Below are positions 1 to 64,000 of a stretch of 64,000 bases of DNA, piece by piece (the first letter of the stretch is position 1; each line of letters opens with the position of its first letter). This DNA comes from Achromobacter seleniivolatilans. GTDB lineage: Bacteria; Pseudomonadota; Gammaproteobacteria; Burkholderiales; Burkholderiaceae_B. Under the pieces are notes generated by a model. That model was not told the DNA's origin. It was given only the letters and a program-made list of their open reading frames with translations, and made no database searches. The DNA is taken from contig NZ_CP132976.1 in assembly GCF_030864005.1 (NCBI RefSeq), forward strand, positions 2,666,001 through 2,730,000, given 5' to 3'. The position numbers and the translations under genes were made by a program.

Positions 1-1
1 C

Positions 2-793
2 CAGTTGCCGTTCTACATCGAACTGATGTACCACCTGGCGCAGCGCGGCATCCCCGTGCCCCATCCGCAGAACTTGCGCGACGGTACCCGCTTGACGACC
101 TTGCACGGCAAGCCCTGCGCCATTGTGTCGCGCCTGCCAGGCGGTTACGAGCCCGCCCCCGGTGCGGCCCATTGCGCTTTGGCCGGCGCCACGCTGGCCC
201 GCGCCCATTTGGCCGCCCAGGACTTCCCGATCCACCAGCCCAACCTGCGTGGTCTGTCGTGGTGGCAAGAAACGGCTCCCAAGGTCATGTCCTTTCTGGA
301 CCCCAGCCAAGCCCAACTGCTGAGTTCGGAATTAGACGCCCAGCAGGCCGCCGCCGCCACGCCCGCCTGGCAGGCGCTGCAAACCGGCCCGGCTCATTGC
401 GATCTTTTCCGCGATAACGTGCTGTTTGCCGGCACATTCGAAGATCCGCTAATGGGCGGTATCATCGATTTCTACTTTGCCGGCTGCGATACTTGGTTGT
501 TCGATGTGGCAGTCAGCGTCAATGACTGGTGCATTGACCGCGATACTGGGGTTTTCATCCCCGAGCTGGTGCAGTCCTGGCTCAGCGCCTACGCCAGCGT
601 GCGCCCATTTACCGAGGCTGAACGTGAAGTCTGGCCCCTGATGCTGCGGGCCGCCGCCTTGCGCTTCTGGGTATCGCGCCTGTACGACTTTTTCTTACCG
701 CGTCCGGCGCAAACCCTTAAACCGCATGACCCTCGTCATTTTGAAAGAGTGTTGCTAGCGCGCCACCGCCCCGGCTTGCCCATATTGCCGTAA
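2..793 (+). CDS. thrB: Homoserine kinase, ThrB type (5' partial)
   Basis: This cytoplasmic enzyme phosphorylates homoserine in threonine synthesis. It has the aminoglycoside-phosphotransferase-like fold used by ThrB of Pseudomonas and Burkholderia, not the GHMP fold. The translation shows the HCDLFRDNVLF catalytic loop (HxDxxxxN) and a following IIDFYFAG metal-binding segment, and ends with the family's Arg-rich tail. The reading frame is open at the left edge, and family members carry an N-terminal segment before the LPFYIELM stretch, so the true start lies upstream. The TTG at 5 is not convincing as a start. It is followed by a same-strand membrane-protein gene 64 bp downstream. Confidence 0.93.
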   Translation, partial: QLPFYIELMYHLAQRGIPVPHPQNLRDGTRLTTLHGKPCAIVSRLPGGYEPAPGAAHCALAGATLARAHLAAQDFPIHQPNLRGLSWWQETAPKVMSFLDPSQAQLLSSELDAQQAAAATPAWQALQTGPAHCDLFRDNVLFAGTFEDPLMGGIIDFYFAGCDTWLFDVAVSVNDWCIDRDTGVFIPELVQSWLSAYASVRPFTEAEREVWPLMLRAAALRFWVSRLYDFFLPRPAQTLKPHDPRHFERVLLARHRPGLPILP

Positions 794-857
794 TCGTTAC
801 GCCCCCCATAATGGGCGTATCGCGTCCCTTCTTAAGAGACCTCCCCCTTAGAGAGCC

Positions 858-1661
858 ATGCAAGCAGCATTCTTACCCGCGACATCCGGCTGGCAATGGG
901 TTCGAGACGGATTCCGTCTGTTCCGTAAACAGCCGCTGGCCATGTTTACCTGGGCCATGTTCATCAGCCTATTGGTCGTCTTCGCCAGTGTGACGCCCCC
1001 CGTGGGTCCAATTCTGGTCGTTGCCCTTATGCCCATCATCACCTTGATGACGCTTTCCGCGTGCAAGCATGTGGAAGCCGACCGAGTAATGCTGCCTTCG
1101 ATGTGGGGCAAGCCGCTTAAACAGCCCGGCGTTTTCAAGAAGCTCTTCCTGATGGGCCTGTTGTACGCGGGCCTATGCATGATTGCGGGCCTGGCGGTCT
1201 TCATGCCGTTCATGGATGCCATGGTCGAAGGCATGCGTATCGCGGCCGTCGAAAGCTCGATGGATCCCCTGCTGTCGGCGATGCGCATCCCGCTGATTAC
1301 CTTTGCCATCATTTATGTCATCATCGCCGCGCTGTTCTGGCACGCCCCGGTGCTGGTTGCCTGGCACGGACTGCGTCTGATTCAGGCGCTGTTCTTCTCG
1401 GGTATCGCCTGCTGGCGCAATAAGTGGCCCTTCTTGATCTATGGCGCCACATGGCTTCTGGTGTTCCTGTTTATCGACCTGTGCGCGGGCTTGCTGGTGG
1501 CGATGGGCGTATCGCCACAATTTGCCGGCACGCTGCAAATTCCGTTCAATATCGCGGCGGGCGGCATACTGTATTGCAGCTTCTATCCTGCCTATACCTC
1601 CGTGTTCGGCATCAATAGCGCCAGCTCGCAGCTCGACAACGGCAATAGCGCCCAGGCATAA
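858..1661 (+). CDS. BPSS1780-family integral membrane protein
   Basis: A 267-residue, very hydrophobic protein with about five or six predicted membrane segments (around residues 28-52, 55-70, 95-117, 145-168, 200-222 and 230-250). It resembles the BPSS1780 (COG5473) family of betaproteobacterial membrane proteins, which often sit beside thrB; their function is unknown. The ATG at 858 is preceded by a GAGAG-type ribosome site. Its 3' half overlaps, on the opposite strand, the extended reading frame of the DUF192 gene, an unusual convergent overlap. Confidence 0.85.
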   Translation: MQAAFLPATSGWQWVRDGFRLFRKQPLAMFTWAMFISLLVVFASVTPPVGPILVVALMPIITLMTLSACKHVEADRVMLPSMWGKPLKQPGVFKKLFLMGLLYAGLCMIAGLAVFMPFMDAMVEGMRIAAVESSMDPLLSAMRIPLITFAIIYVIIAALFWHAPVLVAWHGLRLIQALFFSGIACWRNKWPFLIYGATWLLVFLFIDLCAGLLVAMGVSPQFAGTLQIPFNIAAGGILYCSFYPAYTSVFGINSASSQLDNGNSAQA

Positions 1662-1901
1662 CGCAATGCGTCGGGGCGCAAGCGCCCTGCGCACCGCGAT
1701 CACGCGCAGATCTTGCGACACAAACGCCACATCGACGGCGTAGCGCATTCCAAAAGTGTGGACGGCTGCGCACGGCATCAACAGGATGCCGGATCGCGCA
1801 CCGGGCGGCCGGCGTCCCAGCAGGCCACGCATCCGGCCCCGCCAATCGCTCACTTGCAAGAATCGAAAGCGGTTCGCCAGCAACGGCGTCCGGCCAGTCA
1901 T
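1173..1901 (-). CDS. DUF192 family protein with unusual C-terminal extension
   Basis: Residues 1-100 form a DUF192 (COG1430) domain, seen as RMRGLLGR, then ILLMPCAAVHTFGMRYAVDV and an AVVELRAG end. Family members are usually about 110-150 residues and of unknown role. The start is set by the ATG at 1901, whose last two bases are in the TGA of tadC (ATGA coupling), so it belongs to the Tad operon transcript. After the domain the frame stays open for about 140 more codons, lying fully antisense to the BPSS1780 gene. That Arg/His-rich tail looks like a shadow frame. A lost stop codon or sequencing frameshift near 1,600 is likely. Confidence 0.7.
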   Translation of the reverse strand: MTGRTPLLANRFRFLQVSDWRGRMRGLLGRRPPGARSGILLMPCAAVHTFGMRYAVDVAFVSQDLRVIAVRRALAPRRIALCLGAIAVVELRAGAIDAEHGGIGRIEAAIQYAARRDIERNLQRAGKLWRYAHRHQQARAQVDKQEHQKPCGAIDQEGPLIAPAGDTREEQRLNQTQSVPGNQHRGVPEQRGDDDINDGKGNQRDAHRRQQGIHRAFDGRDTHAFDHGIHERHEDRQARNHA

Positions 1902-2782
1902 TGCACACTGCGCAGCAACTGAACCACGATCGGAAACGCCAGCACGATGAACGTGCACGGGAAAATACACCCGATAAGCGGCAATAGCATTTTTACTGGC
2001 GCTTGCATGGCCAACTGCTCGGCGCGCACATGGCGGTCACTGCGGCACTGCGCAGCCTGGGCGCGCAACACCGGCCCCAGGCTGATGCCCAGCGCATCCG
2101 CCTGCGCCAACGCTGCCGCCCAATTCCGCGCAAGCGCGCTATTGCTGCGCTCGGCCAAAGCCTTGATCGCAGCCGTTCTAGCCACCCCTGCCCGCATCTC
2201 GGCCAGGGCGTCCGCCAATGCGTCCCGCAGCGCCCCGCGAGGTCCGCTTTGCGCGGCCAGTTGTAAGGCGCCCTGCACGCTCAAGCCTGCCTCGACGCAC
2301 AGCGTCATCATGTCGAACACAAACGGCAGATCTCGTTCAATACTGGCGCGACGCTTCGCGCCCAACCCTCGTAGCCAAAGCATGGGCGACACGCCGCCCG
2401 CCAGCGCCGCAGCTGCCATCCATGGCAACCAGGACAACGGTGGCGCATCCGTAGTAAGCAGCGCAATACCCGCCACCAAGCTGCCTGCCGCGGCGGCCGC
2501 GCTTGCACAGAGCGCCGCCAGGTGTGCATAACCCACGCCCGCCGGCAAGGCAGCTTGTTCGATCGCCCGCGTCAGCCGAATGCGCCAACGCCAGGAACAC
2601 AACGGCCCGGCCAATGGCGCCACGGCTGACACCCACGGCCATGCAGCACGCCACCACCAAGGCATGGAAGCGGACGCGCTAGAGTCTTGCCATGCCAGGG
2701 GCCTCAGCAAAGGCCGCAAGATCAGCCACGCCCCCCAGGTGACGCCAAGCGCTGTTGACACCATCCCCACATAAAGCCACAT
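1898..2782 (-). CDS. tadC: TadC-like pilus inner-membrane protein (T2SS F domain)
   Basis: A 294-residue inner-membrane platform protein of the Tad/Flp pilus. It has an N-terminal membrane helix, a T2SSF cytoplasmic domain (about residues 150-270, with FDMMTLCVEAGLSVQGAL), and a C-terminal hydrophobic helix ending FIVLAFPIVVQLLRSVQ. With TadB it forms the platform on which the TadA ATPase works. It starts 12 bp after the tadB stop and overlaps the DUF192 start by 4 bp. Tad loci usually carry tadB and tadC next to each other, as here. Confidence 0.9.
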   Translation of the reverse strand: MWLYVGMVSTALGVTWGAWLILRPLLRPLAWQDSSASASMPWWWRAAWPWVSAVAPLAGPLCSWRWRIRLTRAIEQAALPAGVGYAHLAALCASAAAAAGSLVAGIALLTTDAPPLSWLPWMAAAALAGGVSPMLWLRGLGAKRRASIERDLPFVFDMMTLCVEAGLSVQGALQLAAQSGPRGALRDALADALAEMRAGVARTAAIKALAERSNSALARNWAAALAQADALGISLGPVLRAQAAQCRSDRHVRAEQLAMQAPVKMLLPLIGCIFPCTFIVLAFPIVVQLLRSVQ

Positions 2783-2794
2783 CGCGATCTCCCA

Positions 2795-3640
2795 TCAAAT
2801 ATCGATCCGGATAATGCGGCGGATCAGTAGCACCCCTGCTATTTCAAGCACTGCCACGATAGCCAGCACGCCCCACCCCATCGGCGTACGCCACAGCAGC
2901 CCCATGATTTCCGGCTCTAGCTGGTCCAACACAGCCAGCAACAACAACGGCAGCGCCCCCACAATCCAAGCCTGCAATCGCCCCTGAGACGTCAGTGCCT
3001 GCAGCTTTGCCTGCAACTGCAAGCGGGCGCGCAATGTCTGCGCAATACTCTCTAATGCCTCGGCAAGATTGCCGCCGGTCTGAGCGGCGATGCGCATCGC
3101 AGCAACCACAAGCGACGTGGAGTCCGCCGGCATGCGCGTGTGCAGGTTGTCCAGGGAGGTGTCCCACGGAACGCCCAATCGCTGCTCTCGCAGCATCAGA
3201 CCGAACTCTTGCGCCAATGGCGCGCCGCTCTGCTCGACGACATGACGCAGGCCCGTCGCCAACGCGACGCCGGCGCGCAAGGCCGCAGCCAGCATCAACA
3301 GCGCCATCGGCAACTGCTGTTCAAAGCGGCGCGCACGCCTGGCCCGCAACCCGTCAACCATCATGCGGGGAACTCGGGACGCAGCCGCCGCGATCACCGC
3401 AGCCACCACACCACTACCCGTCGCCGAAAATGCCAGCGCCGCCGCCCCTGCCGCGCACGCCACGGCGGCTACCCATAGCTGCGCCGGGTCAATGAACAGA
3501 AACAGTTCGCTCAAGCGCACACCGGCTTCCTGGGTGTAGATCTCGCGGTAGCGGCGAAGCGCAGGCGCAAACCAATTCTGAATCCGCCACGCCAACACTC
3601 CCGCGCAGCACATGGTGCTGGCGACGGCGAGCCAGATCAT
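2795..3640 (-). CDS. tadB: TadB-like pilus inner-membrane protein (T2SS F domain)
   Basis: A 281-residue paralogue of TadC that pairs with it in the inner-membrane platform. A T2SSF domain lies at about residues 110-235 (MALLMLAAALRAGVALATGL, then QTGGNLAEALESIAQTLR), with membrane helices at the N terminus, around 45-75, and at the C terminus. I chose the ATG at 3640 because it overlaps the tadA TGA (ATGA) and gives the usual MIWLAVAST start. A longer frame begins at 3751 but runs inside tadA. Confidence 0.9.
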   Translation of the reverse strand: MIWLAVASTMCCAGVLAWRIQNWFAPALRRYREIYTQEAGVRLSELFLFIDPAQLWVAAVACAAGAAALAFSATGSGVVAAVIAAAASRVPRMMVDGLRARRARRFEQQLPMALLMLAAALRAGVALATGLRHVVEQSGAPLAQEFGLMLREQRLGVPWDTSLDNLHTRMPADSTSLVVAAMRIAAQTGGNLAEALESIAQTLRARLQLQAKLQALTSQGRLQAWIVGALPLLLLAVLDQLEPEIMGLLWRTPMGWGVLAIVAVLEIAGVLLIRRIIRIDI

Positions 3641-5409
3641 TTCACCCCCTGCGCGAAAGCGGACGGACCCTGAACATCTGTAAACCAGGCGGTATCCATG
3701 TCCACATCCTGCTCGGCCCATTCCCGGGCAAATCCCGGTAAGGCGCCGCATCCTGTAAAGCCTGCCTTGCGGTCGTACAGAAACAGGTCTTGCAGTTGAA
3801 TGCGGCCGCTCTCCATCCCCGCCACCTCGACAATCGACGTCACAAGACGCCGGCCATCCGCCAGCCTTGCCTGCTGTACCACCACATTTACACTGGCCGC
3901 GATGTGCTCACGCACGGCCGACAGCGGTAGATCCAGACCTGCCATCAGGATCATCGATTCGAGCCGCCCCAAGGCGTCTCGCGGCGAGTTTGCGTGCAGA
4001 GTCGTCAGCGACCCTTCATGCCCTGTGTTCATGGCTGTCAGCATGTCAAACGCCTCGGCCCCGCGGCACTCCCCCACAACGATGCGGTCGGGCCGCATGC
4101 GCAATGCATTGCGCACCAGTTCACGGATATCAACGCGCCCCCGGCCCTCTTGGTTGGCTGGCCGCGCCTCCAACGCCACCAGATGATCATGGATAAGGCG
4201 TAGTTCAGCCGCGTCTTCAATGGTGACCACGCGTTCGCCATCCGGGATTTCGTTGGACAGAATGTTCAGCAATGTCGTCTTGCCCGAACCCGTTCCTCCG
4301 GAAACAACAAGGTTCTTGCGCATCCTTACGCACAACGCCAAAAACTGCGCCATTGCGTTGCTCAAGGAGCCTGCCTGGATCAGATCTGGCATTCGAGGCC
4401 GCTGTTGGGGAAACTTGCGGATGGTCAGGCTGGCTCCTTTCATTGCCACAGGCGGAAGAATGGCGTGCACTCGCGACCCATCCGGCAAGCGCGCGTCCAC
4501 CATTGGGGAGCTTTCGTCGATACGCCTGCCCAGCGGCGTCACGATGCGCTCGATAACCCATCGCACGGACTGCTCGCTCGTGAAGGCGGCGTGATGACGG
4601 GTAAGACGGCCTGCGCGTTCAACGTAGATTTCGTCATAGCGATTGACCATGATTTCAGTGATGTCCGCCGCAGCCAACAGCGGTTCTAATGGCCCCAGGC
4701 CGACGGCCTCGTCCAGCACCTCCCGACACAAAGCGGCCTTGTCCACATCGGCGGACAATTCCATGTCGGTTGCGACAATGTGCGTCAGCAAACGCTCGGC
4801 TTCGGCGCGCAACGTGCCATCGCTCATACCCGCGACATCGCGCCTACGCAGGTCCAGTCCGTCCAGCAACGCGGTATGCAAGCGCCTGCGCTCTTGCAAG
4901 CGATGCTGAGTCGGCCGAGGCTGTGGTTGCCCGTGCTGTAGTGGCGAGCCCTGCGGCAAGGGCTGAGGCACCGGGTGCTGCAACACTCCATGAGAGGCCT
5001 GCCCAGGACGCATTGAGAGCGCGTCCATGGAGTCCGCAGCAACGATGGAGGACTCGACCGCAACAGCTTCCGCAGGATCGTGGGTATTGCCTTCAGACAA
5101 TGACGCGCCATCGCGTGCGGACCATTGCACCCGCAAACGGCAAGGGCCGATCAAAATTTCGTCATCTGGCAATACTGGAGCATGACGCACTACCCTTGCG
5201 CCATTGACGAGGGTGCCTGCCAAGGTGCCCAGATCTTCCAGCACGATACTGGCGTCCTCCCACAGCAAGCGGGCGTGTTGCCTGCCGACTCGCCAGTTCG
5301 GTATACGCAGTCCGCAATGCGCGCTGCGCCCGATCAGCACTGGCGCGGCCACCGTCAAGCGACGCACCGCCGCGTCCTCGAAAGTCATTTCGATATCCAA
5401 ATCAAACAT
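3637..5409 (-). CDS. tadA: TadA/CpaF secretion ATPase with N-terminal FHA domain
   Basis: This is the cytoplasmic hexameric ATPase that powers Tad pilus assembly. Residues 1-97 look like an FHA phosphothreonine-binding domain (IGRSAHCGLRI, GRQHARL, then a TLVNG loop). A Gln/Pro-rich linker runs to about 175, followed by the CpaF ATPase: Walker A GGTGSGKTT at 371-379, the IEDAAEL Asp box, and Walker B RIVVGECRG with GHEGSLTTLHAN at about 442-475. The ATG at 5409 lies 4 bp after the cpaC stop. Classic TadA proteins lack an FHA domain, so this is a fusion variant that suggests Ser/Thr-phosphorylation input. Confidence 0.92.
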   Translation of the reverse strand: MFDLDIEMTFEDAAVRRLTVAAPVLIGRSAHCGLRIPNWRVGRQHARLLWEDASIVLEDLGTLAGTLVNGARVVRHAPVLPDDEILIGPCRLRVQWSARDGASLSEGNTHDPAEAVAVESSIVAADSMDALSMRPGQASHGVLQHPVPQPLPQGSPLQHGQPQPRPTQHRLQERRRLHTALLDGLDLRRRDVAGMSDGTLRAEAERLLTHIVATDMELSADVDKAALCREVLDEAVGLGPLEPLLAAADITEIMVNRYDEIYVERAGRLTRHHAAFTSEQSVRWVIERIVTPLGRRIDESSPMVDARLPDGSRVHAILPPVAMKGASLTIRKFPQQRPRMPDLIQAGSLSNAMAQFLALCVRMRKNLVVSGGTGSGKTTLLNILSNEIPDGERVVTIEDAAELRLIHDHLVALEARPANQEGRGRVDIRELVRNALRMRPDRIVVGECRGAEAFDMLTAMNTGHEGSLTTLHANSPRDALGRLESMILMAGLDLPLSAVREHIAASVNVVVQQARLADGRRLVTSIVEVAGMESGRIQLQDLFLYDRKAGFTGCGALPGFAREWAEQDVDMDTAWFTDVQGPSAFAQGVK

Positions 5410-5413
5410 GGCT

Positions 5414-6778
5414 TCACTGCCCACGAGTCCCCCCCGATGTGCTTTCTTCAACGCTCCATTGCGAACCCGCTCCCGAATAGGGGTTCCAACCCAGGGCGGC
5501 ATTGGGCGCCGCCGTTCCCATGCGAGGCGCCTCAGGAAAGGCGGATTCCAATACCTGGCGGCCGCGCAACACCCTGTCCATCATCGCGGGCTCGCTTTGC
5601 GACACAACTTTGGGTGTCACAAAAATTGCCAGCTCGGTTTCGCGCTGCTGATAGCGGCGCGATGAAAACAAGGCGCCCAGAATGGGAATGTTCTGCAGCC
5701 AGGGCAAGCCGCTGACTTCGTGCCCCTGCTCCCGGGACAGAAAGCCGCCAATGACCAGCGTATTACCCGAACGCACATTAAATTCAGTGGATGCGCGCCG
5801 CGTCCGCAGCGCCGGGCCACCCGCCACGCTTAGCGACGTATCTATCGAACTGGCCTCGACCTCGATCAACGAGCGAATGACGCCATTGCGGTCGATCCGG
5901 GGTGTGATGCTTAGGGATACGCCGTAAGGCTTGAACATGGTCGTGGGATTGCCGCGAGAATCAGTCGTGGCGTAGGGCACTTCTCCCCCGGCAAGAAAGG
6001 TTGCACTGGCTCCGCTGCGCGCCAGCAATTGCGGCTGTGCCAACATGACGGCCTCGCCACTTTGCGCCAGGGCGGCGATACGAGCAGACAGCAGCGCATT
6101 CACGCCGAAATAACCCGCTGCCGCAGACACCGACCCCGTTGTCTCGATCACGGACTCGCCGGGCCGGCTTATGCGCCCGCGAGAGCCCCCATCCCACGCC
6201 AGACCCGCATTCACACCGCCTTGCGTCACGCCATCCCAGCGCAGGCCGAACTCACGCATTCTTGATATTGGGATCTCGACTACCTGCACATCTAACAGCA
6301 CCATCCTGTCCCATCCCACCTGTCCGGTGAAATCCAATAGAGCGGGATAGCGCTCGGCCAAGGCGGCAATGCGCGCACGATCATCGTCGGATAGATCATC
6401 GCCCTCGATCACAATGCGCCCCCCTACATTCGAGCTGCGCGCGCCAGGAATGCGGGCCAGCAATGCTTCGACCTCGGCGCGCAACCGAGGCGCACCCGCT
6501 GGAACCACCCTCAGTTCATAAGCTTTAGGCCGCGCCGCTGCCGTCCAGACATGAACCGACGAGACGCCTTCGGCGCGCGCAAAAATCACGACTTCGCGGC
6601 CTTCGGCTTCGATGGCGCTGAGCACTTGGCCGTTGCCGATCGCTACCCGTTTCACGCCGGGGTGCGCCAACACACGCGTTTCACCTACTTGCAGCTCTAG
6701 TGCTTCCGGCACGGCCCAGGCTGAAAAACACAGCGAAGACAGCACGAATACGGCGAGAATTGCAGCCGCGCGTGTCAT
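5414..6778 (-). CDS. cpaC: CpaC/RcpA outer-membrane secretin
   Basis: A 454-residue secretin that forms the outer-membrane channel of the Tad pilus. It has a cleavable signal peptide (about residues 1-22, ending SAWA), an N-terminal pilus-secretin domain with a BON-like segment (about 25-130), and a C-terminal secretin domain with VPYATT, ITPRIDRNG and the signature GLPWLQNIPILGALFSSRR. It overlaps cpaB by an ATGA junction. No separate pilotin (RcpB/CpaD) gene is next to it, so the partner must be elsewhere or absent. Confidence 0.93.
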   Translation of the reverse strand: MTRAAAILAVFVLSSLCFSAWAVPEALELQVGETRVLAHPGVKRVAIGNGQVLSAIEAEGREVVIFARAEGVSSVHVWTAAARPKAYELRVVPAGAPRLRAEVEALLARIPGARSSNVGGRIVIEGDDLSDDDRARIAALAERYPALLDFTGQVGWDRMVLLDVQVVEIPISRMREFGLRWDGVTQGGVNAGLAWDGGSRGRISRPGESVIETTGSVSAAAGYFGVNALLSARIAALAQSGEAVMLAQPQLLARSGASATFLAGGEVPYATTDSRGNPTTMFKPYGVSLSITPRIDRNGVIRSLIEVEASSIDTSLSVAGGPALRTRRASTEFNVRSGNTLVIGGFLSREQGHEVSGLPWLQNIPILGALFSSRRYQQRETELAIFVTPKVVSQSEPAMMDRVLRGRQVLESAFPEAPRMGTAAPNAALGWNPYSGAGSQWSVEESTSGGTRGQ

Positions 6779-7632
6779 GGCTGCCCCATGTCAGAGCGAA
6801 CAGGGCCGCCCAAGGAAACTTCCGGCATTGCCTTGGTCGAATGAACATCCAGCTGGTCTCCGTAAAGAATGGAGACACCCGGTGTAGATTGCGTCGCCGT
6901 GTCCAGCCCGATCAGCGAAGCAAGATCCGTCTGCGCCGATGCGGCAACGGCAACGGCGTCGTCCCGGTGACGCAACATGGCCGTCAACGTGCCAGCCTGC
7001 CGCGCAGCGACGAATCGCATTGCCTCGTCAGGCTCTGCGGCCAGCGTGATATTGCCGGCGCCACCCGCGTCGCCATCCGTGTCGCTACCCACAGTGAGCA
7101 CCTTCATTCCTTGCAGCAGCGGTACGGTCAACTCCCGTTGACGATGCAAGAACGTCACATAGATATCGATCGCGTCGCCCGCGCGCAGCATGCTCGCCAA
7201 GCCGCCCAGGTCCGCCGCTGCGACGGTTAACGCTCGTTGACCGGAACGAAGCCGGGACGCCAAGGCTGGAGCCGGCGGGTTGTGTGTCAGATAGGCGTTG
7301 AGCAGCGGCTCACCCATCGCTAAATCTGATATCAGCGTCGCGCCAAGCATGCTGTCTAGAATGAGTGGATCAAGACTGTCACGGGACGCCCACTGCGCAG
7401 GAATTTCGCGCACGGCCAAATGCACCGGTTCCAGTTGCGTGCCGGCGGGCAGATCGTAGGCAGCGACCAAACGCTCCACAACCGGCGTGCGCGCCTCGGC
7501 CTCAAGCGCGTCGACGCGTTGTTGCACGTGCTCGTGCACCGCCCATGCAGACAGCAATCCCGCAATCAAGGCCAATGCATATACACCTGTGCGTCGCAGA
7601 CGCTGCACAGCGTGAAGCAATAGAAATTTCAT
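6775..7632 (-). CDS. cpaB: CpaB/RcpC pilus assembly protein
   Basis: A 285-residue periplasmic protein anchored by an N-terminal membrane helix (about residues 15-35). It has a SAF domain at about 50-115 (VAAYDLPAGTQLEPVHL, IPAQW) and an RcpC/CpaB domain (QRALTVAAADLGGLASMLRAGDAIDIYVTF). CpaB proteins couple the inner-membrane Tad machine to the secretin. Both ends overlap neighbours by ATGA, which argues for one polycistronic message with translational coupling. Confidence 0.92.
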   Translation of the reverse strand: MKFLLLHAVQRLRRTGVYALALIAGLLSAWAVHEHVQQRVDALEAEARTPVVERLVAAYDLPAGTQLEPVHLAVREIPAQWASRDSLDPLILDSMLGATLISDLAMGEPLLNAYLTHNPPAPALASRLRSGQRALTVAAADLGGLASMLRAGDAIDIYVTFLHRQRELTVPLLQGMKVLTVGSDTDGDAGGAGNITLAAEPDEAMRFVAARQAGTLTAMLRHRDDAVAVAASAQTDLASLIGLDTATQSTPGVSILYGDQLDVHSTKAMPEVSLGGPVRSDMGQP

Positions 7633-8378
7633 AGAATCCAGCCTCTGACGGTGAGTGCACTGCCCTCATCCAACGGTGTCACCGACACCTGCACGCGCTG
7701 ACTTCCTTGCCCCCATACTTGAGCGGCGTCCGTTGCGGATTGGCGCTGCCATCCGTCGCGCAGCAAACGCGCTTCCAGCAACGGCGCCATCTGCGCAGCA
7801 GGCAAAGGATGCTGCCAGATGCGTTCCGACACCGTAGCCCCAGCGTCCATCACCACCGTGTCCAGTCGTAGCCGTCCACCCTCTGGCAACCACACGGGTG
7901 CCGGTGAGCTGCGAGGTGATCCAGCTACCAGTGACGAAATGCGCCCCACAGTCCGTGCCGTACCCACACTTTCCATTTGGGCCACCCACTGCTCATCACC
8001 AACGCTGCCAGACAACAGGATCTGCCCCGGCAACACGTTCAAGTCAGCCAACGCAGGCTGCTGTTCAGAAAGCGAGCGGGCCAGATCCCGGACGCCCATC
8101 GGCACATCGAACACCAGCACCTGAGCCGGCATACCGTACAACCACATGCGTTCGGCCAGAAACACATGCGTCGATCCCGCAGGAAACCGCAAGCCGCTCA
8201 ACGACGCCGCACCCGGCATACGTGTGCCTGAATACGCTGCGGAATATGCCATCGGCACGCTCGCCGGAAACAGAACCAGAAGGGTTCCCAGCAAGAGACA
8301 GCGCAATGCGCCGGCAACATGCGAGCCCGCGCGCTGGCTCACAACCCGCGCAGAAGAAAAGAATGATGCTGCGCTCAT
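7629..8378 (-). CDS. Exported protein of the Tad locus, unknown function
   Basis: A 249-residue protein with a hydrophobic N-terminal segment (about residues 24-48) that looks like a signal peptide or anchor, followed by a soluble periplasmic part. It belongs to the pilus operon by position: its ATG at 8378 overlaps the upstream TadE-like stop, and its own stop overlaps the cpaB start. I do not recognise a named family. Placement beside cpaB and the secretin suggests an accessory envelope component or minor assembly factor; that is inference. Confidence 0.75.
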   Translation of the reverse strand: MSAASFFSSARVVSQRAGSHVAGALRCLLLGTLLVLFPASVPMAYSAAYSGTRMPGAASLSGLRFPAGSTHVFLAERMWLYGMPAQVLVFDVPMGVRDLARSLSEQQPALADLNVLPGQILLSGSVGDEQWVAQMESVGTARTVGRISSLVAGSPRSSPAPVWLPEGGRLRLDTVVMDAGATVSERIWQHPLPAAQMAPLLEARLLRDGWQRQSATDAAQVWGQGSQRVQVSVTPLDEGSALTVRGWIL

Positions 8379-9085
8379 CTCACGATGCCTCCACGTTTGC
8401 CCAGCCGGTCCGCGGGAACCACGTCGTCCCATGCAGCCACCCAATCCAGCGACAGTTCGGGCCGCCCCCAAGGGCCATCCATCCGTCTCGCTGCCGCCCC
8501 CACTCGGCGCGCCTCTGCCGCCGACGTGCGCTGCGCCTGTCGCCACGCGGTGGGTGCATTGGCGATGCGGCGCTGCATATCAGCATCCCCCTGCGCATGT
8601 CCTGCACCGATGGCCACTCGCGTATAGCGGCGGATCAACGGCGCAGGCAAGATGCCGCGGCCCAGTCCAATGGTCTGCGTTTGTGGCTCTACCCGAAGTT
8701 GTGACAGTGATTGCACACGCATCTGCCCCGATGTCTGCACAGACATCTGCGCTTGCACCGACAGCATTTGCAATCCCGTTCCAAACCACTCATCTTGCAA
8801 CGTCGCAACGGATCGTGGCGCCACACCCGCAAGGGCGGTGGAGCTACCCCGCAAGTCCACTGGACCTGCCGCGCGCACTTGATTCACAGGCTGCCCAAGT
8901 GCGCTCGACATTGCTGCCTTTCGGCTAAGTTGCGCCACCCGTTGCGCGGACCATTGCAAATCGCCCAACCACGCAACGGCCCATATCAGCATGGCCATAA
9001 GCGGCAGCATCAGCAGTGCTTCCACCAGCGCCTGGCCTTGTTGCCGGGCGAAATCCGGCCCTGGCAACACACGCAGCCGAGTCAT
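8375..9085 (-). CDS. TadE-like pseudopilin
   Basis: A 236-residue protein with the TadE-type start: a short basic lead, RQQGQALVEALLMLPLMAML as a prepilin-like hydrophobic helix (about residues 14-40), then a soluble domain. Such pseudopilins are thought to initiate or regulate Flp fibre assembly. The ATG at 9085 overlaps the tadG stop (ATGA). A longer in-frame start at 9145 would run inside tadG. The C-terminal part has Arg/Ala-rich stretches without a known domain. Confidence 0.8.
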   Translation of the reverse strand: MTRLRVLPGPDFARQQGQALVEALLMLPLMAMLIWAVAWLGDLQWSAQRVAQLSRKAAMSSALGQPVNQVRAAGPVDLRGSSTALAGVAPRSVATLQDEWFGTGLQMLSVQAQMSVQTSGQMRVQSLSQLRVEPQTQTIGLGRGILPAPLIRRYTRVAIGAGHAQGDADMQRRIANAPTAWRQAQRTSAAEARRVGAAARRMDGPWGRPELSLDWVAAWDDVVPADRLGKRGGIVR

Positions 9086-10488
9086 GGCTCCCCCTTTGCC
9101 AACAAGGCTTCGTGAGTGGTAACGGCGGTCAGACGTGCCTGCCAATAGGGACGAAAAAGCGTGGCTAGTTCATTCAAGCCGTCGGCTCGGCGTTCGGGCC
9201 GCTGAAAATAGGTCTCCGCAGCGCTGGTCACTGTGACAGCTCCCGCCCGCCCCACGCCCGCATAGCTAAAAATACCGGCGGGCGCTGATAGCGCACTGTC
9301 TGCATCCGTGGTTTTCAAGGCGTTGCCTGCCAATCGCACGGCGACGGCAAAACGCAGCGGTTCAGCCACTCGCGACAACGCTACCTCGCGATACGCAGGC
9401 AAACCTTTGCCGGGCCATCGCTGCGCTGAAGCCATGGCGTAGGAATTGGCCATGGGATTGTTGATCCCGTCGACGATATTCCACGAGGTGGACTGCTCCA
9501 CCCATCGCCAGAAGTCTTCTTCAGAAAAATCGAGAGGCGGCTCATCGACATACTCGACGCCAGGCGGCGCCTTGACCTTTTCGCCTTGCGCGGTGCCCCA
9601 CCCCATGGCGTACTCCCGGTAGTAGCAGCCGATCCATCGATTGGATCGCAGGGCATGAAATGACTGCGTGTCCAGCGCACCCCAGCGGCCGTCAGGCCCG
9701 AGCCAAGTTGAGCCGCGCCGCCGCAGCTCATGCCGGTTTAGCGGACAGCGGCTGCTGACTGGCCATGGATTACGCCGTATTTCATTGCGTTTTTTTAGAA
9801 ATCCGTAACGCTCTACAGCCTGCTCCACGGCGGGCCGCAGACCAGCCTTGCGTGCAGAGGCGTTCCGCTCTACGTACCCCGGCCATGTGTCTGCCAACAA
9901 GCTCAACGTAATGCTGCGCGAGGCCAAACCCTGCGCGCCATTGCCGTCCGAATAGTTGGCCTCAAGCACTTTCTGCATCATGCGATCGCGCGATGCCGCC
10001 AGGCCGGTCATGGAAGATGCGGCAGCGGCGTCAAGCACTTGATGCACCACCCGGTCATGCTGCTCGAACGCCCGGGCCAGACGCGCTTCGGCATCCGGCA
10101 CCGCTTGCCCGGCGCGATATGCCAGCCCCATGTCGGGACCGAAAAGCATGCCAATCAAACTGACTGGTGGATTGCGACGATTGCGCTGCCGCTGCAGGTT
10201 GCGGCCATACTGAGCGGACGCCCCAAGTGTCACCAAGTGCGCCATCGCCACCTGATGGGCGATTTGTGTTCGATTGATATAGGCAATGGAATTCAGCACG
10301 CGGGCTTGCTCCAATGCCCCGCTATACGCCGCGGCATCCGCGGCATGCGTTAAGCGCAATCGCCCTTCCGCCGTTTGCCCCAAGTTGTACAGAACCACCA
10401 GAGACGCCGCCGCGACACCAAGCAACAGCATGCCCAACACAAGCGCCTGACCCTGCTGCAGCCCCGGAAGCGTCGGAAAATTCGCCAT
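9082..10488 (-). CDS. TadG-like pilus assembly protein
   Basis: A 468-residue protein with a TadG-type N terminus: GQALVLGMLLLGVAAASLVVLYNLGQ as a membrane or prepilin-like helix, then RLTHAADAAAYSGALEQARVLN, the conserved segment of the Flp-pilus TadG N-terminal family. The remaining 380 residues are soluble and probably periplasmic. TadG, TadE and TadF-type proteins form the minor pseudopilin group of Tad systems. The start ATG shares one base with the TAA of the upstream pilin gene. Confidence 0.82.
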   Translation of the reverse strand: MANFPTLPGLQQGQALVLGMLLLGVAAASLVVLYNLGQTAEGRLRLTHAADAAAYSGALEQARVLNSIAYINRTQIAHQVAMAHLVTLGASAQYGRNLQRQRNRRNPPVSLIGMLFGPDMGLAYRAGQAVPDAEARLARAFEQHDRVVHQVLDAAAASSMTGLAASRDRMMQKVLEANYSDGNGAQGLASRSITLSLLADTWPGYVERNASARKAGLRPAVEQAVERYGFLKKRNEIRRNPWPVSSRCPLNRHELRRRGSTWLGPDGRWGALDTQSFHALRSNRWIGCYYREYAMGWGTAQGEKVKAPPGVEYVDEPPLDFSEEDFWRWVEQSTSWNIVDGINNPMANSYAMASAQRWPGKGLPAYREVALSRVAEPLRFAVAVRLAGNALKTTDADSALSAPAGIFSYAGVGRAGAVTVTSAAETYFQRPERRADGLNELATLFRPYWQARLTAVTTHEALLAKGEP

Positions 10489-10754
10489 TACTTGGCATCC
10501 CCGGCGTTACCCGTGAAAGACTTAAGCGTGCGCGCCTTGGTTTGCGCTGCAGCCTTTTGCGCAGCTTGCTGGGCAGCTCTGGTTTGTGTGCCGCCATCTT
10601 CACCAGCCAATTCGCGCGCCATCGCCGCGGTTTGAGCGCGCACAACTTGCCCGAAATATTGGTAAACGGCGATCGCCGCAACGGCCACCAACGCCACCAC
10701 GACAATGTACTCAGTCATCCCTTGACCCAATTGACGCTTACGAATACCCCACAT
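10488..10754 (-). CDS. Flp-type prepilin-like protein
   Basis: An 88-residue protein starting MWGIRKRQLGQGMTEYIVVV. It has a short basic leader, a G-Q-GMTEY processing-like site and one hydrophobic helix (about residues 14-33), typical of Flp/TadE-like prepilins. The C terminus is Ala/Gln-rich and predicted helical. I chose the ATG at 10754 because GGAGAGC lies 4-5 bases upstream and the basic leader starts there. It is the first gene of the leftward pilus operon, so it is probably the major or a minor pilin. No prepilin peptidase gene is nearby. Confidence 0.8.
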   Translation of the reverse strand: MWGIRKRQLGQGMTEYIVVVALVAVAAIAVYQYFGQVVRAQTAAMARELAGEDGGTQTRAAQQAAQKAAAQTKARTLKSFTGNAGDAK

Positions 10755-10891
10755 GTCTGCTCTCCAGTGCTTTGAATGTGGGATCGAGTGTCGGCCGGGA
10801 AGACCACCGCCACAATTCGCAGAAGCCGAGGCGGGCAAAAACGTCGCATGCGTGTAGACGGCGCAAAAACCGCAACATAAATTCAAACAGA

Positions 10892-10920
10892 AAGGCCGCG
10901 CTCTACCGGTGCGCGGCCTT
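10892..10920 (-). terminator. Hairpin between MFS gene and pilus operon
   Basis: A perfect 10-bp stem (AAGGCCGCGC and its complement) with a 9-base loop. On the minus strand it is followed by a moderately T-rich stretch, so it may end the leftward transcript of the MFS gene 200 bp upstream and insulate the pilus operon. The rest of the gap (10,755-11,126) shows no gene; the pilus promoter should lie between this hairpin and 10,754. Confidence 0.55.
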
Positions 10921-11126
10921 GTAACTCATTAATATTTCAGGGTTTTCCCTATTGCCGCGTGCTTTCGGCAGCAGTAGATTTGAGTTGCCGGGCGGTCTGA
11001 CACCCATCGCGTGCGACGCCGGGCAGGAGCGCCTCAGACTCATCTAGAGCTGGGGCGCTCTTCCATTTCCGGCAGTTCAATTGCGGCCGTGGCGCCTACC
11101 TATCGACCAGCCCCGCCCCCAGGCGA

Positions 11127-12521
11127 CTACCCCGCAGCGCGGCGCTTTACCGCAGGACGTCCTAACTGCGTCATATCCAGGCGCCGGAACACCGACGCCG
11201 AGATCAACGTGATCACGCCCACGCAAACAAAACTTAGCGTGAAGGCCCGGCCAAGCGTTGCATTACTCTCGCCCGAGAACATGCCGACCAAACCCCCTCC
11301 TATCGTCACGCCCAGCCCGATTGCCAGCATCTGAATCATTGAAAACAAGCTATTCCCGCTCGCTGCATCCCGCTTACTCAAGCCCTTCAATGTCACGCTA
11401 TTCATAGCGGCGAATTGCATGGAGTTGGTTGCGCCGAACAGGGCCAGCTGAATCACTTGCAAGCCCAATGGCCACCCAGGTGAAATGGCAGCGAACGAGA
11501 CTATCGACGCTCCCACCAGCAAGGTGTTTACTAACAGGAAATGGTCGTACCCAAAGCGTCGGACCAGCGGTGCAATCCAAGGTTTGGAGATGGTGCCGGC
11601 AATCGCGGCTGGCAACATCATCAAACCCGATTGCAAGGGGCTGTAGCCCAACTGCAATTGCAACAACAAGGGCAGTAAAAAAGGCACGGCACTGCTGCCA
11701 ATGCGGCAGACCAGATTACCGATCAGGCCCACACTGAAATTAGGTTCGCCGAACAGGCGAAGCTCAAACAAGGGATTCTGACGCTTGCGCGCATGAAGCA
11801 CGTAGAGCAATACCGTTAGCGCACTTACCGCGAACAGGCTTGCAGACAACGCAATGCGGTTGTGGCCGGCAGGCAGGTCCAACCCCAACGAAAAAGACAC
11901 CATGCACAGGGACAGCAACGCGCAGCCCAGCACATCAAACGGCGCCACATCTGTCAATGCGTCTTCTGGCAAAAAGCGCCGGACTGCAAACAAGCCTGCG
12001 ATGCCAATAGGCACGTTGATCATAAAGATCCAGTGCCAGCTGGCCACCTGCACGAGCAACCCGCCTAGCGTGGGTCCAAAAATGGGACCCACTTGCCCCG
12101 CTATGGACACAAACGCCAACGCTGATATGTATTGATCACCTGGCACCGTGCGCAAGACAGCAAGCCGGCCAATAGGCAACAGCATCGACCCGCCCACCCC
12201 CTGCACGACTCGCGCAATGGTCAGCTGAGTCAAGGTCTGCGCAGAGGCGCAGAAAACCGAGCCGACGGCAAATATCAAAATTGCCGCCAGATAAACTCGC
12301 CGGGTGCCGTAACGGTCAGCAAGCCACCCCGACGCGGGCGTCAGCATCGCCATGGTCAAGGTGTATGCCACCACCACAGGCTTAAGCGCCAGCGCATCCT
12401 CGCCCAAGCTACGGGCTATCGCCGGCAGCGCCGTGTTGACGATTGTCGTGTCCAGCGTCTGCATGAAAAAGCAGGCTGCGACAACCCAAAGTAAAGCCTG
12501 TTGTGATGAGGGTTTGGCCAT
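11127..12521 (-). CDS. MFS drug exporter, DHA2 (EmrB/QacA) family
   Basis: A 464-residue inner-membrane proton antiporter of the 14-helix DHA2 group. It shows the DTTIVNTALPAIA motif in helix 1, the GWLADRYGTRRVY loop 2-3 motif and ARVVQGVGGSMLLPIGR (the antiporter region of helices 4-5). The ATG at 12521 gives the usual MAKPSSQQALLWVV start; longer frames add an unlikely Arg-rich head. It stands alone with no adjacent regulator or membrane-fusion partner. The substrate cannot be inferred beyond multidrug-like. Confidence 0.9.
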   Translation of the reverse strand: MAKPSSQQALLWVVAACFFMQTLDTTIVNTALPAIARSLGEDALALKPVVVAYTLTMAMLTPASGWLADRYGTRRVYLAAILIFAVGSVFCASAQTLTQLTIARVVQGVGGSMLLPIGRLAVLRTVPGDQYISALAFVSIAGQVGPIFGPTLGGLLVQVASWHWIFMINVPIGIAGLFAVRRFLPEDALTDVAPFDVLGCALLSLCMVSFSLGLDLPAGHNRIALSASLFAVSALTVLLYVLHARKRQNPLFELRLFGEPNFSVGLIGNLVCRIGSSAVPFLLPLLLQLQLGYSPLQSGLMMLPAAIAGTISKPWIAPLVRRFGYDHFLLVNTLLVGASIVSFAAISPGWPLGLQVIQLALFGATNSMQFAAMNSVTLKGLSKRDAASGNSLFSMIQMLAIGLGVTIGGGLVGMFSGESNATLGRAFTLSFVCVGVITLISASVFRRLDMTQLGRPAVKRRAAG

Positions 12522-12672
12522 GGCGTAAATCGTACTGCGCCAATGCCAACGGACCGCTGACAGTACAGCTCTCACCCCAATGACCGCAGCGCTTACGGCA
12601 AGGTGCGCGCGCGCCGGTATGCTCGTGGCTCCAAGTGCCCGGCGCTTGGCGCCAGTTGTACGTGGAGGATGC

Positions 12673-12882
12673 CTAGGCGCGGCTCCACCCAGACGCAGGA
12701 TTGGTTTTATCGTGCAGATAATCCCAATCCGTACCGCACACGCCGCAAGTAAACGCTTCGTGACGCACGCCGCGCTTGGCGAGAGCATGGGCGCGCACTT
12801 CTCCCAGCTTGATCAAACCATCGTGGCCCGACTCCCCCCGCCGATCCAGAACGATCGCTTCGCAATCCTCGCAAACCGCCAT
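12673..12882 (-). CDS. Small Cys-rich (zinc-ribbon-like) protein
   Basis: A 69-residue protein with CEDC near the N terminus and CGVC near residue 46, spaced to bind one zinc, and a C-terminal TDWDYLHDKTNPASGWSR stretch that looks conserved rather than random. Function unknown; small stand-alone zinc ribbons of this type are common in betaproteobacteria. The start at 12882 follows a G-rich stretch, and an AGGAG-like element lies further upstream. Confidence 0.6.
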   Translation of the reverse strand: MAVCEDCEAIVLDRRGESGHDGLIKLGEVRAHALAKRGVRHEAFTCGVCGTDWDYLHDKTNPASGWSRA

Positions 12883-13600
12883 GCCACCCCCCGAATGAAA
12901 GGAGATTGAAAGAACTTCAGGCGGAATATTACAAGGAGAAACAACCTTAAATGTTCAGCAATTCTCACGATGAAATAATTTCATTTAAACGGGGGTGGAA
13001 TGTTCTTCGCTCGATACGACTTAAATCTATAGCCTCCCGCCCGCCCGATGAATCAAACGCGCTTGCGGAAATAGACACTGCTTAACGCGGTTTACAGAGG
13101 TGATGGCGCGGATACGGCTGACTGGTTGAAATCCCTCCGAACACCGGATAACACCCTGAACACAACGCAACGCCAGCATCTCGACGCTTTTCTTAAAGAC
13201 CACCCCACGCCTACGCGGCAAATCATCTGTCAGACATCGGAAACGGCCTCACGTCGGTGGCATTTGAATTAATAAAAAATGCTGGCCTCTCTAAGAATGC
13301 GCTCTAGGCATATCAACACGGTTTAACCAGCCGATCATCTAATTCTCCTGAACCATCGCGGCGGACTCACGGATCGCTTGTCTGCAGAATTGAGCACCTC
13401 GAAATCGACCATCTACCCTTGAGATACTATCTCTATGCGATCTAGGTTCGTCTTCCAAACCCGACGACGACTCACCTCGAACGGCCAAGGCAATTCTTGA
13501 AAAGCGCTTCTGCACGTCACAATGACAGCGCGTTTCTTGGCCGACTTGCCAAACAGGCATCGCACATACGTCGAACGAATCAAGAAAATGGAGAGATTTG
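12883..13600. other. Intergenic stretch without a convincing gene
   Basis: About 700 bp that are partly AT-rich (12,925-13,020 and 13,265-13,330). Short open frames on both strands have no recognisable features. It probably holds the promoters for the divergent small Cys-rich gene and the secreted-protein gene, but I could not identify clear -35/-10 pairs. Confidence 0.5.
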
Positions 13601-14737
13601 ATGCGCTTAAAGGTTCTTGCACTCTGCTTGTTGGCGGGCTTTGGTAGTTCGGCCGCTGCACAAGACGGCACCCAATCGTTGCAACAGGCCTTGAAGCAGA
13701 TACCGCAGGTGGTGCTTTCCAATCCGGAAGCAATGCAGGTTGTCTTTATGGACGTGCAAGCCTGGCGGGGGCTGGAAAAAATCGGACCGTCAGCTGATGG
13801 CATGCGCAGACTGGCATTCGCTCAGATGATCCGCCCGATCGAATCCATCGGATACGGTCTGGACCAGTGGTCGCTGAACGCGAAGGTCTCCTTCGATGAT
13901 GTTTCCTATTTCGCAGGGTTTGGCCAAGCGCCCTTCAATATCAGCTATTGGGGGCTGAAGGACAAGCAAGCTGTCGGGAAATTGATTACCAGCCTGAAGC
14001 AGAGCGATTTCGCTACGGTCGACGGTGGCGCGCCGGGCCTTATCGCCAATGGCGCTGACGGCCAGATGGATATGAAAAAAGCCAACGCGAAAGATCCGTG
14101 GCGAGGGATGATGGGAAAGTCCAGTTTTGTCCTGCCACTCGATACGGCGTTAATCCAGGCGTCATCGGCAGCGGGAATGAAAACATTGGCGCAGCCCACT
14201 CCATCGGTTGCGGACAGTGAAGTCGTGGCCGCTTCGGTGGCCGGTTTGAGGGCAGCCGTGCCTTCGGACCGAGGCCAGATCGTGCAGGCCGCAGTCATAT
14301 CCCCTGTCATGGGCCTTACCGCTGTTGATCCGGCGAAGGTGCTGCATTCTTCGGGCGGAGATATCGAGAGCGCGAAGCGGAATATGAAAGCTGCTGTCGA
14401 AGCGAACAGTCGCGGAATCCCTGCTTATTTCTCGGGGATCATTGCTGACGCCCAGATCGACAACGCGCCTGCGCTTGTCGTGTCGCTGTCGTACGCGGAT
14501 TGCGACACCGCCAAACAAGCGGTGGACGGCATCGGCGCTGCCTGGAAGGAAAGCATGGCCAGTGCGGTCGAGGCCAAAGTCTCCGGGCGCACGGTTGAGG
14601 CTGGCAAGCTGTGCGCCGCAGTCGTCACCCTGATATCGCCCAAAGCAGAGAATGCCGGAAACCCGATTCTGTCTCAGGTTATGAACCGCTATATGCAGCG
14701 CCAATTCACTCTGCTGCAGATAGGGTCTGCGCGTTGA
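13601..14737 (+). CDS. Secreted protein of unknown function
   Basis: A 378-residue protein with a clear Sec signal peptide (MRLKVLALCLLAGFGSSAAAQ, cleavage near AAA-QD). The mature part has no family I recognise; it is Ala/Ser-rich with only scattered Cys (C at about 302 and 337). The ATG at 13601 has GGAGAG five bases upstream; an adjacent TTG at 13598 is less likely. It is the last chromosomal gene before the tRNA and prophage junction, so it may be periplasmic core or accessory. No operon partner. Confidence 0.75.
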   Translation: MRLKVLALCLLAGFGSSAAAQDGTQSLQQALKQIPQVVLSNPEAMQVVFMDVQAWRGLEKIGPSADGMRRLAFAQMIRPIESIGYGLDQWSLNAKVSFDDVSYFAGFGQAPFNISYWGLKDKQAVGKLITSLKQSDFATVDGGAPGLIANGADGQMDMKKANAKDPWRGMMGKSSFVLPLDTALIQASSAAGMKTLAQPTPSVADSEVVAASVAGLRAAVPSDRGQIVQAAVISPVMGLTAVDPAKVLHSSGGDIESAKRNMKAAVEANSRGIPAYFSGIIADAQIDNAPALVVSLSYADCDTAKQAVDGIGAAWKESMASAVEAKVSGRTVEAGKLCAAVVTLISPKAENAGNPILSQVMNRYMQRQFTLLQIGSAR

Positions 14738-14974
14738 TCGCGGCCAGAGTTTTCTGAAGCCTAGATAGGATCGATAGTGTCAGGTTACGGTTTCATAGAC
14801 CCAATGTCGTAGACCGAGGAAGAGGCCCAAGACCGAGCCGCTCGCGAAAAATTGGGCGGCGCCTGGGAACTACTGGCCGCTATTGCGAGGGTGGGTTGAG
14901 CAGACTGTACAGAAGCAAAGTGTACGAACTTGGATTCGGCACAACAGTACGCACTGTGTACGCACCAGAAAGTA

Positions 14975-15007
14975 CAAGGGGTTACGCCAAATTGGCGTAA
15001 CCCCTTG
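14975..15007 (-). terminator. tRNA transcript terminator
   Basis: A 16-bp perfect inverted repeat (14975-14990 and 14992-15007) immediately 3' of the tRNA fragment as read on the minus strand. It would be the intrinsic terminator of the chromosomal tRNA gene, and it stayed on the chromosomal side when the phage integrated. Confidence 0.75.
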
Positions 15008-15014
15008 ATTTCTT

Positions 15015-15062
15015 TGGTAGGCCCACCCGAGAGTCGAACTCGGCACCAACGGATTATGAGTC
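15015..15062 (-). other. attL: 3' half of a CAU-anticodon tRNA gene
   Basis: Read on the minus strand this is the 3' part of a tRNA: an anticodon loop CTCATAA, variable loop, T arm with the TTCGACT loop, acceptor strand and ACCA. The 5' half (acceptor strand and D arm) is missing; sequence above 15,062 is unrelated phage DNA. This is the signature of tRNA-targeted integration: the chromosomal 3' piece remains here, while an intact tRNA should be rebuilt at the other phage end. CAU fits tRNA-Ile2 or elongator tRNA-Met; I cannot decide which. Confidence 0.75.
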
Positions 15063-15193
15063 GGGCGTTTTAGAAATAGGCATAAATAAAGATCACTTAA
15101 AAATCAATGAGTTGCGGCGATAGCCATCCCCCAACCTGAAGGTGATCTAGTACCTTTTCATCAGAAATTCGACTGGTTTACGTCAAGATTACG

Positions 15194-15532
15194 TCAATCT
15201 CGACCAGGTTCCTCCGAGCCCAAATTCCGCTCATTTCTCCGTAACTCAACAAACAACTGAGAGATAGGATCAAGCCGCACCAGAACAGACCGTGCCCATA
15301 GCAACCAAGGCTCGACGGCAACCAGCCCCCCGCCCTCTCTCGCCCTACACTCGACGGCTTCAATGTACTGCCTGAGCTCATCTGCCTGGCGCCACCGTCC
15401 AGCGTCGTCGATCAAGGAGCGCTCCCGCTCAAGTTCCATCTGCTCGATACGGCGCCTCGAGTCAGGGTCAATCACGCGAGGGGCACCCACGCCTGAATTG
15501 CAGACCAATCTCATCACCGTACTATGACTCAT
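15194..15532 (-). CDS. Hypothetical protein at prophage left edge
   Basis: A 112-residue, charged, mostly helical protein with no family I can name. The N-terminal part (MSHSTVMRLV) resembles a recognition helix. The middle is Arg/Glu-rich (RRRIEQMELERERSLIDDAGRW), and a LRQYIEAVE-to-WARS pattern suggests a helical DNA-associated or integrase-associated protein. AGAAGG lies about ten bases upstream of the ATG. It is the first gene inside attL, so it is likely prophage cargo. Confidence 0.5.
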   Translation of the reverse strand: MSHSTVMRLVCNSGVGAPRVIDPDSRRRIEQMELERERSLIDDAGRWRQADELRQYIEAVECRAREGGGLVAVEPWLLWARSVLVRLDPISQLFVELRRNERNLGSEEPGRD

Positions 15533-15614
15533 CCTAGGAGAACCTTCTTCCCTTCGTCTGAGATTACGGGGTGCAGCATTGCCTACCAGCTCGCCGGCCA
15601 GCTAGATTGCGAGC

Positions 15615-15908
15615 ATGGACTACTTGCCGCTCTCCAACTTTCCTCTTGAGCAGTTCAAAGCTCTCCCAGTGGAATGGCAGGAGGCTATGCTTAGCAATGG
15701 TCCGCGTGTACCTTGCCGAAATTGTGTTGCTGGAGCTGATTGGCAATCGACCGCCGACGACCGACTGATCATGTACTGGCCCTTCGCGCGGGAGGGCGCT
15801 ATGTGCAGCCATTATTAGACCCTGAAGGACGCCGGACATCTGCTCAAGAAGTTCGGCAGGCGCGAGAAGAACACCGCGATCGGCGAGTGCGATATGTGGC
15901 CGCGCTAA
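15615..15908 (+). pseudogene. Possible broken small gene with in-frame TAG
   Basis: An ATG at 15615 opens a 67-codon frame (MDYLPLSNFPLEQFKALPVE...) ended by TAG at 15816-15818. The same frame then continues with protein-like sequence (TLKDAGHLLKKFGRREKN) to TAA at 15906. Both halves have ordinary amino-acid composition, which suggests one gene with a nonsense mutation, though a short real 67-residue protein is also possible. No family recognised and no strong ribosome site. Confidence 0.3.
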
Positions 15909-15932
15909 CCACGCATGTTCTATTCGCGATCG

Positions 15933-16820
15933 TCAATGAACGTGCCGCACAAAGATGGACTTTGCGACCATGTTGCCGGACCTATTGTCCTGATGAAATA
16001 CCAAAGCTATATCAGCAATCACCTTGGATCTTCCAAATAGATGCGCAGGATCTACAGTCGGGTCAAGTTGTATCGGCAACCGCTCGGTTTTGCCCTCGAC
16101 TGCTCCAGCCCAACCAGCATTCTTTCGATCCATATCGCCCGCACGAAGTAGCAGGACGGCATTTTGCAGCTCATCCACACGCTTCTGAGGCTCGATATTT
16201 ACTATCAAAGGAGTCTCGACAATTGCCGCCGGCTCGATCGCAATGTCCTGTCGTCCATCAAGCACAATCGAAGCATCCGTGTCACCCCTAGCTGGCTTCA
16301 TCAACTTTACAGCGGCGCGGGCGAAATCCTTCTTGTCAATAACAGCTGTTTCAACAATAGCTCTGAAGGCATCCGGGGTCATCCCCACTTCCCCTGCACC
16401 GATGTTGATGATGACGTTATTGTTCGCAGTAATGTTTGGCGTCGGCGCAGGTGCCGTCTTTGCCGCGAGATAGATCCCGTAGCCCACCAGTCCGGCGATA
16501 AGCGCAGTGATAAGTGTGCCCTTGATCATTGGACTACCATCCAGTTTGGTCTTCACTTTAGAAAGAAAATCCTCAAACTCTTGTTCGGTGTTGAAGAACA
16601 GTTTGACGGCGACCTTTTCAATCAAGCTGCCGCTCTTGATCTCCTCTACATAGATCTCCGAATCCAAGATGGATACGCCAGATGCTTTTTCAATCGCCCG
16701 AGGCAAACTACGAAGCAAACGTTCTAAGCCTTGCAAACCCTCAATAACTTCGGCGATAGGAACGGGTGTCTTGGTGCTGTAGAAAAACTCATGTTCGGCC
16801 ACATACACAAACTGCGTCAT
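15933..16820 (-). CDS. Membrane-anchored protein, prophage cargo, unknown function
   Basis: A 295-residue protein with a soluble N-terminal domain (residues 1-95, including LDSEIYVEEIKSGSLIEKV), one or two hydrophobic segments at about 98-120 (IKGTLITALIAGLVGYGIYLAA), and a soluble C-terminal domain (about 130-295). Base composition is more AT-rich than the pilus genes. It sits between attL and the lysis genes, transcribed apart from them, a usual place for lysogenic-conversion genes. I do not recognise the family. A membrane-located exclusion or sensor protein is possible but unproven. Confidence 0.7.
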   Translation of the reverse strand: MTQFVYVAEHEFFYSTKTPVPIAEVIEGLQGLERLLRSLPRAIEKASGVSILDSEIYVEEIKSGSLIEKVAVKLFFNTEQEFEDFLSKVKTKLDGSPMIKGTLITALIAGLVGYGIYLAAKTAPAPTPNITANNNVIINIGAGEVGMTPDAFRAIVETAVIDKKDFARAAVKLMKPARGDTDASIVLDGRQDIAIEPAAIVETPLIVNIEPQKRVDELQNAVLLLRAGDMDRKNAGWAGAVEGKTERLPIQLDPTVDPAHLFGRSKVIADIALVFHQDNRSGNMVAKSIFVRHVH

Positions 16821-17169
16821 CTATTTTCCTCTCGAGGGTGGCGGCCGGATAATTTATCGAAGGAATGTAACAGATAACAATGACGAGGGAGATCTGAGGG
16901 CGATCCAGAGTTGCGACCTTCGACTAGACTGGCCGATCACGCAGTGGCCTGCGCCGAAAAGTTCAACAGCCGGCACTATTCCCAGGTGTGGTGGCTGCAG
17001 TGGGTCTAGTGCTGCAATCCTCTCCGAAACCGCGTCCCAGGGTCGATCGAATCGGCTATTGATCGGTAAAAAAGCCGGTACACTCTCCATTCTTACCGGG
17101 ATGTAAATTGTCCCCGCACCTCTCGACAGAGAATCCCAGATTTCCCCATGGCTGACTTTCCCAGGGTTT

Positions 17170-17177
17170 CCCCCCCC
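17170..17177 (+). repeat. C8 homopolymer at the head of the TPR-like gene
   Basis: Eight consecutive C lie between an ATG at 17148 and the TTG that opens the long frame at 17192. In the present length the ATG frame stops after 15 codons. One extra C would join MADFPRVSP to the long frame without a stop. This is a slip-prone tract of the type Bordetella uses for phase variation. Confidence 0.6.
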
Positions 17178-17191
17178 TACCTCCGACACAG

Positions 17192-17944
17192 TTGAAATCG
17201 ACCGAATGGGGCCAGCAGGCATATGCCCAGGTGATTTCGGAACAACCGAATCAAGAGATCCTTGCAAACCTTGAGGCTGAGGCTGGGGCATTACTTGAAA
17301 AATCTGGCACGCCCGAGGTGCGCAATGGGTGCCTGCACGTACTAGCGCTTGTGGCTGCTGCGCGCAGGGACGACGAGCGGGTGAACGAGCTCTACACTTG
17401 CCTTTTCGAAAACACACACGACATTCAGTACTTGCTGCAACATACATCGATTAACGTCAAGCATGGTGAGTGGTTGCTCGGGCAGCGTCGAATCGAACAG
17501 TTATGGCATATGGCGCCGGACAACCTCCGCTCGCTCAACCTCATCTTCACTTGGTCCATGCTAATAGGGGACTATTTCCGAGGGCAAGAAATTCGCGAAC
17601 AGCTGTTAAGGCTAAACAGCCCTGACCGAGCAAACATGACTGCGACTACCTCCGCGTGGCTAGAGCTCGCAGAATCTGGCGGGTTGGACCGCACTGAGTA
17701 CATCAAACGTTGGGAAGTCGCGATCAACACCATATACTCGGCCGGCCTACGTCCGGCAGGTACCGCCACCTGCAGAGGCAGCGACAATTCGTTATCGCTA
17801 AGATTTCAATGTGAAGCCACGGTCGATCAACTGGTAGACATCGACTTTGCCATAGCGGACGCCATGGTCACCTCTTTTAATGATCCACTTTCCCAGTACG
17901 TTACGTTCGCGACAATAGACAAAAATGGCCGTCAGACCCAGTGA
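17192..17944 (+). CDS. Helical-repeat (TPR-like) protein, partner of HEPN-like gene
   Basis: A 250-residue mainly alpha-helical protein. Residues 10-170 show TPR-like helix pairs (RNGCLHVLALVAAARRDDERV, WLLGQRRIEQLWHMAPDNL, FTWSMLIGDYFRGQEIREQL), and the C-terminal part is a separate beta/alpha segment ending ATIDKNG. The only start in frame here is TTG; an ATG at 17148 is one base out of frame across a C8 tract. It overlaps the next gene by 20 bp, so the two form a unit. Helical-repeat proteins often act as scaffolds or sensors; no specific family recognised. Confidence 0.65.
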   Translation: MKSTEWGQQAYAQVISEQPNQEILANLEAEAGALLEKSGTPEVRNGCLHVLALVAAARRDDERVNELYTCLFENTHDIQYLLQHTSINVKHGEWLLGQRRIEQLWHMAPDNLRSLNLIFTWSMLIGDYFRGQEIREQLLRLNSPDRANMTATTSAWLELAESGGLDRTEYIKRWEVAINTIYSAGLRPAGTATCRGSDNSLSLRFQCEATVDQLVDIDFAIADAMVTSFNDPLSQYVTFATIDKNGRQTQ

Positions 17945-18377
17945 TTTTTTTTCCTTCGCCGCACCTCTGTGTGAATCGGCAACTGAGATCGACCTCCGCA
18001 ATGCCATTAGCCGCAGCTATTATGGCGCCCTGCTGCACGCTCGAGCTAAGATTGGACCAAAAATCGGTAATGGACATGTGCAGTACGCGAGTGGCACGCA
18101 CGCCCAGGTGATGGGCTGCTATGCGAACGGTCCGACTGATGAGCATAAGAAAATTGCGTACCTCCTCCAAGACTACAAACGTCAACGAGAAGAGGCTGAT
18201 TACGATATCGACGACGCTATAATCTCCCAAAGCGATGTGCAGCAAATGCACAGAGGCTGTCTTAAGCTTACGGGTCGAATCGACACACTGCCAAACATAG
18301 TGGCCGCCGCTCCCCCGGACGCCGCGTCTGGAACGGCACCCGGTTCAGCGCGGCCGAAACTCACCATAATCAAATAG
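17925..18377 (+). CDS. HEPN-like protein
   Basis: A 150-residue protein. Residues 20-110 resemble HEPN (PF05168/UPF0332-type) folds: IDLRNAISRSYYGALLHARA as the first helix with the SRxYYAxxH pattern, and DYKRQREEADYDIDDAI as the conserved R-x-x-ADYD helix. The last 30 residues are a Pro/Ala-rich tail. HEPN proteins are commonly RNases or antitoxin-like partners in defence and toxin-antitoxin units. A classical R-x(4-6)-H catalytic motif is not obvious, so RNase activity is uncertain. It overlaps the upstream TPR-like gene and ends just before the lysis genes. Confidence 0.65.
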   Translation: MAVRPSDFFSFAAPLCESATEIDLRNAISRSYYGALLHARAKIGPKIGNGHVQYASGTHAQVMGCYANGPTDEHKKIAYLLQDYKRQREEADYDIDDAIISQSDVQQMHRGCLKLTGRIDTLPNIVAAAPPDAASGTAPGSARPKLTIIK

Positions 18378-18419
18378 CGGCTCTAGCCTCTCCACCTTCG
18401 CAAATTGGAAAAGGCCCCT

Positions 18420-18935
18420 CTATTTGATCCGAACTTGACACGCCTCCAGCTGCGCTGTCACTCGTTGGATGGCTCCTCGGAGGGCGAAATAATTTGATCG
18501 AGCAGCTGGATCAAGTTCGGCGCGGGCTCCATCACCCACGCGGGCGGGGGCTCCGGCTTTAAGCACTCGACCGCTGGCGGCGGTGCAGGTGGCAGCGACG
18601 TGCAGCCGCTGGCGCACAGCATCAACATCAGCCCGCAGACCATCGTCTTGTACTTGCGCATTGCGCATCCCTCCGTAGGTGGCCCACTCGGCCTTGGCAT
18701 TCCGTTCGTTTACTTGGCCAACTTCGGCCAAGTGCCGCTCAAGGCTCTCGCGGGCCTGACGCTGTGAGGCGGCGACTCGGCCCGACTGATCCGCCTTCAT
18801 TCCGGCGATCTCTGCGCCATATCGCCAGCTCTGCAACGTCCAGGCTGCGCCCCCTGCTATTACTGCGCCGACTGCGAGCGCAGCCGCATACCCCTTCCAT
18901 CCAGCCAGGATGGTCACGGTCGATAACGCGCTCAT
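18420..18935 (-). CDS. Rz-like i-spanin
   Basis: A 171-residue inner-membrane spanin: N-terminal membrane helix (GYAAALAVGAVIAGGAAWTLQ), then a long periplasmic helix (about residues 45-110) and a short C-terminal domain. It works with the embedded Rz1 lipoprotein to disrupt the outer membrane at the end of phage lysis. The ATG at 18935 overlaps the endolysin stop (ATGA). The nested Rz1 frame strongly supports the call. Confidence 0.82.
   Translation of the reverse strand: MSALSTVTILAGWKGYAAALAVGAVIAGGAAWTLQSWRYGAEIAGMKADQSGRVAASQRQARESLERHLAEVGQVNERNAKAEWATYGGMRNAQVQDDGLRADVDAVRQRLHVAATCTAASGRVLKAGAPARVGDGARAELDPAARSNYFALRGAIQRVTAQLEACQVRIK
18458..18661 (-). CDS. Rz1-like o-spanin lipoprotein (nested in Rz)
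   Basis: A 67-residue lipoprotein encoded entirely within Rz in another frame. The signal sequence ends in a lipobox (LCASGC), and the mature part is proline-rich (PPAPPPAVECLKPEPPPAW), as usual for Rz1. I chose the ATG at 18661 because it gives a short basic lead (MRKYK) before the hydrophobic core; an upstream in-frame ATG adds an unneeded 13 residues. Confidence 0.82.
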   Translation of the reverse strand: MRKYKTMVCGLMLMLCASGCTSLPPAPPPAVECLKPEPPPAWVMEPAPNLIQLLDQIISPSEEPSNE

Positions 18936-19408
18936 GGATTCACCTCGGCTACTGCCTGCACATACACGGCTGACCAAGTCTGCGGGTGCGGCTTACCAGG
19001 CCGCCAAGTGCGCGTGTATAGAATCCAGGCGCCCTGCGCATCACCCGCGGACGGCAAGCGTCCCGCATCCGTCCACAGCAGCAAGCGGGCGAATGCCGCA
19101 GCCAGCACATCGTCTGTTTCAAGCGCCGGATACACAGCTGCGGTGACTGGTTCAACCCCACGCGCAGCACATACTGCATTTGCAAAGTCGCGGCTTGCTG
19201 AGTGCGTCAACACCCCGCGCACGCCGCCGCTCTGCTCAAATTGCCAAAAACCGCGCGCTGGGCCGCCTACTTGTCGACGATGCAGAAATCGACTTTCTTG
19301 CAATCCAATAGCCAGCAGCATGATCCGCGCAGAAGCCGTGTCCATTTTGGCCGGTAGCAGCGCCAGTGCGGGGTTGATGCCCCCCGCAATAATCTCTTTC
19401 AGAGTCAT
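18932..19408 (-). CDS. Phage endolysin candidate (lysozyme/transglycosylase-like)
   Basis: A 158-residue protein with a GLQESRF motif (E at about 38), then GGPARGFWQFEQSGG, the pattern of lysozyme or lytic-transglycosylase folds with a catalytic Glu and a G-x-x-Q substrate loop. It has no signal peptide, so it depends on a holin. It lies between holin-like genes and Rz/Rz1, the standard lysis cassette order, with ATGA overlaps on both sides. The enzyme class (muramidase or transglycosylase) cannot be decided by eye. Confidence 0.78.
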   Translation of the reverse strand: MTLKEIIAGGINPALALLPAKMDTASARIMLLAIGLQESRFLHRRQVGGPARGFWQFEQSGGVRGVLTHSASRDFANAVCAARGVEPVTAAVYPALETDDVLAAAFARLLLWTDAGRLPSAGDAQGAWILYTRTWRPGKPHPQTWSAVYVQAVAEVNP

Positions 19409-19704
19409 GAATTGATCCTCACAATGCACGCCACATTCCCCTGGGCGCGACAAACCAGCACGGCGATCAGCACCGCCACCACTGCCTGCCAGACCGTCAC
19501 GGGCTCATGCCTCACCAGAACGTCCAGGGCTTGGCCCCCAGTGCCCACGATGAGCAGGTAGGCCAACCAAGACATACCCAACCGGAACCGCGCACCATTC
19601 CGGCGATACAGCAGCAGCCGGACCGCCGACGCGAAATTCGCCACCACAAACAAAAGGGCCACCAGATGCTGGTGGCCCATGCTGATCATTTCGGCAGGTT
19701 GCAT
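19405..19704 (-). CDS. Small membrane protein, holin or antiholin candidate
   Basis: A 99-residue protein with three hydrophobic segments (HQHLVALLFVVANFASAVRLLL; MSWLAYLLIVGTGGQALDVL; VWQAVVAVLIAVLVCRAQ), matching small three-helix phage holins. It sits directly upstream of the endolysin with a 4-bp overlap. The ATG at 19704 follows the previous TGA with one base between. Confidence 0.7.
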   Translation of the reverse strand: MQPAEMISMGHQHLVALLFVVANFASAVRLLLYRRNGARFRLGMSWLAYLLIVGTGGQALDVLVRHEPVTVWQAVVAVLIAVLVCRAQGNVACIVRINS

Positions 19705-19705
19705 A

Positions 19706-20053
19706 TCAGCCACCTTTTTTGAAGACTGCGGCAAAATCGAACGTCTTGATGCGTTCGATTGCCGCTAAAGCGATGGTCACGACCAGCGCTGCAGCACCGA
19801 ACGCCGCAATGGCGGTTTCCTTGATCGGCGTCAGCGCCACCACATCGGGCGCCGCCAGGTAGCCAATCACAAAAGAAATCGCCCAGTAGATGGCGCGCGA
19901 CAGCAAGCCGCCCTCCTTGCGCGACACCACAAAGAGCGATGCGCCAGCGAATGCCCCGATGAGCGCGTTTCCATCGATCCCCGGCAACAAGCCGGCGATT
20001 GCTACACCTGCGGCCGCCGCCGCAACGACCCCCGTGCTTGTGGGTTCTGCCAT
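19706..20053 (-). CDS. Putative holin
   Basis: A 115-residue hydrophobic protein with three or four membrane helices (GVVAAAAAGVAIAGLLPG, LIGAFAGASLFVVSRK, IYWAISFVIGYLAA, ETAIAAFGAAALVVTIALAAI) and a short charged C terminus, typical of phage holins of Gram-negative siphoviruses. It is the first gene of the lysis cassette, just after a terminator that ends the tail operon. The ATG at 20053 is used because longer frames contain a non-membrane Arg-rich head. Confidence 0.75.
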   Translation of the reverse strand: MAEPTSTGVVAAAAAGVAIAGLLPGIDGNALIGAFAGASLFVVSRKEGGLLSRAIYWAISFVIGYLAAPDVVALTPIKETAIAAFGAAALVVTIALAAIERIKTFDFAAVFKKGG

Positions 20054-20077
20054 AAATCCGTACTCCACGTGTAGACG

Positions 20078-20101
20078 AAAAAAAGCCCGCCGAAGCGGGT
20101 G
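20078..20101 (-). terminator. Terminator after tail operon
   Basis: A GC hairpin (CCCGC-CGAA-GCGGG core) followed on the minus strand by a run of seven T. It lies between the last tail gene and the holin gene, so lysis genes need read-through or their own promoter. Confidence 0.8.
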
Positions 20102-20102
20102 G

Positions 20103-20528
20103 TTAGGCTGCGTCGAAAGGCTCTCGCGCCAAAAGCTCCTGCCGGCGACTCGCCTCCAACAAGTCCTTGCTGATATACAGATCAATGCCCGTCGCGACCG
20201 CAGGATCTTCTATGTCGATAAACTGCGCGCTAAGAAATTCGTCATAGACGAGACCAACCTGCATATCAGTGCCGCTCGCCGCACGAATCGCCATCTGCTC
20301 ATCGAGGGTAAAGCGCTGTCGGAATTCGCGGACGCTAAATACACTGCGCATCTGGACGGGAAAGGGCTCAGGCGCCATGGGCGCCACGAGCTTCTCACCA
20401 TCCCACGCCCATCCGATCCCACCCACATCACCGTCGATGACCACCTGACCTTCACCCACGGGGAAATTGAGGTCATCAGCTTCAATCGTGTTGATCACCA
20501 CTCCATCACTAACGATATGCACCCGCAT
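20103..20528 (-). CDS. Tail-associated protein downstream of fibre gene
   Basis: A 141-residue soluble protein with no membrane helix. The N-terminal half (VHIVSDGVVINTIEADDL, GWAWDGEKLV) resembles small proteins found after tail-fibre genes in siphoviruses (fibre chaperone or decoration type); the C-terminal half (FSVREFRQRFTLDEQMAI) resembles capping segments of tail tip proteins. Its ATG shares one base with the TAA of the fibre gene. Function is inferred from place only. Confidence 0.6.
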   Translation of the reverse strand: MRVHIVSDGVVINTIEADDLNFPVGEGQVVIDGDVGGIGWAWDGEKLVAPMAPEPFPVQMRSVFSVREFRQRFTLDEQMAIRAASGTDMQVGLVYDEFLSAQFIDIEDPAVATGIDLYISKDLLEASRRQELLAREPFDAA

Positions 20529-21340
20529 TACATCCTCCCGTATTCTTTGACGACGCATTGACCTTGCGCGCCGCTGGCTGAAACTGGAACGCCTACACCG
20601 CCGGCCCCAATCACGACCGCAGCAGAAGCTGGGGCACTGGCTACGAATTTATATGCGTACCCGCCCGATCCTCCACCAATGGACCTGTTGGGAACTGTTG
20701 CAGGAACAATTGTTCGAGCGCCGCCGCCACCAGGAATTTGCGCCGACAGGTCTTTGTTTGCACTGCCCGCACCGCCCCTAGGGGCGCTGCCACCAGCCCC
20801 GCTGTATTCCGTCCCAGTTGCTGCAGAAATAAAATCGCTACCGTGGCCACCTTTTATATTAACGTCTCCACCGGTGGCGTTCCCGCCTTGTCCCGTTGTT
20901 GCCCCGATGGAGCCAGTAGAGGCACCGAAGTTGCCACCACCCGCGACCAAGCTGGTGGCGCCGGCGACAAAGCTGGAGTCCCCGCCGTTTGTCCCGCCAA
21001 TCCCCGAACCTCCACCGCCCCAGATTTCCACTTCTACTGATTCGGTTCCTGCGCCGCGGGTCCACGTGCCACTTGTGGTCAATACCACGGTGCGCAGCAG
21101 CGAAGATTGACGAGTGGGCAGAAGCGGGCCAACCACGAACCAAGCGGTATTGGCTGCGTTCCGACGCTTAAGCAGCATCGTCGATGTGTCCGCCCAACGG
21201 CTGAATGGCCATGCGCTCGCCGCCGGATCAATGTCTCCGGAAAAGTCCGTGGCGATGGTCTGCAGCGCTTCGTTAATTGCCGGCAACACAGCCACTCCCG
21301 GCTGAGGCGGCGTTGTCGATATCTGAGGTTTCCCTTGCAT
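20528..21340 (-). CDS. Glycine-rich tail fibre/tip protein
   Basis: A 270-residue protein. An N-terminal part (to about 90) probably attaches to the tail tip, and a long Gly-rich region follows (IWGGGGSGIGGTNGGDSS and similar up to about 235), like polyglycine adhesin tips of phage fibres that bind host surface receptors. It follows gpJ with a TGATATG junction. It is the most likely host-range determinant besides gpJ. Confidence 0.72.
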   Translation of the reverse strand: MQGKPQISTTPPQPGVAVLPAINEALQTIATDFSGDIDPAASAWPFSRWADTSTMLLKRRNAANTAWFVVGPLLPTRQSSLLRTVVLTTSGTWTRGAGTESVEVEIWGGGGSGIGGTNGGDSSFVAGATSLVAGGGNFGASTGSIGATTGQGGNATGGDVNIKGGHGSDFISAATGTEYSGAGGSAPRGGAGSANKDLSAQIPGGGGARTIVPATVPNRSIGGGSGGYAYKFVASAPASAAVVIGAGGVGVPVSASGAQGQCVVKEYGRM

Positions 21341-21341
21341 A

Positions 21342-24300
21342 TCAGTACCCTTGAGCAATCCAGTTAATCTTGCGCTCCACTGCCGTGGAGCCGTTAAAAA
21401 TCCTAATATCGAAACCTTCCTCGTCAGCTGTGGCGGCGGACACAACAGCGCGGTCGCCGTTCTGACTATCGAGGATCGTTACCTGCAAGTTCGGCTTGGC
21501 ATGGAACTCCTTGGGGAACGTCACTCGCATGCCGGCGGCCACGACCGCCAGCGCCTCCGCGCGCTGCACAAGATCCGGCACATCGACAGTCCAGACGAAC
21601 CGCGAAACGAAGGGAATGATTCGCGGGTTCGACGTGGCCAGATAAAGGCGCACATCGAAATATCTGGCGTTGATCAAGCCGGGCACAAAGTCCACCCAGT
21701 CGGACCACTCTCCCGCCGCCTGGGCATGGCGTATTTGTGGCCGCACCGTTATGGCTTGCCTGGCCGAGCCGTTGAGCAAATCCTCGGCCGATAGCCAATC
21801 CTCGATCGCAAGCAGATCGTCGTCCTGGCTGATGGCAGAAAACTCAATATCGAAATCCATCCGAACTGGCGACACATACCCAATATCGACCTGGTCGCCG
21901 ATGGCATTGGTGTAGATTCCATCCGACGCCGCCCCCCCCATCCAGAGCAGGTCCGGCTCGGCCAACAGATCCGGGCTGGCCAATAGATCGCCCAGCGCAG
22001 CCAGTGACAGCTGGCTCGCATACACGAACGCACCACCGGATACAGTACCGGTCCAATCCGGCGCTTCGTTTTGCTCCAACAGTACGTTTCGGACCAATAC
22101 CGCGCCAGCAATCACAATGCCGGCCGCAGGCCCGTAAACGACCGTGCCATTCGACAACTTGAATCGTGCCGCGACCCAGTAGCTGCCATTTCCCACCGCC
22201 AGCATCTCCAAGGCGGCCGTGGTCCCAATCGTGCGAGAGTTCGCCCAGCTCTCGCCCACACGCACCTCGTAGGCCGGTTCCCGCACGTCGACGACCATTC
22301 GCCAGCTCAGCACGGTTAGACCGTCTCGAAACACCGTGGTAAGTCCCTCCACCGCTGCGAGCGGCGCGCTCAGGCCCTCCACCTGATAGGTCAAGATCTT
22401 GGGCGTTCCGCCCCCTGTTGACGCCTTCGGCGTTACCCTGGCAACGATCTGATCTCCTGTTTGAACAATCAGCTCGATCGAACGACCCTCTACGGTCTGT
22501 GAAATCCGAGGCGCTCCGTTGACGGAAATCGTCACTAGGGCCGGCATATCCCGAGACAACACCCACGATAGGCTGACGCGGATCTGGTCGCTGCTGACGT
22601 TGGCGATGGATTCCGCTGCGGTAAGGGAGAAGACCATGCCAACAAGCAGCCCGCCATCGCGCGGCGGCGTATACAGATACGGATTCGCTTCACACGCGTA
22701 GTACTCCGGGTCATCATCTACCGCCTCAAACCTCAATCCATCACCCGCTGGGGTGATGCCGGACACCTTAAACCGGCGCCCAGGAGTTGCTATCGGGTCG
22801 AATTGCCACGCCCAATCGAACGGTGAGCACTTCTCGTAACCCGCATCCCCCGGCATTGGAAATCCATCCAGGTCCGTCACGATCAACAGCTCGTTTACGT
22901 CGCCAACGGCTGACGATACCGATACCGTCTTCATATTGCCGTCAGGATCTCGCAGCAGTGCGACACCTGTCCCGTTGCTCGGTACGCTGTTCTGCAATTT
23001 GATCGTGACGCCGGCGCTGCCTGGCATCATTCGGCCCGAGTAACCCCACACGGTCAGATCGTGGGAAAACGACACCACGTCGCCTCGTGTGCAAACCAGA
23101 CCTTCGATATCGGTTTCCCAGGTGATTTTCCTTCGACGCCAAACTTGACTTGCCGCAATAAGATTTGCTTCCCGGCCGGCCATATCCCGGCTCACACAAC
23201 CGTCCAAGTCGAGTTGCATTGGATTGTTCGTCGCGATCGCTCCTGGCACCTTCGCTCGAACCTCATCCATGACCCAGCCGGCATCTTTGTTGATAAAGTT
23301 CGCGACGATCTCATCAACCGTACCCTCGTTGACGTAAGCCACTTTAAAAGAGCCTGAGCGTACGTTAAGCGGGCCGAACATCGCAGTGGCAGGCACGTTC
23401 TCGGCATCCCACATAACACCAAGCTTCCCCGTCTGGTATGTGATGGAAGCTCTGCCTGCTCGTGCAATTATCTGAAGCACAGCAGCTGCGCTCATTTTTT
23501 GATCAAGCACGTAGTCGAACGTCAACTTCTTCTGATCACACCACAGAGCCCAGGACTTGATCCCTTCGATATCAATCTGGGCGTCACTCAATCCACCGCC
23601 GTATATACGATGCCCTGCACTGTCCAACTTGCCGCGGGCAAACCACAGAAACCACCAGGCGGGGTTCGATGTCGGCTGGTAGTTCCATGCACTTCCATTC
23701 CACACCACGCACCAAGCGCGCACGACGGCGTTTAGTTCGTCAATCGCGCCATTTAACTGGCCGGATGCCATGATTCGGACTGCTACCCGGCATTGACCGG
23801 AGTAATCCGCCCTGTCGTTCTGAAAGGCCAAAATCTGGCTGATAGCGGTCTCGTTTGATTCCCTGGTGTCATTGATGTCTGGTGTGACTTTCATGACTCG
23901 AATTTCGTATTGCCCCGCCGGCACACCAAAGCTAACGCCAATGCGGGTCGGCTCCTGACGCCATCCGGTAATTCGTACGCCCAGAGCGCTGGGGGTCAGT
24001 AGGGGATCGGGGGCTATTCCCTGCCACGGCTGACCTAGACTGTTTGGATGCGGGCGCCATTGCCACTGGCCGGTTCGAACGAAACCAGTTGCGGGATCTA
24101 GTCTGGTAAACACCTCGTTCGGTGTGTGCTCACTTGGGTTCGTGCTTCCAAACTCGATCTGAATTTGATCTGGAAAGGCGATTGCCGCCCAGTAGTGAGT
24201 CGCGTACACGACGCCGATGGTCCCGAACTCAGACCAGGCACTCGTGCCGACTGCCCGGTACTGAATTCGAATATCAACAGAACGCCCCGCGATGGTCCCA

Positions 24301-25214
24301 TCATCGTTGACGCGGAACAACCGCGACGCCGCTTCAACCGTAATACCTGTCACGTCTTGGCCAGTCGTGCGAGTCTGCCATCCATCAGTCGAATTGAGCG
24401 GAAACCCCTGGATGGTGTCCACGTTGCCAGGAAACATGGACAATTTCCCATCAAGTCCAGAAACCTGTATCTGAACACCCTGATAGTTCGAGATGGGCGT
24501 ATTGCCGATCTTGATTTCATCGATGTTCAGCGTCACGCCTTGCAGACCAAAATGAAACGTCTGATTGAGGAATTGGTTCTGGCCCTGCAGCATCGTGTAT
24601 GGCGTGCCGGCCAAATCCGGAACCACCTTGTGTTGTCCGAACACCAAGATCATGGTCTCCCATGGTCGAGCGCGGTTGCGTCCGCCTTGGATCGAATACG
24701 TGGGGCTGCTTTCGTACTTTTGGCCGGTGCCGAGTTTCGCAGCGGTCGGCGTAAGGGGAGGCAGCAGAGCATTTACCAGCAGGCTGCCGCCGAGCATCAC
24801 ACCTGCAGAGATAAGCGCACCGCCAATAGTGCCAAACCCGGCCCCCCATGCCGCGGGCGCCAAGTAGGGCGCAAAGATGGACACCACCACAACTGCGATC
24901 ATCGCCACAGTACGCAGCACCTTGCCGCCACCACCACCGCCCTCGCCCTTCGTGCGAATAACCACCTGGTCTCCAATTCGCGGGATCAGCCGCTTCCAGA
25001 GGTCGAGAGGCACTGGATATCCGTTATGCCAAACGTTTACAACGCGCGACGGTAGTGTCACTCCTACCCTCTCGCAATACGCCCCCAGGGTTTCGCCGGG
25101 CAAGAATGCGGAGTTGAACGCTTCACGTCCTTCAGAAGCAACGAAAGGATTGCGCACCACCAATAGAGACGGGGTCACAGGACGCTCCAGATCGGCTTTC
25201 TCTACGATTTCCAC
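21342..25214 (-). CDS. Tail tip protein J (host specificity)
   Basis: A 1290-residue central tail-tip protein of lambda gpJ/TipJ type. The N terminus carries a conserved tip domain, then a hydrophobic Gly-rich segment (about 92-150, TVAMIAVVVVSIFAPYLAP) and the baseplate-hub core (GGRNRARPWETMILVFGQHKVVPDLAGTPY, about 180-210). Fibronectin-like repeats occupy the C-terminal half. It makes the first irreversible host contact and leads DNA ejection. Its start overlaps the gpK-like gene by 13 bp. Full length, no breaks seen. Confidence 0.92.
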   Translation of the reverse strand: MEIVEKADLERPVTPSLLVVRNPFVASEGREAFNSAFLPGETLGAYCERVGVTLPSRVVNVWHNGYPVPLDLWKRLIPRIGDQVVIRTKGEGGGGGGKVLRTVAMIAVVVVSIFAPYLAPAAWGAGFGTIGGALISAGVMLGGSLLVNALLPPLTPTAAKLGTGQKYESSPTYSIQGGRNRARPWETMILVFGQHKVVPDLAGTPYTMLQGQNQFLNQTFHFGLQGVTLNIDEIKIGNTPISNYQGVQIQVSGLDGKLSMFPGNVDTIQGFPLNSTDGWQTRTTGQDVTGITVEAASRLFRVNDDGTIAGRSVDIRIQYRAVGTSAWSEFGTIGVVYATHYWAAIAFPDQIQIEFGSTNPSEHTPNEVFTRLDPATGFVRTGQWQWRPHPNSLGQPWQGIAPDPLLTPSALGVRITGWRQEPTRIGVSFGVPAGQYEIRVMKVTPDINDTRESNETAISQILAFQNDRADYSGQCRVAVRIMASGQLNGAIDELNAVVRAWCVVWNGSAWNYQPTSNPAWWFLWFARGKLDSAGHRIYGGGLSDAQIDIEGIKSWALWCDQKKLTFDYVLDQKMSAAAVLQIIARAGRASITYQTGKLGVMWDAENVPATAMFGPLNVRSGSFKVAYVNEGTVDEIVANFINKDAGWVMDEVRAKVPGAIATNNPMQLDLDGCVSRDMAGREANLIAASQVWRRRKITWETDIEGLVCTRGDVVSFSHDLTVWGYSGRMMPGSAGVTIKLQNSVPSNGTGVALLRDPDGNMKTVSVSSAVGDVNELLIVTDLDGFPMPGDAGYEKCSPFDWAWQFDPIATPGRRFKVSGITPAGDGLRFEAVDDDPEYYACEANPYLYTPPRDGGLLVGMVFSLTAAESIANVSSDQIRVSLSWVLSRDMPALVTISVNGAPRISQTVEGRSIELIVQTGDQIVARVTPKASTGGGTPKILTYQVEGLSAPLAAVEGLTTVFRDGLTVLSWRMVVDVREPAYEVRVGESWANSRTIGTTAALEMLAVGNGSYWVAARFKLSNGTVVYGPAAGIVIAGAVLVRNVLLEQNEAPDWTGTVSGGAFVYASQLSLAALGDLLASPDLLAEPDLLWMGGAASDGIYTNAIGDQVDIGYVSPVRMDFDIEFSAISQDDDLLAIEDWLSAEDLLNGSARQAITVRPQIRHAQAAGEWSDWVDFVPGLINARYFDVRLYLATSNPRIIPFVSRFVWTVDVPDLVQRAEALAVVAAGMRVTFPKEFHAKPNLQVTILDSQNGDRAVVSAATADEEGFDIRIFNGSTAVERKINWIAQGY

Positions 25215-25588
25215 TGGTAGAACCCCTCAACTTTGTAGTCAACCATCGTCATGGAGCGCAGGCGCTGCCGGATGACAGCACCGAAAGTCTTGTCAGCGTG
25301 CATCACCCACCACTCTCCACCCAGTCGACACATCACACCGATGTGGAAAAGGTCTCCACGGGAAACTAGTAGAACGGGGTGCCCTTCCAGCGGCATTTCG
25401 ATGCGCAGGGCGAAATCAGCCTTCACCCGCGCGATCTGCGCAGCTTGCGCACGCAGGGTTTCTTCGTGCGTGCCCGGAAGATCAGGGTGAAGCCCCAAGA
25501 CTTCACGAGCGATCAGCGCGGCGAACGCCCCACAATCCCCTGTTTTCGGCACGTACGGCCGATTCAGATATTGGTCAGACCAGTGCAT
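25202..25588 (-). CDS. Tail assembly peptidase, NlpC/P60 (gpK-like)
   Basis: A 128-residue NlpC/P60-like cysteine peptidase. The likely nucleophile is Cys in TGDCGAFAALIARE (about residue 19) and the His is in DLFHIGVMCR (about 82), with a WWVMHA segment after it. In lambda the equivalent K protein acts in tail-tip assembly and may cut peptidoglycan during entry. It sits between the DUF1833 gene and gpJ, as in lambda-like tails. Confidence 0.85.
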   Translation of the reverse strand: MHWSDQYLNRPYVPKTGDCGAFAALIAREVLGLHPDLPGTHEETLRAQAAQIARVKADFALRIEMPLEGHPVLLVSRGDLFHIGVMCRLGGEWWVMHADKTFGAVIRQRLRSMTMVDYKVEGFYQWKS

Positions 25589-26064
25589 CAGAAGATCCCG
25601 GGCGTCGTCGTTGGGTCAAACCGCGTCGTCACTGCTGACTGCATAAGCGTGTTCTTAAAACCAAGATCACCGCTTACCCGAAAGTTGGTGATAAACAGGC
25701 CAGTCAGATCCATCGTCATATCAAATTCCAAGTTGGACGGGTTTGAACGAAGAACCATGATTAGCCGACATTTGACTCCGGCCCCGCCCTGGCTAACTTC
25801 GAGCCACTGAGTAAGCTCGCGACCAATGTTGTCGACCGACAGCTTTGCTGCAGGCACCTGCTCATCCTGGTCATCCGGCAGGGAGAGATCGAATCGGCAG
25901 GCCGCGTACACGTTGCCCTCGACCACCATTTCTGTGGTGTCGTTCGCAAAACGCGCCGGAATTGCCAAACCTGGATGCGTTATCTCGATGAGCTCGATCA
26001 GCGTCTCTTCAGCGCTGGTGGCGTTCACATTGCGCTTCGCCTGTGTAGATAGGTTGCGCCCCAT
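25588..26064 (-). CDS. DUF1833 phage tail-tip protein
   Basis: A 158-residue protein with the DUF1833 pattern: IELIEITHPGLAIPARFANDT, then ACRFDLSLPDD and an LTQWLE helix. Such proteins sit at the position of lambda gpL-type tail-tip components and are thought to be structural hub parts. The ATG at 26064 follows the previous TGA with one base between. Confidence 0.8.
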   Translation of the reverse strand: MGRNLSTQAKRNVNATSAEETLIELIEITHPGLAIPARFANDTTEMVVEGNVYAACRFDLSLPDDQDEQVPAAKLSVDNIGRELTQWLEVSQGGAGVKCRLIMVLRSNPSNLEFDMTMDLTGLFITNFRVSGDLGFKNTLMQSAVTTRFDPTTTPGIF

Positions 26065-26065
26065 A

Positions 26066-26413
26066 TCAGCCCACCGTTTCCATTTGAGCCGTTGCCCGCC
26101 ATACCCTGCCAGGGCTAGACCAGGAAACCTTCCCTGACACGAACCGTGCTTGTTTGAGTACCGCGTCAAGCGGGTCAGTCCAGTCGAACCACCCCGCGCC
26201 ACCGTTCAAGTCAGACCTTATCCATGCGTCGAATGCGTTTTTCTGCTCGACACTCGAAACATGGATAGTCACGTCACGAGTGACGATGGGCGTAGTCCAA
26301 CGCGGGCGCTGCTTCGCAATGCCGCCGTCCATGTCAGTTCGCAACACGCCGTAGTCGGCATCTTCTTTAAACCCCGCCAGAAGCACTTTTGCGTAGCTCG
26401 GAAATACCGCCAT
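26066..26413 (-). CDS. Minor tail protein
   Basis: A 115-residue protein with a PRWTTPIVTRDVTIHVSS strand pattern and FDAWIRSDLNGGAGWFDWTDP, seen in small proteins between tape measure and DUF1833 genes of siphoviruses (gpM-like position). It probably helps build the distal tail tip. An uninterrupted run of C separates it from the tape-measure stop. Confidence 0.72.
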   Translation of the reverse strand: MAVFPSYAKVLLAGFKEDADYGVLRTDMDGGIAKQRPRWTTPIVTRDVTIHVSSVEQKNAFDAWIRSDLNGGAGWFDWTDPLDAVLKQARFVSGKVSWSSPGRVWRATAQMETVG

Positions 26414-26414
26414 A

Positions 26415-29402
26415 TCACCCCCCCCCCATTACGCCGCGCACCGCTTGGGCGGACCGGCCATTTCGCTGCAAGTCGTTCACGAAAATGCTGATCACCTCCC
26501 CGTTCAAGTCAAAGCTACGATTCGCGCCCGTTGCCTGCTGCGGCGTGCCGTTGTTGATGATTTCCACTCGAAGGTCGCCGCCCGTCTGGGAACGAGCAAC
26601 AGGCGGTGGCAGCGCTGGAGAGCCAGCCATTCCACCCGCAGCGTGCCCGGTTCGGATGGAGCGCCGCAAAGCGTTAAAGCCGCTGGCGCCACCTAGGGCA
26701 CGGATCTCGTCCTGGTTCAGTACGCCCTCGCCGCGGTGCACGACCCCGGCGGGTTCGAACCGGCCGCCATCCCCGGTGTAGCCACCAGCTGAGAACTGGA
26801 TCCCATTTAGCAAGCCGCCGGCGGTGCCGCCGATACCCGGCATGTTTGCGCCCGACACTGTGGAACCGCCGCCGCCCATCCAGCTGCCCAATGCGCTTCC
26901 CAGGGCGCCAGCCAGAGGTCCGGTGATGCTCTGCTGGATGGCGATCCGGGCCATGTCCGAAATAATGCTATCGGCCAGGTCGCCGAAGTTCAGCTTGCCG
27001 CTGCGGACAAACCCAGACAGCGCATCGTCCATGCCGGAAAATGCGTTCGTCACCGCACCTTCCATAGACGACGCCACATTCTTGGCGCTGTCTGCGTAGT
27101 TCCCCAGCCCTCGCTCCATGCCTAACTGCCACGAGGACTCCGCCTCACGCTTGCGGGCCGCGGAGTCCTGCAAGATTTCCACTTGCCGTTCTTCGCCAAC
27201 TCGCAGAGCTTCGATCCGCGCTTCATACGCAGACGTGGCTAAGCGCGTGGATTCGAGCTGCTGATCTTCTTCCAGCTTTCGGCGCCGTTCGGCATATTCC
27301 CGCCGGATTGCTACTTCCTGCTCCATCTGCTCGCGCTGCTGGTCGGGCAGCCCGACGCCCGCAACATCGATGTCGCGCTCACGCTGGTAGAGGTCGATCT
27401 CACGCTGGATGGCGTCGAAGAAGCGCGCAGACTCGGCGGCCTTCTTAGTGGCCTCTTCGGCCTCCTTCCAAGCATGGATTTCTTCGAACAGCGCTAGCGC
27501 TCGTGAACGGTGCGCATCCGTCCCCTTAGCCTGTTCGATGCGATAACGCTCCTGGGCGTCGGAAGTCATGCCCAGCGTCGCACGCTGCTCTTCAAGACGC
27601 TTAATCAAGCTTGCCAACTCGCTCGCCTGTTCGGCGCCCCCCTTCGGCAGGAACCGGTCATTCAGCCGCTTCTGCGCATCGTTATCGAACAACGGCCCCA
27701 GCGCGTCACGCCACTCCTTCTCCGCCCCCTTAAGCCGCTCGCCGGGCGTGGCGAATTCCTTCAAAAACTTGTCGTAGGCGGCCCGATACTTATCCAACTC
27801 GTTGATGACTGGCGCCACGCCGCTCGCCGCGGCGGCCTGCGCACCCGTCAGCGCCTCGATCTCCTGGCGCAAGCCCGCCACGCTCCCCGACGTTTCGATT
27901 GCCTTCTGTGCAAGCTCTATCAAGCGTCCGCGGCTCGATTCGCTGGCGCGACCCGACGAGATATATGACTCGACCAAGGCTGCAAGGGAGTCTGCCATTT
28001 GCTCAGATGACAGGCTGGTATTGGAGGCCACCGCTTTCATTTCAGCGGTAAAGTCAGCGCGGTACTGGGCGGCGGCGCGAGTTCCCTCAGTTAACGCCGG
28101 CTTGAACGCATTTCCAAGTTCGAAAACGGCGGCTTGGCTTTCCTTGAGCGCCGCGTTCAGGTCGTCCGTCTTGATGCTGATTACTTGCTGGCGCTGCAGG
28201 TTGTTCAGCTCCTTGAACGACGTCACCAACTCATCCACGCTTCGCTTGGTATCGGCCACTTCCCGCGCGCCAGCCGAAGCTGAGTCGCGCGCATCCCGGC
28301 CATACTGGCTCCACGCATAGCCGGCGCCGACAAGCGCGAGCGTAACCGCCCCTACTGGGCCGCCCACAAGGGCGAGAGCCGCACTGGAAGCCCGCGCCAC
28401 GGCGCCGATACCCGCCAACCCTGCGGCAGCTGGGGCACTCACACCTGCCATCCGCGCAAGCGTGGCTTGGTAGCGCGCTGCCTCAATATTGGCGCTAGCG
28501 AACGCTCCCGCCGACGACAAAGCTGCGGCCGTCAATCTGGTACCGAGTACCACCGCCAAGGCACCGGCTCCCATCGTCAGCGCGTTGAGTCCATCCCGAG
28601 CGGCGTCCGAACCCAGCGCATCATTCACCGCCTCAATGACCGACCGCAGCCCGCTCAGGCTGCCGCTTTCATCGGTCAGTAATGCAGACACCGTATTGCG
28701 CAGACCGATCAGCGCTCCACCCAATGTATCTCGCGCGGCGGCGGCGGCTCCGCCATAGCTCTCTTCAAGCGCGCGCAACACCACACCCTGCGCCTCCGCA
28801 GTGCGACCGGAGAGCTCCAACTGCTCCACCATCGCCTTCTGTTCCTCAGTGAAGCGGAACCCCTGCCGGCTCAATGCCGCCAGCCCCTGCGAAGGAATAT
28901 CCAGCGCTCGACCAATGGTCTCGGCGGAAGCACGAATCGTCATACCGGTCCGCGCGGCCATGTCCGCTGCCGCCTGCATTGCACGCGGGAACTCCTGGCC
29001 CGCAACCCCGGTGAACGCCAACAGGGCAGTCTGCGCTTCGGTCACCTCGCCGGCCGAGACAGTGCTGGTCGACTCGATCGCATCGGCCATAGCGTTCAGG
29101 CTGTCGGCGCTCATTGTCGCGGCGCGGCCAGTTGACTCCAGTACCGCGACCAGCTGCGCCTGCTCGTTCTGAGCATTGATCGTGTTCTGGACGAACGCGG
29201 TCAGCGCGGTGCCCACCGAGATACCGGCAAACGCCGCTCCCATCAAGGCAGAGGCGCGAGTCCAGGAGGAACCGGCCTGTTCGGCGCTTTGCTCCATTTC
29301 TCGCCCCGCCCGACGGGTGGTGCGGGCAGCGCGATCCATGTCGGTCTCGAAACTGCCGGTCCGAGCCAGCAGGTCGACGACAATTGATCCGGCAGTAGAC
29401 AT
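26415..29402 (-). CDS. Tail tape measure protein
   Basis: A 995-residue tape measure protein that sets tail length and is ejected during infection. It has a long helical N-terminal part (VDLLARTGSFETDMDRAARTTRRAG), a central hydrophobic Ala/Gly region (about 270-360), long coiled coils (about 590-780) and a C-terminal domain of lambda gpH type (KLNFGDLADSIISDMARIAIQQSITGPL). It is the largest helical gene in the tail operon. Start MSTAGS. Confidence 0.92.
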   Translation of the reverse strand: MSTAGSIVVDLLARTGSFETDMDRAARTTRRAGREMEQSAEQAGSSWTRASALMGAAFAGISVGTALTAFVQNTINAQNEQAQLVAVLESTGRAATMSADSLNAMADAIESTSTVSAGEVTEAQTALLAFTGVAGQEFPRAMQAAADMAARTGMTIRASAETIGRALDIPSQGLAALSRQGFRFTEEQKAMVEQLELSGRTAEAQGVVLRALEESYGGAAAAARDTLGGALIGLRNTVSALLTDESGSLSGLRSVIEAVNDALGSDAARDGLNALTMGAGALAVVLGTRLTAAALSSAGAFASANIEAARYQATLARMAGVSAPAAAGLAGIGAVARASSAALALVGGPVGAVTLALVGAGYAWSQYGRDARDSASAGAREVADTKRSVDELVTSFKELNNLQRQQVISIKTDDLNAALKESQAAVFELGNAFKPALTEGTRAAAQYRADFTAEMKAVASNTSLSSEQMADSLAALVESYISSGRASESSRGRLIELAQKAIETSGSVAGLRQEIEALTGAQAAAASGVAPVINELDKYRAAYDKFLKEFATPGERLKGAEKEWRDALGPLFDNDAQKRLNDRFLPKGGAEQASELASLIKRLEEQRATLGMTSDAQERYRIEQAKGTDAHRSRALALFEEIHAWKEAEEATKKAAESARFFDAIQREIDLYQRERDIDVAGVGLPDQQREQMEQEVAIRREYAERRRKLEEDQQLESTRLATSAYEARIEALRVGEERQVEILQDSAARKREAESSWQLGMERGLGNYADSAKNVASSMEGAVTNAFSGMDDALSGFVRSGKLNFGDLADSIISDMARIAIQQSITGPLAGALGSALGSWMGGGGSTVSGANMPGIGGTAGGLLNGIQFSAGGYTGDGGRFEPAGVVHRGEGVLNQDEIRALGGASGFNALRRSIRTGHAAGGMAGSPALPPPVARSQTGGDLRVEIINNGTPQQATGANRSFDLNGEVISIFVNDLQRNGRSAQAVRGVMGGG

Positions 29403-29411
29403 GTGATGTAC

Positions 29412-29747
29412 CTATGCCCGTGAGGGCCTCATTCCAAGGGCGGCGAACGTCTTTAAGTCCGCTTCTGAAAACTGATCCGAAAGCAACGGCGTCTGGTCAT
29501 CGTCTTGCCGAAGACCCATGCCACCCACCAGCCAATCCAGGCGTGCTGGGAAGTCCCCGCCAACCTGGACCTGAGCCAACATGGCCGCGGGGCGGTGGTA
29601 GCGGTGTAGGTCGTCGAAGGGAGACTCCTGGTAAAACTGCTGCCAGGATCGAAATTCGGCCTCCGTCAACGTTGCTTTCAGCTCTCCGACGGTCCGCCCC
29701 AGGCCCAGGGCCAGGATGTGCCAGAAGCGGACCTCGCCCGTTAGCCT
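29412..29747 (-). CDS. Tail chaperone T-domain (gpGT extension)
   Basis: A 111-codon frame entered by -1 frameshift at the end of gpG. From the slip the frame reads RLTGEVRFWHILALGLGRTVGELKAT and continues LTEAEFRSWQQFYQESPFDD to the stop. This is a DUF4035/gpT-like tail assembly chaperone. A TTG at 29669 could open a shorter product, but the open frame back to the slippery site supports a GT fusion as in lambda. Confidence 0.82.
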   Translation of the reverse strand, partial: RLTGEVRFWHILALGLGRTVGELKATLTEAEFRSWQQFYQESPFDDLHRYHRPAAMLAQVQVGGDFPARLDWLVGGMGLRQDDDQTPLLSDQFSEADLKTFAALGMRPSRA

Positions 29748-30073
29748 TTTCCCCGCAGATCCGCGAAGTCGTTGACCTCGGCGATCACATCCGACAGCTT
29801 GCGCAGAACCTTGGGCTTTATGCGGTTCGCCTGGTCCAGGCTCAGCGCTGGCTTGCCCTCAGGCGTCACCATGCTGGCGACGACCAAGCGGCTGTGGGCA
29901 CGATCGCGGACGTCTTCGTCTGGGGACGTCAGCGCGGCGACCCATTTGTTGAACTCCACGTGGCTGATCGCCTTGAAGTTCAGCGTGTGCTTCTTGCCGT
30001 CGCCCAACTCGACCTCACGGGCCACGACCTCGTCGCTGACGAACATGGCGTCTGGCAGTTCATGCTTTTCCAT
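29741..30073 (-). CDS. Tail assembly chaperone G
   Basis: A 110-residue gpG-like chaperone that coats the tape measure protein during tail assembly. It is charged and helical, with HTLNFKAISHVEFNKWVAAL in the middle. It starts 9 bp after the tail-tube stop and ends in RGKG just after the slippery heptamer, so most ribosomes make G and a minority make GT. Confidence 0.8.
   Translation of the reverse strand: MEKHELPDAMFVSDEVVAREVELGDGKKHTLNFKAISHVEFNKWVAALTSPDEDVRDRAHSRLVVASMVTPEGKPALSLDQANRIKPKVLRKLSDVIAEVNDFADLRGKG
29747..29753 (-). other. Programmed -1 frameshift site G_GGA_AAA
   Basis: In the gpG frame the codons run CGG GGA AAA GGC TAA. The heptamer G GGA AAA fits the X_XXY_YYZ slippery consensus. 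A -1 slip leads straight into the open T frame with no stop. Confidence 0.82.
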
Positions 30074-30082
30074 GTCGCCCCC

Positions 30083-30577
30083 TTAAGCCGCCGGCTTGAA
30101 GTTCCAGTCAACCTTGCCCGAACGCTGCAGCGTCAGATTGCCGGTGACACGGTCATTGGTGGCAGCATCGATCGTCACCTCAGCAATGTAGGCCTGGATG
30201 CGGGCTGCGGTGCGTGCCGCTGGCCACACCATCGTGTCATCGAGGATGGTCGGAGGGGCAATGCCATCGGAGAAGCCAACGATCCATTCCAGAACCGCGC
30301 CGGATTCCTTAAGCGTGGTCAGTACGCCCTGATGCGATTCCGCAGTCGGAATGAAGTTGAAGGGGACCGACACCTGACCAGGTGCGCCCAGACCCGGAAC
30401 AAACTCCTGATCCTCGATAGCATCCAGGCAGGTAACGTCGATCTGCGACTTGGTGCCCGCCCCCAAGCCTGTGATACCCGTGGGGCAGGCCATCTTCAGG
30501 ATGACCGGGTCCGGGGTGGCCAGGGTATTGAGCACGAACAAGTGGGTGCCCTGGGTCTTGATAATGCCAGCAGTCAT
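30083..30577 (-). CDS. Major tail tube protein
   Basis: A 164-residue beta-rich protein of tail-tube type: DVTCLDAIEDQEFVPGLG, then SVPFNFIPTAESHQGVL and DRVTGNLTLQRSGKVDW at the end. It polymerises into the tail tube. The ATG at 30577 directly follows a terminator-like hairpin, so this very abundant protein may have its own promoter or be fed by read-through. Confidence 0.85.
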   Translation of the reverse strand: MTAGIIKTQGTHLFVLNTLATPDPVILKMACPTGITGLGAGTKSQIDVTCLDAIEDQEFVPGLGAPGQVSVPFNFIPTAESHQGVLTTLKESGAVLEWIVGFSDGIAPPTILDDTMVWPAARTAARIQAYIAEVTIDAATNDRVTGNLTLQRSGKVDWNFKPAA

Positions 30578-30589
30578 GATGACCTCACA

Positions 30590-30614
30590 AAAAAAGGCCC
30601 GCACATGGCGGGCT
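30590..30614 (-). terminator. Terminator/attenuator upstream of tail tube gene
   Basis: A GCCCGC/GCGGGC stem with a 5-base loop, followed on the minus strand by seven T. It sits between the connector genes and the tail tube gene, inside the late operon, so it should only partly stop transcription in an antiterminated late phase. Confidence 0.72.
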
Positions 30615-30638
30615 GATGGTTCTGCAAAAATTGACGGC

Positions 30639-31010
30639 CTACCGGCTCCTGATGAAGTCGGCTTGCAGTCCAATGCGAAACAGCTTCGTATCCGTCTCGC
30701 GGGTGTGGATGATGATGCGATTGGCGACGCCGGCGACGTCTAGCGCATCGCGCACTGCCCCAGCCAGCGATATGCAAGCGGCCTCTTGGTCATCGGTTGG
30801 ACCTGCCCAACAGTCGATTTGGACCGTGCCGTTGTCGGCGTCTGGAGGCCCGCTTAACTGGTCGTAGGGGTTATCAATGACCGTAAACCAGGTGATGTAC
30901 GGAGTAGGCGTACCCTGGGGCGCCATGCCCGATCCGTAGATCCTTGGATCGTCGCCGACATGACCACGTACCGCTATCGTGTTGAGAGTCTTGAATACCG
31001 GAGCCAGCAT
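30639..31010 (-). CDS. DUF3168-like tail completion protein
   Basis: A 123-residue protein with PTPYITWFTVIDNPYDQLSG and VQIDCWA followed by a helical AGAVRDAL segment, the DUF3168 (gpU/gp17-like) tail terminator pattern. It caps the tail tube for joining to the head. ATG at 31010 shares a base with the previous TGA. Confidence 0.8.
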   Translation of the reverse strand: MLAPVFKTLNTIAVRGHVGDDPRIYGSGMAPQGTPTPYITWFTVIDNPYDQLSGPPDADNGTVQIDCWAGPTDDQEAACISLAGAVRDALDVAGVANRIIIHTRETDTKLFRIGLQADFIRSR

Positions 31011-31495
31011 CACAGCCTCCCTTCTCGCCGGGCCTTGGCGACTACATTGCTGATCTGACTTACAACATCTGCGCTCACCAGTTCGATGACTCGTTGACCG
31101 TGCTGCTGGACCGCAGGCCTAAGCCATGGTTTCGCAGGCTGGTGACTGGACCCGTATTCCATCAGCGCCGCCGTCTTGCGAGTCGTCACGGGTTCCTTAC
31201 CCTTGCGTGCGTAAGTCTTCTGGCGAACGCGCACTAGGTAACGCTCGCCCTTACTGCCAGTAGGCGGCTTGCCGCGGCTGGCGATGACGTTCTGCAACAG
31301 CAGGCCGGTGGATTCGTCTCCCCTCTGCGCGATCGAGGCCAGCAGGTTTTCCTTGGCCCTGTCTCGCAGATACCGGGCACCACGCGCCAGCGCCGTCTTC
31401 ACCGGACCGCCGCGATTGGAGACGATCTCGGTTGGCAGCGACTGAAGCGTGCGCATCACATCATCGACACCGCGCAACTTCATTTCTACCTTCAC
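31010..31495 (-). CDS. HK97 gp10-like head-tail connector protein
   Basis: A 161-residue protein of the HK97-gp10 family: MKLRGVDDVMRTLQSLP at the N terminus, ARGARYLRDRAKENL, and AALMEYGSSHQPAKPWLRPAV near the end. The family lies between head closure and tail terminator genes and helps head-tail joining. Overlaps the next upstream gene by 4 bp. Confidence 0.85.
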   Translation of the reverse strand: MKVEMKLRGVDDVMRTLQSLPTEIVSNRGGPVKTALARGARYLRDRAKENLLASIAQRGDESTGLLLQNVIASRGKPPTGSKGERYLVRVRQKTYARKGKEPVTTRKTAALMEYGSSHQPAKPWLRPAVQQHGQRVIELVSADVVSQISNVVAKARREGRL

Positions 31496-31710
31496 AGCGG
31501 CTCTCCTTCCGGCCTGGCCTCGCCTGCCAGCTCTCCGTCCAGCGTCATTGCGGGCGACTCATCCTGCTCATCGTCGGCGGCCAGCGCCTCCAGCAGCAGG
31601 TCCAACTTTTGCTCGATGCGCACCTGCCCTGCTTCGATGCGCTCCATCTGCGAGTGTGTGGCGCGCCCCCCCGTTGTCGGGCTTCGCGTTGGCGGAAACT
31701 GTATAGGCAT
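31492..31710 (-). CDS. Small coiled-coil protein in head-tail region
   Basis: A 72-residue acidic protein with a short coiled coil (SQMERIEAGQVRIEQKLDLLLEAL). The ATG at 31710 is two bases after the upstream TAG, and its end overlaps the gp10-like start. No named family; coiled-coil accessory proteins are common here. Confidence 0.6.
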   Translation of the reverse strand: MPIQFPPTRSPTTGGRATHSQMERIEAGQVRIEQKLDLLLEALAADDEQDESPAMTLDGELAGEARPEGEPL

Positions 31711-31712
31711 GG

Positions 31713-32087
31713 CTATTGGCCCTCGCTCGGTCCATCCACACAGCGCAGGCGCCATTCGCGGCGCGCCGTGGGGTCCGTCTCGGCGGACTGGATATTGAAA
31801 ATCTGGCTGTCCCAGCGCAGGCGCCAGGACGCAATCACGGTAGGGCTCGACGGGAACCAGCGCAGGTTCACCCGTGCGCTGATCTCCGCCTGCGTCGCGT
31901 TCCCGCCTTGGAACTCCCGGCCGGCGCCGGTGAGCACTTCGGCAGGCACATCTTCGAGCCGCAAACCATCGTCCAGCACCACGGGCTGCCAGCCGCCGCT
32001 GCCGGGCACGATGTAGCCGTTTTCGTCGCGCAGGGGCTCCCCCTTCGTCTCGAAGGTCACGCGGTGCCGTAGTCGATGAGCCAGCAT
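31713..32087 (-). CDS. Head closure (head-tail adaptor) protein
   Basis: A 124-residue protein like SPP1 gp16 or HK97 gp7-type head closure proteins: LAHRLRHRVTFETKGEPLRDENGYI, then ISARVNLRWF and WRLRWDSQIFNIQSAE. It seals the connector after packaging. The ATG at 32087 shares its first base with the preceding TGA. Confidence 0.82.
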   Translation of the reverse strand: MLAHRLRHRVTFETKGEPLRDENGYIVPGSGGWQPVVLDDGLRLEDVPAEVLTGAGREFQGGNATQAEISARVNLRWFPSSPTVIASWRLRWDSQIFNIQSAETDPTARREWRLRCVDGPSEGQ

Positions 32088-32416
32088 CACGCCCCCCATC
32101 CAATGCGATGCGGCGCCAGCTTCACTTCGGCCGCGGTGCGCAGCTTGGCGATATCGTCGGGGCTGGCTTGGTAGGTGGCCTGGAGAAGCAGCATCACACC
32201 CAGCAGCATGCTGTCAGGTGGAGCAAGAAGCGGATCAGCAGCCACCCGCACGCCATCGACCAGCACCACAGCCGGTACTGGCTCCAGCAGCCCCCGGTTC
32301 ATGTACTGCACCGCCTCGTCCTCAGCGCTATTCAGCAGCATTTGCAGTTTCGCGTCATCGGCGTTGTGAATGACATCCAGGAACCGCTTCGCAGTTTCGA
32401 GGCTGAGCACGGACAT
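32087..32416 (-). CDS. Head-tail connector protein, gp6-like
   Basis: A 109-residue helical adaptor of HK97 gp6/SPP1 gp15 type: LETAKRFLDVIHNADDAKLQMLLNSAEDEAVQYMNR. It binds below the portal. The ATG at 32416 has AAGGA six to ten bases upstream; the TTG at 32422 is less likely. Confidence 0.8.
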   Translation of the reverse strand: MSVLSLETAKRFLDVIHNADDAKLQMLLNSAEDEAVQYMNRGLLEPVPAVVLVDGVRVAADPLLAPPDSMLLGVMLLLQATYQASPDDIAKLRTAAEVKLAPHRIGWGA

Positions 32417-32418
32417 GA

Positions 32419-32643
32419 TCAATCCTTCTTGCTTCGAGCGCGCCGCGAAGTATCACTCGGCTCGCTGGCTCCGGAGGAATCGCCTGCAGGGTTGCTGGAT
32501 GCGGCTTCCTTGACCGTCGGCGAGACGAACTCCGCCAGCCCCTTCTGGACCAGACGCTCGCCGATTCGCTCGGACACTTCGAACACATCACCACGGCGGC
32601 GCGTGCCCATGTGTTCGAAGGGGGATATTGCCTTCACTTCCAT
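32419..32643 (-). CDS. Small hypothetical protein after capsid gene
   Basis: A 74-residue protein: an N-terminal fold (EVKAISPFEHMGTRRRGDVFEVSERIGERLVQKGLAEFV) followed by a Ser/Pro-rich basic tail. Small proteins of this shape often follow HK97-type capsid genes and may be minor head or connector proteins. Start at MEVKAIS. Confidence 0.6.
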   Translation of the reverse strand: MEVKAISPFEHMGTRRRGDVFEVSERIGERLVQKGLAEFVSPTVKEAASSNPAGDSSGASEPSDTSRRARSKKD

Positions 32644-32690
32644 GTATATCTCCTGGTAGACGGGCGGCGGCCCTCCGCCGCCCATTGGCT

Positions 32691-33869
32691 TCAACCGCCT
32701 GCCGGCACGTCGAGACCGGCGAAGCCGCCCTTCACGAACGCTTCAGGCCGGAATACGGTCAGCGCCACGCGCTCTTCAACCAACAGGGTCACGCGGTTGG
32801 TGACGACGTTGTCGCGGTCTTCCAGCGAAACCGTCAGATTCACGTCCTCGCGGTCCCAGCCCTGCGCGCCCATGGCAAAGGCGCCGACCAGGAAGTCGCC
32901 CGCGCCCATGGCCGTGGTCGTGACGATGGAGCGCCCCCACAGGCCAGCCTGCGTGACGAAGCGCGGATTGGCGAACAGGTAGCCGTTCGTCGTGTCCTTC
33001 AGCAGCTCGATCGCCGTCCAGTCGATGGGCGACAGCACGATGCCGTCAGCGGGATACTCGGCCAGCTCGGCCTGCAACAGAGCGAGGCGCAGGCGGTCCA
33101 GGCGATTCTCGGCTTGCACGACCACGCCAGGGTTGGCGTAGGCGATGGCCTGGGTATAGACACCGTCGATGTTCAGGCCCACACCGCTGCCCTTGAGCAG
33201 TTGACGGTCTTCGACCAGCTTCAGGCCGTAGCGCAGGCGACCGTCGACGTAAGACTGCAGCATCGGTACGTCGGACAGGATCTGTTTCGTCGCACGGATC
33301 CAATGCGCGATGGTGGCCACGGGCGCCGAGGCATCTTCGAACGTCAGCGTCGACTCGGGCTTGAGGGTGCCTTCGGCCACAGGTGCGGCGTTGTTCGTAA
33401 AGCCGGTTTCCCGCACGAATTCCACCGCGTTGGACGAGGTACGTCCCCAACTGAGAAGGTCACGCACGCGCAACTGCTGGTTGGGCGGCGCGACGATGCC
33501 GGGCACACGCTGGGGCACGACCAGGTCGCCGGCCGTCCCGGTGCTGATCTCGGCGCTGACGGGCGCACGGAACTTACCGCGCGGATTGGAGGCGAAGGCG
33601 GTGAAGTCCTCGCGCTCGCTGAACTGCTCGCCCATCGACTTGGGCCGTGCGCCTTCGCCGCCACCATTCTGGACCTTCGCCAGGAGTTGTTCGGCGCTGG
33701 CCAGGCGGGCCTGCAGTTCACCCTGCGTGGTCAGGGTCTTGTCGATATCGGCGCGCAGTTTCTGGTCCATCGTGCCGCGCGCGTTGGCGGTTTCGGCCAT
33801 GCTCTTCAGTTGGTCGCTGACAGTTTTCAGGTTGGCGTTGATCTGTTCGATCTGCTGTTCCGGGGTCAT
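32691..33869 (-). CDS. HK97-type major capsid protein
   Basis: A 392-residue capsid protein. Residues 1-75 are a coiled-coil scaffold-like delta domain that the prohead protease probably removes. The rest is HK97 fold: GTAGDLVVPQRVPGIVAP, the E-loop region, and FEDASAPVATIAHWIRATKQILSD. The C-terminal end is VALTVFRPEAFVKGG. Order protease-capsid-connectors is typical. Confidence 0.93.
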   Translation of the reverse strand: MTPEQQIEQINANLKTVSDQLKSMAETANARGTMDQKLRADIDKTLTTQGELQARLASAEQLLAKVQNGGGEGARPKSMGEQFSEREDFTAFASNPRGKFRAPVSAEISTGTAGDLVVPQRVPGIVAPPNQQLRVRDLLSWGRTSSNAVEFVRETGFTNNAAPVAEGTLKPESTLTFEDASAPVATIAHWIRATKQILSDVPMLQSYVDGRLRYGLKLVEDRQLLKGSGVGLNIDGVYTQAIAYANPGVVVQAENRLDRLRLALLQAELAEYPADGIVLSPIDWTAIELLKDTTNGYLFANPRFVTQAGLWGRSIVTTTAMGAGDFLVGAFAMGAQGWDREDVNLTVSLEDRDNVVTNRVTLLVEERVALTVFRPEAFVKGGFAGLDVPAGG

Positions 33870-33879
33870 TACGTGTTCC

Positions 33880-34749
33880 TTAATTCAGGATGGTTGCGAG
33901 GGATGCGGCCAGATCGGCCGTGGTATTAAGAGCAGCCGGGTGACCCGTGCCGCGTCCGGCGGCATCACGCACACCGCTGCCAGCCGAATCGCTCAGGCTG
34001 GACTTGAATTCAGAGATCAGGCGCTGGGCCTCGCTGCGCGGCAGGCCTGCTGCCCGCATTGCCGATTCGATTCGGCGCACGGCGCTGGCCGAGGTGCCGC
34101 TGGTGCCCTTGCCAACCTGGTCGGACGACAGAAGCTCGTCGGCATAGCCTTGGTCGATCGCCTGACTGCCGCCTATCCACGTTTCGCCGTCCATCTGGCG
34201 TTGAACGTAGGCCAGATCCTGGCCGCTACGCGCGACGTAGATGTCAGCCATAGCAGCATCGAAGGGTTCCATTGTGTCTGCGAACTCGCGCAGGTCATGG
34301 CGATTGCCCTGGGCCATCACCCAGCAATTGTGAATCATCAGGAAGCCGGCGCGCGCGATCTGCACCGTGTCACCTGCCATGGCAATGATGGAGGCGGCAC
34401 TGGCTGCCAAACCCAGCACCTTGACGGTCACCTCCCCCTGATGCTCGCGCAGCAGGTTGTAGATGGCCAGACCTTCGAACATATCGCCACCGGGGCTATT
34501 GACGTTGACCGTCACCGGGCCCGCGCCCATGCTGCGCAGGGCGCCAGCGATGCGCTTGACGGTCACCCCTTCGCCGGTCCACCAGTCGTATCCGATCACG
34601 TCGTAGACGCTGATGGTCCGCTCCGCTTCGTCCTCTACAGCAGCACGTACGCCCGCGTCCCAGCGTTCCAGGGCACGCGGTGACATGTAGGACGACACGG
34701 CCGCGCACGGGCGACCAGCCGGCGCCGCCGGCAGGTTCTTTTTGCTCAT
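33880..34749 (-). CDS. ClpP-like prohead maturation protease
   Basis: A 289-residue S14-type protease. It has NSPGGDMFEGLAIYN, the nucleophile Ser near 117 in GLAASAAS, and the His near 140 in MIHNCW. A C-terminal low-complexity extension follows about residue 210. It cuts capsid delta domains during head maturation. The place between portal and capsid fits HK97-like head modules. Confidence 0.9.
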   Translation of the reverse strand: MSKKNLPAAPAGRPCAAVSSYMSPRALERWDAGVRAAVEDEAERTISVYDVIGYDWWTGEGVTVKRIAGALRSMGAGPVTVNVNSPGGDMFEGLAIYNLLREHQGEVTVKVLGLAASAASIIAMAGDTVQIARAGFLMIHNCWVMAQGNRHDLREFADTMEPFDAAMADIYVARSGQDLAYVQRQMDGETWIGGSQAIDQGYADELLSSDQVGKGTSGTSASAVRRIESAMRAAGLPRSEAQRLISEFKSSLSDSAGSGVRDAAGRGTGHPAALNTTADLAASLATILN

Positions 34750-34759
34750 TGGAAGTACC

Positions 34760-36052
34760 TCAGGTGTCGGCCGTCGAGGCCATCATGTCTTTCAGCCAGT
34801 TGGCCATCGCGTTGCGGGCCTGCTGGTCCGCAGTGTTGCTGCCAAGGCTGTCCAGCGGTGCAAGCGCCGTCTGCACGGTAAGCACCGCCGCATTCCCGCC
34901 CATCGGCGCCCGGTCTTCTAGCTCTCGCACTTCGTCGCGCGTCAGGATGCCGTTGTTGACCATGACCGAATAGAAGGATGCACGTGCGGCGCTGTCGGCC
35001 CGCAGCAGCCCCTCAACAGCGAATTTCGGGTAATACCGCAGTCGCTCGGCAGGGGTAAGCAGGTCCTTAACGATGCTTTGCTCAATGCGCTTGAGCCACG
35101 GTCCCAGGGTGAACACCAGGAACCCGATCATTTGTTGCTCGATGCCCGCGCCCCAGCTGGTGGACTTTTCTGTGTGACCAACCATCCAGGGCGGAACACG
35201 GAACCAGCGGCAAATCTCTTCGATGCTGAAGCCGCGCGATTGCAGAAGTTGCGCATCGATCGGATTGATGCCCAGCGTGCCGACTTCCATATCGGCTTCC
35301 AAAATGGCCGGACGGCCCGCATTGACCGCGCCAGAAAGCCGTCCTTCGATCATTTCCCGGGCTTCTTCGCGCTGGTTCTCCTTCATGATCCTTGGGTACT
35401 TGAACCACGTAGTAGGCATCAACCCGCGCTTGAACACGCCGGCTGCGGCCTCGTCGGTAGCCAACGCAGAGCCAAACACCTGCGCGCCGTACTGGATGAC
35501 CGAGGCGCCGGTTTGACCGTCCAGCGACCACCCCGGAATCGTCCAGATCCGCGAGGTCGGAATAATGCGCTGCCGCCCGTTTTCTGTGTACCGGTACTCC
35601 TTGGTGCCATCGCCTTTACGCGAGAACGTCAGGCGCGGCGGGTACAGAAAATTCAGCCCCACTACTCGGTCGCCAACCATGAGTTTCTCGCAGCGCGCAT
35701 TACCTCGCAGCAGCATCGCTGTCACCACCGACTCCCAGAATACCGATGAGATGGTGTCGAAATTTGGCTGAGTGCCGATGATGAAGTGCAGGGGATGTTG
35801 TGGGGCTGGCCGTTTGCCAGCGCTGGTACGCTCATGCATGCCAAGCGGCAACGTGCCCATGGTCTCCGAAATCAACCGAGCACACGCCCATACAGCAGAT
35901 AGCTGCAAGACGTTTCGATCATTGACGTTTACGCCCGCTGAGCTGCTGACACCGAGCCGTGACCATGCATCCGCATCGGTGAGACCGAACGGCGCTCCCA
36001 GCCAACCCAGCACCGCGGCGCGTAGCCGGCCGACCTTCGCTTTCTGTTTCAT
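34760..36052 (-). CDS. HK97-family portal protein
   Basis: A 430-residue portal: NDRNVLQLSAVWACARLISETMGTLPLGM at the N terminus, then LMVGDRVVGLNFLYPPRL and FSIEEICRWFRVPPWMVGHTEKSTSWGAGIEQQ, which is strongly diagnostic. It forms the dodecameric DNA gate of the head. Overlaps the terminase stop by 4 bp. Confidence 0.93.
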   Translation of the reverse strand: MKQKAKVGRLRAAVLGWLGAPFGLTDADAWSRLGVSSSAGVNVNDRNVLQLSAVWACARLISETMGTLPLGMHERTSAGKRPAPQHPLHFIIGTQPNFDTISSVFWESVVTAMLLRGNARCEKLMVGDRVVGLNFLYPPRLTFSRKGDGTKEYRYTENGRQRIIPTSRIWTIPGWSLDGQTGASVIQYGAQVFGSALATDEAAAGVFKRGLMPTTWFKYPRIMKENQREEAREMIEGRLSGAVNAGRPAILEADMEVGTLGINPIDAQLLQSRGFSIEEICRWFRVPPWMVGHTEKSTSWGAGIEQQMIGFLVFTLGPWLKRIEQSIVKDLLTPAERLRYYPKFAVEGLLRADSAARASFYSVMVNNGILTRDEVRELEDRAPMGGNAAVLTVQTALAPLDSLGSNTADQQARNAMANWLKDMMASTADT

Positions 36053-37818
36053 CCGATCACCGCATTCCTGAAGAAGTCTGAGAGGTCCTCGCCGTCATCC
36101 GTCGCTACGGCCAGGCCCATGGCCATCAGCAGCGCCGCCATGTCGTCGATCTTGTCCGCTGAACGCTTTCTGTCCGGTGCCATGGACAAATTCACGTCGC
36201 GACGCGCCACCAGGTTCGAAGCGCACCATGTCAGCACCGGATCCCCGCCATGAACCAACTTGCCGCCCACATAGGCCAGTTCGAGAGCCTGCATCGCAGG
36301 GTGGTAACTCTTGGTGCCCTGCACAAACTGCACCATGGGGACGCTCGCCGCCACCAGACGGTTCACCAGGTCCGATGCGTTCCAGGAGTCGTACGCGATC
36401 TGCTGCGGGTCGAACCGTTGCACCGCGGCCAATATGTCGCGCTCGATGACTGAGTAATCAGTCACGTCACCCTCGGTCGGGAGCAGGTAGCCAGCCTCCA
36501 CCCACCCGGCATACGGCACAGTGGCGCGTTCGGTGCGCTGCTTGACCGCCTCGGTCGGCACCCAGCGCCAGCCGTGCGTGTACCAGACGCCGTCGACAAG
36601 CCACAACAGACGGAATGCGGCGATGTCTGTGGTACTGGCTAGGTCCAGGCCGCCCCAGCATGGATAGCCTGCCAGCCAGTCCAGGTCGACAGCACCGCCG
36701 CACTTGGCCCACTTGGTCAGATCAACCCAACCGCTGGCGGTCGATGCTGGCCTGTTGCACCGTTTGATGCGGAACTCGGCCAGCTTGGACGGCATCTGCT
36801 TGGCTTCGACGGCCTCCTTTCGGATAGCCGCCTTCAGGTGCGGATTGACGTCCAGCAGCGGGTTCGCCTTGATCCACTTCGATTCGTCGAACTCGTCGTC
36901 CTGCGTAATCTTCGCGGACTTGTCTTCGTTGTCCAGGGCGTAGAACAAGGCCAGGAAGTGGTCGGCCTGCGTTCCCAACACCCCCCGTAGTAGCGCGAAC
37001 ACGAATGCTCGAATCTCGGCCCATGGGCCGGCGTTCGTGTAACCCTCGGTCGTGGTGAACAGCCACAGTGGGTTTGCACGTGCCCCCGCCGCAGACTGCA
37101 GCACGTTCAACAGATCGGCCGTCTTGTGTGCATGGATCTCGTCCAGGCCGGTGTGAGATGGGTTCAGACCGTCCTGCGTGCTGGCCTTGGCGTGAACCGC
37201 CTTGTAGCTGCTGCCCGTCTCGAAGCGGCTGATGGACTTCGCCCATGTGGCTAGGCCGAAGGCTTCTGCCAAGTCCGGCGTTTTTTCCACCATGCGCTTC
37301 GAGGCGCGGAAGATGATGCTGGCCTGGTCGAAGGTAGTTGCCGCGCTGATAACCTGCGCGCCCTCTTCTGGCTCGCAGCACAGGCAGTACAACAGGATCG
37401 CTGAGGCAAGCGTGCTCTTGGCGTTCTTTCGCGCCACCGCGAACAGCGCCGACGTGAAGCGCCGGGGATGGAATGTGTTGTCGTCACCCCAGCCCTCGAC
37501 CGCGATTGCCTCGCGCCGCCGGAAACCGAACAGCTGAACCACGAAAAAAATGTGGCTCGGGTGCATGACGATGGTGGGAGTTTCCCACTTGCCTTCGACG
37601 TGCGGCAGCTTTTCGATGAAATCGCATGCGTCGTTCGCGTGCCACTCGTCGAAGAAGAATTCCGTGCCGCGACGCCTTGCCCGTTTCAGATCATCCAGGA
37701 ATCGTTTCGCCGCAAGACGTATCCAACGCCCGTGCTTCTTGCGGCCCTTGTCGGCCACCGCCGCCTGTGCGTACTTGGTGGCGATGCCGACATAATCACG
37801 CGCTGCGGCGCTTCCCAT
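36049..37818 (-). CDS. Terminase large subunit
   Basis: A 589-residue packaging ATPase-nuclease. A Walker A-like ARKNAKST is at 129-136 and Walker B with the catalytic Glu lies near 222-230 (HTGLDEIHA). The C-terminal nuclease part has GGLDLASTTDIAAFRL and later Asp residues (DKIDDMAALLMA). It is full length. It overlaps terS by 23 bp. Confidence 0.93.
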   Translation of the reverse strand: MGSAAARDYVGIATKYAQAAVADKGRKKHGRWIRLAAKRFLDDLKRARRRGTEFFFDEWHANDACDFIEKLPHVEGKWETPTIVMHPSHIFFVVQLFGFRRREAIAVEGWGDDNTFHPRRFTSALFAVARKNAKSTLASAILLYCLCCEPEEGAQVISAATTFDQASIIFRASKRMVEKTPDLAEAFGLATWAKSISRFETGSSYKAVHAKASTQDGLNPSHTGLDEIHAHKTADLLNVLQSAAGARANPLWLFTTTEGYTNAGPWAEIRAFVFALLRGVLGTQADHFLALFYALDNEDKSAKITQDDEFDESKWIKANPLLDVNPHLKAAIRKEAVEAKQMPSKLAEFRIKRCNRPASTASGWVDLTKWAKCGGAVDLDWLAGYPCWGGLDLASTTDIAAFRLLWLVDGVWYTHGWRWVPTEAVKQRTERATVPYAGWVEAGYLLPTEGDVTDYSVIERDILAAVQRFDPQQIAYDSWNASDLVNRLVAASVPMVQFVQGTKSYHPAMQALELAYVGGKLVHGGDPVLTWCASNLVARRDVNLSMAPDRKRSADKIDDMAALLMAMGLAVATDDGEDLSDFFRNAVIG

Positions 37819-38224
37819 TGGTATTGAACTTGTTGCCGGTCTTCTCAGCAGGGGCAGAACCCCTCACCTTGCCCTGGGCAACAGGCGTGAGCCCGAATTC
37901 GCCAACCAGGGCACGGTACTGCGCGAGCATGTGACCGGTAGGGGTCTCGCCTGCCATCCATAGCTGCACCAGCTTCCCGTGCAACGCGCAGAGCATCGCC
38001 AGCGGCGACAGACTCGCTTCGGTAAGCAGGCGGTTCGAATGCAAGATGCGGGTAAGCCGATTCCACTCAGCCTCGGCGTGCTTGTTCGGCAACCACTCAG
38101 GAGCCTCCGGCACATCCAAGACCAGCGGCATTTCAACGGCCGGGGCTTCGGGCTGGGCGTCTCGGTCCGCACGCGATGTGCCGGCCACTACTTTCAGCGA
38201 GACCGGCTTCTTCGGTGGGGCCAT
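37796..38224 (-). CDS. Terminase small subunit, P27 family
   Basis: A 142-residue DNA-recognition subunit: PPKKPVSLKVVAGTSRADRD at the N terminus, then PEWLPNKHAEAEWNRLTRIL, typical for P27. I chose the ATG at 38224 because it gives the MAPPKKP start. Upstream of it lie A-rich tracts (38,236-38,275). Confidence 0.88.
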   Translation of the reverse strand: MAPPKKPVSLKVVAGTSRADRDAQPEAPAVEMPLVLDVPEAPEWLPNKHAEAEWNRLTRILHSNRLLTEASLSPLAMLCALHGKLVQLWMAGETPTGHMLAQYRALVGEFGLTPVAQGKVRGSAPAEKTGNKFNTNGKRRSA

Positions 38225-38330
38225 ATTGCCTCCAAAAAAACTCGTTTTTCTGATGTGACTGCGCAAAAAAAAGGCTGGGCGTCGGGTGTCCGTCAAAATC
38301 GGCCCGACTTTCGCCTCTCCCCCCCTCAGG

Positions 38331-38681
38331 TCACGAATCCGGGGTGGCAGGGCCGGTTTTCCGGCCCCTTGCGCGCAGGGCTTCGGCTTGGGTCTTCTCG
38401 GCGTGGCAGTCTCGGTTCATCGCCCGCAGGTTGTTCGGGTGATCGTTCAGCTTCCCCGACGCGTCCCGCGAACTATCGATGTGGTCAACCTCATGGGCCA
38501 CACGCGGAAGCAACCGCGCGCGACAACTCTCACACTGACACAGCCCGCCGTCGCGCTCCATGATCTGATCACGCAGCCGGCGCCAGGGCCGACCGCCGCG
38601 GCCTTGACCGTACGCGGGGGGCTCAGGCTCATGCCTCGCCGTAGACACCACACGCTTCAATTTTCCGGGGCGGGTGGGCAT
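38331..38681 (-). CDS. HNH endonuclease
   Basis: A 116-residue HNH nuclease: CQCESC zinc pair, HEVDHID and DHPNNLRAMNRDCHAEKT. HNH proteins beside terminase genes take part in cos cleavage and packaging in HK97-like phages. It is followed by about 105 bp with A-tracts before terS. Confidence 0.9.
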   Translation of the reverse strand: MPTRPGKLKRVVSTARHEPEPPAYGQGRGGRPWRRLRDQIMERDGGLCQCESCRARLLPRVAHEVDHIDSSRDASGKLNDHPNNLRAMNRDCHAEKTQAEALRARGRKTGPATPDS

Positions 38682-38785
38682 CAGTGGACCACCTGCACCC
38701 AGACCGCTGTCGCTCGGGTCGCGGGTGCTGTGATCAGCTTGGCTCCAGCCATTGCTATGCGCGGCTTGAATGTCTTGAGCGCCAT
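38681..38785 (-). CDS. Very small basic protein before HNH gene
   Basis: A 34-residue peptide (MALKTFKPRIAMAGAKLITA...). The start has AAGGGG/AGG-like ribosome sites, and its stop overlaps the HNH ATG. Short MALKxxKPR peptides occur in this place in several phages; role unknown. Confidence 0.5.
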   Translation of the reverse strand: MALKTFKPRIAMAGAKLITAPATRATAVWVQVVH

Positions 38786-39071
38786 CCTGTTCCCCTTATG
38801 TTCTTGCCGGGTGCCATCAACTACACACCGCCCGGCGGCGATGCTCAACCACCCGAGCGTCATGCCCTACGCACGGCCCTCGGTGGCCTCTGTCAACCGT
38901 GTTCCACCATCCAGCCGACGTGCCGATACGCGGACAAACATACCACTCGCTCCCTTAGAAAATGTTGGGCCCTAAACCGCGGCTAGCAATCTTGAAGCCT
39001 ATTCAATCAATCTTCTATGAGGCTCACATATACTCGGTGACTCGCAAGTTTTCCGTACGGTCTCCCCCACT
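38786..39071. other. Non-coding gap between packaging genes and accessory gene
   Basis: About 285 bp between divergent genes. It must hold the leftward packaging promoter or read-through path and the promoter of the rightward gene at 39072. It is also a reasonable place for cos, given HNH and terminase next to it, but I see no defining repeat. Confidence 0.4.
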
Positions 39072-39734
39072 ATGCCTCCGATCGAAACCCAGAAAAATGA
39101 AAACCCCTCCAGTGCTCATCACAAGTTGGAAATTGAGTTATCAGAAAGATATGAGGATGCGCCAAATCAGATTGCAGACGCTGCCCGCTTGTGGATAGTG
39201 GAGGCTATCGAAAGACGCGTTTACAGCCACGGACTGACTAATGCGCAGGTTGACACCACGTCGCTCAAGCGCTTGAAAGAAAAAGTCGATTGTTTAAATC
39301 GTAGCCTTGGCCATCGATCCCAGCAGTCAGTGGATAGATTTTTAAAACCGCCGACCTACAGCGGTCAGAAGTTGTGGATTCACTTGCACTTATTAGGGCT
39401 CCCAGTCTCGAGTGCCGCTAAACGCCTTGATGAAGCGTTTCGCAATACATTCCGATATGTCGTCTACCCGGTGGGGCAATACCTTAAGGAAGTAAATCTG
39501 CTAGATTTTCCTATCGACGAGGAGGATGCTCTGACGCGAGATGCCGAGATTGTGAACTTCGGATGGATTCCTGTGTGCGCCCCTGAACCCAGGCTCGCTG
39601 TACAGGAGGAACTTACGGATGGGTTGGTGAGCTTAAATGACCTCGCGCGCCAGATAGACGCTCTCAACAAAAAAAACTCAGCAGAAGCTTGGCTGAAGGC
39701 ATGGAAGGAGTTAAACAGCAAGGCGCTAGAATGA
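39072..39734 (+). CDS. Unknown prophage cargo protein
   Basis: A 220-residue protein, lower in GC than the neighbours, and transcribed against the head operon. It is mostly helical with WIVEAIERRVYSHGL, a central basic region and a C-terminal coiled-coil-like end (SLNDLARQIDALNKK). No family recognised, no membrane segment. Standing alone on the opposite strand between packaging and replication modules is typical of a lysogenic cargo gene. Confidence 0.65.
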   Translation: MPPIETQKNENPSSAHHKLEIELSERYEDAPNQIADAARLWIVEAIERRVYSHGLTNAQVDTTSLKRLKEKVDCLNRSLGHRSQQSVDRFLKPPTYSGQKLWIHLHLLGLPVSSAAKRLDEAFRNTFRYVVYPVGQYLKEVNLLDFPIDEEDALTRDAEIVNFGWIPVCAPEPRLAVQEELTDGLVSLNDLARQIDALNKKNSAEAWLKAWKELNSKALE

Positions 39735-39820
39735 GGTTAGCTGGCATTCCGTTTGGAATGCGCCGCAGTAGCCCAAAACACCACACACGACAAGCTGCGA
39801 TCAGAGGTACTGAATGCAAA

Positions 39821-39849
39821 GAACCCGCCAACTTTGATGTGGCGGGTTC
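39821..39849 (+). terminator. Hairpin after cargo gene
   Basis: A perfect 10-bp stem (GAACCCGCCA and complement) with a 9-base loop, 87 bp after the cargo gene stop. No T run follows, so it may work only partly. Confidence 0.5.
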
Positions 39850-40038
39850 GTGGACGAGCTTCTTAGAATCCGTTATCGCCGGTTTTGTTGGTCGTTTCAA
39901 GGGAATATCACTCCCTGCACTGAATGTTAAATTAATCCCGCTGCCTGTATGACCAGGCGTGCACACCGCGTAAACGCGCCTAGATGCATCGTGTTAAGTT
40001 ACTTATTTCTACGTTGGTAACTTAACTTGAGGTCAGAG

Positions 40039-40269
40039 ATGGCACATTACAAGTACGACGTTTACCTGACTAAGGGTGACAACGCCCAGTACGACACGAT
40101 TTATAGCCCTGGCGACATCAATCCAAATTCAGGAATCTATCGCTGCGAAGGCTGCGGAAAAGAGATCGCATCTAACAAAAGCGACCCGTTTCCCCCACAG
40201 AATCACCATCAGCACAACGCCACGCAGGGAAATATCCGTTGGAAGCTGATCGTGTTCGCTCAAGGCTAA
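40039..40269 (+). CDS. Small zinc-ribbon-like protein
   Basis: A 76-residue protein with CEGCGKEI (one CxxC) and NHHQHN as a possible second metal-binding half, in a YRCEGCGKEIASNKSDPFPP context. Such proteins are found alone or with a small Pro-rich peptide and a membrane protein in many proteobacterial mobile elements. The ATG at 40039 follows GAGGTCAGAG. Confidence 0.65.
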   Translation: MAHYKYDVYLTKGDNAQYDTIYSPGDINPNSGIYRCEGCGKEIASNKSDPFPPQNHHQHNATQGNIRWKLIVFAQG

Positions 40270-40311
40270 GGCCGCAAGATGCTCCAGTTCTCCCCCCTTT
40301 TGGAGATTTGA

Positions 40312-40458
40312 ATGTCTGACAACCCAATCCCTAAGCCTGGTCCTGTATGGCGCAGCCCGCAGCCGAACACTCGAGACCCTAGCCCTCGCCCTAGTTCGCC
40401 CCCCCCGACGAGATCGCCGTCCACGCCGACTCCCAATAATGGAAACCGAAAGCCATAA
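40312..40458 (+). CDS. Small proline-rich peptide
   Basis: A 48-residue peptide, MSDNPIPKPGPVWRSPQPNT then Pro/Ser/Arg repeats. GGAG lies seven bases before the ATG. It starts 42 bp after the zinc-ribbon gene and its end overlaps, tail to tail, the convergent membrane-protein gene. Too short for firm assignment, but the ribosome site and the biased composition favour a real gene. Confidence 0.5.
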   Translation: MSDNPIPKPGPVWRSPQPNTRDPSPRPSSPPPTRSPSTPTPNNGNRKP

Positions 40459-40903
40459 GAAACCAGCCTGGGCTAGCAACCGCTGCTAGTCTTATCCGAT
40501 TCAGGGAACGAGCGACGCGGCCATTCCTTGCGCCCGCCTCCTCGATCCCTTCCTGCATATTTTTAAGTTGGAATTGGCGTATCTCGTTGAACGTGTACTG
40601 ATAGTTCAACAAGTTCTTGGGCTCATTGAATATCGAAGGTATTGGCTGAATCATGAGGCATTTCAACACCAATACAGCATTGAGCAAGAGCAAGTAAATG
40701 GTGAACGCTATGGCCCCATAGGCAATGGGTCCTGAGACTTCGCCAGCGACCACCTTGACCGCGTATGCGGTCCCAGCACCCAGTCCTGCAAGAAGAACCG
40801 TCAACGTCGTCGCCGCCTCTTTTGCGAGGATATCAGCGGTTTGATGCTGGACTTTGAAATTCTCTACGGACGCCTTTTCCACCCAGTCAAGTAGATCACT
40901 CAT
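40391..40903 (-). CDS. Two-helix membrane protein (SLATT/Pycsar-effector-like)
   Basis: A 170-residue protein: an N-terminal amphipathic helix (MSDLLDWVEKASVENFKVQHQTADILAKEA), then a hydrophobic pair (about residues 33-52 and 58-82), a helical cytosolic part, and a C-terminal hydrophobic stretch (about 143-158). The layout resembles small SLATT-type effectors that permeabilise membranes in phage defence, but no sensor domain or cyclase gene is adjacent, so this is only a resemblance. Confidence 0.6.
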   Translation of the reverse strand: MSDLLDWVEKASVENFKVQHQTADILAKEAATTLTVLLAGLGAGTAYAVKVVAGEVSGPIAYGAIAFTIYLLLLNAVLVLKCLMIQPIPSIFNEPKNLLNYQYTFNEIRQFQLKNMQEGIEEAGARNGRVARSLNRIRLAAVASPGWFLMAFGFHYWESAWTAISSGGAN

Positions 40904-41065
40904 TCGCTGCCCCTACTGTTATCTGACTGCATTATGCATCGGGTAAGGGTGGCACTCTTTCGTCCAGCCCGACTCCGTGCCGCCCGGCGGCGGCGATCCC
41001 GTACCCGTGCCCAAGGCAGCCTCTTACGCGTTCCTTGAGCGCCACCACGTCACAGATTACAAACC

Positions 41066-41479
41066 ATGTTGACCTACTGCTACACCCTGACGCCGGACAC
41101 TAACGGCACGAACCTGATTCAGTACCCGGATCTGCCGGAAGGCGCATCCGTAAGTGAAGGCGAGCACGATCAGCAATCCAGCGCTACAGAAGGACTTGAA
41201 GCCGTGCTTCAGATGTATATCGACGCGCGCCGCCCAATCCCCCTGCCTGAAGCAGTAGGAGACGGCAGCATAACGCTGGGTGCCCTGCCTACGGCAAAGG
41301 TTCTGCTCTCTAACGAAATGGTCCGTCAGGGCGTTCGTAAGACCGAACTGGCGCGCCGCCTGGGTATCCACAACCCGCAAGTGGATCGCTTGCTGGACCT
41401 ATCGCACAGTTCAAAACTGGAGGCCATTGAGGCTGCGTTTCATGAACTTGGGCGTCACCTCGACATTTCGCTGGTATAG
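41066..41479 (+). CDS. HicB-like antitoxin with HTH domain, no HicA partner
   Basis: A 137-residue protein. The N-terminal half is a HicB-like partial RNase H fold (YTLTPDTNGTNLIQYPDLPEGASVSEG...EGLEAVLQMYIDARRPIP). The C-terminal half is a helix-turn-helix (VRKTELARRLGIHNPQVDRLLDLSH). HicB usually neutralises a small HicA RNase encoded just upstream; no HicA-like frame is found there. It may act as a stand-alone regulator, or protect against a HicA elsewhere. Confidence 0.75.
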   Translation: MLTYCYTLTPDTNGTNLIQYPDLPEGASVSEGEHDQQSSATEGLEAVLQMYIDARRPIPLPEAVGDGSITLGALPTAKVLLSNEMVRQGVRKTELARRLGIHNPQVDRLLDLSHSSKLEAIEAAFHELGRHLDISLV

Positions 41480-41492
41480 ATAGGAATACGAC

Positions 41493-41867
41493 ATGACAAA
41501 GATGAACTACGCCGAGTTGGAAGCCGCCTATAGGGAAGTGGCCAAAGCTACGCTATGGACCGGCCGGGAGGCCTCAGCAGACGTGGTGGAGACCTACACG
41601 CACAAACTGATGCAACGGTGTGCACACTACATCGAATACATTGCGGGCATGGATCGGGATCCGAATATCCTCACACGTGCGGTCCGCTACATTGCGCACA
41701 CACATGCAATCCCGCCCATGGGTTCAAATGTCGAGTGGTTCGCGCACACCGTGGAATGTCTGATCGAACTTGCAGTACCCAATTCGGGCCAGACCGTCGA
41801 AAGCAGCGCTTTCCTTCACGACGTGCAGGATGGTATCTCTGAATGGACTGCTGAAAACAGATCCTAA
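41493..41867 (+). CDS. Hypothetical protein paired with HicB-like gene
   Basis: A 124-residue helical protein starting 13 bp after the HicB-like stop, so co-transcribed. It has several His and Cys residues (HKLMQRCAHYIEYIAG, RYIAHTHAI) but no recognised family. In place of HicA it could be a partner, but it does not resemble the 60-residue HicA fold. Confidence 0.6.
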   Translation: MTKMNYAELEAAYREVAKATLWTGREASADVVETYTHKLMQRCAHYIEYIAGMDRDPNILTRAVRYIAHTHAIPPMGSNVEWFAHTVECLIELAVPNSGQTVESSAFLHDVQDGISEWTAENRS

Positions 41868-41878
41868 GCGAACCGCGG

Positions 41879-41949
41879 TTGCGGCGGCAGGAGTTGAACC
41901 AGCGCTATCGTGTTGTGCACCCGGCGTGTAATCACTACGCCACGCTGCA
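41879..41949 (-). tRNA. Degenerate tRNA-like element
   Basis: The minus strand folds partly as a tRNA: a 7-bp acceptor with one mismatch, a GCGT/ACGC D stem and a GCTGG/CCTGC T stem with TTCAACT loop and one mismatch. The anticodon arm is two bases short and lacks U33, so the anticodon cannot be assigned. It looks like a decayed or atypical phage tRNA. Confidence 0.4.
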
Positions 41950-41958
41950 AAACTGTGC

Positions 41959-42156
41959 TTACGAACCGGCCTGATGCAACTCCGATGGTGTTTCAAAAAC
42001 CGAGTTGGGCGGCGGCTCCTCGCCATACATCTGCGGGGACGTACCAGCTTTGATAGCCGCGTCACATTGGACACAGTACGTATCGACACCACGGCGTACG
42101 GTCTGCTGGAAGTTGCGGAAGTAGCCCTGGCAACGATCACATTTCATTTGCAACAT
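41959..42156 (-). CDS. Small zinc-finger-like protein
   Basis: A 65-residue protein with two Cys pairs: KCDRCQGYF and YCVQCDAA, a one-zinc ribbon, followed by an acidic/Pro tail. The ATG at 42156 has GGAG seven bases upstream, which decides the start. It is transcribed divergently from the gene at 42326. Confidence 0.65.
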   Translation of the reverse strand: MLQMKCDRCQGYFRNFQQTVRRGVDTYCVQCDAAIKAGTSPQMYGEEPPPNSVFETPSELHQAGS

Positions 42157-42325
42157 GAAAATCTCCGATGCGAACGCCCCGGCCGGGTTCCCGGGCAGGG
42201 CAGGAATGAGCGGTGAAGTGCTGCATTGCAATAGCATTGGATGTGGCGTAAAGCCGTATTGACGTCCAATTCGATGGATGCCCCAATTGCACTATGCGAT
42301 GCATCGGTCCGATAGGAGGTGCGTG

Positions 42326-42556
42326 ATGACTAGCAACCACAGCAAGCAAATTGTTGAGGTAATAGCCGCTGCCGACGACGGTACTACGTACCGAATCGAA
42401 AGGCGCTGTCAGTTTTTGCCCGGGGAGGAGGCGCCGTCCTTCTTCTACTGCTGCCTACCGGACGGGCAACGTGTCGACTGGCTTGGGCATGGTCAATATC
42501 GGCTGCCAAATGGCACTATCGTGCAAGTAGCAGCATCACACCTACGACCCGAGTAG
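42326..42556 (+). CDS. Small hypothetical protein
   Basis: A 76-residue protein, beta-rich by pattern (TYRIERRCQFLPG, VDWLGHGQYRLPNGTIVQV). It has a strong ribosome site (AGGAGG before the ATG). No family recognised. It ends about 80 bp before a terminator hairpin. Confidence 0.65.
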   Translation: MTSNHSKQIVEVIAAADDGTTYRIERRCQFLPGEEAPSFFYCCLPDGQRVDWLGHGQYRLPNGTIVQVAASHLRPE

Positions 42557-42639
42557 ACGATAGCCAGTAGCCCTCAGATCTCGCGACCGTTTAGAGCGCT
42601 TGCCACCCCGAAGCTACCTCCAAGGCGCGCGCAAATGGG

Positions 42640-42672
42640 AAAAGCCCGCTGCTTTCGCTGGCGGGCTTCTTG
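42640..42672 (+). terminator. Bidirectional terminator candidate
   Basis: An AAGCCCGC/GCGGGCTT stem with an 11-base loop lies between the rightward gene ending at 42556 and the leftward gene ending at 42738. It separates the accessory patch from the replication and late-regulator operon. Confidence 0.65.
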
Positions 42673-42737
42673 GGGGCGGACTTCTGAGGAAATCCGTTAT
42701 CGATGATTATGGCGGGCGTTTTCGCCACTGTCAATGA

Positions 42738-43328
42738 TTACGGGATAAACCCCCCGTCACGCAGGAGTTTTTCAGCTGCTGCATGCGCCGCCTGTTCTAC
42801 ACCGTAGATCGGCTCAGCGCCCTTCTTCGCGCGCGTGCCGCGCAACCAGTCGGCAGTCCTCGCGCTGGCCCGTTCGACGCTGCGCACCTTGCAAGCGTAC
42901 GCATCCGCCAGGGCCTGATGTGTTCGCACGCTACCGCTATCGTAGTAGCGGCGCACAAGCGCGTACAGCAGTTCGCTGTGGGCGGTGCGCATCGTCAGGT
43001 ATTCGCCCAGTGCGGCCGCAACCTTGTACAGCGCACCTACCCACTCGGGGTGGTCGCCCTCCGTATTGCAGTGCTTGCAGCAGGCTTTCCGCTGGCCGTA
43101 GCGGGCGTATAACGCGGCGAAATGAAGCGGTTGAATGCCGCGCTCCAGGAATTGCCGGACCTTGCCGATTTCAGCGGCCCCATCCATGCCGGAGAGCGGG
43201 CCAGGCTCGCCCAGGCGGGTGTCGGCAGCGCGGGACATCGCTGGCCGATTGGTGGTGTGCCGCTCGTCGCTGAAGGCGTAGGCCAGCGCTACGGCCAGGC
43301 GCGCGAACGGCGCAATGCGTTCGCTCAT
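42738..43328 (-). CDS. Candidate late regulator (Q-like antiterminator)
   Basis: A 196-residue protein at the end of the leftward early operon. It has a Cys/His cluster (CCKHCNTEGDHPEW), flanked by PLHFAALYARYG and WVGALYKVAAAL, and a C-terminal HTH-like part. The position after replication genes and before the late module fits a Q-type antiterminator. The family match is from pattern only. Confidence 0.55.
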   Translation of the reverse strand: MSERIAPFARLAVALAYAFSDERHTTNRPAMSRAADTRLGEPGPLSGMDGAAEIGKVRQFLERGIQPLHFAALYARYGQRKACCKHCNTEGDHPEWVGALYKVAAALGEYLTMRTAHSELLYALVRRYYDSGSVRTHQALADAYACKVRSVERASARTADWLRGTRAKKGAEPIYGVEQAAHAAAEKLLRDGGFIP

Positions 43329-43702
43329 GCTTCCTCCGGCATCGAGTAAACGGGGTATTCCGGCTCCGCTTCACCGCTACCAGAAGCGATGCGCACCCAC
43401 GTATTCAGCTGCTCCCGCGCGTCCGCGCCATGGCGCGGGTGCCCTGCCCACATGAGCAGCCATTGCCCGCGCTCCGGCGCACTGAGCGTCATCAGATGTT
43501 TCGCCAGCAGACGATCCAACGTGGGGCGATCAGCAAGCGCCACGCCCCCGCGGCAGCGCCAGCACCTGCAAGGTGAATAGGATGCCCCCAACTCGACAGC
43601 TTGAGCCTGCTTGCGCCGCTCCTTCTCGGCTTTGACAGGATTGGTGTCCGGCTCTTGATACGGGATTTCCAGCCATGTTTCCGGGTTGCTGTGATCGAGC
43701 AT
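43325..43702 (-). CDS. Hypothetical early phage protein
   Basis: A 125-residue protein with CRCWRCRGG near residue 45, a possible metal site, and a GQWLLMWAGHPR helix. It overlaps the Q-like gene by 4 bp. No family recognised; position suggests a replication or regulation accessory. Confidence 0.65.
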   Translation of the reverse strand: MLDHSNPETWLEIPYQEPDTNPVKAEKERRKQAQAVELGASYSPCRCWRCRGGVALADRPTLDRLLAKHLMTLSAPERGQWLLMWAGHPRHGADAREQLNTWVRIASGSGEAEPEYPVYSMPEEA

Positions 43703-43711
43703 GATCAGTCC

Positions 43712-43840
43712 TTAAACGATTCCAGGGTTGTAGGGAGGGACGCGCAACAAGCGCGCCACAAGCTCAACCGCAGAGCCGCTTAAGCTGGCATCTGGGCAAG
43801 CGCAACGCCCCTCCGCAATAGCGGCGGCGATGTACTTCAT
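43712..43840 (-). CDS. Small early peptide
   Basis: A 42-residue frame (MKYIAAAIAEGRCACPDASL...) fills the gap between the helicase and the next gene, and its stop is nine bases before the following ATG. The ribosome site is weak. It is included because the operon otherwise has almost no gaps. Confidence 0.4.
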   Translation of the reverse strand: MKYIAAAIAEGRCACPDASLSGSAVELVARLLRVPPYNPGIV

Positions 43841-43881
43841 TGGCAGTGAACCTGCACAAACGGCAGGCGAAGTGGGGCCGG

Positions 43882-45609
43882 TTACGCGGCCCCCCGGTTT
43901 TGCATGGAATAGATCGGTGGCCGCGTGAAGTGCGCGTAGTCGCGGTATTGCCCAGTCACGCGGTCGTAATGGAGCTCAACCATCCCCACTCGACCTACGA
44001 ACTTCTTGCGAATTTTCTGGATGTGGATCTCCACCGGCTTATGCTCGTCCTTGACGTGCCGGTACACCGTTATGCAGTTGTCGGCCTTGTTGCGCCAATG
44101 TGCCGAGCCGGATACGTCGTAAGGTGTGGGAATGGGGTAATCGCCGGACTCCTTGTCCTTGTAGAGCTTGGCCGGGTGCGCAACGACCCACGTGTGCACG
44201 CCATGCGCCCAGCAGAATTTACGGATCTTCGACAGGGCCAGGGAGATGTAGTCCGTCTCGGTCTGCCCCGCCGCGCGCCCATGCTCGATCTCATTCCACG
44301 GGTCCATGATCAGCCCGCGGATGCCCTTGCGAGTCACCAAGCGACTAGCCTGCTCCAGAAGGGCATCGAGGCTGGGCGATTCCGGCATCATGAACGTGAA
44401 GTGATCAGCCAAGAAATCCATCGCGCTGTCCAACTCAGCCACGTCCATACGCTCGCTCGGGCCTGCGGCGAACGGTTTGCCGATGAACTTTTCCATCAGC
44501 TTTTCGCTGTGATAGTCCGCGGGGAAGTTCTCAGGCGAGAACACACCGAAGTTCCAGCCGTGATGCTGCGCCAAGTGGACCGCCAGCGCGTCCAGCCATT
44601 CGGATTTGCCATGGCCAGGGATGCCGGTCACCAGTGTCCATTCGCCCTCTAGCACGGTGTAATGCCCGTCCATGCCCTGCCACCCGGTGGGGGTTCCGCG
44701 ACGTACCTCACCATCGTAGCGACGAAGGATTTCCGAACGGAAGTCCGTCACCGAGTAGGTGCCTTCGATCGGCACCGGCTGCGCGTCTTCGATGCACTTC
44801 TGCAAGGCTTCGGGGCCAAGCTTGATAAGCACATCGTTTGCGTCCTTGCAGTCTTCCGGCCAGGTCACGATCAGGCACTTATCCCTACCGAGCCGGCGGA
44901 CCAGCTCTTCCTGAAGGCGCCGGCCCGGCGCGTCGTCGTCCACAGCGATGACGTGTTCGCGGACGTTTGCGAGCTGTGCACAGTCAAGAAAATCGAACTT
45001 GCTGTCGTAGTTCTTCGTGTCCGGGGTAGGCGCGCCGTCGGGCACCGAGACACAGTTTTTGAAACCGCCCTCCTCCACGGACAGCTTGTCCATCTCGCCT
45101 TCGACCCAGATCAATACCGCATCCACGTCATTCAAGCCGTACAGCACACGCTTCGCCCCCGACGCAAGCCGAAACAGCTTGTCGCCGGTGCGGTACTTGA
45201 CGTTGATCACCTCATCGCCGTCCAGGTACGGGAACATCACGCAGGTTCGCTCCTCCTCAACCTGCGGGAAGTACTGCGAGCCGTAGCCGATGCAGTTGCG
45301 CAGCAGCGTGGCCTGACTGATGCCACGTCCGGCGAAGTAGTCCACGACCGCTTGTGGCAAGTCCGTACGGTTCACCACGTACTCGGGCTTGCGGTAGATC
45401 TTCGGCGCATCGGGACGGCGTTCTTCGCCATGCCCCAGCGATCCACCCCAACCGCAGTGGTGGCAGTTCCACAAGCCCTTGTCCGTGTTGACCGACAGGC
45501 AGGGGTAGTTCTTCTTCTTCCGGCTGGAAGAGCATTTCGGGCAGGTGGTCTTGACCTCGACACCCGAACGGCCGCGCAGATCGATTCCGAAGTCTTCGAG
45601 AGTTTTCAC
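43882..45609 (-). CDS. Replicative primase-helicase (T7 gp4/DnaB-like)
   Basis: A 575-residue fusion. It has a zinc-binding domain (CPKC 23-26, CHHC 49-52), a TOPRIM primase core with Glu 170 and Asp 224-226, and a RecA/DnaB-like helicase with Walker A GIPGHGKS at 329-336 and LIMDPWNEIEHG as the Walker B region. It unwinds and primes the phage fork by itself, so no host DnaB loader is needed. It overlaps the initiator gene by 4 bp. Confidence 0.92.
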   Translation of the reverse strand: MKTLEDFGIDLRGRSGVEVKTTCPKCSSSRKKKNYPCLSVNTDKGLWNCHHCGWGGSLGHGEERRPDAPKIYRKPEYVVNRTDLPQAVVDYFAGRGISQATLLRNCIGYGSQYFPQVEEERTCVMFPYLDGDEVINVKYRTGDKLFRLASGAKRVLYGLNDVDAVLIWVEGEMDKLSVEEGGFKNCVSVPDGAPTPDTKNYDSKFDFLDCAQLANVREHVIAVDDDAPGRRLQEELVRRLGRDKCLIVTWPEDCKDANDVLIKLGPEALQKCIEDAQPVPIEGTYSVTDFRSEILRRYDGEVRRGTPTGWQGMDGHYTVLEGEWTLVTGIPGHGKSEWLDALAVHLAQHHGWNFGVFSPENFPADYHSEKLMEKFIGKPFAAGPSERMDVAELDSAMDFLADHFTFMMPESPSLDALLEQASRLVTRKGIRGLIMDPWNEIEHGRAAGQTETDYISLALSKIRKFCWAHGVHTWVVAHPAKLYKDKESGDYPIPTPYDVSGSAHWRNKADNCITVYRHVKDEHKPVEIHIQKIRKKFVGRVGMVELHYDRVTGQYRDYAHFTRPPIYSMQNRGAA

Positions 45610-46709
45610 AGCACGGGCTCCGCGTTGCCGATAGCGTCGAAGAAGCGATTGCCGATGCGGTACCGCCCCCCGTCAAGCTGAGTCACACTCGCGCCAGGAA
45701 ACCGCTCCTGAAGAGCCGCCATCACTGCGACTCGGTCGCCCACACCTGCCGAATCTCCGCCCGTGTCGTTTGCAATGAACCTGTCGATCTGGTCGGCAGA
45801 TCGCAGGATCAGCTCGATCCCGTTGTACTTTTCCCCCCGGTCGTTCAGGCCCATGTTGTGCGGCGTCTTGCTGCAACCGCGAATAGCCCGGCGCAGGTCG
45901 TCGACGCTATGCCCCGCCTTCAACGCGGTTCGGATGACCTTGCGCCGCTTGTCGTCCAGCACAGAACGAGGTGAACTCATCGCCTCCTGCCAGTAGGCGA
46001 AGACCTCCTGCACATCGTCAGGTTTCGGCGGCGGCGTCCGTTCCGAGGGTTCTCCGTCGGCTCCTCGGTCGGCGCAAGCCGACAAAGGGGTTTTATCTTT
46101 TAGAGATGGAGATGGAGATGGAGATGGAGATGGGGCACTGCCCGATTCTGCTATGGGCATGCTACTAGCAGAATCTAGCAGTGCGCCGGGCATGCTGTTA
46201 GCACTTTCTGGCAGTGCTTCAAGCATGGTCCTAGCAACTTCAGGCACTGCGGCTTGCGTGCTAGTGGCATGCTCCTGGCTGGCTTTAGCAACCTCGCCGC
46301 TTGCCATGTCGATGCGCTTGGCGTACTCCGGCATGCGCTGGGCAGCACCAGAGCGGCCATACCGTTTGCATAAGGCGGCCCACCGCGCTTTTTCGCTTCT
46401 GGCTCCCGAATCAGACACCCACGGATTGTGCTCGGCCCAGTCGTGTATTTCCCTGCTCAACTCATCGCCATCGAGAAAGCCAACGTCGTGCAGCGCCGCG
46501 ACGAACGCGCCCTCATCGCCGGCCCAATCCACAGCCAGCTCGATATCTTCGTCGGACAGTCCAACCAAATTGCCATCGGGCCGATTGGCCGCGCACCACA
46601 GGAATAGGCAGACCAGGCGCCATGCGCCATCACCACCGACACGGCGGATCAGCTTCTTGGTCTTCGGGTGCGAAGCCAGGCCCACGGAAAGACGAGCGTC
46701 AATTGCCAT
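45606..46709 (-). CDS. Phage replication initiator (O-like) with embedded origin
   Basis: A 367-residue protein. The N-terminal 115 residues look like a winged-helix DNA-binding part (MAIDARLSVGLASHPKTKKLIRRVGG...). A low-complexity middle follows (Ala/Ser/Met/Pro repeats at about 140-185, then an SP repeat), and a C-terminal helical domain (FAYWQEAMSSPRSVLDDKRRKVIRTAL). The middle is coded by tandem 33-bp repeats that look like iterons, as in lambda O. It is co-transcribed with the primase-helicase. Confidence 0.85.
   Translation of the reverse strand: MAIDARLSVGLASHPKTKKLIRRVGGDGAWRLVCLFLWCAANRPDGNLVGLSDEDIELAVDWAGDEGAFVAALHDVGFLDGDELSREIHDWAEHNPWVSDSGARSEKARWAALCKRYGRSGAAQRMPEYAKRIDMASGEVAKASQEHATSTQAAVPEVARTMLEALPESANSMPGALLDSASSMPIAESGSAPSPSPSPSPSLKDKTPLSACADRGADGEPSERTPPPKPDDVQEVFAYWQEAMSSPRSVLDDKRRKVIRTALKAGHSVDDLRRAIRGCSKTPHNMGLNDRGEKYNGIELILRSADQIDRFIANDTGGDSAGVGDRVAVMAALQERFPGASVTQLDGGRYRIGNRFFDAIGNAEPVL
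46104..46133. repeat. AGATGG x5 hexamer repeat
   Basis: Five perfect copies of a hexamer inside the initiator gene, coding for a Ser-Pro repeat in the linker. Copy-number change by whole units stays in frame and would only alter linker length. Confidence 0.9.
46155..46283. repeat. Iteron-like 33-bp tandem repeats (candidate phage ori)
   Basis: Three clear copies start at 46155, 46188 and 46221, and a weaker fourth at 46254, all exactly 33 bp apart. The shared core reads GGGCATGCTNNTAGCA, then GCAGTGC. The repeat lies in the low-complexity middle of the initiator gene, with an AT-rich stretch near 46,085-46,103 as a possible unwinding element. Confidence 0.72.
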
Positions 46710-46718
46710 ATGCCCCCC

Positions 46719-47072
46719 TCAGAAAGGAAGCCCATCGTCGGGCACCCAGACAATCTGAAAGCGCCCCGCAGTGGGCGGCAAGCAGCGCAGTGCCAATTTG
46801 ATTGCGTCGCTCGCGCGCTCGGCGCTCAGCTCGGCCGTATCTGTCGAATCCCCAACGACCTGACGCACAGGTTCGTCTTTCAACTCAATCTGCAACTGGC
46901 CGGCAATGGAAAAATCCATCCAATGGATCGGTGTCTCAACGCCTGCCGCCCACTTCAATACCTTGATCCGCGGCTCTTCCTCGTGCACAGCCTGATAGAG
47001 GACGACCTCGTATTCCGCCCCAGCGCTGTCTTGATAGTTGGAAAGCGGCATAACCATACGTGGAACTTGCAT
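46719..47072 (-). CDS. Hypothetical early phage protein
   Basis: A 117-residue protein starting MQVPRMVMPL, with GGAGG five bases before the ATG at 47072. Two beta-rich segments (AEYEVVLYQAVHEEEPRIKVL and DFSIAGQLQIELKD) surround a conserved-looking core. No family recognised. It lies just upstream of the replication initiator. Confidence 0.7.
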   Translation of the reverse strand: MQVPRMVMPLSNYQDSAGAEYEVVLYQAVHEEEPRIKVLKWAAGVETPIHWMDFSIAGQLQIELKDEPVRQVVGDSTDTAELSAERASDAIKLALRCLPPTAGRFQIVWVPDDGLPF

Positions 47073-47171
47073 AGAACCTCCCTCACTCCACAAAGAAGGC
47101 ACTGCGGCAGGATGGGTGGAGGAGTCCATCTCTTCGGGAGCTACCCTAGCCGTGTGCACACCGATATCCGC

Positions 47172-47372
47172 CTACGGTCTGAACCGATAGCGGCGTTGTA
47201 AGTTGGCCCGCAAGCGCTCTTCGCGCTCCAGACTCTGGTCAAAGTCCGCGATCCATTGCCGCATTGCGCGGCGGCGCCAGATCAGCCACACGCCAATGCA
47301 GCAGCCTGTAATCAACATCAGCAACCACGTAAACGCGGCGATCAAGATCAGGATCGAAGTAGCGGTGCCCAT
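47172..47372 (-). CDS. Small membrane protein
   Basis: A 66-residue protein with one or two hydrophobic helices (ATSILILIAAFTWLLMLITG, CCIGVWLIW) and a basic C terminus. The ATG at 47372 is chosen because it starts just before the hydrophobic segment. Function unknown. Confidence 0.5.
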   Translation of the reverse strand: MGTATSILILIAAFTWLLMLITGCCIGVWLIWRRRAMRQWIADFDQSLEREERLRANLQRRYRFRP

Positions 47373-47532
47373 GTCAGCAATCCACAGGCCCAATGGAGAT
47401 GGCACCAGGAGCCGGCGGCGTAGTGGTGTCGCCGGGGATGTGCGCGCTGAGTCCAGCCAAGGTGTCGCCGTCAGCTCTCAGCGCCTTAAAATGGGTGTTC
47501 TCACGTTCACCGACATTTGGAAGGGGCAGGCA

Positions 47533-47835
47533 ATGAGATGGGACGTTTTGATTCGTGATGCCATTAGAGACCGCCGTGTTCTAGAGATTTGGTACGACGG
47601 GACAGGCCCGCGCCTGATCGAACCCCACCGCTACGGGGTGAGTACTGCAGGGAGTCTGGTATTGCGCGCCTGGCAGCAATCGAATGCGCGTAAGCCGCTG
47701 GATCGGCCCGCATTCCGGCTGTTCGACGTTGGGAAAGTTGCCCAGGCCGTTGAGACGCAGAAAACGTTCCCCGGCCCACGGCAGGGCTACGGTCCGACAG
47801 ACGAAACCATGCAGCGGATCTACGCTCAGCTTTGA
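47533..47835 (+). CDS. WYL-like small protein
   Basis: A 100-residue protein: RRVLEIWYDGTGPRLIEPHRYGV and SLVLRAWQQS match the WYL-domain beta core that binds nucleic acid or ligands, here without the usual HTH. GGGGCAGG lies just before the ATG. It is on the opposite strand to the surrounding early operon, so it is probably expressed in the lysogen. Confidence 0.72.
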   Translation: MRWDVLIRDAIRDRRVLEIWYDGTGPRLIEPHRYGVSTAGSLVLRAWQQSNARKPLDRPAFRLFDVGKVAQAVETQKTFPGPRQGYGPTDETMQRIYAQL

Positions 47836-47882
47836 AGTGCGCGATGCACTTCATGCCGGGAGCGATCTGGGTGATGTCGGCG

Positions 47883-48128
47883 TTAAGCATGCGGGCGCTC
47901 CTGCTGTCTAGCTCGCCCCTTATGCTGACGCTGGAGCATTGCGGCGCAGTCCCGCACCGTGACCTCCCCACTAGTCTCGCGCTCGATTTCGATTGAATAA
48001 TGCAGTGAGATGGCGGTATGCCCCAACACCCACTGACTCACCAACGCTTGACTGACTGGTGGCCGCAGCGCTGCACCAAATTGGGCTTGGGAGCGCCCCT
48101 GCTCTTTCAGGTATACGGATAGGTGCAT
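47883..48128 (-). CDS. Cro/YdaS-like DNA-binding protein
   Basis: An 81-residue HTH protein (MHLSVYLKEQGRSQAQFGAAL, VSQALVSQWVLGHTAIS, YSIEIERETSGEVT), of the YdaS/Cro type. It is divergent from the CI-like gene with operator palindromes in between, so it probably acts as Cro for the lytic switch and is the first gene of the leftward early operon. Confidence 0.8.
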   Translation of the reverse strand: MHLSVYLKEQGRSQAQFGAALRPPVSQALVSQWVLGHTAISLHYSIEIERETSGEVTVRDCAAMLQRQHKGRARQQERPHA

Positions 48129-48142
48129 TGCTCAGCCTTTTA

Positions 48143-48169
48143 CTATTTAGGTCAAATAGTACAGCTATT
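48143..48169. promoter_or_regulatory. Repressor operators between cro-like and cI-like genes
   Basis: Two overlapping palindromes: CTATTTAGGTCAAATAG (48143-48159) and AATAGTACAGCTATT (48155-48169), with half-site AAATAG. A weaker copy sits near 48,179-48,196. They lie in the divergent promoter region of the Cro-like and CI-like genes. Confidence 0.72.
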
Positions 48170-48227
48170 CGAACTGACAATACAAGTGCAGCTATTCATG
48201 TTAAAAGTCTGGCTTTTAGGACGCGTA

Positions 48228-48659
48228 ATGAAAAAAGAGCTTTCCCAACAGCAGCAGGACGATGCCGCCAGACTGAGACTCTTGTTCGACGCCTGGAAGG
48301 AGGCGCACGGCGGCTCTCAAGCGAAAGCCGCCGCAGCGGGTGGTTTCGGATCTCAAGGAACGGTGTGGCAGTACCTCAACGGGCGCATCGCGCTAAATGC
48401 GAGTGCCGTCCTGAAGTTCGCAAAGCTGTTGCAGTGTTCTCCATGGGAGATTAGCCCCAGCATTGCTGCGGAGTACGATCTCACCAAGGAGTTGGGCGGA
48501 GTCAATCGGGAGGATGAGCCCAATGACTGGCCTTTTTTTTCCATACCGAGGTCCCGCTTCGATGCATTGACCGACCGGCAGAAGGGCCTGATTGAAGGCC
48601 GACTAGCGGCCATATTGGATGAAATAGAAAAAGATCCAGGAATCAGTGCGAAAAAATGA
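48228..48659 (+). CDS. CI-like repressor (HTH only)
   Basis: A 143-residue protein with a basic/Gln-rich start (MKKELSQQQQDDAARLRLLFDAWKE) and an XRE-like HTH (SQAKAAAAGGFGSQGTVWQYLNGRIALNASAVLKFAKLLQ). The C-terminal part is short, with no LexA-like peptidase, so induction by RecA cleavage is not evident. It overlaps the next gene by 4 bp. It should maintain lysogeny by binding the AAATAG operators. Confidence 0.8.
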   Translation: MKKELSQQQQDDAARLRLLFDAWKEAHGGSQAKAAAAGGFGSQGTVWQYLNGRIALNASAVLKFAKLLQCSPWEISPSIAAEYDLTKELGGVNREDEPNDWPFFSIPRSRFDALTDRQKGLIEGRLAAILDEIEKDPGISAKK

Positions 48660-49528
48660 CGATCCCGACCGCCGAAGAGTTCAAAGATGCGATTGCGGCC
48701 TTGAAGAGCGCAGATGCTTCAAGCATGCATATCCACCTCAATCGGGACTTTTTCCTGCACGACTCCGACCTATCGGTCCGTCTGGCCAACGACGTTTTCC
48801 ATGAAAGAGCCAGCCGTGCAAAGTTCGCCATGGCATTGCCGGCTGGACGATGGCTGGCAGAGCAACGAACCTTCCTGAGGGCCGCGTCTGCGGCGTTCCG
48901 ATCCCGGCGAGGGTCAGGAAGGACTACGCGGGAAGCCGCCCGCAGCTTGGCGCGGGCCCTTCAAAGCGCAGCGGCATTTGGGCCGGAGACATTCCAGCGC
49001 CGGGTCAATTTGGTCTGCAATTTTCGTCCAACGAAGACCATTTGGACTGGTAGGGTGCTCGAACACTTGAACGAGTACTTTCACGAAGATGCGCCTGCCG
49101 CTCTCCAAAAACGGAAAGCAGCACTCCCCGGTCATTTGAAGCGAGTACACCAAGGAATCGCATCTCTCCAGGTGTTGCTCGAAGATCGCAACCAATACAG
49201 CGGGCGAAAGGACGTAGAGGTTGAAATCCTGCGCCAAGCAACTGTGCTGGCAAGCAGCCTCAACAAAGACACTATCTTTCCTCCGATTGAGCGTTTCGAC
49301 CGGACGGCTCGAGTAAGAATCTTGATTTGGCGGCTGACCACCCTAAATCTGCGGTTGGTCCGCGGTCGAGGGGTGGCTGCAATTCGGCACCTCCTCGAAC
49401 TAGACGGCGTCGAAAGTGAATGGACCGAGCGCCAGCTTGAAAAGCAATGTGCACAATACGAGCACTGGGAGCGACAACGCCTCCAGCTTCGGACGCATAT
49501 TTCCGGGCAGCTCAACAAGACGCTTTGA
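48656..49528 (+). CDS. Repressor-linked gene of unknown function
   Basis: A 290-residue basic, largely helical soluble protein, ATGA-coupled to the CI-like gene, so translated in the lysogen. No membrane segment and no family I recognise. Central stretches (RRVNLVCNFRPTKTIWTGRVLEHLNEYFHE) look like a folded core. In other lambdoid phages this place (rexA/rexB) is used by superinfection-exclusion genes; here that is only suggested by position. Confidence 0.7.
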   Translation: MTIPTAEEFKDAIAALKSADASSMHIHLNRDFFLHDSDLSVRLANDVFHERASRAKFAMALPAGRWLAEQRTFLRAASAAFRSRRGSGRTTREAARSLARALQSAAAFGPETFQRRVNLVCNFRPTKTIWTGRVLEHLNEYFHEDAPAALQKRKAALPGHLKRVHQGIASLQVLLEDRNQYSGRKDVEVEILRQATVLASSLNKDTIFPPIERFDRTARVRILIWRLTTLNLRLVRGRGVAAIRHLLELDGVESEWTERQLEKQCAQYEHWERQRLQLRTHISGQLNKTL

Positions 49529-49707
49529 GCCCGGAGGTTGTTGTGTTGAAAACGCCGAACGACGGCCGGGGGCTTCCCCCCTCCTAATTCTTCCAGAAGC
49601 GACGGGGGCATCAATGCCTTCAGAAGTTCAAACTACGCCCGTTCCTCAAGCCTCCATGGCCCTTCATACTGATTTTCATGAAGAGCACGCCAGCACGTCT
49701 GAAATAT

Positions 49708-49737
49708 AAATAGCCAGACTATTTACATTGCAAATAG
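49708..49737. promoter_or_regulatory. Second repressor operator set (rightward early promoter)
   Basis: AAATAGCCAGACTATTT (49708-49724), a perfect 6-5-6 palindrome, overlaps CTATTTACATTGCAAATAG (49719-49737). These use the same AAATAG half-site as the operators near 48,150. They precede the rightward early operon, so repressor can control both early promoters and the cI pair lies between them. Confidence 0.75.
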
Positions 49738-49778
49738 TTGAGCTTATATTTACGGCGTACTCACGGCCCAAAAGACTA

Positions 49779-49811
49779 AGCCTCTAGACGAGTGCGAATC
49801 GACTAGAGGCT
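49779..49811 (+). promoter_or_regulatory. Leader hairpin of rightward early operon
   Basis: AGCCTCTAG and its exact complement form a 9-bp stem with a 15-base loop in the leader. No T run follows, so it is not a simple terminator. It may be a nut/boxB-like antitermination or mRNA-stability structure. Confidence 0.45.
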
Positions 49812-49872
49812 CGTGTGATGGGCAAGAGTGCGAATCTTGCCGCGCAACCCCGGGCAGCCTGAGGAGGCCAAC

Positions 49873-50184
49873 ATGTCCAAATTACTGATCCGCCCTGAGG
49901 GGACGGAGGGGCTTTGTCACGCCCAAAATGTAGCACACCCCCACGCTCCAGCGAAACCTGGAGATTTGCCCAGTATTGTTCCCGCCGGACTTCCCGCTCT
50001 CGAACTAGCTCGTTCCGGACTGCTCCATACACTATTCATTCTGGAAGCGCTGAATGCGCTAGCGTCCAAGGACCCCGCCGAGCTGAATGGGCTTGTCAAT
50101 GCCGCGCTCGACTTGTGCGGTCGCCACCTCGAGAACGCAGATGACGCGATTGACTCCATTAAGAAGCAAGGAGGTGGCCAATGA
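49873..50184 (+). CDS. Early phage protein, unknown
   Basis: A 103-residue protein (MSKLLIRPEGTEGLCHAQ... then a helical LLHTLFILEALNALASKD...). GAGGAGG precedes the ATG at 49873, which decides the start. No named domain. It is the first gene of the rightward operon and overlaps the next start. Confidence 0.7.
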   Translation: MSKLLIRPEGTEGLCHAQNVAHPHAPAKPGDLPSIVPAGLPALELARSGLLHTLFILEALNALASKDPAELNGLVNAALDLCGRHLENADDAIDSIKKQGGGQ

Positions 50185-50318
50185 ATCACCTCATCCACAT
50201 CCACGGCACGGAAATCCCGGTTGTCGAGGTGCAAGGTGTGCGCGTCGTCACCTGCAACGCCATCTGCGCTCTGCGCGACGCAATTAAGTCTGAGAGTTTG
50301 GAAGGGGGTGCGGCATGA
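50181..50318 (+). CDS. Small early protein, unknown
   Basis: A 45-residue protein (MNHLIHIHGTEIPVVEVQG...VTCNAICALRDAIK), ATGA-coupled to both neighbours and with AGGAGG upstream. It is short but has excellent translation signals. Confidence 0.7.
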   Translation: MNHLIHIHGTEIPVVEVQGVRVVTCNAICALRDAIKSESLEGGAA

Positions 50319-50644
50319 AAGCCCCTCTTATCATTCGCAGCGACGGTCGCGACGTTCGGTTTTGCATTGGCGCCGGCCCTGATGACCTCGACGCAGCTGA
50401 CGCGCTGGCTGCAAATCCCCTTGCCCCGCCGGAAGTATTGATTTCTGCGGCCGAAGACCGCGTTGCACGCATCAAGGATCTGGCGGCTCCGTTTGGCTAC
50501 ATCCCCGCGGACGGCATGGAGCCGGTCCCGGCCGACGTGATGGGCGATTTCGTGTCAGCCCTTGGAGCTCTCGCGGCGGAAGCCGGCCAGCTTCTGGAGC
50601 ACGGGGCTTTCCTGCGGCACCGTAAGTCTCGGGGTGAAGAATGA
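50315..50644 (+). CDS. Early phage protein, unknown
   Basis: A 109-residue protein with PLIIRSDGRDVRFCIGAG at the start and an Ala-rich helical remainder. It overlaps both neighbours by 4 bp. No domain recognised. Confidence 0.7.
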   Translation: MKAPLIIRSDGRDVRFCIGAGPDDLDAADALAANPLAPPEVLISAAEDRVARIKDLAAPFGYIPADGMEPVPADVMGDFVSALGALAAEAGQLLEHGAFLRHRKSRGEE

Positions 50645-50841
50645 ACAACATTCCCGCCCCCACGGATCTGGCCGCTATGGCGTGGGAAATTCAGGCGCTT
50701 TTCGATGCGCTGGATGAACTCATGCCGCTGGATAGTGCCGACAATCCCCCGGCGCTGCACGGCCTGGCCTCCGTAGGTCGTGCCCGCGCGCAAGAGCTTG
50801 CTAATCATCTGTCTAAGGTGGAGGGCTTTACCAATGCATAA
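50641..50841 (+). CDS. Small early protein, unknown
   Basis: A 66-residue acidic helical protein (AMAWEIQALFDALDELMPLD...). It is coupled to the upstream gene by ATGA and overlaps the next start by 8 bp. No family recognised. Confidence 0.65.
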   Translation: MNNIPAPTDLAAMAWEIQALFDALDELMPLDSADNPPALHGLASVGRARAQELANHLSKVEGFTNA

Positions 50842-51112
50842 GCCCCGCAACCCTTTCGAACAGTTGGAAGCAGCGAAGCGCGCACGGAACCAGTACATCC
50901 GCCTGTACGACGCGGCCACGGCCGAACTGTCCGAATTGAAAGGACGGGCGGCCGACCTCCGCGAGCGCTGCGCCACCCTGGCCAGCGCGCTGGAGATCAC
51001 CACCAGCATCCTGGAAGCCTCGACCGACAATCAATTGAAGGCCAGCGCCGCTGCGGCGCGGTCCCTGCTGAACACCGCGGGGCGCGCCCCCGTCACGGAG
51101 GCACATCAATGA
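50834..51112 (+). CDS. Small coiled-coil early protein
   Basis: A 92-residue protein, mostly one long helix (NPFEQLEAAKRARNQYIRLY to ATLASALEITTSILEAS), likely a coiled coil. Start ATG 50834. It overlaps the rha start by 4 bp. Function unknown. Confidence 0.7.
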   Translation: MHKPRNPFEQLEAAKRARNQYIRLYDAATAELSELKGRAADLRERCATLASALEITTSILEASTDNQLKASAAAARSLLNTAGRAPVTEAHQ

Positions 51113-51858
51113 ACGCAATAATCGACGGCGGCGTTGCCGCCACCATGACGAGCCAAGAAATCGCGGATCTGGTCGAATCCCGGCACGACAGTGTGAAGCG
51201 CACCATCGAGCGACTTTCGAATCAAGGGGTTATCACTTTCCCACCGTTGGTGGAAAAGGCATCTACAGGAGGACGACCGGCCGCGGAGTTCGTGTTCTCC
51301 GGCGAGAAGGGAAAGCGCGACAGCATCATCGTCGTCGCCCAGCTTTCGCCCGAGTTCACGGCACGACTGGTAGACCGGTGGCAAGCCCTGGAAGCCGGCA
51401 CCGCCCTTAAGGCGCTCAGCCCTGCCGAGATGCTGCTTGCCCAGGCCCAGCTCATGGTGGACCAACAACGTCGCCTGGAACAAAACGAGCAGGCCGTAGT
51501 AGAAGTCCGGAAGCAACTCGTCCAAGTCGCAGAATCCCGCGTGTGGGACCACTGCCCGCAGAACTGCGAGCCGATCACCAAGATCCGCGCACGAATGAAT
51601 CAGCGCTATGGGCTACCCGCTTGGGTGGTAGACACCGTTATGCGCGAGTTGCCGCTAAGCCTCAAGGTCCACGGCATGGTCCGCAACAACCACGAAAGCG
51701 CGGAGGGTTCGCACTACGAGGTTTGGGCGGTCGCCGACGTGACACGTGTGTTCAAGCAGTTCGTGAGCGAGTGCGCGCAGGAGACTCTGTGGTTCGCATC
51801 TCACCCCATGATCGGAGATCGATTCAAGCTGCGCCAACTGAAAGGGGAAGCTGCATGA
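51109..51858 (+). CDS. Rha-family phage regulatory protein
   Basis: A 249-residue protein. The N-terminal Rha domain (MTSQEIADLVESRHDSVKRTIERLSNQGVITFPP, about 13-100) is seen, with a coiled-coil stretch about 105-145 and a C-terminal helical domain. Rha genes affect host-dependent growth of lambdoid phages, in some cases blocking growth in cells lacking IHF; the mechanism is not known. Confidence 0.85.
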   Translation: MNAIIDGGVAATMTSQEIADLVESRHDSVKRTIERLSNQGVITFPPLVEKASTGGRPAAEFVFSGEKGKRDSIIVVAQLSPEFTARLVDRWQALEAGTALKALSPAEMLLAQAQLMVDQQRRLEQNEQAVVEVRKQLVQVAESRVWDHCPQNCEPITKIRARMNQRYGLPAWVVDTVMRELPLSLKVHGMVRNNHESAEGSHYEVWAVADVTRVFKQFVSECAQETLWFASHPMIGDRFKLRQLKGEAA

Positions 51859-52061
51859 TCGACCATGCCACCGCTTTCGGGCCCCGTTGTCTTCTCTGGG
51901 CAAGGCTATATAAGAGACCACTCCGCGAGCGCTACTCGCCACGCGGTCGAGACCGTCGAGCCGACCTTTCCAGTATTCTAAAGAACTCAATAGCCCGCTC
52001 TGAGGTGAGCTCCAGCGTCCTCATGGACTGCTGCGGTAGCACCCCAGGAGGTCGAAACCAA

Positions 52062-53279
52062 ATGAGTTCGGATCGCCGCGTTGATGAGGCTCGCAGATAT
52101 GCCGCGGATGGGCATAGCTTCACTTACGCCGCAAAAAGGCTTGGGCTGCAGAACTCTAAGCTCCGGGAATTACTTGATGCGAATGACGGCGCCGATATCC
52201 GGTTCACGTACGGGCACCAAAGCACAGCATCTAAACTCGGTCGTGCTGCCGCGCAGGCAGCGCGCCGAGGCCGCCCCTTGCCAGCTAAGGAAGGAACTCT
52301 TGAAGCCCTAAAGCGCAATCACGTCATCCTACGAGAGCGAGCACTACGTACAGCCTTTGGGGTCACGGGCACGTTAAAAGAACTGATGGTGGAGTTCGAC
52401 TGCAAGGTGTCCCAAACCACCGTGCTTACTCGGTTAAGAGCCGGCGTGGCCATAGAGGAGGCGCTTACCAGAAAAGCCAGGTCGATGTCATCCGCCCGTA
52501 CGGGCGTGGGCGCTCGAACAAAGCCGATCACACCAGAAGAAGAGGCCCTCGCCAGGACATATGCCAAGCAAGGGCATAGCCTCAATTTCGCCTCGCAATT
52601 GATGGGCATGACCAGACGCAAGCTCCGCCTACTTACAGCAGGCACCGGCATCCAATTTGCGACTGCGAGCGAATGTTTAGGTAGAAAGCTCGCGCAGGCG
52701 AACCAGCGCGGGCGGCCGCGGCAGATTAGCGAAGACGGCAAAACCAGGCAGATGCAAGGCTTTAGACGCGGCCTAGAGCGCCAACACAAGCAACACACTG
52801 CGTTCGGCGTCACAGGCTTTGTCGGAGAATTGGTACGGATGTTCAACCCTCCAATTTCGGCGAGGAATGTCCGCGTCCGTTTACAAAAGGGTATGACCAT
52901 TGAAGATGCGTTAACCCTGCCGCCGCAACAGCCTCATTCAGGCGAAATACCCGAACAATTCAAGGTTTGGGTGGAGATATTCCGGCGTCGCGCGAGCGCC
53001 CGCGTTGCTCATGCCATCGCTCGTAGGTTGACGCCAACCATGCTCCAATTTCGCCACCCCGAATTTGACATAAGGACGAGGCACGACGCAGCTCCGTGGA
53101 TCTCTGTCGAGGTGCATAGCATGGCTCGCGTCCTGTTATACCGGCTCCGCTTCGTTCAGTCGTTTGCCGAGAGTGGCGTTCTGTTTGCTTTCCGCCAAGA
53201 CAAACACGGCCATATTGGCTTCATCGCGTTTGAACCTGGCTGCGAAGCATTGGAGCGGGGTACGGGGAGCGCGAAATGA
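52062..53279 (+). CDS. Protein with two internal HTH-like repeats, unknown
   Basis: A 405-residue protein with two related halves. Each has an AARRYAADGHSFTYAAKRLGL-like helix-turn-helix, a GRAAAQAARRGRP-like linker, and an AFGVTGTLKELM...TVLTRLRAGVAIEEALT-like end (about 5-140 and 155-295). The last 110 residues are different. The ATG at 52062 has AGGAGG upstream; the frame also extends to an ATG at 51855, but that part lacks good signals and contains unusual sequence. Likely a phage DNA-binding regulator. Confidence 0.65.
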   Translation: MSSDRRVDEARRYAADGHSFTYAAKRLGLQNSKLRELLDANDGADIRFTYGHQSTASKLGRAAAQAARRGRPLPAKEGTLEALKRNHVILRERALRTAFGVTGTLKELMVEFDCKVSQTTVLTRLRAGVAIEEALTRKARSMSSARTGVGARTKPITPEEEALARTYAKQGHSLNFASQLMGMTRRKLRLLTAGTGIQFATASECLGRKLAQANQRGRPRQISEDGKTRQMQGFRRGLERQHKQHTAFGVTGFVGELVRMFNPPISARNVRVRLQKGMTIEDALTLPPQQPHSGEIPEQFKVWVEIFRRRASARVAHAIARRLTPTMLQFRHPEFDIRTRHDAAPWISVEVHSMARVLLYRLRFVQSFAESGVLFAFRQDKHGHIGFIAFEPGCEALERGTGSAK

Positions 53280-53659
53280 CGACCATCGTCGAACTCCTCA
53301 ACCAAGGGCGCCGCGCACTTCTAATCCAAGAACTCGAGCGTCAGTGGCCAGGCTGCGGCGCTCATTCGAAGCGCAACCAGCTAACGAGGCAGGATGATGT
53401 GGTGTGGAATCTTCTGCTGCCAAAGCACGTAGACGCCGAGATCCGCGTGTACGTCCGAGGGTGGAATGCAGCGATGGACGATGCTCGGCGAGTCGTGGCC
53501 GCAGCAAGCCCGCTGGAATGCAGTGACATCCCAGCGGCAGGGCCGAACAACGGACACGGCGCACGGACGAATCGTCCTTTGGGGCGCCGTGACCCGATGA
53601 CCGCCCGGGCTGCACGAGCCGGCCTGGAACGCCTCTTCGATAAGGCAAACGGAGAATGA
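53276..53659 (+). CDS. Hypothetical protein near integrase
   Basis: A 127-residue protein with a helical N terminus (MTTIVELLNQGRRALLIQELERQWPG), a central DVVWNLLLPKHVDAEIRVYVRGWNAAMDDARR segment and a basic C-terminal tail. It overlaps its neighbours by 4 bp on both sides. No family recognised. Confidence 0.65.
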   Translation: MTTIVELLNQGRRALLIQELERQWPGCGAHSKRNQLTRQDDVVWNLLLPKHVDAEIRVYVRGWNAAMDDARRVVAAASPLECSDIPAAGPNNGHGARTNRPLGRRDPMTARAARAGLERLFDKANGE

Positions 53660-53991
53660 GCGAGGAAATCGCCATTTCCCTCCAGGAGGCGGCGAGACGG
53701 CTGGGCTTGTCTTACCAGACCGTGTTCGCCAGCCGAAAACAGATCGGTTTCAGACTGCCAGGCGGCCGTGCCTGGCGCGTCTGGCCCTCTCAACTTGCCC
53801 AGTTAGGGCAGAAAAGCAACAATGTGACCCGGCTATCGCTGCAGGTCGACGGAGATTCACCATGTCAATCCGCAGAGACAAAGCATCCGGGGTATGGCAG
53901 ATCGACATCTGCTCGCCAGGCATCCCGAGAATTAGATGCTCTTCTGGCACCACAGAAAAAAAAGCCGCTCAGGAGTACCACGACCGACTGA
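53656..53991 (+). CDS. Excisionase-like HTH protein
   Basis: A 111-residue protein with an HTH of the AlpA/excisionase type (ISLQEAARRLGLSYQTVFASRKQIGFRLPGGRAWRVW). It lies immediately before and overlaps the integrase by 130 bp, a common Xis-Int arrangement. The C-terminal half overlaps int and is less certain. It would direct excision, which is now moot if int is broken. Confidence 0.72.
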   Translation: MSEEIAISLQEAARRLGLSYQTVFASRKQIGFRLPGGRAWRVWPSQLAQLGQKSNNVTRLSLQVDGDSPCQSAETKHPGYGRSTSARQASRELDALLAPQKKKPLRSTTTD

Positions 53992-54818
53992 AGGCTGAGG
54001 CCTGGCGGAAAGTGAAGTTTGGAGAGGAACCGACCCATACTTTCGACGAAGCCGCGCTACAGATGCTCCGCCTTTCCGAAGGTCAGCGGGATTACGACAC
54101 CAAGGTACGCCACGTCAAATACTGGCGTGGCGTGCTTGGCGGCGGCACAGCAGTCAGTTCTTTAACAAGCGGCGCCATTCTTCAGGGCCTGCCCACACAT
54201 TCCACTCACGCGCACCGGAAGGCCAAACCTTTATCAGCCGCGGCGAAGAATCGATATCTTGCGACCATTCAACGCATTTTGTCCTTATGCGTCGAATGGG
54301 GTTGGTTGAACCGATCGCCGAAGCTTCGAAAGTTTGTCGAGCCCGACGTACGCGTACGGTGGGAGCCGCCCGCGGTGATCGTTCAGTTAATCCAAGCCAT
54401 GTCTACCGACTGGATGCGAGAAGTTAGCCTATTCGCGGTGGCCACCGGGATGCGGGCAACCGAAGTGCTGTCACTTTCATGGGCGCATGTAGACATGGCT
54501 AAATCTCATGCATGGATTACGCATGGCCGAGCCAAGAATAAGCGAGCGCGGGCCGTCCCGCTGAACTCTGACGCAATGGCTGTACTACGACGCCGTATGG
54601 GAACTCATCCGGTCCTAATCTTTAGCCGGCGACCGCGTCCTGGTCGTGAACCTGCCCAAATTAGTCAGATCGACTCGTCGATTCTCTCGGGCGCTTGCAA
54701 ACAGGTTGGCATCACCGGGTTTCGATTCCACGATTTCCGCCATACCTGGGCCTCATGGCATGTACAGGCCGGAACCCCTCTGATGGTCTTGAAAGAACTG
54801 GGCGGCTGGGAACGTGTG
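53862..54818 (+). pseudogene. int: Tyrosine integrase, C-terminus removed by Mu-like insertion
   Basis: The remaining 319 codons show an SAM-like core-binding domain and the catalytic Arg at 198 (ATGMRATEV) and the HxxR box at 290-293 (FHDFRH), then LGGWERV. The usual following segment with the catalytic Tyr is missing: the frame runs into phage-end sequence and stops at 54836. The resident prophage probably cannot excise by itself unless the missing part is restored or another integrase helps. Confidence 0.88.
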
Positions 54819-54826
54819 GGGAGGTG

Positions 54827-54973
54827 CGCAGTTTGAGACAAAGACAGCCGCCGGAATCTCAGAAATTCCGCCTCTGGATCAAGGGGTTATCCACATTTCC
54901 ACGGAGTGGGGCATTTGCGACCGCCTTTAGCCGAAATGCTAAGAAGTGCGAACAAACGCACGCAATTTGCGAC
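54827..54973 (+). repeat. Three transposase-binding-like repeats at the phage left end
   Basis: CGCAGTTTGAGAC (54827-54839), GGGCATTTGCGAC (54909-54921) and CGCAATTTGCGAC (54961-54973), all in one orientation, within 160 bp of the left end and before the first gene. This matches the L1-L3 layout of MuA-binding sites. Confidence 0.72.
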
Positions 54974-54985
54974 GGGATAGGGCTT

Positions 54986-55561
54986 TTATAGGGCCTGCTG
55001 GCAGGCTGCCAGGTTTGTCCACAGTTCCCGCTCTACCTCCTCAGCCGCCCCAGTAGCCTTAAGATCAGCAAGCGCATAGCCGTTGTGCAGGCCCGTGCGG
55101 AAAAAGTGGTACCAGTCTCCTAGTGCTTTGCCTGCTCCTTCGCATGTGGAATAGGAAGGGACCCAGCTGTTTTTTAGGTCGTATGCCTGCACGCCGAAGA
55201 CGTATGGAACCTCTTGCGCGGTGAACAAGGGCCACTCCTGCTGCACGTACTGATCCCCGGCTCCCATGAAGAAAGCTGCATCGTTTCCGTTCAGTGCAGC
55301 CCGAACCCTGAAAGCAGCACGGCGAATCACTGCCTCGGCTTCCGCCGCAGCTTCTCGCGTCTGCTCTCTTGTCCAAGCCTTCAAAGCTGGCCCAGTTTGC
55401 GATGCATCTGCGTGTATGAAGCGGACCGCCGCCGCATCGGCTGGCCCCTGCGCACCTGCCAAAACGGTGGCGGAGAAGAAGGCCCCAAAAGTGAGGGATG
55501 ACGCAACCAGGAAGGAGAGGACAGGTTGCGTGCCGGTGAATTTTCTCGACGTCAATGACAT
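54986..55561 (-). CDS. Exported cargo protein of the Mu-like phage
   Basis: A 191-residue protein with an N-terminal signal or anchor (PVLSFLVASSLTFGAFFSATVLAGAQG) and a soluble Ala-rich domain (about 35-190), including FFMGAGDQYVQQEWPLF and YSTCEGAGKALGDWYHF. Located between the left end and the repressor, on the repressor strand, it is likely expressed in the lysogen. No family recognised; a surface-modifying or exclusion role is possible. Confidence 0.65.
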   Translation of the reverse strand: MSLTSRKFTGTQPVLSFLVASSLTFGAFFSATVLAGAQGPADAAAVRFIHADASQTGPALKAWTREQTREAAAEAEAVIRRAAFRVRAALNGNDAAFFMGAGDQYVQQEWPLFTAQEVPYVFGVQAYDLKNSWVPSYSTCEGAGKALGDWYHFFRTGLHNGYALADLKATGAAEEVERELWTNLAACQQAL

Positions 55562-55657
55562 CCCTCTAAGTCCTTGAAAATTAATAATAAATTTAACCAG
55601 GCCGGAACTGAGCTGGTTGCGGCCGTTTCCCTCACATAGCGACTTCAATAGTGCTCA

Positions 55658-56020
55658 TCATTCGCCGCTAGCCTTGCGGCGCGCGGAGATTTCGCGCGCC
55701 AGCGTAGCCCCCGTGGCCTCTATAGCCCTTTTACCGACTTCGGCCGTGTGACGGTAGTTATCAATTAACGCCTCTTCCCGAGGGGTTAGGGGCAAAGAGG
55801 TGCGTACCGGGGCTAAGGTCAAATTTTGTTTACCTGTCACAACAAAATTGATATCTGCGCCCAGCTCTGCAAACACGGCCAAATACTCAGCATTGGGAAA
55901 TGTCTTGCCCTTCTCATAGCTGATTTGCACCTGCTTTGACGTGCCCGCATGCGCAGCCAGGGCTGTCTGCGACAGCCCTAGTCTTTCCCTTTCCGCACGG
56001 AGACGGTCCCCTATGGTCAT
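55658..56020 (-). CDS. Mu-like repressor, XRE family
   Basis: A 120-residue protein with a canonical XRE HTH (RLRAERERLGLSQTALAAHAGTSKQVQISYEKGKTFPNAEYLAVFAEL, about 5-52) and a helical C-terminal part for oligomerisation. It is divergent from the Ner-like gene. It keeps the transposition genes off in the lysogen. ATG at 56020. Confidence 0.85.
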   Translation of the reverse strand: MTIGDRLRAERERLGLSQTALAAHAGTSKQVQISYEKGKTFPNAEYLAVFAELGADINFVVTGKQNLTLAPVRTSLPLTPREEALIDNYRHTAEVGKRAIEATGATLAREISARRKASGE

Positions 56021-56064
56021 CAAAACTTTCCCTAATTACGGATTGACAGGTAAATATTTCTTTA

Positions 56065-56107
56065 CCATAATCCAACACAATCCAACTTTTAACAACGCAT
56101 TCCAACA
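56065..56107. promoter_or_regulatory. Operator-like TCCAAC direct repeats
   Basis: TCCAAC occurs at 56071, 56081 and 56101, that is at 10- and 20-bp spacing, in the divergent region between repressor and Ner-like genes. The helical phasing suggests binding sites for the repressor or Ner on one DNA face. Confidence 0.6.
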
Positions 56108-56115
56108 CGGCTGCG

Positions 56116-56358
56116 ATGAAAAAAAATACTGCCTCTCCAGCGACGTCCCGCCGCTCCCCATCGCGGGACTTGGCGTGGTTCCGTGCCAACGGCGTGACTA
56201 TCAGTTCATGGTGCCGCCAGGAAGGCCTTAGCTACCACGTAGTCAGGGAGCTTCTATATGGCCGCAACAAAGGCATACGTGGGGAATCTCACCGCGCCGC
56301 CATTGCCCTAGGGATCAAACCAGACCCGAAAACACTGGATAAGGAAGATTCGAAATGA
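56116..56358 (+). CDS. Ner-like early regulator
   Basis: An 80-residue basic protein with an HTH of Ner/Nlp type (LAWFRANGVTISSWCRQEGLSYHVVRELLYGRNKG). Ner shuts down early and repressor promoters during lytic growth. It overlaps muA by 4 bp. Confidence 0.82.
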   Translation: MKKNTASPATSRRSPSRDLAWFRANGVTISSWCRQEGLSYHVVRELLYGRNKGIRGESHRAAIALGIKPDPKTLDKEDSK

Positions 56359-58580
56359 CTACGGTCACAGTATCGGATGTCCTTGTAACACAACGATTTA
56401 ACGCTGGCGAGGAAGCGTCTGAGGCCACGTATACGGCATCTGAACTTCTTGGCCTAGCGTTGCCTTGCTTGCCGTCAACCTTGCCGAGCATCGGTCGCCG
56501 AGCGCAAGCAGAAGCATGGGCGTTCTTGGAATCCAAATCTGGCTCAGGCGCAGGCGCTCGCGGTATCGTGAGACGCTATTTCGTGCCGCCCTACGTCCGT
56601 GCTGCGGTTCAGCTGAAACAGGCAACGCAGGCAGCTGCCCGTAGCACGCCCCAGTTGGAAGCGGCAAGTGCTGCCGTGGCTCTGTCATCCAAACAACGAG
56701 CGGTAGCAGAGGCCCGTGCCGCACTTTTGCTGCATGTTCATCGCTTGGCGGCTTCCGTGGGTATGAGCCAAGCGATACAGCAGACGGTTTACGCCGCCCA
56801 GAATCGTGAACTCCCCCCCCCATTGGCGCAGGCAGTTGCAGTCGCGAACGACAAAGCGGGCAACAACAGGACCCTTACTCGGGCCACACTCTACCGCTGG
56901 CTGGCCAAGTTCGACCTGCGGCAACCCAATGCCGTAGAACTGCTCGCGCCTGCGAGCGCTGGTAAGACCCGGCGCGGCAGCTGGCTGCGAGAAGTTGTCG
57001 CGCCGTGGGCTGATGCCGCGCTCAAGCTCTACCAGCGCCCGCAAAAGCCATCACTGCGCTGGGTGCACGACCAGCTACCCGCGTATCTGCCGAAGGGCGT
57101 GACCCCGCCCAGCTACGACACCTTGCGCCGCTTCATCGGCCAGATGGGCAACGTCGCGATTGAACAGGGGCGCATGGGTTCCCGCGAGATAAAGGCCATC
57201 AAGCCTTTCGTGCGTCGGGACACGTCCAAGCTTTGGCCTGGCGATATCTATATGGCAGACGGCCACGCCTTTGACGCGGAGGTCGCGCACCCTCGGCATG
57301 GTCGCCCGTTTCGCCCCGAAATCACGACCGTGCTGGACACCAGTACCCGCAAGGCTTTGGGCTGGTCGACGGACCTGGCTGAATCCGGCCTGGCTGTCCT
57401 TGACGCGCTGCGCGTTGCAACCCAGACAGGCGGCATCGCCAGCGTGTTCTATGTGGACCGGGGGGCGGGCTATATCAACGCAATGATTAGCGGGCCGGGC
57501 ACTGGCCTGCTGTCTCGGCTCGGGACCACGCTGACGCATTCCCTGCCTTACAACTCGCAAGCGCGAGGCATCATCGAACGCGCCCACCAATCCATATGGG
57601 TGCGCGCCGCCAAGGAACTACCTACCTACATCGGCAAGGATATGGACGCGGAGGCAAGCAACAAGGTCCACAAGCTGACCCGGCGCGATGTCAAACGCTT
57701 GGGCGCAAGCCGTGCACTCATGGCCTGGCCGGAATTTGTTGCTTTTGCCGCTGACCAGGTCGAGCAATACAACGACCGGCCCCATCGTGGCCTGCCGATG
57801 ATGTCGGACCCAACTACGGGTAAGCGGCGTCACATGACACCCAATGAAGCATGGGCCAAGGGAGTCCAGGACGGCGCAGACCTGGTGCGGTTGCTGCCGA
57901 GCGAGGCCGACCACCTATTCCGTCCGCAGCAGCAATGCCGCGTGCTGCGGGGCGAAATTCGCCTGTTCAACAATACCTATTTTTCGCATGAGCTGACCGA
58001 GTACCACGGCGAGGGCGTCAACGTCGGGTTCGACATCCACGACCCCAGCCAGGTGTGGGTCCACGACGCCGAAGGCGTCCTGCTATGCAAGGCGCAGTTG
58101 GACGGCAATCGTCGCGACTTCATGCCGGAGAGCTTCCTGGACCGCGCAAACCGCAGGCGTGCAGAAGGTCGCGCACGTCGCTTGCAAGACAAGCTCACGG
58201 AAGTCCGCGAAGAGCTGCACGGCGGGCCGCTGCTGCTGGAGAACGACCCGGCGCAGCGCGTTCCCTTCTTGGCGGAAATCGACGCCCTGCGATTGGGGCA
58301 GACCGTGGATGTCCAAGCCATCGAGGTCTCCCGCGAACAAGCCACCGTCGCCGCCGTTCGCCCGGCCTTCCGCAACCCGTCCGAGCGATACGAATGGCTC
58401 AAGGCTGAAGGCCATGCCGCGTGGAAGGAATCAGACAAGCAATTCCTTTCTGAATACGTCCGAGACCCGGATGGTTACGCACTGTTCGCGGAGCGCTATG
58501 AGCTGCTGGGCTTGGCCTGGAGCGAGCAGGACGAACAGGAATTGAACAGTTTCAAGAACCCCGCACGCAAGGTTGCGTGA
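56355..58580 (+). CDS. MuA-type DDE transposase
   Basis: A 741-residue transposase that cuts and joins phage ends. A short N-terminal DNA-binding domain (AQAEAWAFLESKSG) is present, then a second HTH part, an RNase-H-like core with Asp 302 (YMADGHAFD), Asp 368 (FYVDRGAGY) and Glu 408 (GIIERAHQ), and a beta-barrel and C-terminal MuB-contact region. Full length. A C9 tract lies in codons 153-155. Confidence 0.93.
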   Translation: MTTVTVSDVLVTQRFNAGEEASEATYTASELLGLALPCLPSTLPSIGRRAQAEAWAFLESKSGSGAGARGIVRRYFVPPYVRAAVQLKQATQAAARSTPQLEAASAAVALSSKQRAVAEARAALLLHVHRLAASVGMSQAIQQTVYAAQNRELPPPLAQAVAVANDKAGNNRTLTRATLYRWLAKFDLRQPNAVELLAPASAGKTRRGSWLREVVAPWADAALKLYQRPQKPSLRWVHDQLPAYLPKGVTPPSYDTLRRFIGQMGNVAIEQGRMGSREIKAIKPFVRRDTSKLWPGDIYMADGHAFDAEVAHPRHGRPFRPEITTVLDTSTRKALGWSTDLAESGLAVLDALRVATQTGGIASVFYVDRGAGYINAMISGPGTGLLSRLGTTLTHSLPYNSQARGIIERAHQSIWVRAAKELPTYIGKDMDAEASNKVHKLTRRDVKRLGASRALMAWPEFVAFAADQVEQYNDRPHRGLPMMSDPTTGKRRHMTPNEAWAKGVQDGADLVRLLPSEADHLFRPQQQCRVLRGEIRLFNNTYFSHELTEYHGEGVNVGFDIHDPSQVWVHDAEGVLLCKAQLDGNRRDFMPESFLDRANRRRAEGRARRLQDKLTEVREELHGGPLLLENDPAQRVPFLAEIDALRLGQTVDVQAIEVSREQATVAAVRPAFRNPSERYEWLKAEGHAAWKESDKQFLSEYVRDPDGYALFAERYELLGLAWSEQDEQELNSFKNPARKVA
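56813..56821 (+). repeat. C9 homopolymer inside the transposase gene
   Basis: Nine C code for three prolines (ELPPPLA) near residue 154 of MuA. A one-base slip would truncate the transposase before the catalytic core. Confidence 0.85.
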
Positions 58581-58665
58581 GGCCTTAATGAAATGGCCCG
58601 GAAGGTGCGGGAACACCAACCGGGCCGGGAAAGCTGACTTGCAAGAGTCAGGAGGATATTACACC

Positions 58666-59403
58666 GTGAAAAAAGCCTTTGTCCAAAATAGCAACTATGT
58701 GCGCTTCGTTGAGGCCGTCAAGGCTGTAGAACAGCGCGGGGCGCGTGAAGCCTCCATCCTGCTTGTGACTGGCCCTGCCGGGCTGGGTAAGAGCGAGACG
58801 GTAGACCGCTTTGCGATGGATACCAATGCTATCTATCTGCGCGCCAAAGAAACCTGGACCAAGCGCGGCCTGCTGTCCGAAATGGCAGACTGCCTCAAGC
58901 TGTCCAATACGGGCCGCAATCAGGAAGTCCAGGCCCGCATCATCGGCCACGTCGCCGCCCGCCAGACACCCATCGTCATTGACGAAGCCGAATTCACTGT
59001 ACGCACTACCGCATCCATATTGGAATGCGTGCGCGACATTTCCGACCTAACCGAGGTCCTGGTTGTCCTGGTCGGAATGGAAACCATCGAAAGCCGCATT
59101 GCGCGCTATCCGCAGATTTCCAGTCGCGTCGCCCAGGTCGTTCACTTTCAGCCGTTGAATCAGCAAGACGTGATGCTCACGGCGCGGCAGCTGGGCGAGG
59201 TCAGGATTGCCGATGAGGTCGTTGCGGAGCTGCACCGCCAGTCCGATGGCCGCATGCGTCTGGTCATGAACGGCATTGCCGCGCTCGAACGTCTCGCCGC
59301 AACGAATGGCCTGACCGAAGTGCGAGCCGAGCATATCAAGGACTTCCCCCTGTGCCATGACTGGCAGGGTCGACGCACACGCATCCCTGGGAGGACGGCA
59401 TGA
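58666..59403 (+). CDS. MuB-like AAA+ target-selector ATPase
   Basis: A 245-residue ATPase: Walker A GPAGLGKS at 36-43, Walker B IVIDEAE at about 103-109. It should bind target DNA and deliver it to MuA. The GTG at 58666 is chosen for its AGGAGG site. It lacks the N-terminal HTH of Mu MuB, as in shorter relatives. An inverted repeat lies in the 85-bp leader (58,594-58,626). Confidence 0.9.
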   Translation: MKKAFVQNSNYVRFVEAVKAVEQRGAREASILLVTGPAGLGKSETVDRFAMDTNAIYLRAKETWTKRGLLSEMADCLKLSNTGRNQEVQARIIGHVAARQTPIVIDEAEFTVRTTASILECVRDISDLTEVLVVLVGMETIESRIARYPQISSRVAQVVHFQPLNQQDVMLTARQLGEVRIADEVVAELHRQSDGRMRLVMNGIAALERLAATNGLTEVRAEHIKDFPLCHDWQGRRTRIPGRTA

Positions 59404-60020
59404 GCCACGTATGGACATCCCAGGCCGTCATGGCTGCATTGCATCGCCTGGTTGACTCAACCGACCAGCTTGACCTGGCGGACATCGTCCGTGAGTCCGG
59501 CCTGGAACGTAAGCAGGTAATCAGCGCTTGCGACAAGCTTGTATCGCACGCGTTTCTGTCGCGTCAGCAGTACAGCGATGGCAAGGTCAAGCCGGGCAAA
59601 TTCAAGCTTACGCCCGAGGGGCGCATTGCATTGGAAGCGGGGGCCAACCTCAAGAGCGGCCCGAAGGGGCCGAGCGGCAAGGCTCGCGACACGGCGGGGT
59701 CCTTGCGTGAAAAGGTCTGGAGACTGCTGCGCATCCGTCAGAAGGCGTCTGTGCCCGAAGTGGTCGCCTTGCTTTGCGACGGCGACGCCACCCCCCAGAC
59801 CATGAAACGCACGACCGACAACGTCCAGAAGTACCTGCGCGCCTTGCGTGCCACTGGCTACCTGATCGAAATGCGGCGCGAGCCGGGCACGAAGCCCACC
59901 AGCAACGGGTTCAAGCGGTATCTGCTGGTGCGCGATAGCGGCCCGCTTGCGCCGACCCGACGCGGCAAGGATTGCGTCTATGACCCCAATGAGGAACGTG
60001 AGTATGTCGTCCTGGCTTGA
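59400..60020 (+). CDS. Winged-helix DNA-binding protein
   Basis: A 206-residue protein with two wHTH-like parts (LDLADIVRESGLERKQVISACDKLVSHAFLSRQ, about 25-70, and a second around 105-160). It is likely an early regulator or accessory DNA-binding protein. It overlaps muB by 4 bp. Confidence 0.75.
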   Translation: MSHVWTSQAVMAALHRLVDSTDQLDLADIVRESGLERKQVISACDKLVSHAFLSRQQYSDGKVKPGKFKLTPEGRIALEAGANLKSGPKGPSGKARDTAGSLREKVWRLLRIRQKASVPEVVALLCDGDATPQTMKRTTDNVQKYLRALRATGYLIEMRREPGTKPTSNGFKRYLLVRDSGPLAPTRRGKDCVYDPNEEREYVVLA

Positions 60021-60399
60021 TTTGGTACGCGCAGAAGTGAAGGCATCCGGCAGCATCACCGCAACGGCAAAGAGAATGAATTGCTCGCGGTCGGCACTGT
60101 CGCAGGTCATCAACCATTGCGGCCCCTATGGCACCGGCAAGGCTAGCGTATCCAAGCTGGCCGAGAAAGCCATTCATGCATTCACGAAGGTGCATTGCCC
60201 CTTCCTGACGGAGTTTCATGGCCAAGCAACGGTCATTACCGGCGCGGAATGCCGTGGGCACGCGGACCGCGAGACGCCGCCCATCAACAATCCCCGCGAG
60301 CTGCGCCACTGGCGGGCGTGCCAAACCTGCCCGCACCGCGCCAAGTATGTCAGCCCGCAAGCCACGCCCTCATCCGAAATCATCGGGGAATTCCAATGA
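60004..60399 (+). CDS. Small HTH and Cys-rich protein
   Basis: A 131-residue protein. The N terminus has an HTH (GSITATAKRMNCSRSALSQVINH), and the C terminus has ACQTCPHRAKYV as a possible metal-binding site. It starts within the end of the previous gene and overlaps the next by 4 bp. Confidence 0.72.
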   Translation: MSSWLDLVRAEVKASGSITATAKRMNCSRSALSQVINHCGPYGTGKASVSKLAEKAIHAFTKVHCPFLTEFHGQATVITGAECRGHADRETPPINNPRELRHWRACQTCPHRAKYVSPQATPSSEIIGEFQ

Positions 60400-60734
60400 T
60401 GAACGCTGCAAACGACTCACGCATGGTTAACGATCAATCCCTATTCCGCGAAAGCGTTATTCACCGCCCCGCGATCTTGACGCTGGATATCCAGGCGCGC
60501 CTGGCCACGATCAATGCGGCCTGCCGCGAGTTGCGCAAGCTGGGCTTGCGCATCGTTGACCAGGACGTGGCACCGAACGATGAGGGCCGCCCGGTGGTCA
60601 ATCTCGGCCCGATCCTGCCCGACCAAGCCGACCAGCTCGTCAGCATGGCGGGCGGCAGCACCCGAAATTCCGCAACGCAATGGCATAGCGCGTCCGTGTT
60701 CGCCGTGCGCGCCGTCTGGACTATCCCGCAGTAA
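60396..60734 (+). CDS. Mu-like early protein, unknown
   Basis: A 112-residue protein (LDIQARLATINAACRELRKLGLRIVDQDV... VNLGPIL). No known domain. It is coupled to the previous gene by ATGA. Confidence 0.7.
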   Translation: MMNAANDSRMVNDQSLFRESVIHRPAILTLDIQARLATINAACRELRKLGLRIVDQDVAPNDEGRPVVNLGPILPDQADQLVSMAGGSTRNSATQWHSASVFAVRAVWTIPQ

Positions 60735-60753
60735 GCGCCAGGAGGTATCACCC

Positions 60754-61131
60754 ATGAACAATCCGCGAAGCACTGACAGCGTCACGGTCACGGACATCCA
60801 ATGCACCGCGCACCGCGCCTTGTACGAACAGCTCACGACCGAGCGCGCCCGCTGGACGCCGGAGCTTGACCGATGTGTGCGGGCCTATTTTGAGCTGCAA
60901 AGCCCCCCGTCCCCGGAAGACAGTCCCCTCCAGATGTTCGCCAACTACGGCACGAGCCTTGGCATCGCGCAATCGCTCCATGCCATGGGATGCATTTCGG
61001 AGCATGCCTTGGGTCACATGGCGCGCTTTGCCTCCAACCAGATGGCCAGAAAGCTCCTACCGTGGAACGGTCGCGCCTTTGAGGTCGCCAGCGGCTATGG
61101 CACTCCCCACGAAACCCCCTCCTACCACTAA
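60754..61131 (+). CDS. Mu-like early protein, unknown
   Basis: A 125-residue protein with an AGGAGG site before the ATG. The middle segment (MFANYGTSLGIAQSLHAMGCISEHALGHMARFA) looks structured and conserved. No family recognised. Confidence 0.7.
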   Translation: MNNPRSTDSVTVTDIQCTAHRALYEQLTTERARWTPELDRCVRAYFELQSPPSPEDSPLQMFANYGTSLGIAQSLHAMGCISEHALGHMARFASNQMARKLLPWNGRAFEVASGYGTPHETPSYH

Positions 61132-61146
61132 GCACGAAGGAAACTC

Positions 61147-61761
61147 ATGAGCAAGCAAATACCCCCCGGCTACCGCGCCCGCGCTGACGGCACCCTCGTT
61201 CCCGAGGCGATGGTTAGCGATATCGACAAGCTGCGTGATCAGACGGTCGAATCACTCATTGTTAACGCGAAGGCGATCAGCGCCAAGCTGGCTGAATTCA
61301 AGAGCGCCGCATTTTCAGACCTGGACGCGTTCACGTCGACCAGCCTGGAGATGTACGGCGTCAAGAGCGGCGGACGAAAGGGAAACCTTACGGTTGTCTC
61401 GTTCAACGGCCAATACAAGATCGTGCGCCAGGTGCAAGAGCGCCTGGCGTTCGATGAGCGCTTGCAAGCGGCCAAGACGCTGATTGACGAATGCATCATG
61501 GCTTGGTCCGCAAGCAGCACGGATGAAATCAAGGTGCTGGTCAATGACGCTTTCCGGGTTGACCAGGAAGGGCAGATCAACACCGCCCGCGTCCTCGGCC
61601 TGCGTCGTCTCAATATCAAGGATGAGAAATGGCAGCGTGCCATGACCGCGATTGGCGACAGCCTGCGCGTGGACGGCAGCAAGCCCTATATCCGCTTCTA
61701 CGAGCGCGCAGAAGGCTCCGACGAGTACACCCCCATTTCGCTGGACTTCGCGGCAATCTGA
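61147..61761 (+). CDS. DUF3164 family protein
   Basis: A 204-residue DUF3164 protein: IPPGYRARADGTLVPEAMV at the N terminus, then YGVKSGGRKGNLTVVSFNGQYKIVRQVQERL and ALGLRRLNI-like end (VLGLRRLNIKDEKW). It is common in transposable phages as an early protein of unknown role. Confidence 0.85.
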   Translation: MSKQIPPGYRARADGTLVPEAMVSDIDKLRDQTVESLIVNAKAISAKLAEFKSAAFSDLDAFTSTSLEMYGVKSGGRKGNLTVVSFNGQYKIVRQVQERLAFDERLQAAKTLIDECIMAWSASSTDEIKVLVNDAFRVDQEGQINTARVLGLRRLNIKDEKWQRAMTAIGDSLRVDGSKPYIRFYERAEGSDEYTPISLDFAAI

Positions 61762-61843
61762 CGCGCCACGGCTGCAATGGCCCCGATCTACCGTCAGCCG
61801 TCGACGGGCGCACGCGGGTAAACGTGCGCGGTTCAGGACCCTG

Positions 61844-61875
61844 GCCGGGCGGGGTGTGCGGCCCCGGCAATTTTT
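61844..61875 (+). terminator. Intrinsic terminator or attenuator after DUF3164 gene
   Basis: A GCCGGG/CCCGGC stem with a 13-base loop followed by AATTTTT, in the 128-bp gap after the DUF3164 gene. It may lower transcription of the downstream gp16-mor part. Confidence 0.6.
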
Positions 61876-61889
61876 GGAGAGCGGCACAA

Positions 61890-62105
61890 ATGCGTAAGAG
61901 CATAGAAACCGAGCTGGGCACAGAGGTGCAGTGTGCTGCTTGCAAGAACTTCTGGCCAGCAGACGGCGAGTTCTATTTTATGGACAGAGGTCGGTTGCGC
62001 TCACGGTGCAGGGCCTGCGAGAAGGACAGCCCGACACGCCAGGCGTTCTGGGCAAAGCGACAGCAGCAACGCAATGAAGGCCGTAACACGATAGCGACGG
62101 CTTAG
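61890..62105 (+). CDS. Small zinc-finger protein
   Basis: A 71-residue protein with CAACKNFW and CRACEKDS, a two-pair zinc ribbon. GGAGAG precedes the ATG. Likely nucleic-acid binding. Confidence 0.7.
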   Translation: MRKSIETELGTEVQCAACKNFWPADGEFYFMDRGRLRSRCRACEKDSPTRQAFWAKRQQQRNEGRNTIATA

Positions 62106-62115
62106 GGACCAAAAC

Positions 62116-62571
62116 ATGACGAAATTGAAGCAAGACGATATGAAGGCGATCACAACCGAGCTGGCGTCGCCCTGGGGCTGCGTGGGCCTGGTCTGCGACG
62201 GCTACCGTGTGACGGTCGCGGTTGTGCGTACCGGCACGCTCAGGTTCGGCCTGACGGTGTATATCAACGGTCGGCAGACAGGCAAGCAGCTGGTGGAAGA
62301 CTGCGAAGAACGTAGGCGCTTTCTGCGTCCGTGCGAGCAGTACTTGTATTCGCCAGCGGAGCGCAAGAATCTCGTAAAAATTGGCGGAAAGCGCTTTGCC
62401 AAGCAGATGGGCGCGGAAAAACGCTTTACGTTCCATTCCCATAACTGGCTATCGGTGCGCACCATGCTGCGCCACTTCACTGCCAACAATGCAAGCGTGG
62501 AGCTTGTTGAAATTGGTGCGTCCGCTGTCAGGGCCAGCCTGCCGCGTGATGAGGCCGTCACCGATGCGTAG
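62116..62571 (+). CDS. Mu-like phage conserved protein, unknown
   Basis: A 151-residue protein with a beta-rich N terminus (ASPWGCVGLVCDGYRVTVAVV, LRFGLTVYINGRQTG) and helical C-terminal part. It overlaps the gp16 gene by 8 bp. Similar proteins accompany gp16 in transposable phages; role unknown. Confidence 0.7.
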   Translation: MTKLKQDDMKAITTELASPWGCVGLVCDGYRVTVAVVRTGTLRFGLTVYINGRQTGKQLVEDCEERRRFLRPCEQYLYSPAERKNLVKIGGKRFAKQMGAEKRFTFHSHNWLSVRTMLRHFTANNASVELVEIGASAVRASLPRDEAVTDA

Positions 62572-62992
62572 CCCTTCGACTCCGCTGGCCGTGGCACGCA
62601 AGCGCGCCATTTCCGCCGTTCACGTTCTCAAGACGCAAGCGGGTATGAGCGACGATGAGTATCGCGCCATGCTCCAGGCGCAAACCGGCCTGACAAGCAG
62701 CAAGGATCTGGACATCGCGCAGTTGCGTCGCGTCTTGGATCACTTCGCCCGCCTGGGCGTTAAGTCCCAGGGCCGCGCCAAGCTGGACCGCGTTGGCACC
62801 TCTCGCCAGCGCCTGCTGGCGAAGCTGACGGCCCAATTGAATGCGGCAGGCCGAGACCGTCGCTATCTGGACGGGATGGTCAAGCGCATAGCCAAGGTGG
62901 ACGCCTTGGAATTCTGCGACGAGCATGCGCTTTCCAAGCTGATTGCGGCGCTCGCAATTGACGCCAAACGACATGGACGGGCTTATCCGTGA
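62564..62992 (+). CDS. Mu gp16/GemA-like protein
   Basis: A 142-residue gp16 family protein: KRAISAVHVLKTQAGMSDDEYRAMLQAQTGLTSSKDLDIAQLRRVLDHF, typical for GemA, which affects host gene expression and DNA topology during Mu growth. It overlaps the mor start. Confidence 0.85.
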   Translation: MRSPSTPLAVARKRAISAVHVLKTQAGMSDDEYRAMLQAQTGLTSSKDLDIAQLRRVLDHFARLGVKSQGRAKLDRVGTSRQRLLAKLTAQLNAAGRDRRYLDGMVKRIAKVDALEFCDEHALSKLIAALAIDAKRHGRAYP

Positions 62993-63465
62993 ACAAGATT
63001 GCCGCAAGCCGCACCGACCTGTCTGAGGTCGCCGGACTGGTTCCGCCCGCAGCACAAGCTCTGATTGCGGTGATTGGCTTGCGCGCAACGTCGGAGCTGG
63101 TGCGCCAGCTCGGTGGCACGACCTTTGCAGTACCCCAACGCGAAACCCGACTCGGAGAGGCCAAGTTTGAAGCGCTGGCCGAGGTCGTTGGACCCGATGC
63201 CGCCATGGCCATGGTGCGGCACTTTGGCGGTGAATCGCTGTACATTCCGCGCTGCCGGGATGCGCTGGTGGAGTACATCTACCGCGACATCCGGCAGACG
63301 TTCGACCGCCTCACCCGCGATACGTCAGCAATACAGGCTGTCTCCGTCCTGGCCGTACGTTACGGCTATTCCGACCGTCATATCTGGTCCATCCTCAAGA
63401 TGGCCGACCGCTTCGGCCAGGCCGAACAAGCTGTGCGGGCCGCTGGTCAGCTCGGCCTCTTCTGA
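62989..63465 (+). CDS. Mor-like middle-operon activator
   Basis: A 158-residue Mor/C family protein with an N-terminal dimerisation part (about 20-90) and a C-terminal HTH (SAIQAVSVLAVRYGYSDRHIWSILK, about 110-137). It activates the phage middle or late promoter. Start GTG 62989, overlapping the gp16 TGA. It is the last early gene before a 88-bp gap and the lysis gene. Confidence 0.88.
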   Translation: MNKIAASRTDLSEVAGLVPPAAQALIAVIGLRATSELVRQLGGTTFAVPQRETRLGEAKFEALAEVVGPDAAMAMVRHFGGESLYIPRCRDALVEYIYRDIRQTFDRLTRDTSAIQAVSVLAVRYGYSDRHIWSILKMADRFGQAEQAVRAAGQLGLF

Positions 63466-63519
63466 CTCTATACAAACACCCACTGAAGTGATTCACGGCG
63501 CGCTCTAGGCGCAGCATCG

Positions 63520-63557
63520 GCATAGTCATGTCCAGCAACTATTGGACACGACTATGC
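63520..63557. promoter_or_regulatory. Inverted repeat over the lysozyme start
   Basis: Two 15-base arms (63520-63534 and 63543-63557) with one mismatch and an 8-base spacer. The right arm contains the lysozyme ATG (63554). It could be a Mor/C-type dyad operator or an mRNA hairpin that hides the start. Confidence 0.6.
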
Positions 63558-64000
63558 ACCCGGAACACACTTCAGAGGCTGGCGTCTCGCTTATCGAACA
63601 CTTCGAGAGCTGCCGCCTGAAAGCCTATTGGGACCCACACGGCAAATGCTGGACAATCGGCTGGGGCCACACTGGCCTGGATGTGTATGAGGGTTTGGTC
63701 ATCACGCAGGCAGTCGCTGACGCCATGCTTGCGCAAGACCTGATTGAACGCGAGAACGCCGTTAAGAAGTTCTTTGCTAGCGTGCCCCTCACGCGTGGCG
63801 AGTTCGATGCGCTGGTGTCTTTCTTGTACAACGTAGGCCCCGGCAAACGTGGCATCAAGTCCGGGCTGTTCGTGTTGATGAGCGGCCAAGTCTCCACGCT
63901 CGCCCGCAAGGTGCTGGCCCGCGATTACGCCGGAGCAGCCGAAGAATTCCCCAAATGGATTTATGCGGGCGGCGTCCCCCTTCGCGGGCTGGAACGTCGA
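63554..64000 (+). CDS. GH24 phage lysozyme (3' partial)
   Basis: At least 149 residues of a T4/P22-like muramidase (RrrD type). The N-terminal IEHFESCRLKAYWDPHGKCWTIGWGHTG has the catalytic Glu, the Asp and the Thr in the usual spacing; FLYNVGPGKRG follows. No SAR helix is seen at the start, so a holin is needed. The ATG at 63554 lacks a strong ribosome site. The gene runs past the window end. Confidence 0.9.
   Translation, partial: MHPEHTSEAGVSLIEHFESCRLKAYWDPHGKCWTIGWGHTGLDVYEGLVITQAVADAMLAQDLIERENAVKKFFASVPLTRGEFDALVSFLYNVGPGKRGIKSGLFVLMSGQVSTLARKVLARDYAGAAEEFPKWIYAGGVPLRGLERR

Follow-up and report, generated by a model that had tools for sequence, protein, structure and literature searches.

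A Mu-like prophage lies within the split integrase gene of a resident prophage at a tRNA-Met gene of Achromobacter seleniivolatilans

The window, i.e. the whole analysed stretch of 64,000 nucleotides from contig NZ_CP132976.1 of A. seleniivolatilans, contains one complete boundary and the structural genes of a resident (outer) prophage as well as the left part of a second, Mu-like (inner) prophage. Positions called window-equivalent continue this numbering past 64,000 on the same contig (6,676,907 bases). A family library was applied to 14 ORFs of the outer and 28 ORFs of the inner prophage. On the minus strand, the outer prophage encodes a J-like tail-tip protein (21342..25214; PHROG 31, E 3e-129), a tape measure protein (26415..29402; PHROG 24, E 7e-72), the major capsid protein (32691..33869; PHROG 10, E 7e-76), a head maturation protease (33880..34749; PHROG 1684, E 5e-116), the portal protein (34760..36052; PHROG 12, E 2e-102), the large (36049..37818; PHROG 9, E 2e-146) and small (37796..38296; PHROG 83, E 3e-17) terminase subunits, and a primase/helicase (43882..45609; PHROG 239, E 9e-92). 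The large terminase is akin to those of the Pseudomonas phages TC7 and phi2 (73% to TC7). The plus strand carries genes for a repressor-like regulator (48123..48659; PHROG 4, E 7e-8) and an anti-repressor-like protein (51109..51858; PHROG 63, E 5e-29), and an excisionase-like gene (53656..53991; PHROG 2907, E 4e-11) that overlaps the integrase gene int.

The borders of the outer prophage are an attL of 56 bp (15007..15062) and an attR at window-equivalent 86989-87043, which form a 98.2% identical repeat with one gap, attL having one extra base. The attR, whose existence had been predicted in the preliminary description, overlaps a tRNA-Met gene that ARAGORN places at window-equivalent 86997-87075 in the extended stretch, with host DNA beyond. 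Two ACGTCAA units 11 bp apart (15180..15198) recur as an identical stretch of 19 bp at window-equivalent 86910-86928 within the 3' end of int. Both ends of the prophage thus carry this pair internal to the att core, where it probably represents an Int arm site. With its attL/attR repeat, one copy of which falls within a tRNA gene adjacent to int, the outer element has the layout of a tRNA-integrated temperate siphovirus; without the insert it comprises about 40 kb.

The 5' part of int (53862..54814, plus strand) belongs to an ORF (53862-54836, 324 aa) that matches Phage_integrase (PF00589, E 5e-26). Over residues 1-319 its product is 94% identical to the 361-aa integrase of a congeneric genome (G011). 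An alignment of the two proteins showed that they are collinear through Arg318, after which the window ORF ends with six foreign residues, VGRCAV, and a stop codon. It retains Arg198 (ATGMR) and His290/Arg293 (HDFRH) but lacks the motif VQKYAH with tyrosine 325 of the G011 protein, in agreement with the earlier view that the Arg and HxxR boxes were kept and the Tyr region lost. We take these four residues to be the catalytic residues of the tyrosine integrase family. The similarity stops at 54815, where TGTGGGGAGG starts. The preliminary description had placed this loss after LGGWERV; the loss is real, but the break falls between 54814 and 54815 within the Arg318 codon, and the V after LGGWER is already foreign.

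Several relatives of this integrase were noted. All 254 phage records that matched it are below 60% identity, among them Shewanella phage vB_Sb_QDWS with 54.5%. In G011 (contig C2, about 83980-84031 and on; L104-L106), no tRNA-Met comes after the intact 94% integrase gene and the att core; what follows them resembles the left part of the outer prophage (window 18925-20053), an arrangement like that of an attP or of tandem prophages. In three other congeneric genomes (L014, L015, L016), members of this integrase family that are partial or contain stop codons adjoin tRNA-Met, and integrase relatives of 58-59% identity adjoin tRNA-Lys (L011-L013).

When the sequence was extended beyond the window, the missing part of int was located in an 80-kb stretch by means of the integrase of Shewanella phage QDWS (E 4e-8). 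The inner element starts at 54815 (TGTGGGG...) and, as had been anticipated for a Mu-like right end, terminates at window-equivalent 86842 (...CGCTACA), which amounts to 32,028 bp. Past this end follow a GAACG repeat and the remainder of int, IEMVQKYAHLAPTHL... (window-equivalent 86843-86980), with its tyrosine. The left junction reads GGCTGGGAACG|TGTGGGGAGGTG and the right junction GCGCTACA|GAACGGATCGAGATGGTG, so that GAACG flanks the element on both sides (54810..54814 and window-equivalent 86843-86847). Both the 5-bp target duplication and an int 3' end with its Tyr beyond the right end had been predicted. TG...CA ends together with a short target duplication (5 or 6 bp) are marks of a Mu-like phage, and the part of PMC8705779 consulted for this point states that transposable phages make five-bp duplications.

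By itself, an open window ORF with a terminal stop codon would also suit a complete natural integrase variant that ends in VGRCAV and merely has a Mu-like element as neighbour. However, the last six residues are coded by the left end of the element itself, and the missing 3' end lies in register past its right end, after the target duplication. The probability of such a variant is therefore practically nil; finding the int remainder with the tyrosine downstream refutes it. As judged at the sequence level, the match of the two int parts across the element is not due to chance. An assembly artefact that fused two separate prophages is likewise extremely improbable, as exact TG/CA ends, together with a 5-bp duplication and the rest of the interrupted gene beyond the element, are not what a misjoin is expected to produce. 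The split gene thus stands as the preferred reading. Since int is split in codon 318 and its tyrosine is encoded beyond the insert, we class the outer element as an integrase-deficient prophage and not as a functional phage.

The site without the insert is found in other genomes of the genus. When the flanks are joined, they match L014 (89%), L010 (86%), L015 (85%) and L016 (85%), and the alignments inspected (those to L014 and L010 completely, that to L016 partly) run through the site without a break save for two bases that were carried over in the join. A search with the empty-site pattern, allowing at most 3 mismatches, gave matches in 4 of the 43 genomes of the genus and none in the genome of A. 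seleniivolatilans itself; a reversed control pattern had no match in these 43 genomes.

The left part of the inner prophage occupies 54815..64000 on the plus strand and runs on to window-equivalent 86842. Close to its left end, three TTTGMGAC repeats are found at element positions 14, 96 and 148 (54828..54977, plus strand), and the 200 bp at the right end hold two more, at positions 14 and 36. These are likely transposase binding sites, in a layout that presumably resembles the end sites of the Mu transposase. Between the left end and the repressor gene lies a gene on the minus strand (54986..55648) for a protein of 220 aa without a Pfam or PHROG match. It has four homologues besides itself, one of them from an Achromobacter veterisilvae MAG, and is perhaps a cargo gene expressed during lysogeny. 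The neighbouring HTH protein (55658..56023, minus strand; HTH_31, E 7e-8) is the likely repressor. The genes listed next are on the plus strand: another HTH DNA-binding protein (56116..56358; PHROG 925, E 1e-18), the transposase A (56355..58580; Mu-transpos_C, E 2e-17), a B-like ATPase (58573..59403; AAA_22 and TniB), a DUF3164 protein (61147..61761; E 6e-78), GemA (62381..62992; E 1e-23), a Mor activator (62989..63465; E 6e-15) and an endolysin (63542..64000; PHROG 7, E 5e-46), the gene of which continues beyond the window. The inner element therefore possesses a transposase A with a Mu-type C-terminal domain (its rve domain scores under the cutoff), a B-type ATPase, and a Mor-type activator with GemA in the early/middle region.

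After Mor, the gene order is endolysin, holin, spanin, large terminase, portal, minor head protein, protease, capsid, sheath, tape measure, baseplate, fibre and fibre-assembly. Judged by kinds of genes, the head, tail and lysis set is complete, i.e. it includes terminase, portal, protease, capsid, sheath, tape measure, baseplate, fibre, holin, endolysin and spanin. With 32,028 bp, the element is shorter than the 36-39 kb given in the consulted part of PMC8705779 as the usual length of transposable phages, which is a customary range and not a definition. It is not cut off, because it is bounded by both ends. The inner transposase is present in one copy in its own genome. One of 43 genomes of the genus and, at E 1e-60, one of 268 genomes of the family contain it, the own genome both times, and in a draw from the order it was detected in 19 of 399 genomes, the own one included.

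Among known phages, the D3112/JBD-type phages of Pseudomonas aeruginosa provide the points of comparison. Over residues 215-655 the inner transposase shows 52% to that of JBD24, while none of the phage records covers 80% of it, and the large terminases of Forsyth and JBD30 are 67% identical to that of the inner phage. According to the section of PMC4378225 at hand, the D3112/JBD group has long flexible tails, whereas the inner phage has tail-sheath and baseplate genes. It looks mosaic, with a D3112/JBD-like transposase and terminase combined with contractile-tail sheath and baseplate genes.

The inner element (54815 to 86842) is thus enclosed by the att boundaries of the outer prophage (15007 to 87043), and extension of the sequence has borne out the original reading of a Mu-like element in the integrase of a resident prophage. 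The sequence directly shows the element ends with the duplication, the two parts of int, both att sites and, in each phage, structural genes with open reading frames. We regard it as highly probable that a Mu-like prophage of 32 kb, situated between copies of its 5-bp target, interrupts, at codon 318, the tyrosine integrase gene that belongs to a prophage at tRNA-Met, that it likely arrived by transposition, that the outer prophage is likely locked in the chromosome, and that the inner one would still transpose. Entry by transposition is inferred because the element has TG and CA ends, is flanked by the duplication, carries repeats at both ends and encodes A and B. In the simplest history, lysogeny by the outer phage would have come first, and the inner phage would later have transposed into int.

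From this anatomy, a locked outer and a mobile inner phage may be deduced, as may the joint mobilisation of the pair or the formation of hybrids that the preliminary description envisaged. A truncated Int without the tyrosine should at most bind att DNA and should be unable to cleave it; therefore, the outer phage would not excise alone. On induction, it would be replicated or packaged in place, if at all, barring an Int from a related phage. The inner phage, on the other hand, would replicate by transposition and could carry along some of the flanking int, tRNA and host DNA. It is also conceivable that the nesting is real and the outer phage is nevertheless still mobile, be it by the Int of a related phage, by another recombinase, or because the inner element is precisely lost. 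Int might come in trans from a related phage, because G011 has an intact relative with 94% identity and related int sequences lie beside the same tRNA-Met in L014, L015 and L016; moreover, the att sites and the excisionase-like gene persist. Against this, the integrase search found no second close integrase in the own genome, the two other matches, which cover part of the query, reaching 32% and 35% identity. We consider continued mobility of the outer phage rather unlikely and prefer the locked state.

One may further speculate that the insertion couples both phages as a single unit. Transcription of the outer xis-int region would continue into the inner element head-on to the repressor gene and its neighbour, so that induction of the outer phage would wake the inner one; the outer phage would act as a stationary particle factory that packages its neighbourhood including the inner phage, and the inner phage would export pieces of the outer one. 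When 53200-56500 was scanned with a terminator consensus, the plus strand gave no terminator between int and the inner repressor and the minus strand a single one, fewer than in shuffled sequences (mean 4.0); this is weak evidence. Such a coupling appears improbable to us at present.

Prophages within prophages have been described for E. coli. In the portion of PMC8112680 available to us, they integrate through attB sites that are carried by the outer prophage. As at the present locus, a temperate phage resides in another prophage, and the host prophages are apparently defective. Whereas the E. coli case is one of site-specific integration, the present element is bounded by Mu-like ends and a duplication of 5 bp, and its insertion is what disrupts int; neither mu-like nor transpos occurs as a term in the available text of PMC8112680. 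The same text mentions integrases inactivated by IS elements, and in an excerpt of PMC2669165 the disrupted integrases of Sp3, Sp11 and Sp12 of E. coli O157 Sakai are predicted to block excision. These cases share with ours the prediction that loss of int stops excision, but int is disrupted here by an entire phage genome that brings its own particle genes. The phrase 'nested prophage' yielded no literature match, and among the matches listed, the titles and starts of abstracts contain no description of a transposable phage within an integrase gene. The locus differs from the known ones by its likely entry through transposition and by an int that was broken by the entry itself. It is a well-resolved instance of the known prophage-in-prophage arrangement, via transposition into int, and not a new type of system.

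It is important to note that the locus captures, to the base, how one temperate phage has likely grounded another: the int of the rival is split and its particle genes are left open. It may serve as a concrete case for studying packaging in place, prophage domestication and cross-induction, and it suggests that such a region of 72 kb could pass as one chimeric phage in automatic annotation.

An insertion in int raises the idea that the transposase clade of the inner phage seeks integrase genes as targets. Junctions were counted when the left end was recognised and at least 500 bp of flank was present. Out of 11 loci on genome contigs, seven were counted (L039, L040, L041, L042, L045, L046, L047). 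The search of the order gave 19 non-self places, from which 18 flanks were taken (G583, with a match near the contig start, was omitted) and 11 counted (L130, L132, L134, L135, L136, L138-L142, L147; the left end of L140 is the weakest). L131 was dropped for its flank of 127 bp, and L133, L137, L143-L146, L043, L044, L048 and L049 were dropped as their left ends were not confidently recognised. From a virus collection, 54 loci led to seven counted junctions (L053, L058, L061, L062, L073, L086, L100); shorter flanks were dropped, and L054 was left uncounted as a duplicate of the L053 junction. An integrase HMM, built on the integrase of the window together with 27 further ones, served to screen every flank, and the flank ORFs of 13 of the 18 cellular junctions were also compared with Pfam, L040, L041, L042, L135 and L141 being covered by the HMM only. 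The sensitivity of the HMM is limited, because L061 scored only E 0.003.

Two of the seven recognised left junctions on virus-collection contigs are in integrase ORFs. These relatives, L053 (50% transposase identity) and L061 (44%), sit in Phage_integrase ORFs, the latter with 26.4 bits against a cutoff of 27.1. However, this collection probably favours phage-like flanks, and none of the 18 recognised junctions in cellular genomes is in a recognised integrase (four of the 13 Pfam-checked ones are without a family). The nearest named genes at these junctions are of LysR, cytosine-permease, GGDEF/EAL, ankyrin, RlmL-like, HU-like, QPRTase, nitroreductase and DUF1800 types. The sole HMM match among the order flanks is at L146 (213-1127), about 4.5 kb from the transposase, where the left end was not recognised. 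Furthermore, the accessible part of PMC5977238 describes transposition of the related phage HW12 as mostly random. Since the virus collection is probably biased and HW12 inserts mostly at random, we claim no preference. That the clade seeks integrase genes is very doubtful, and an integrase preference is probably absent.

Two loci of the virus collection deserve a separate description. In L053 (1203-2236; L107, IMGVR_UViG_3300047462_000747), a Mu-like element is inserted in another tyrosine integrase gene, close to the 3' end of that gene; the element is flanked by the 5-bp duplication GCGAC, and the interrupted integrase keeps its HY motif. At L061 (6458-7994, an IMG/VR contig), a third relative abuts an ORF of 512 aa, the one whose Phage_integrase match falls just under the cutoff.
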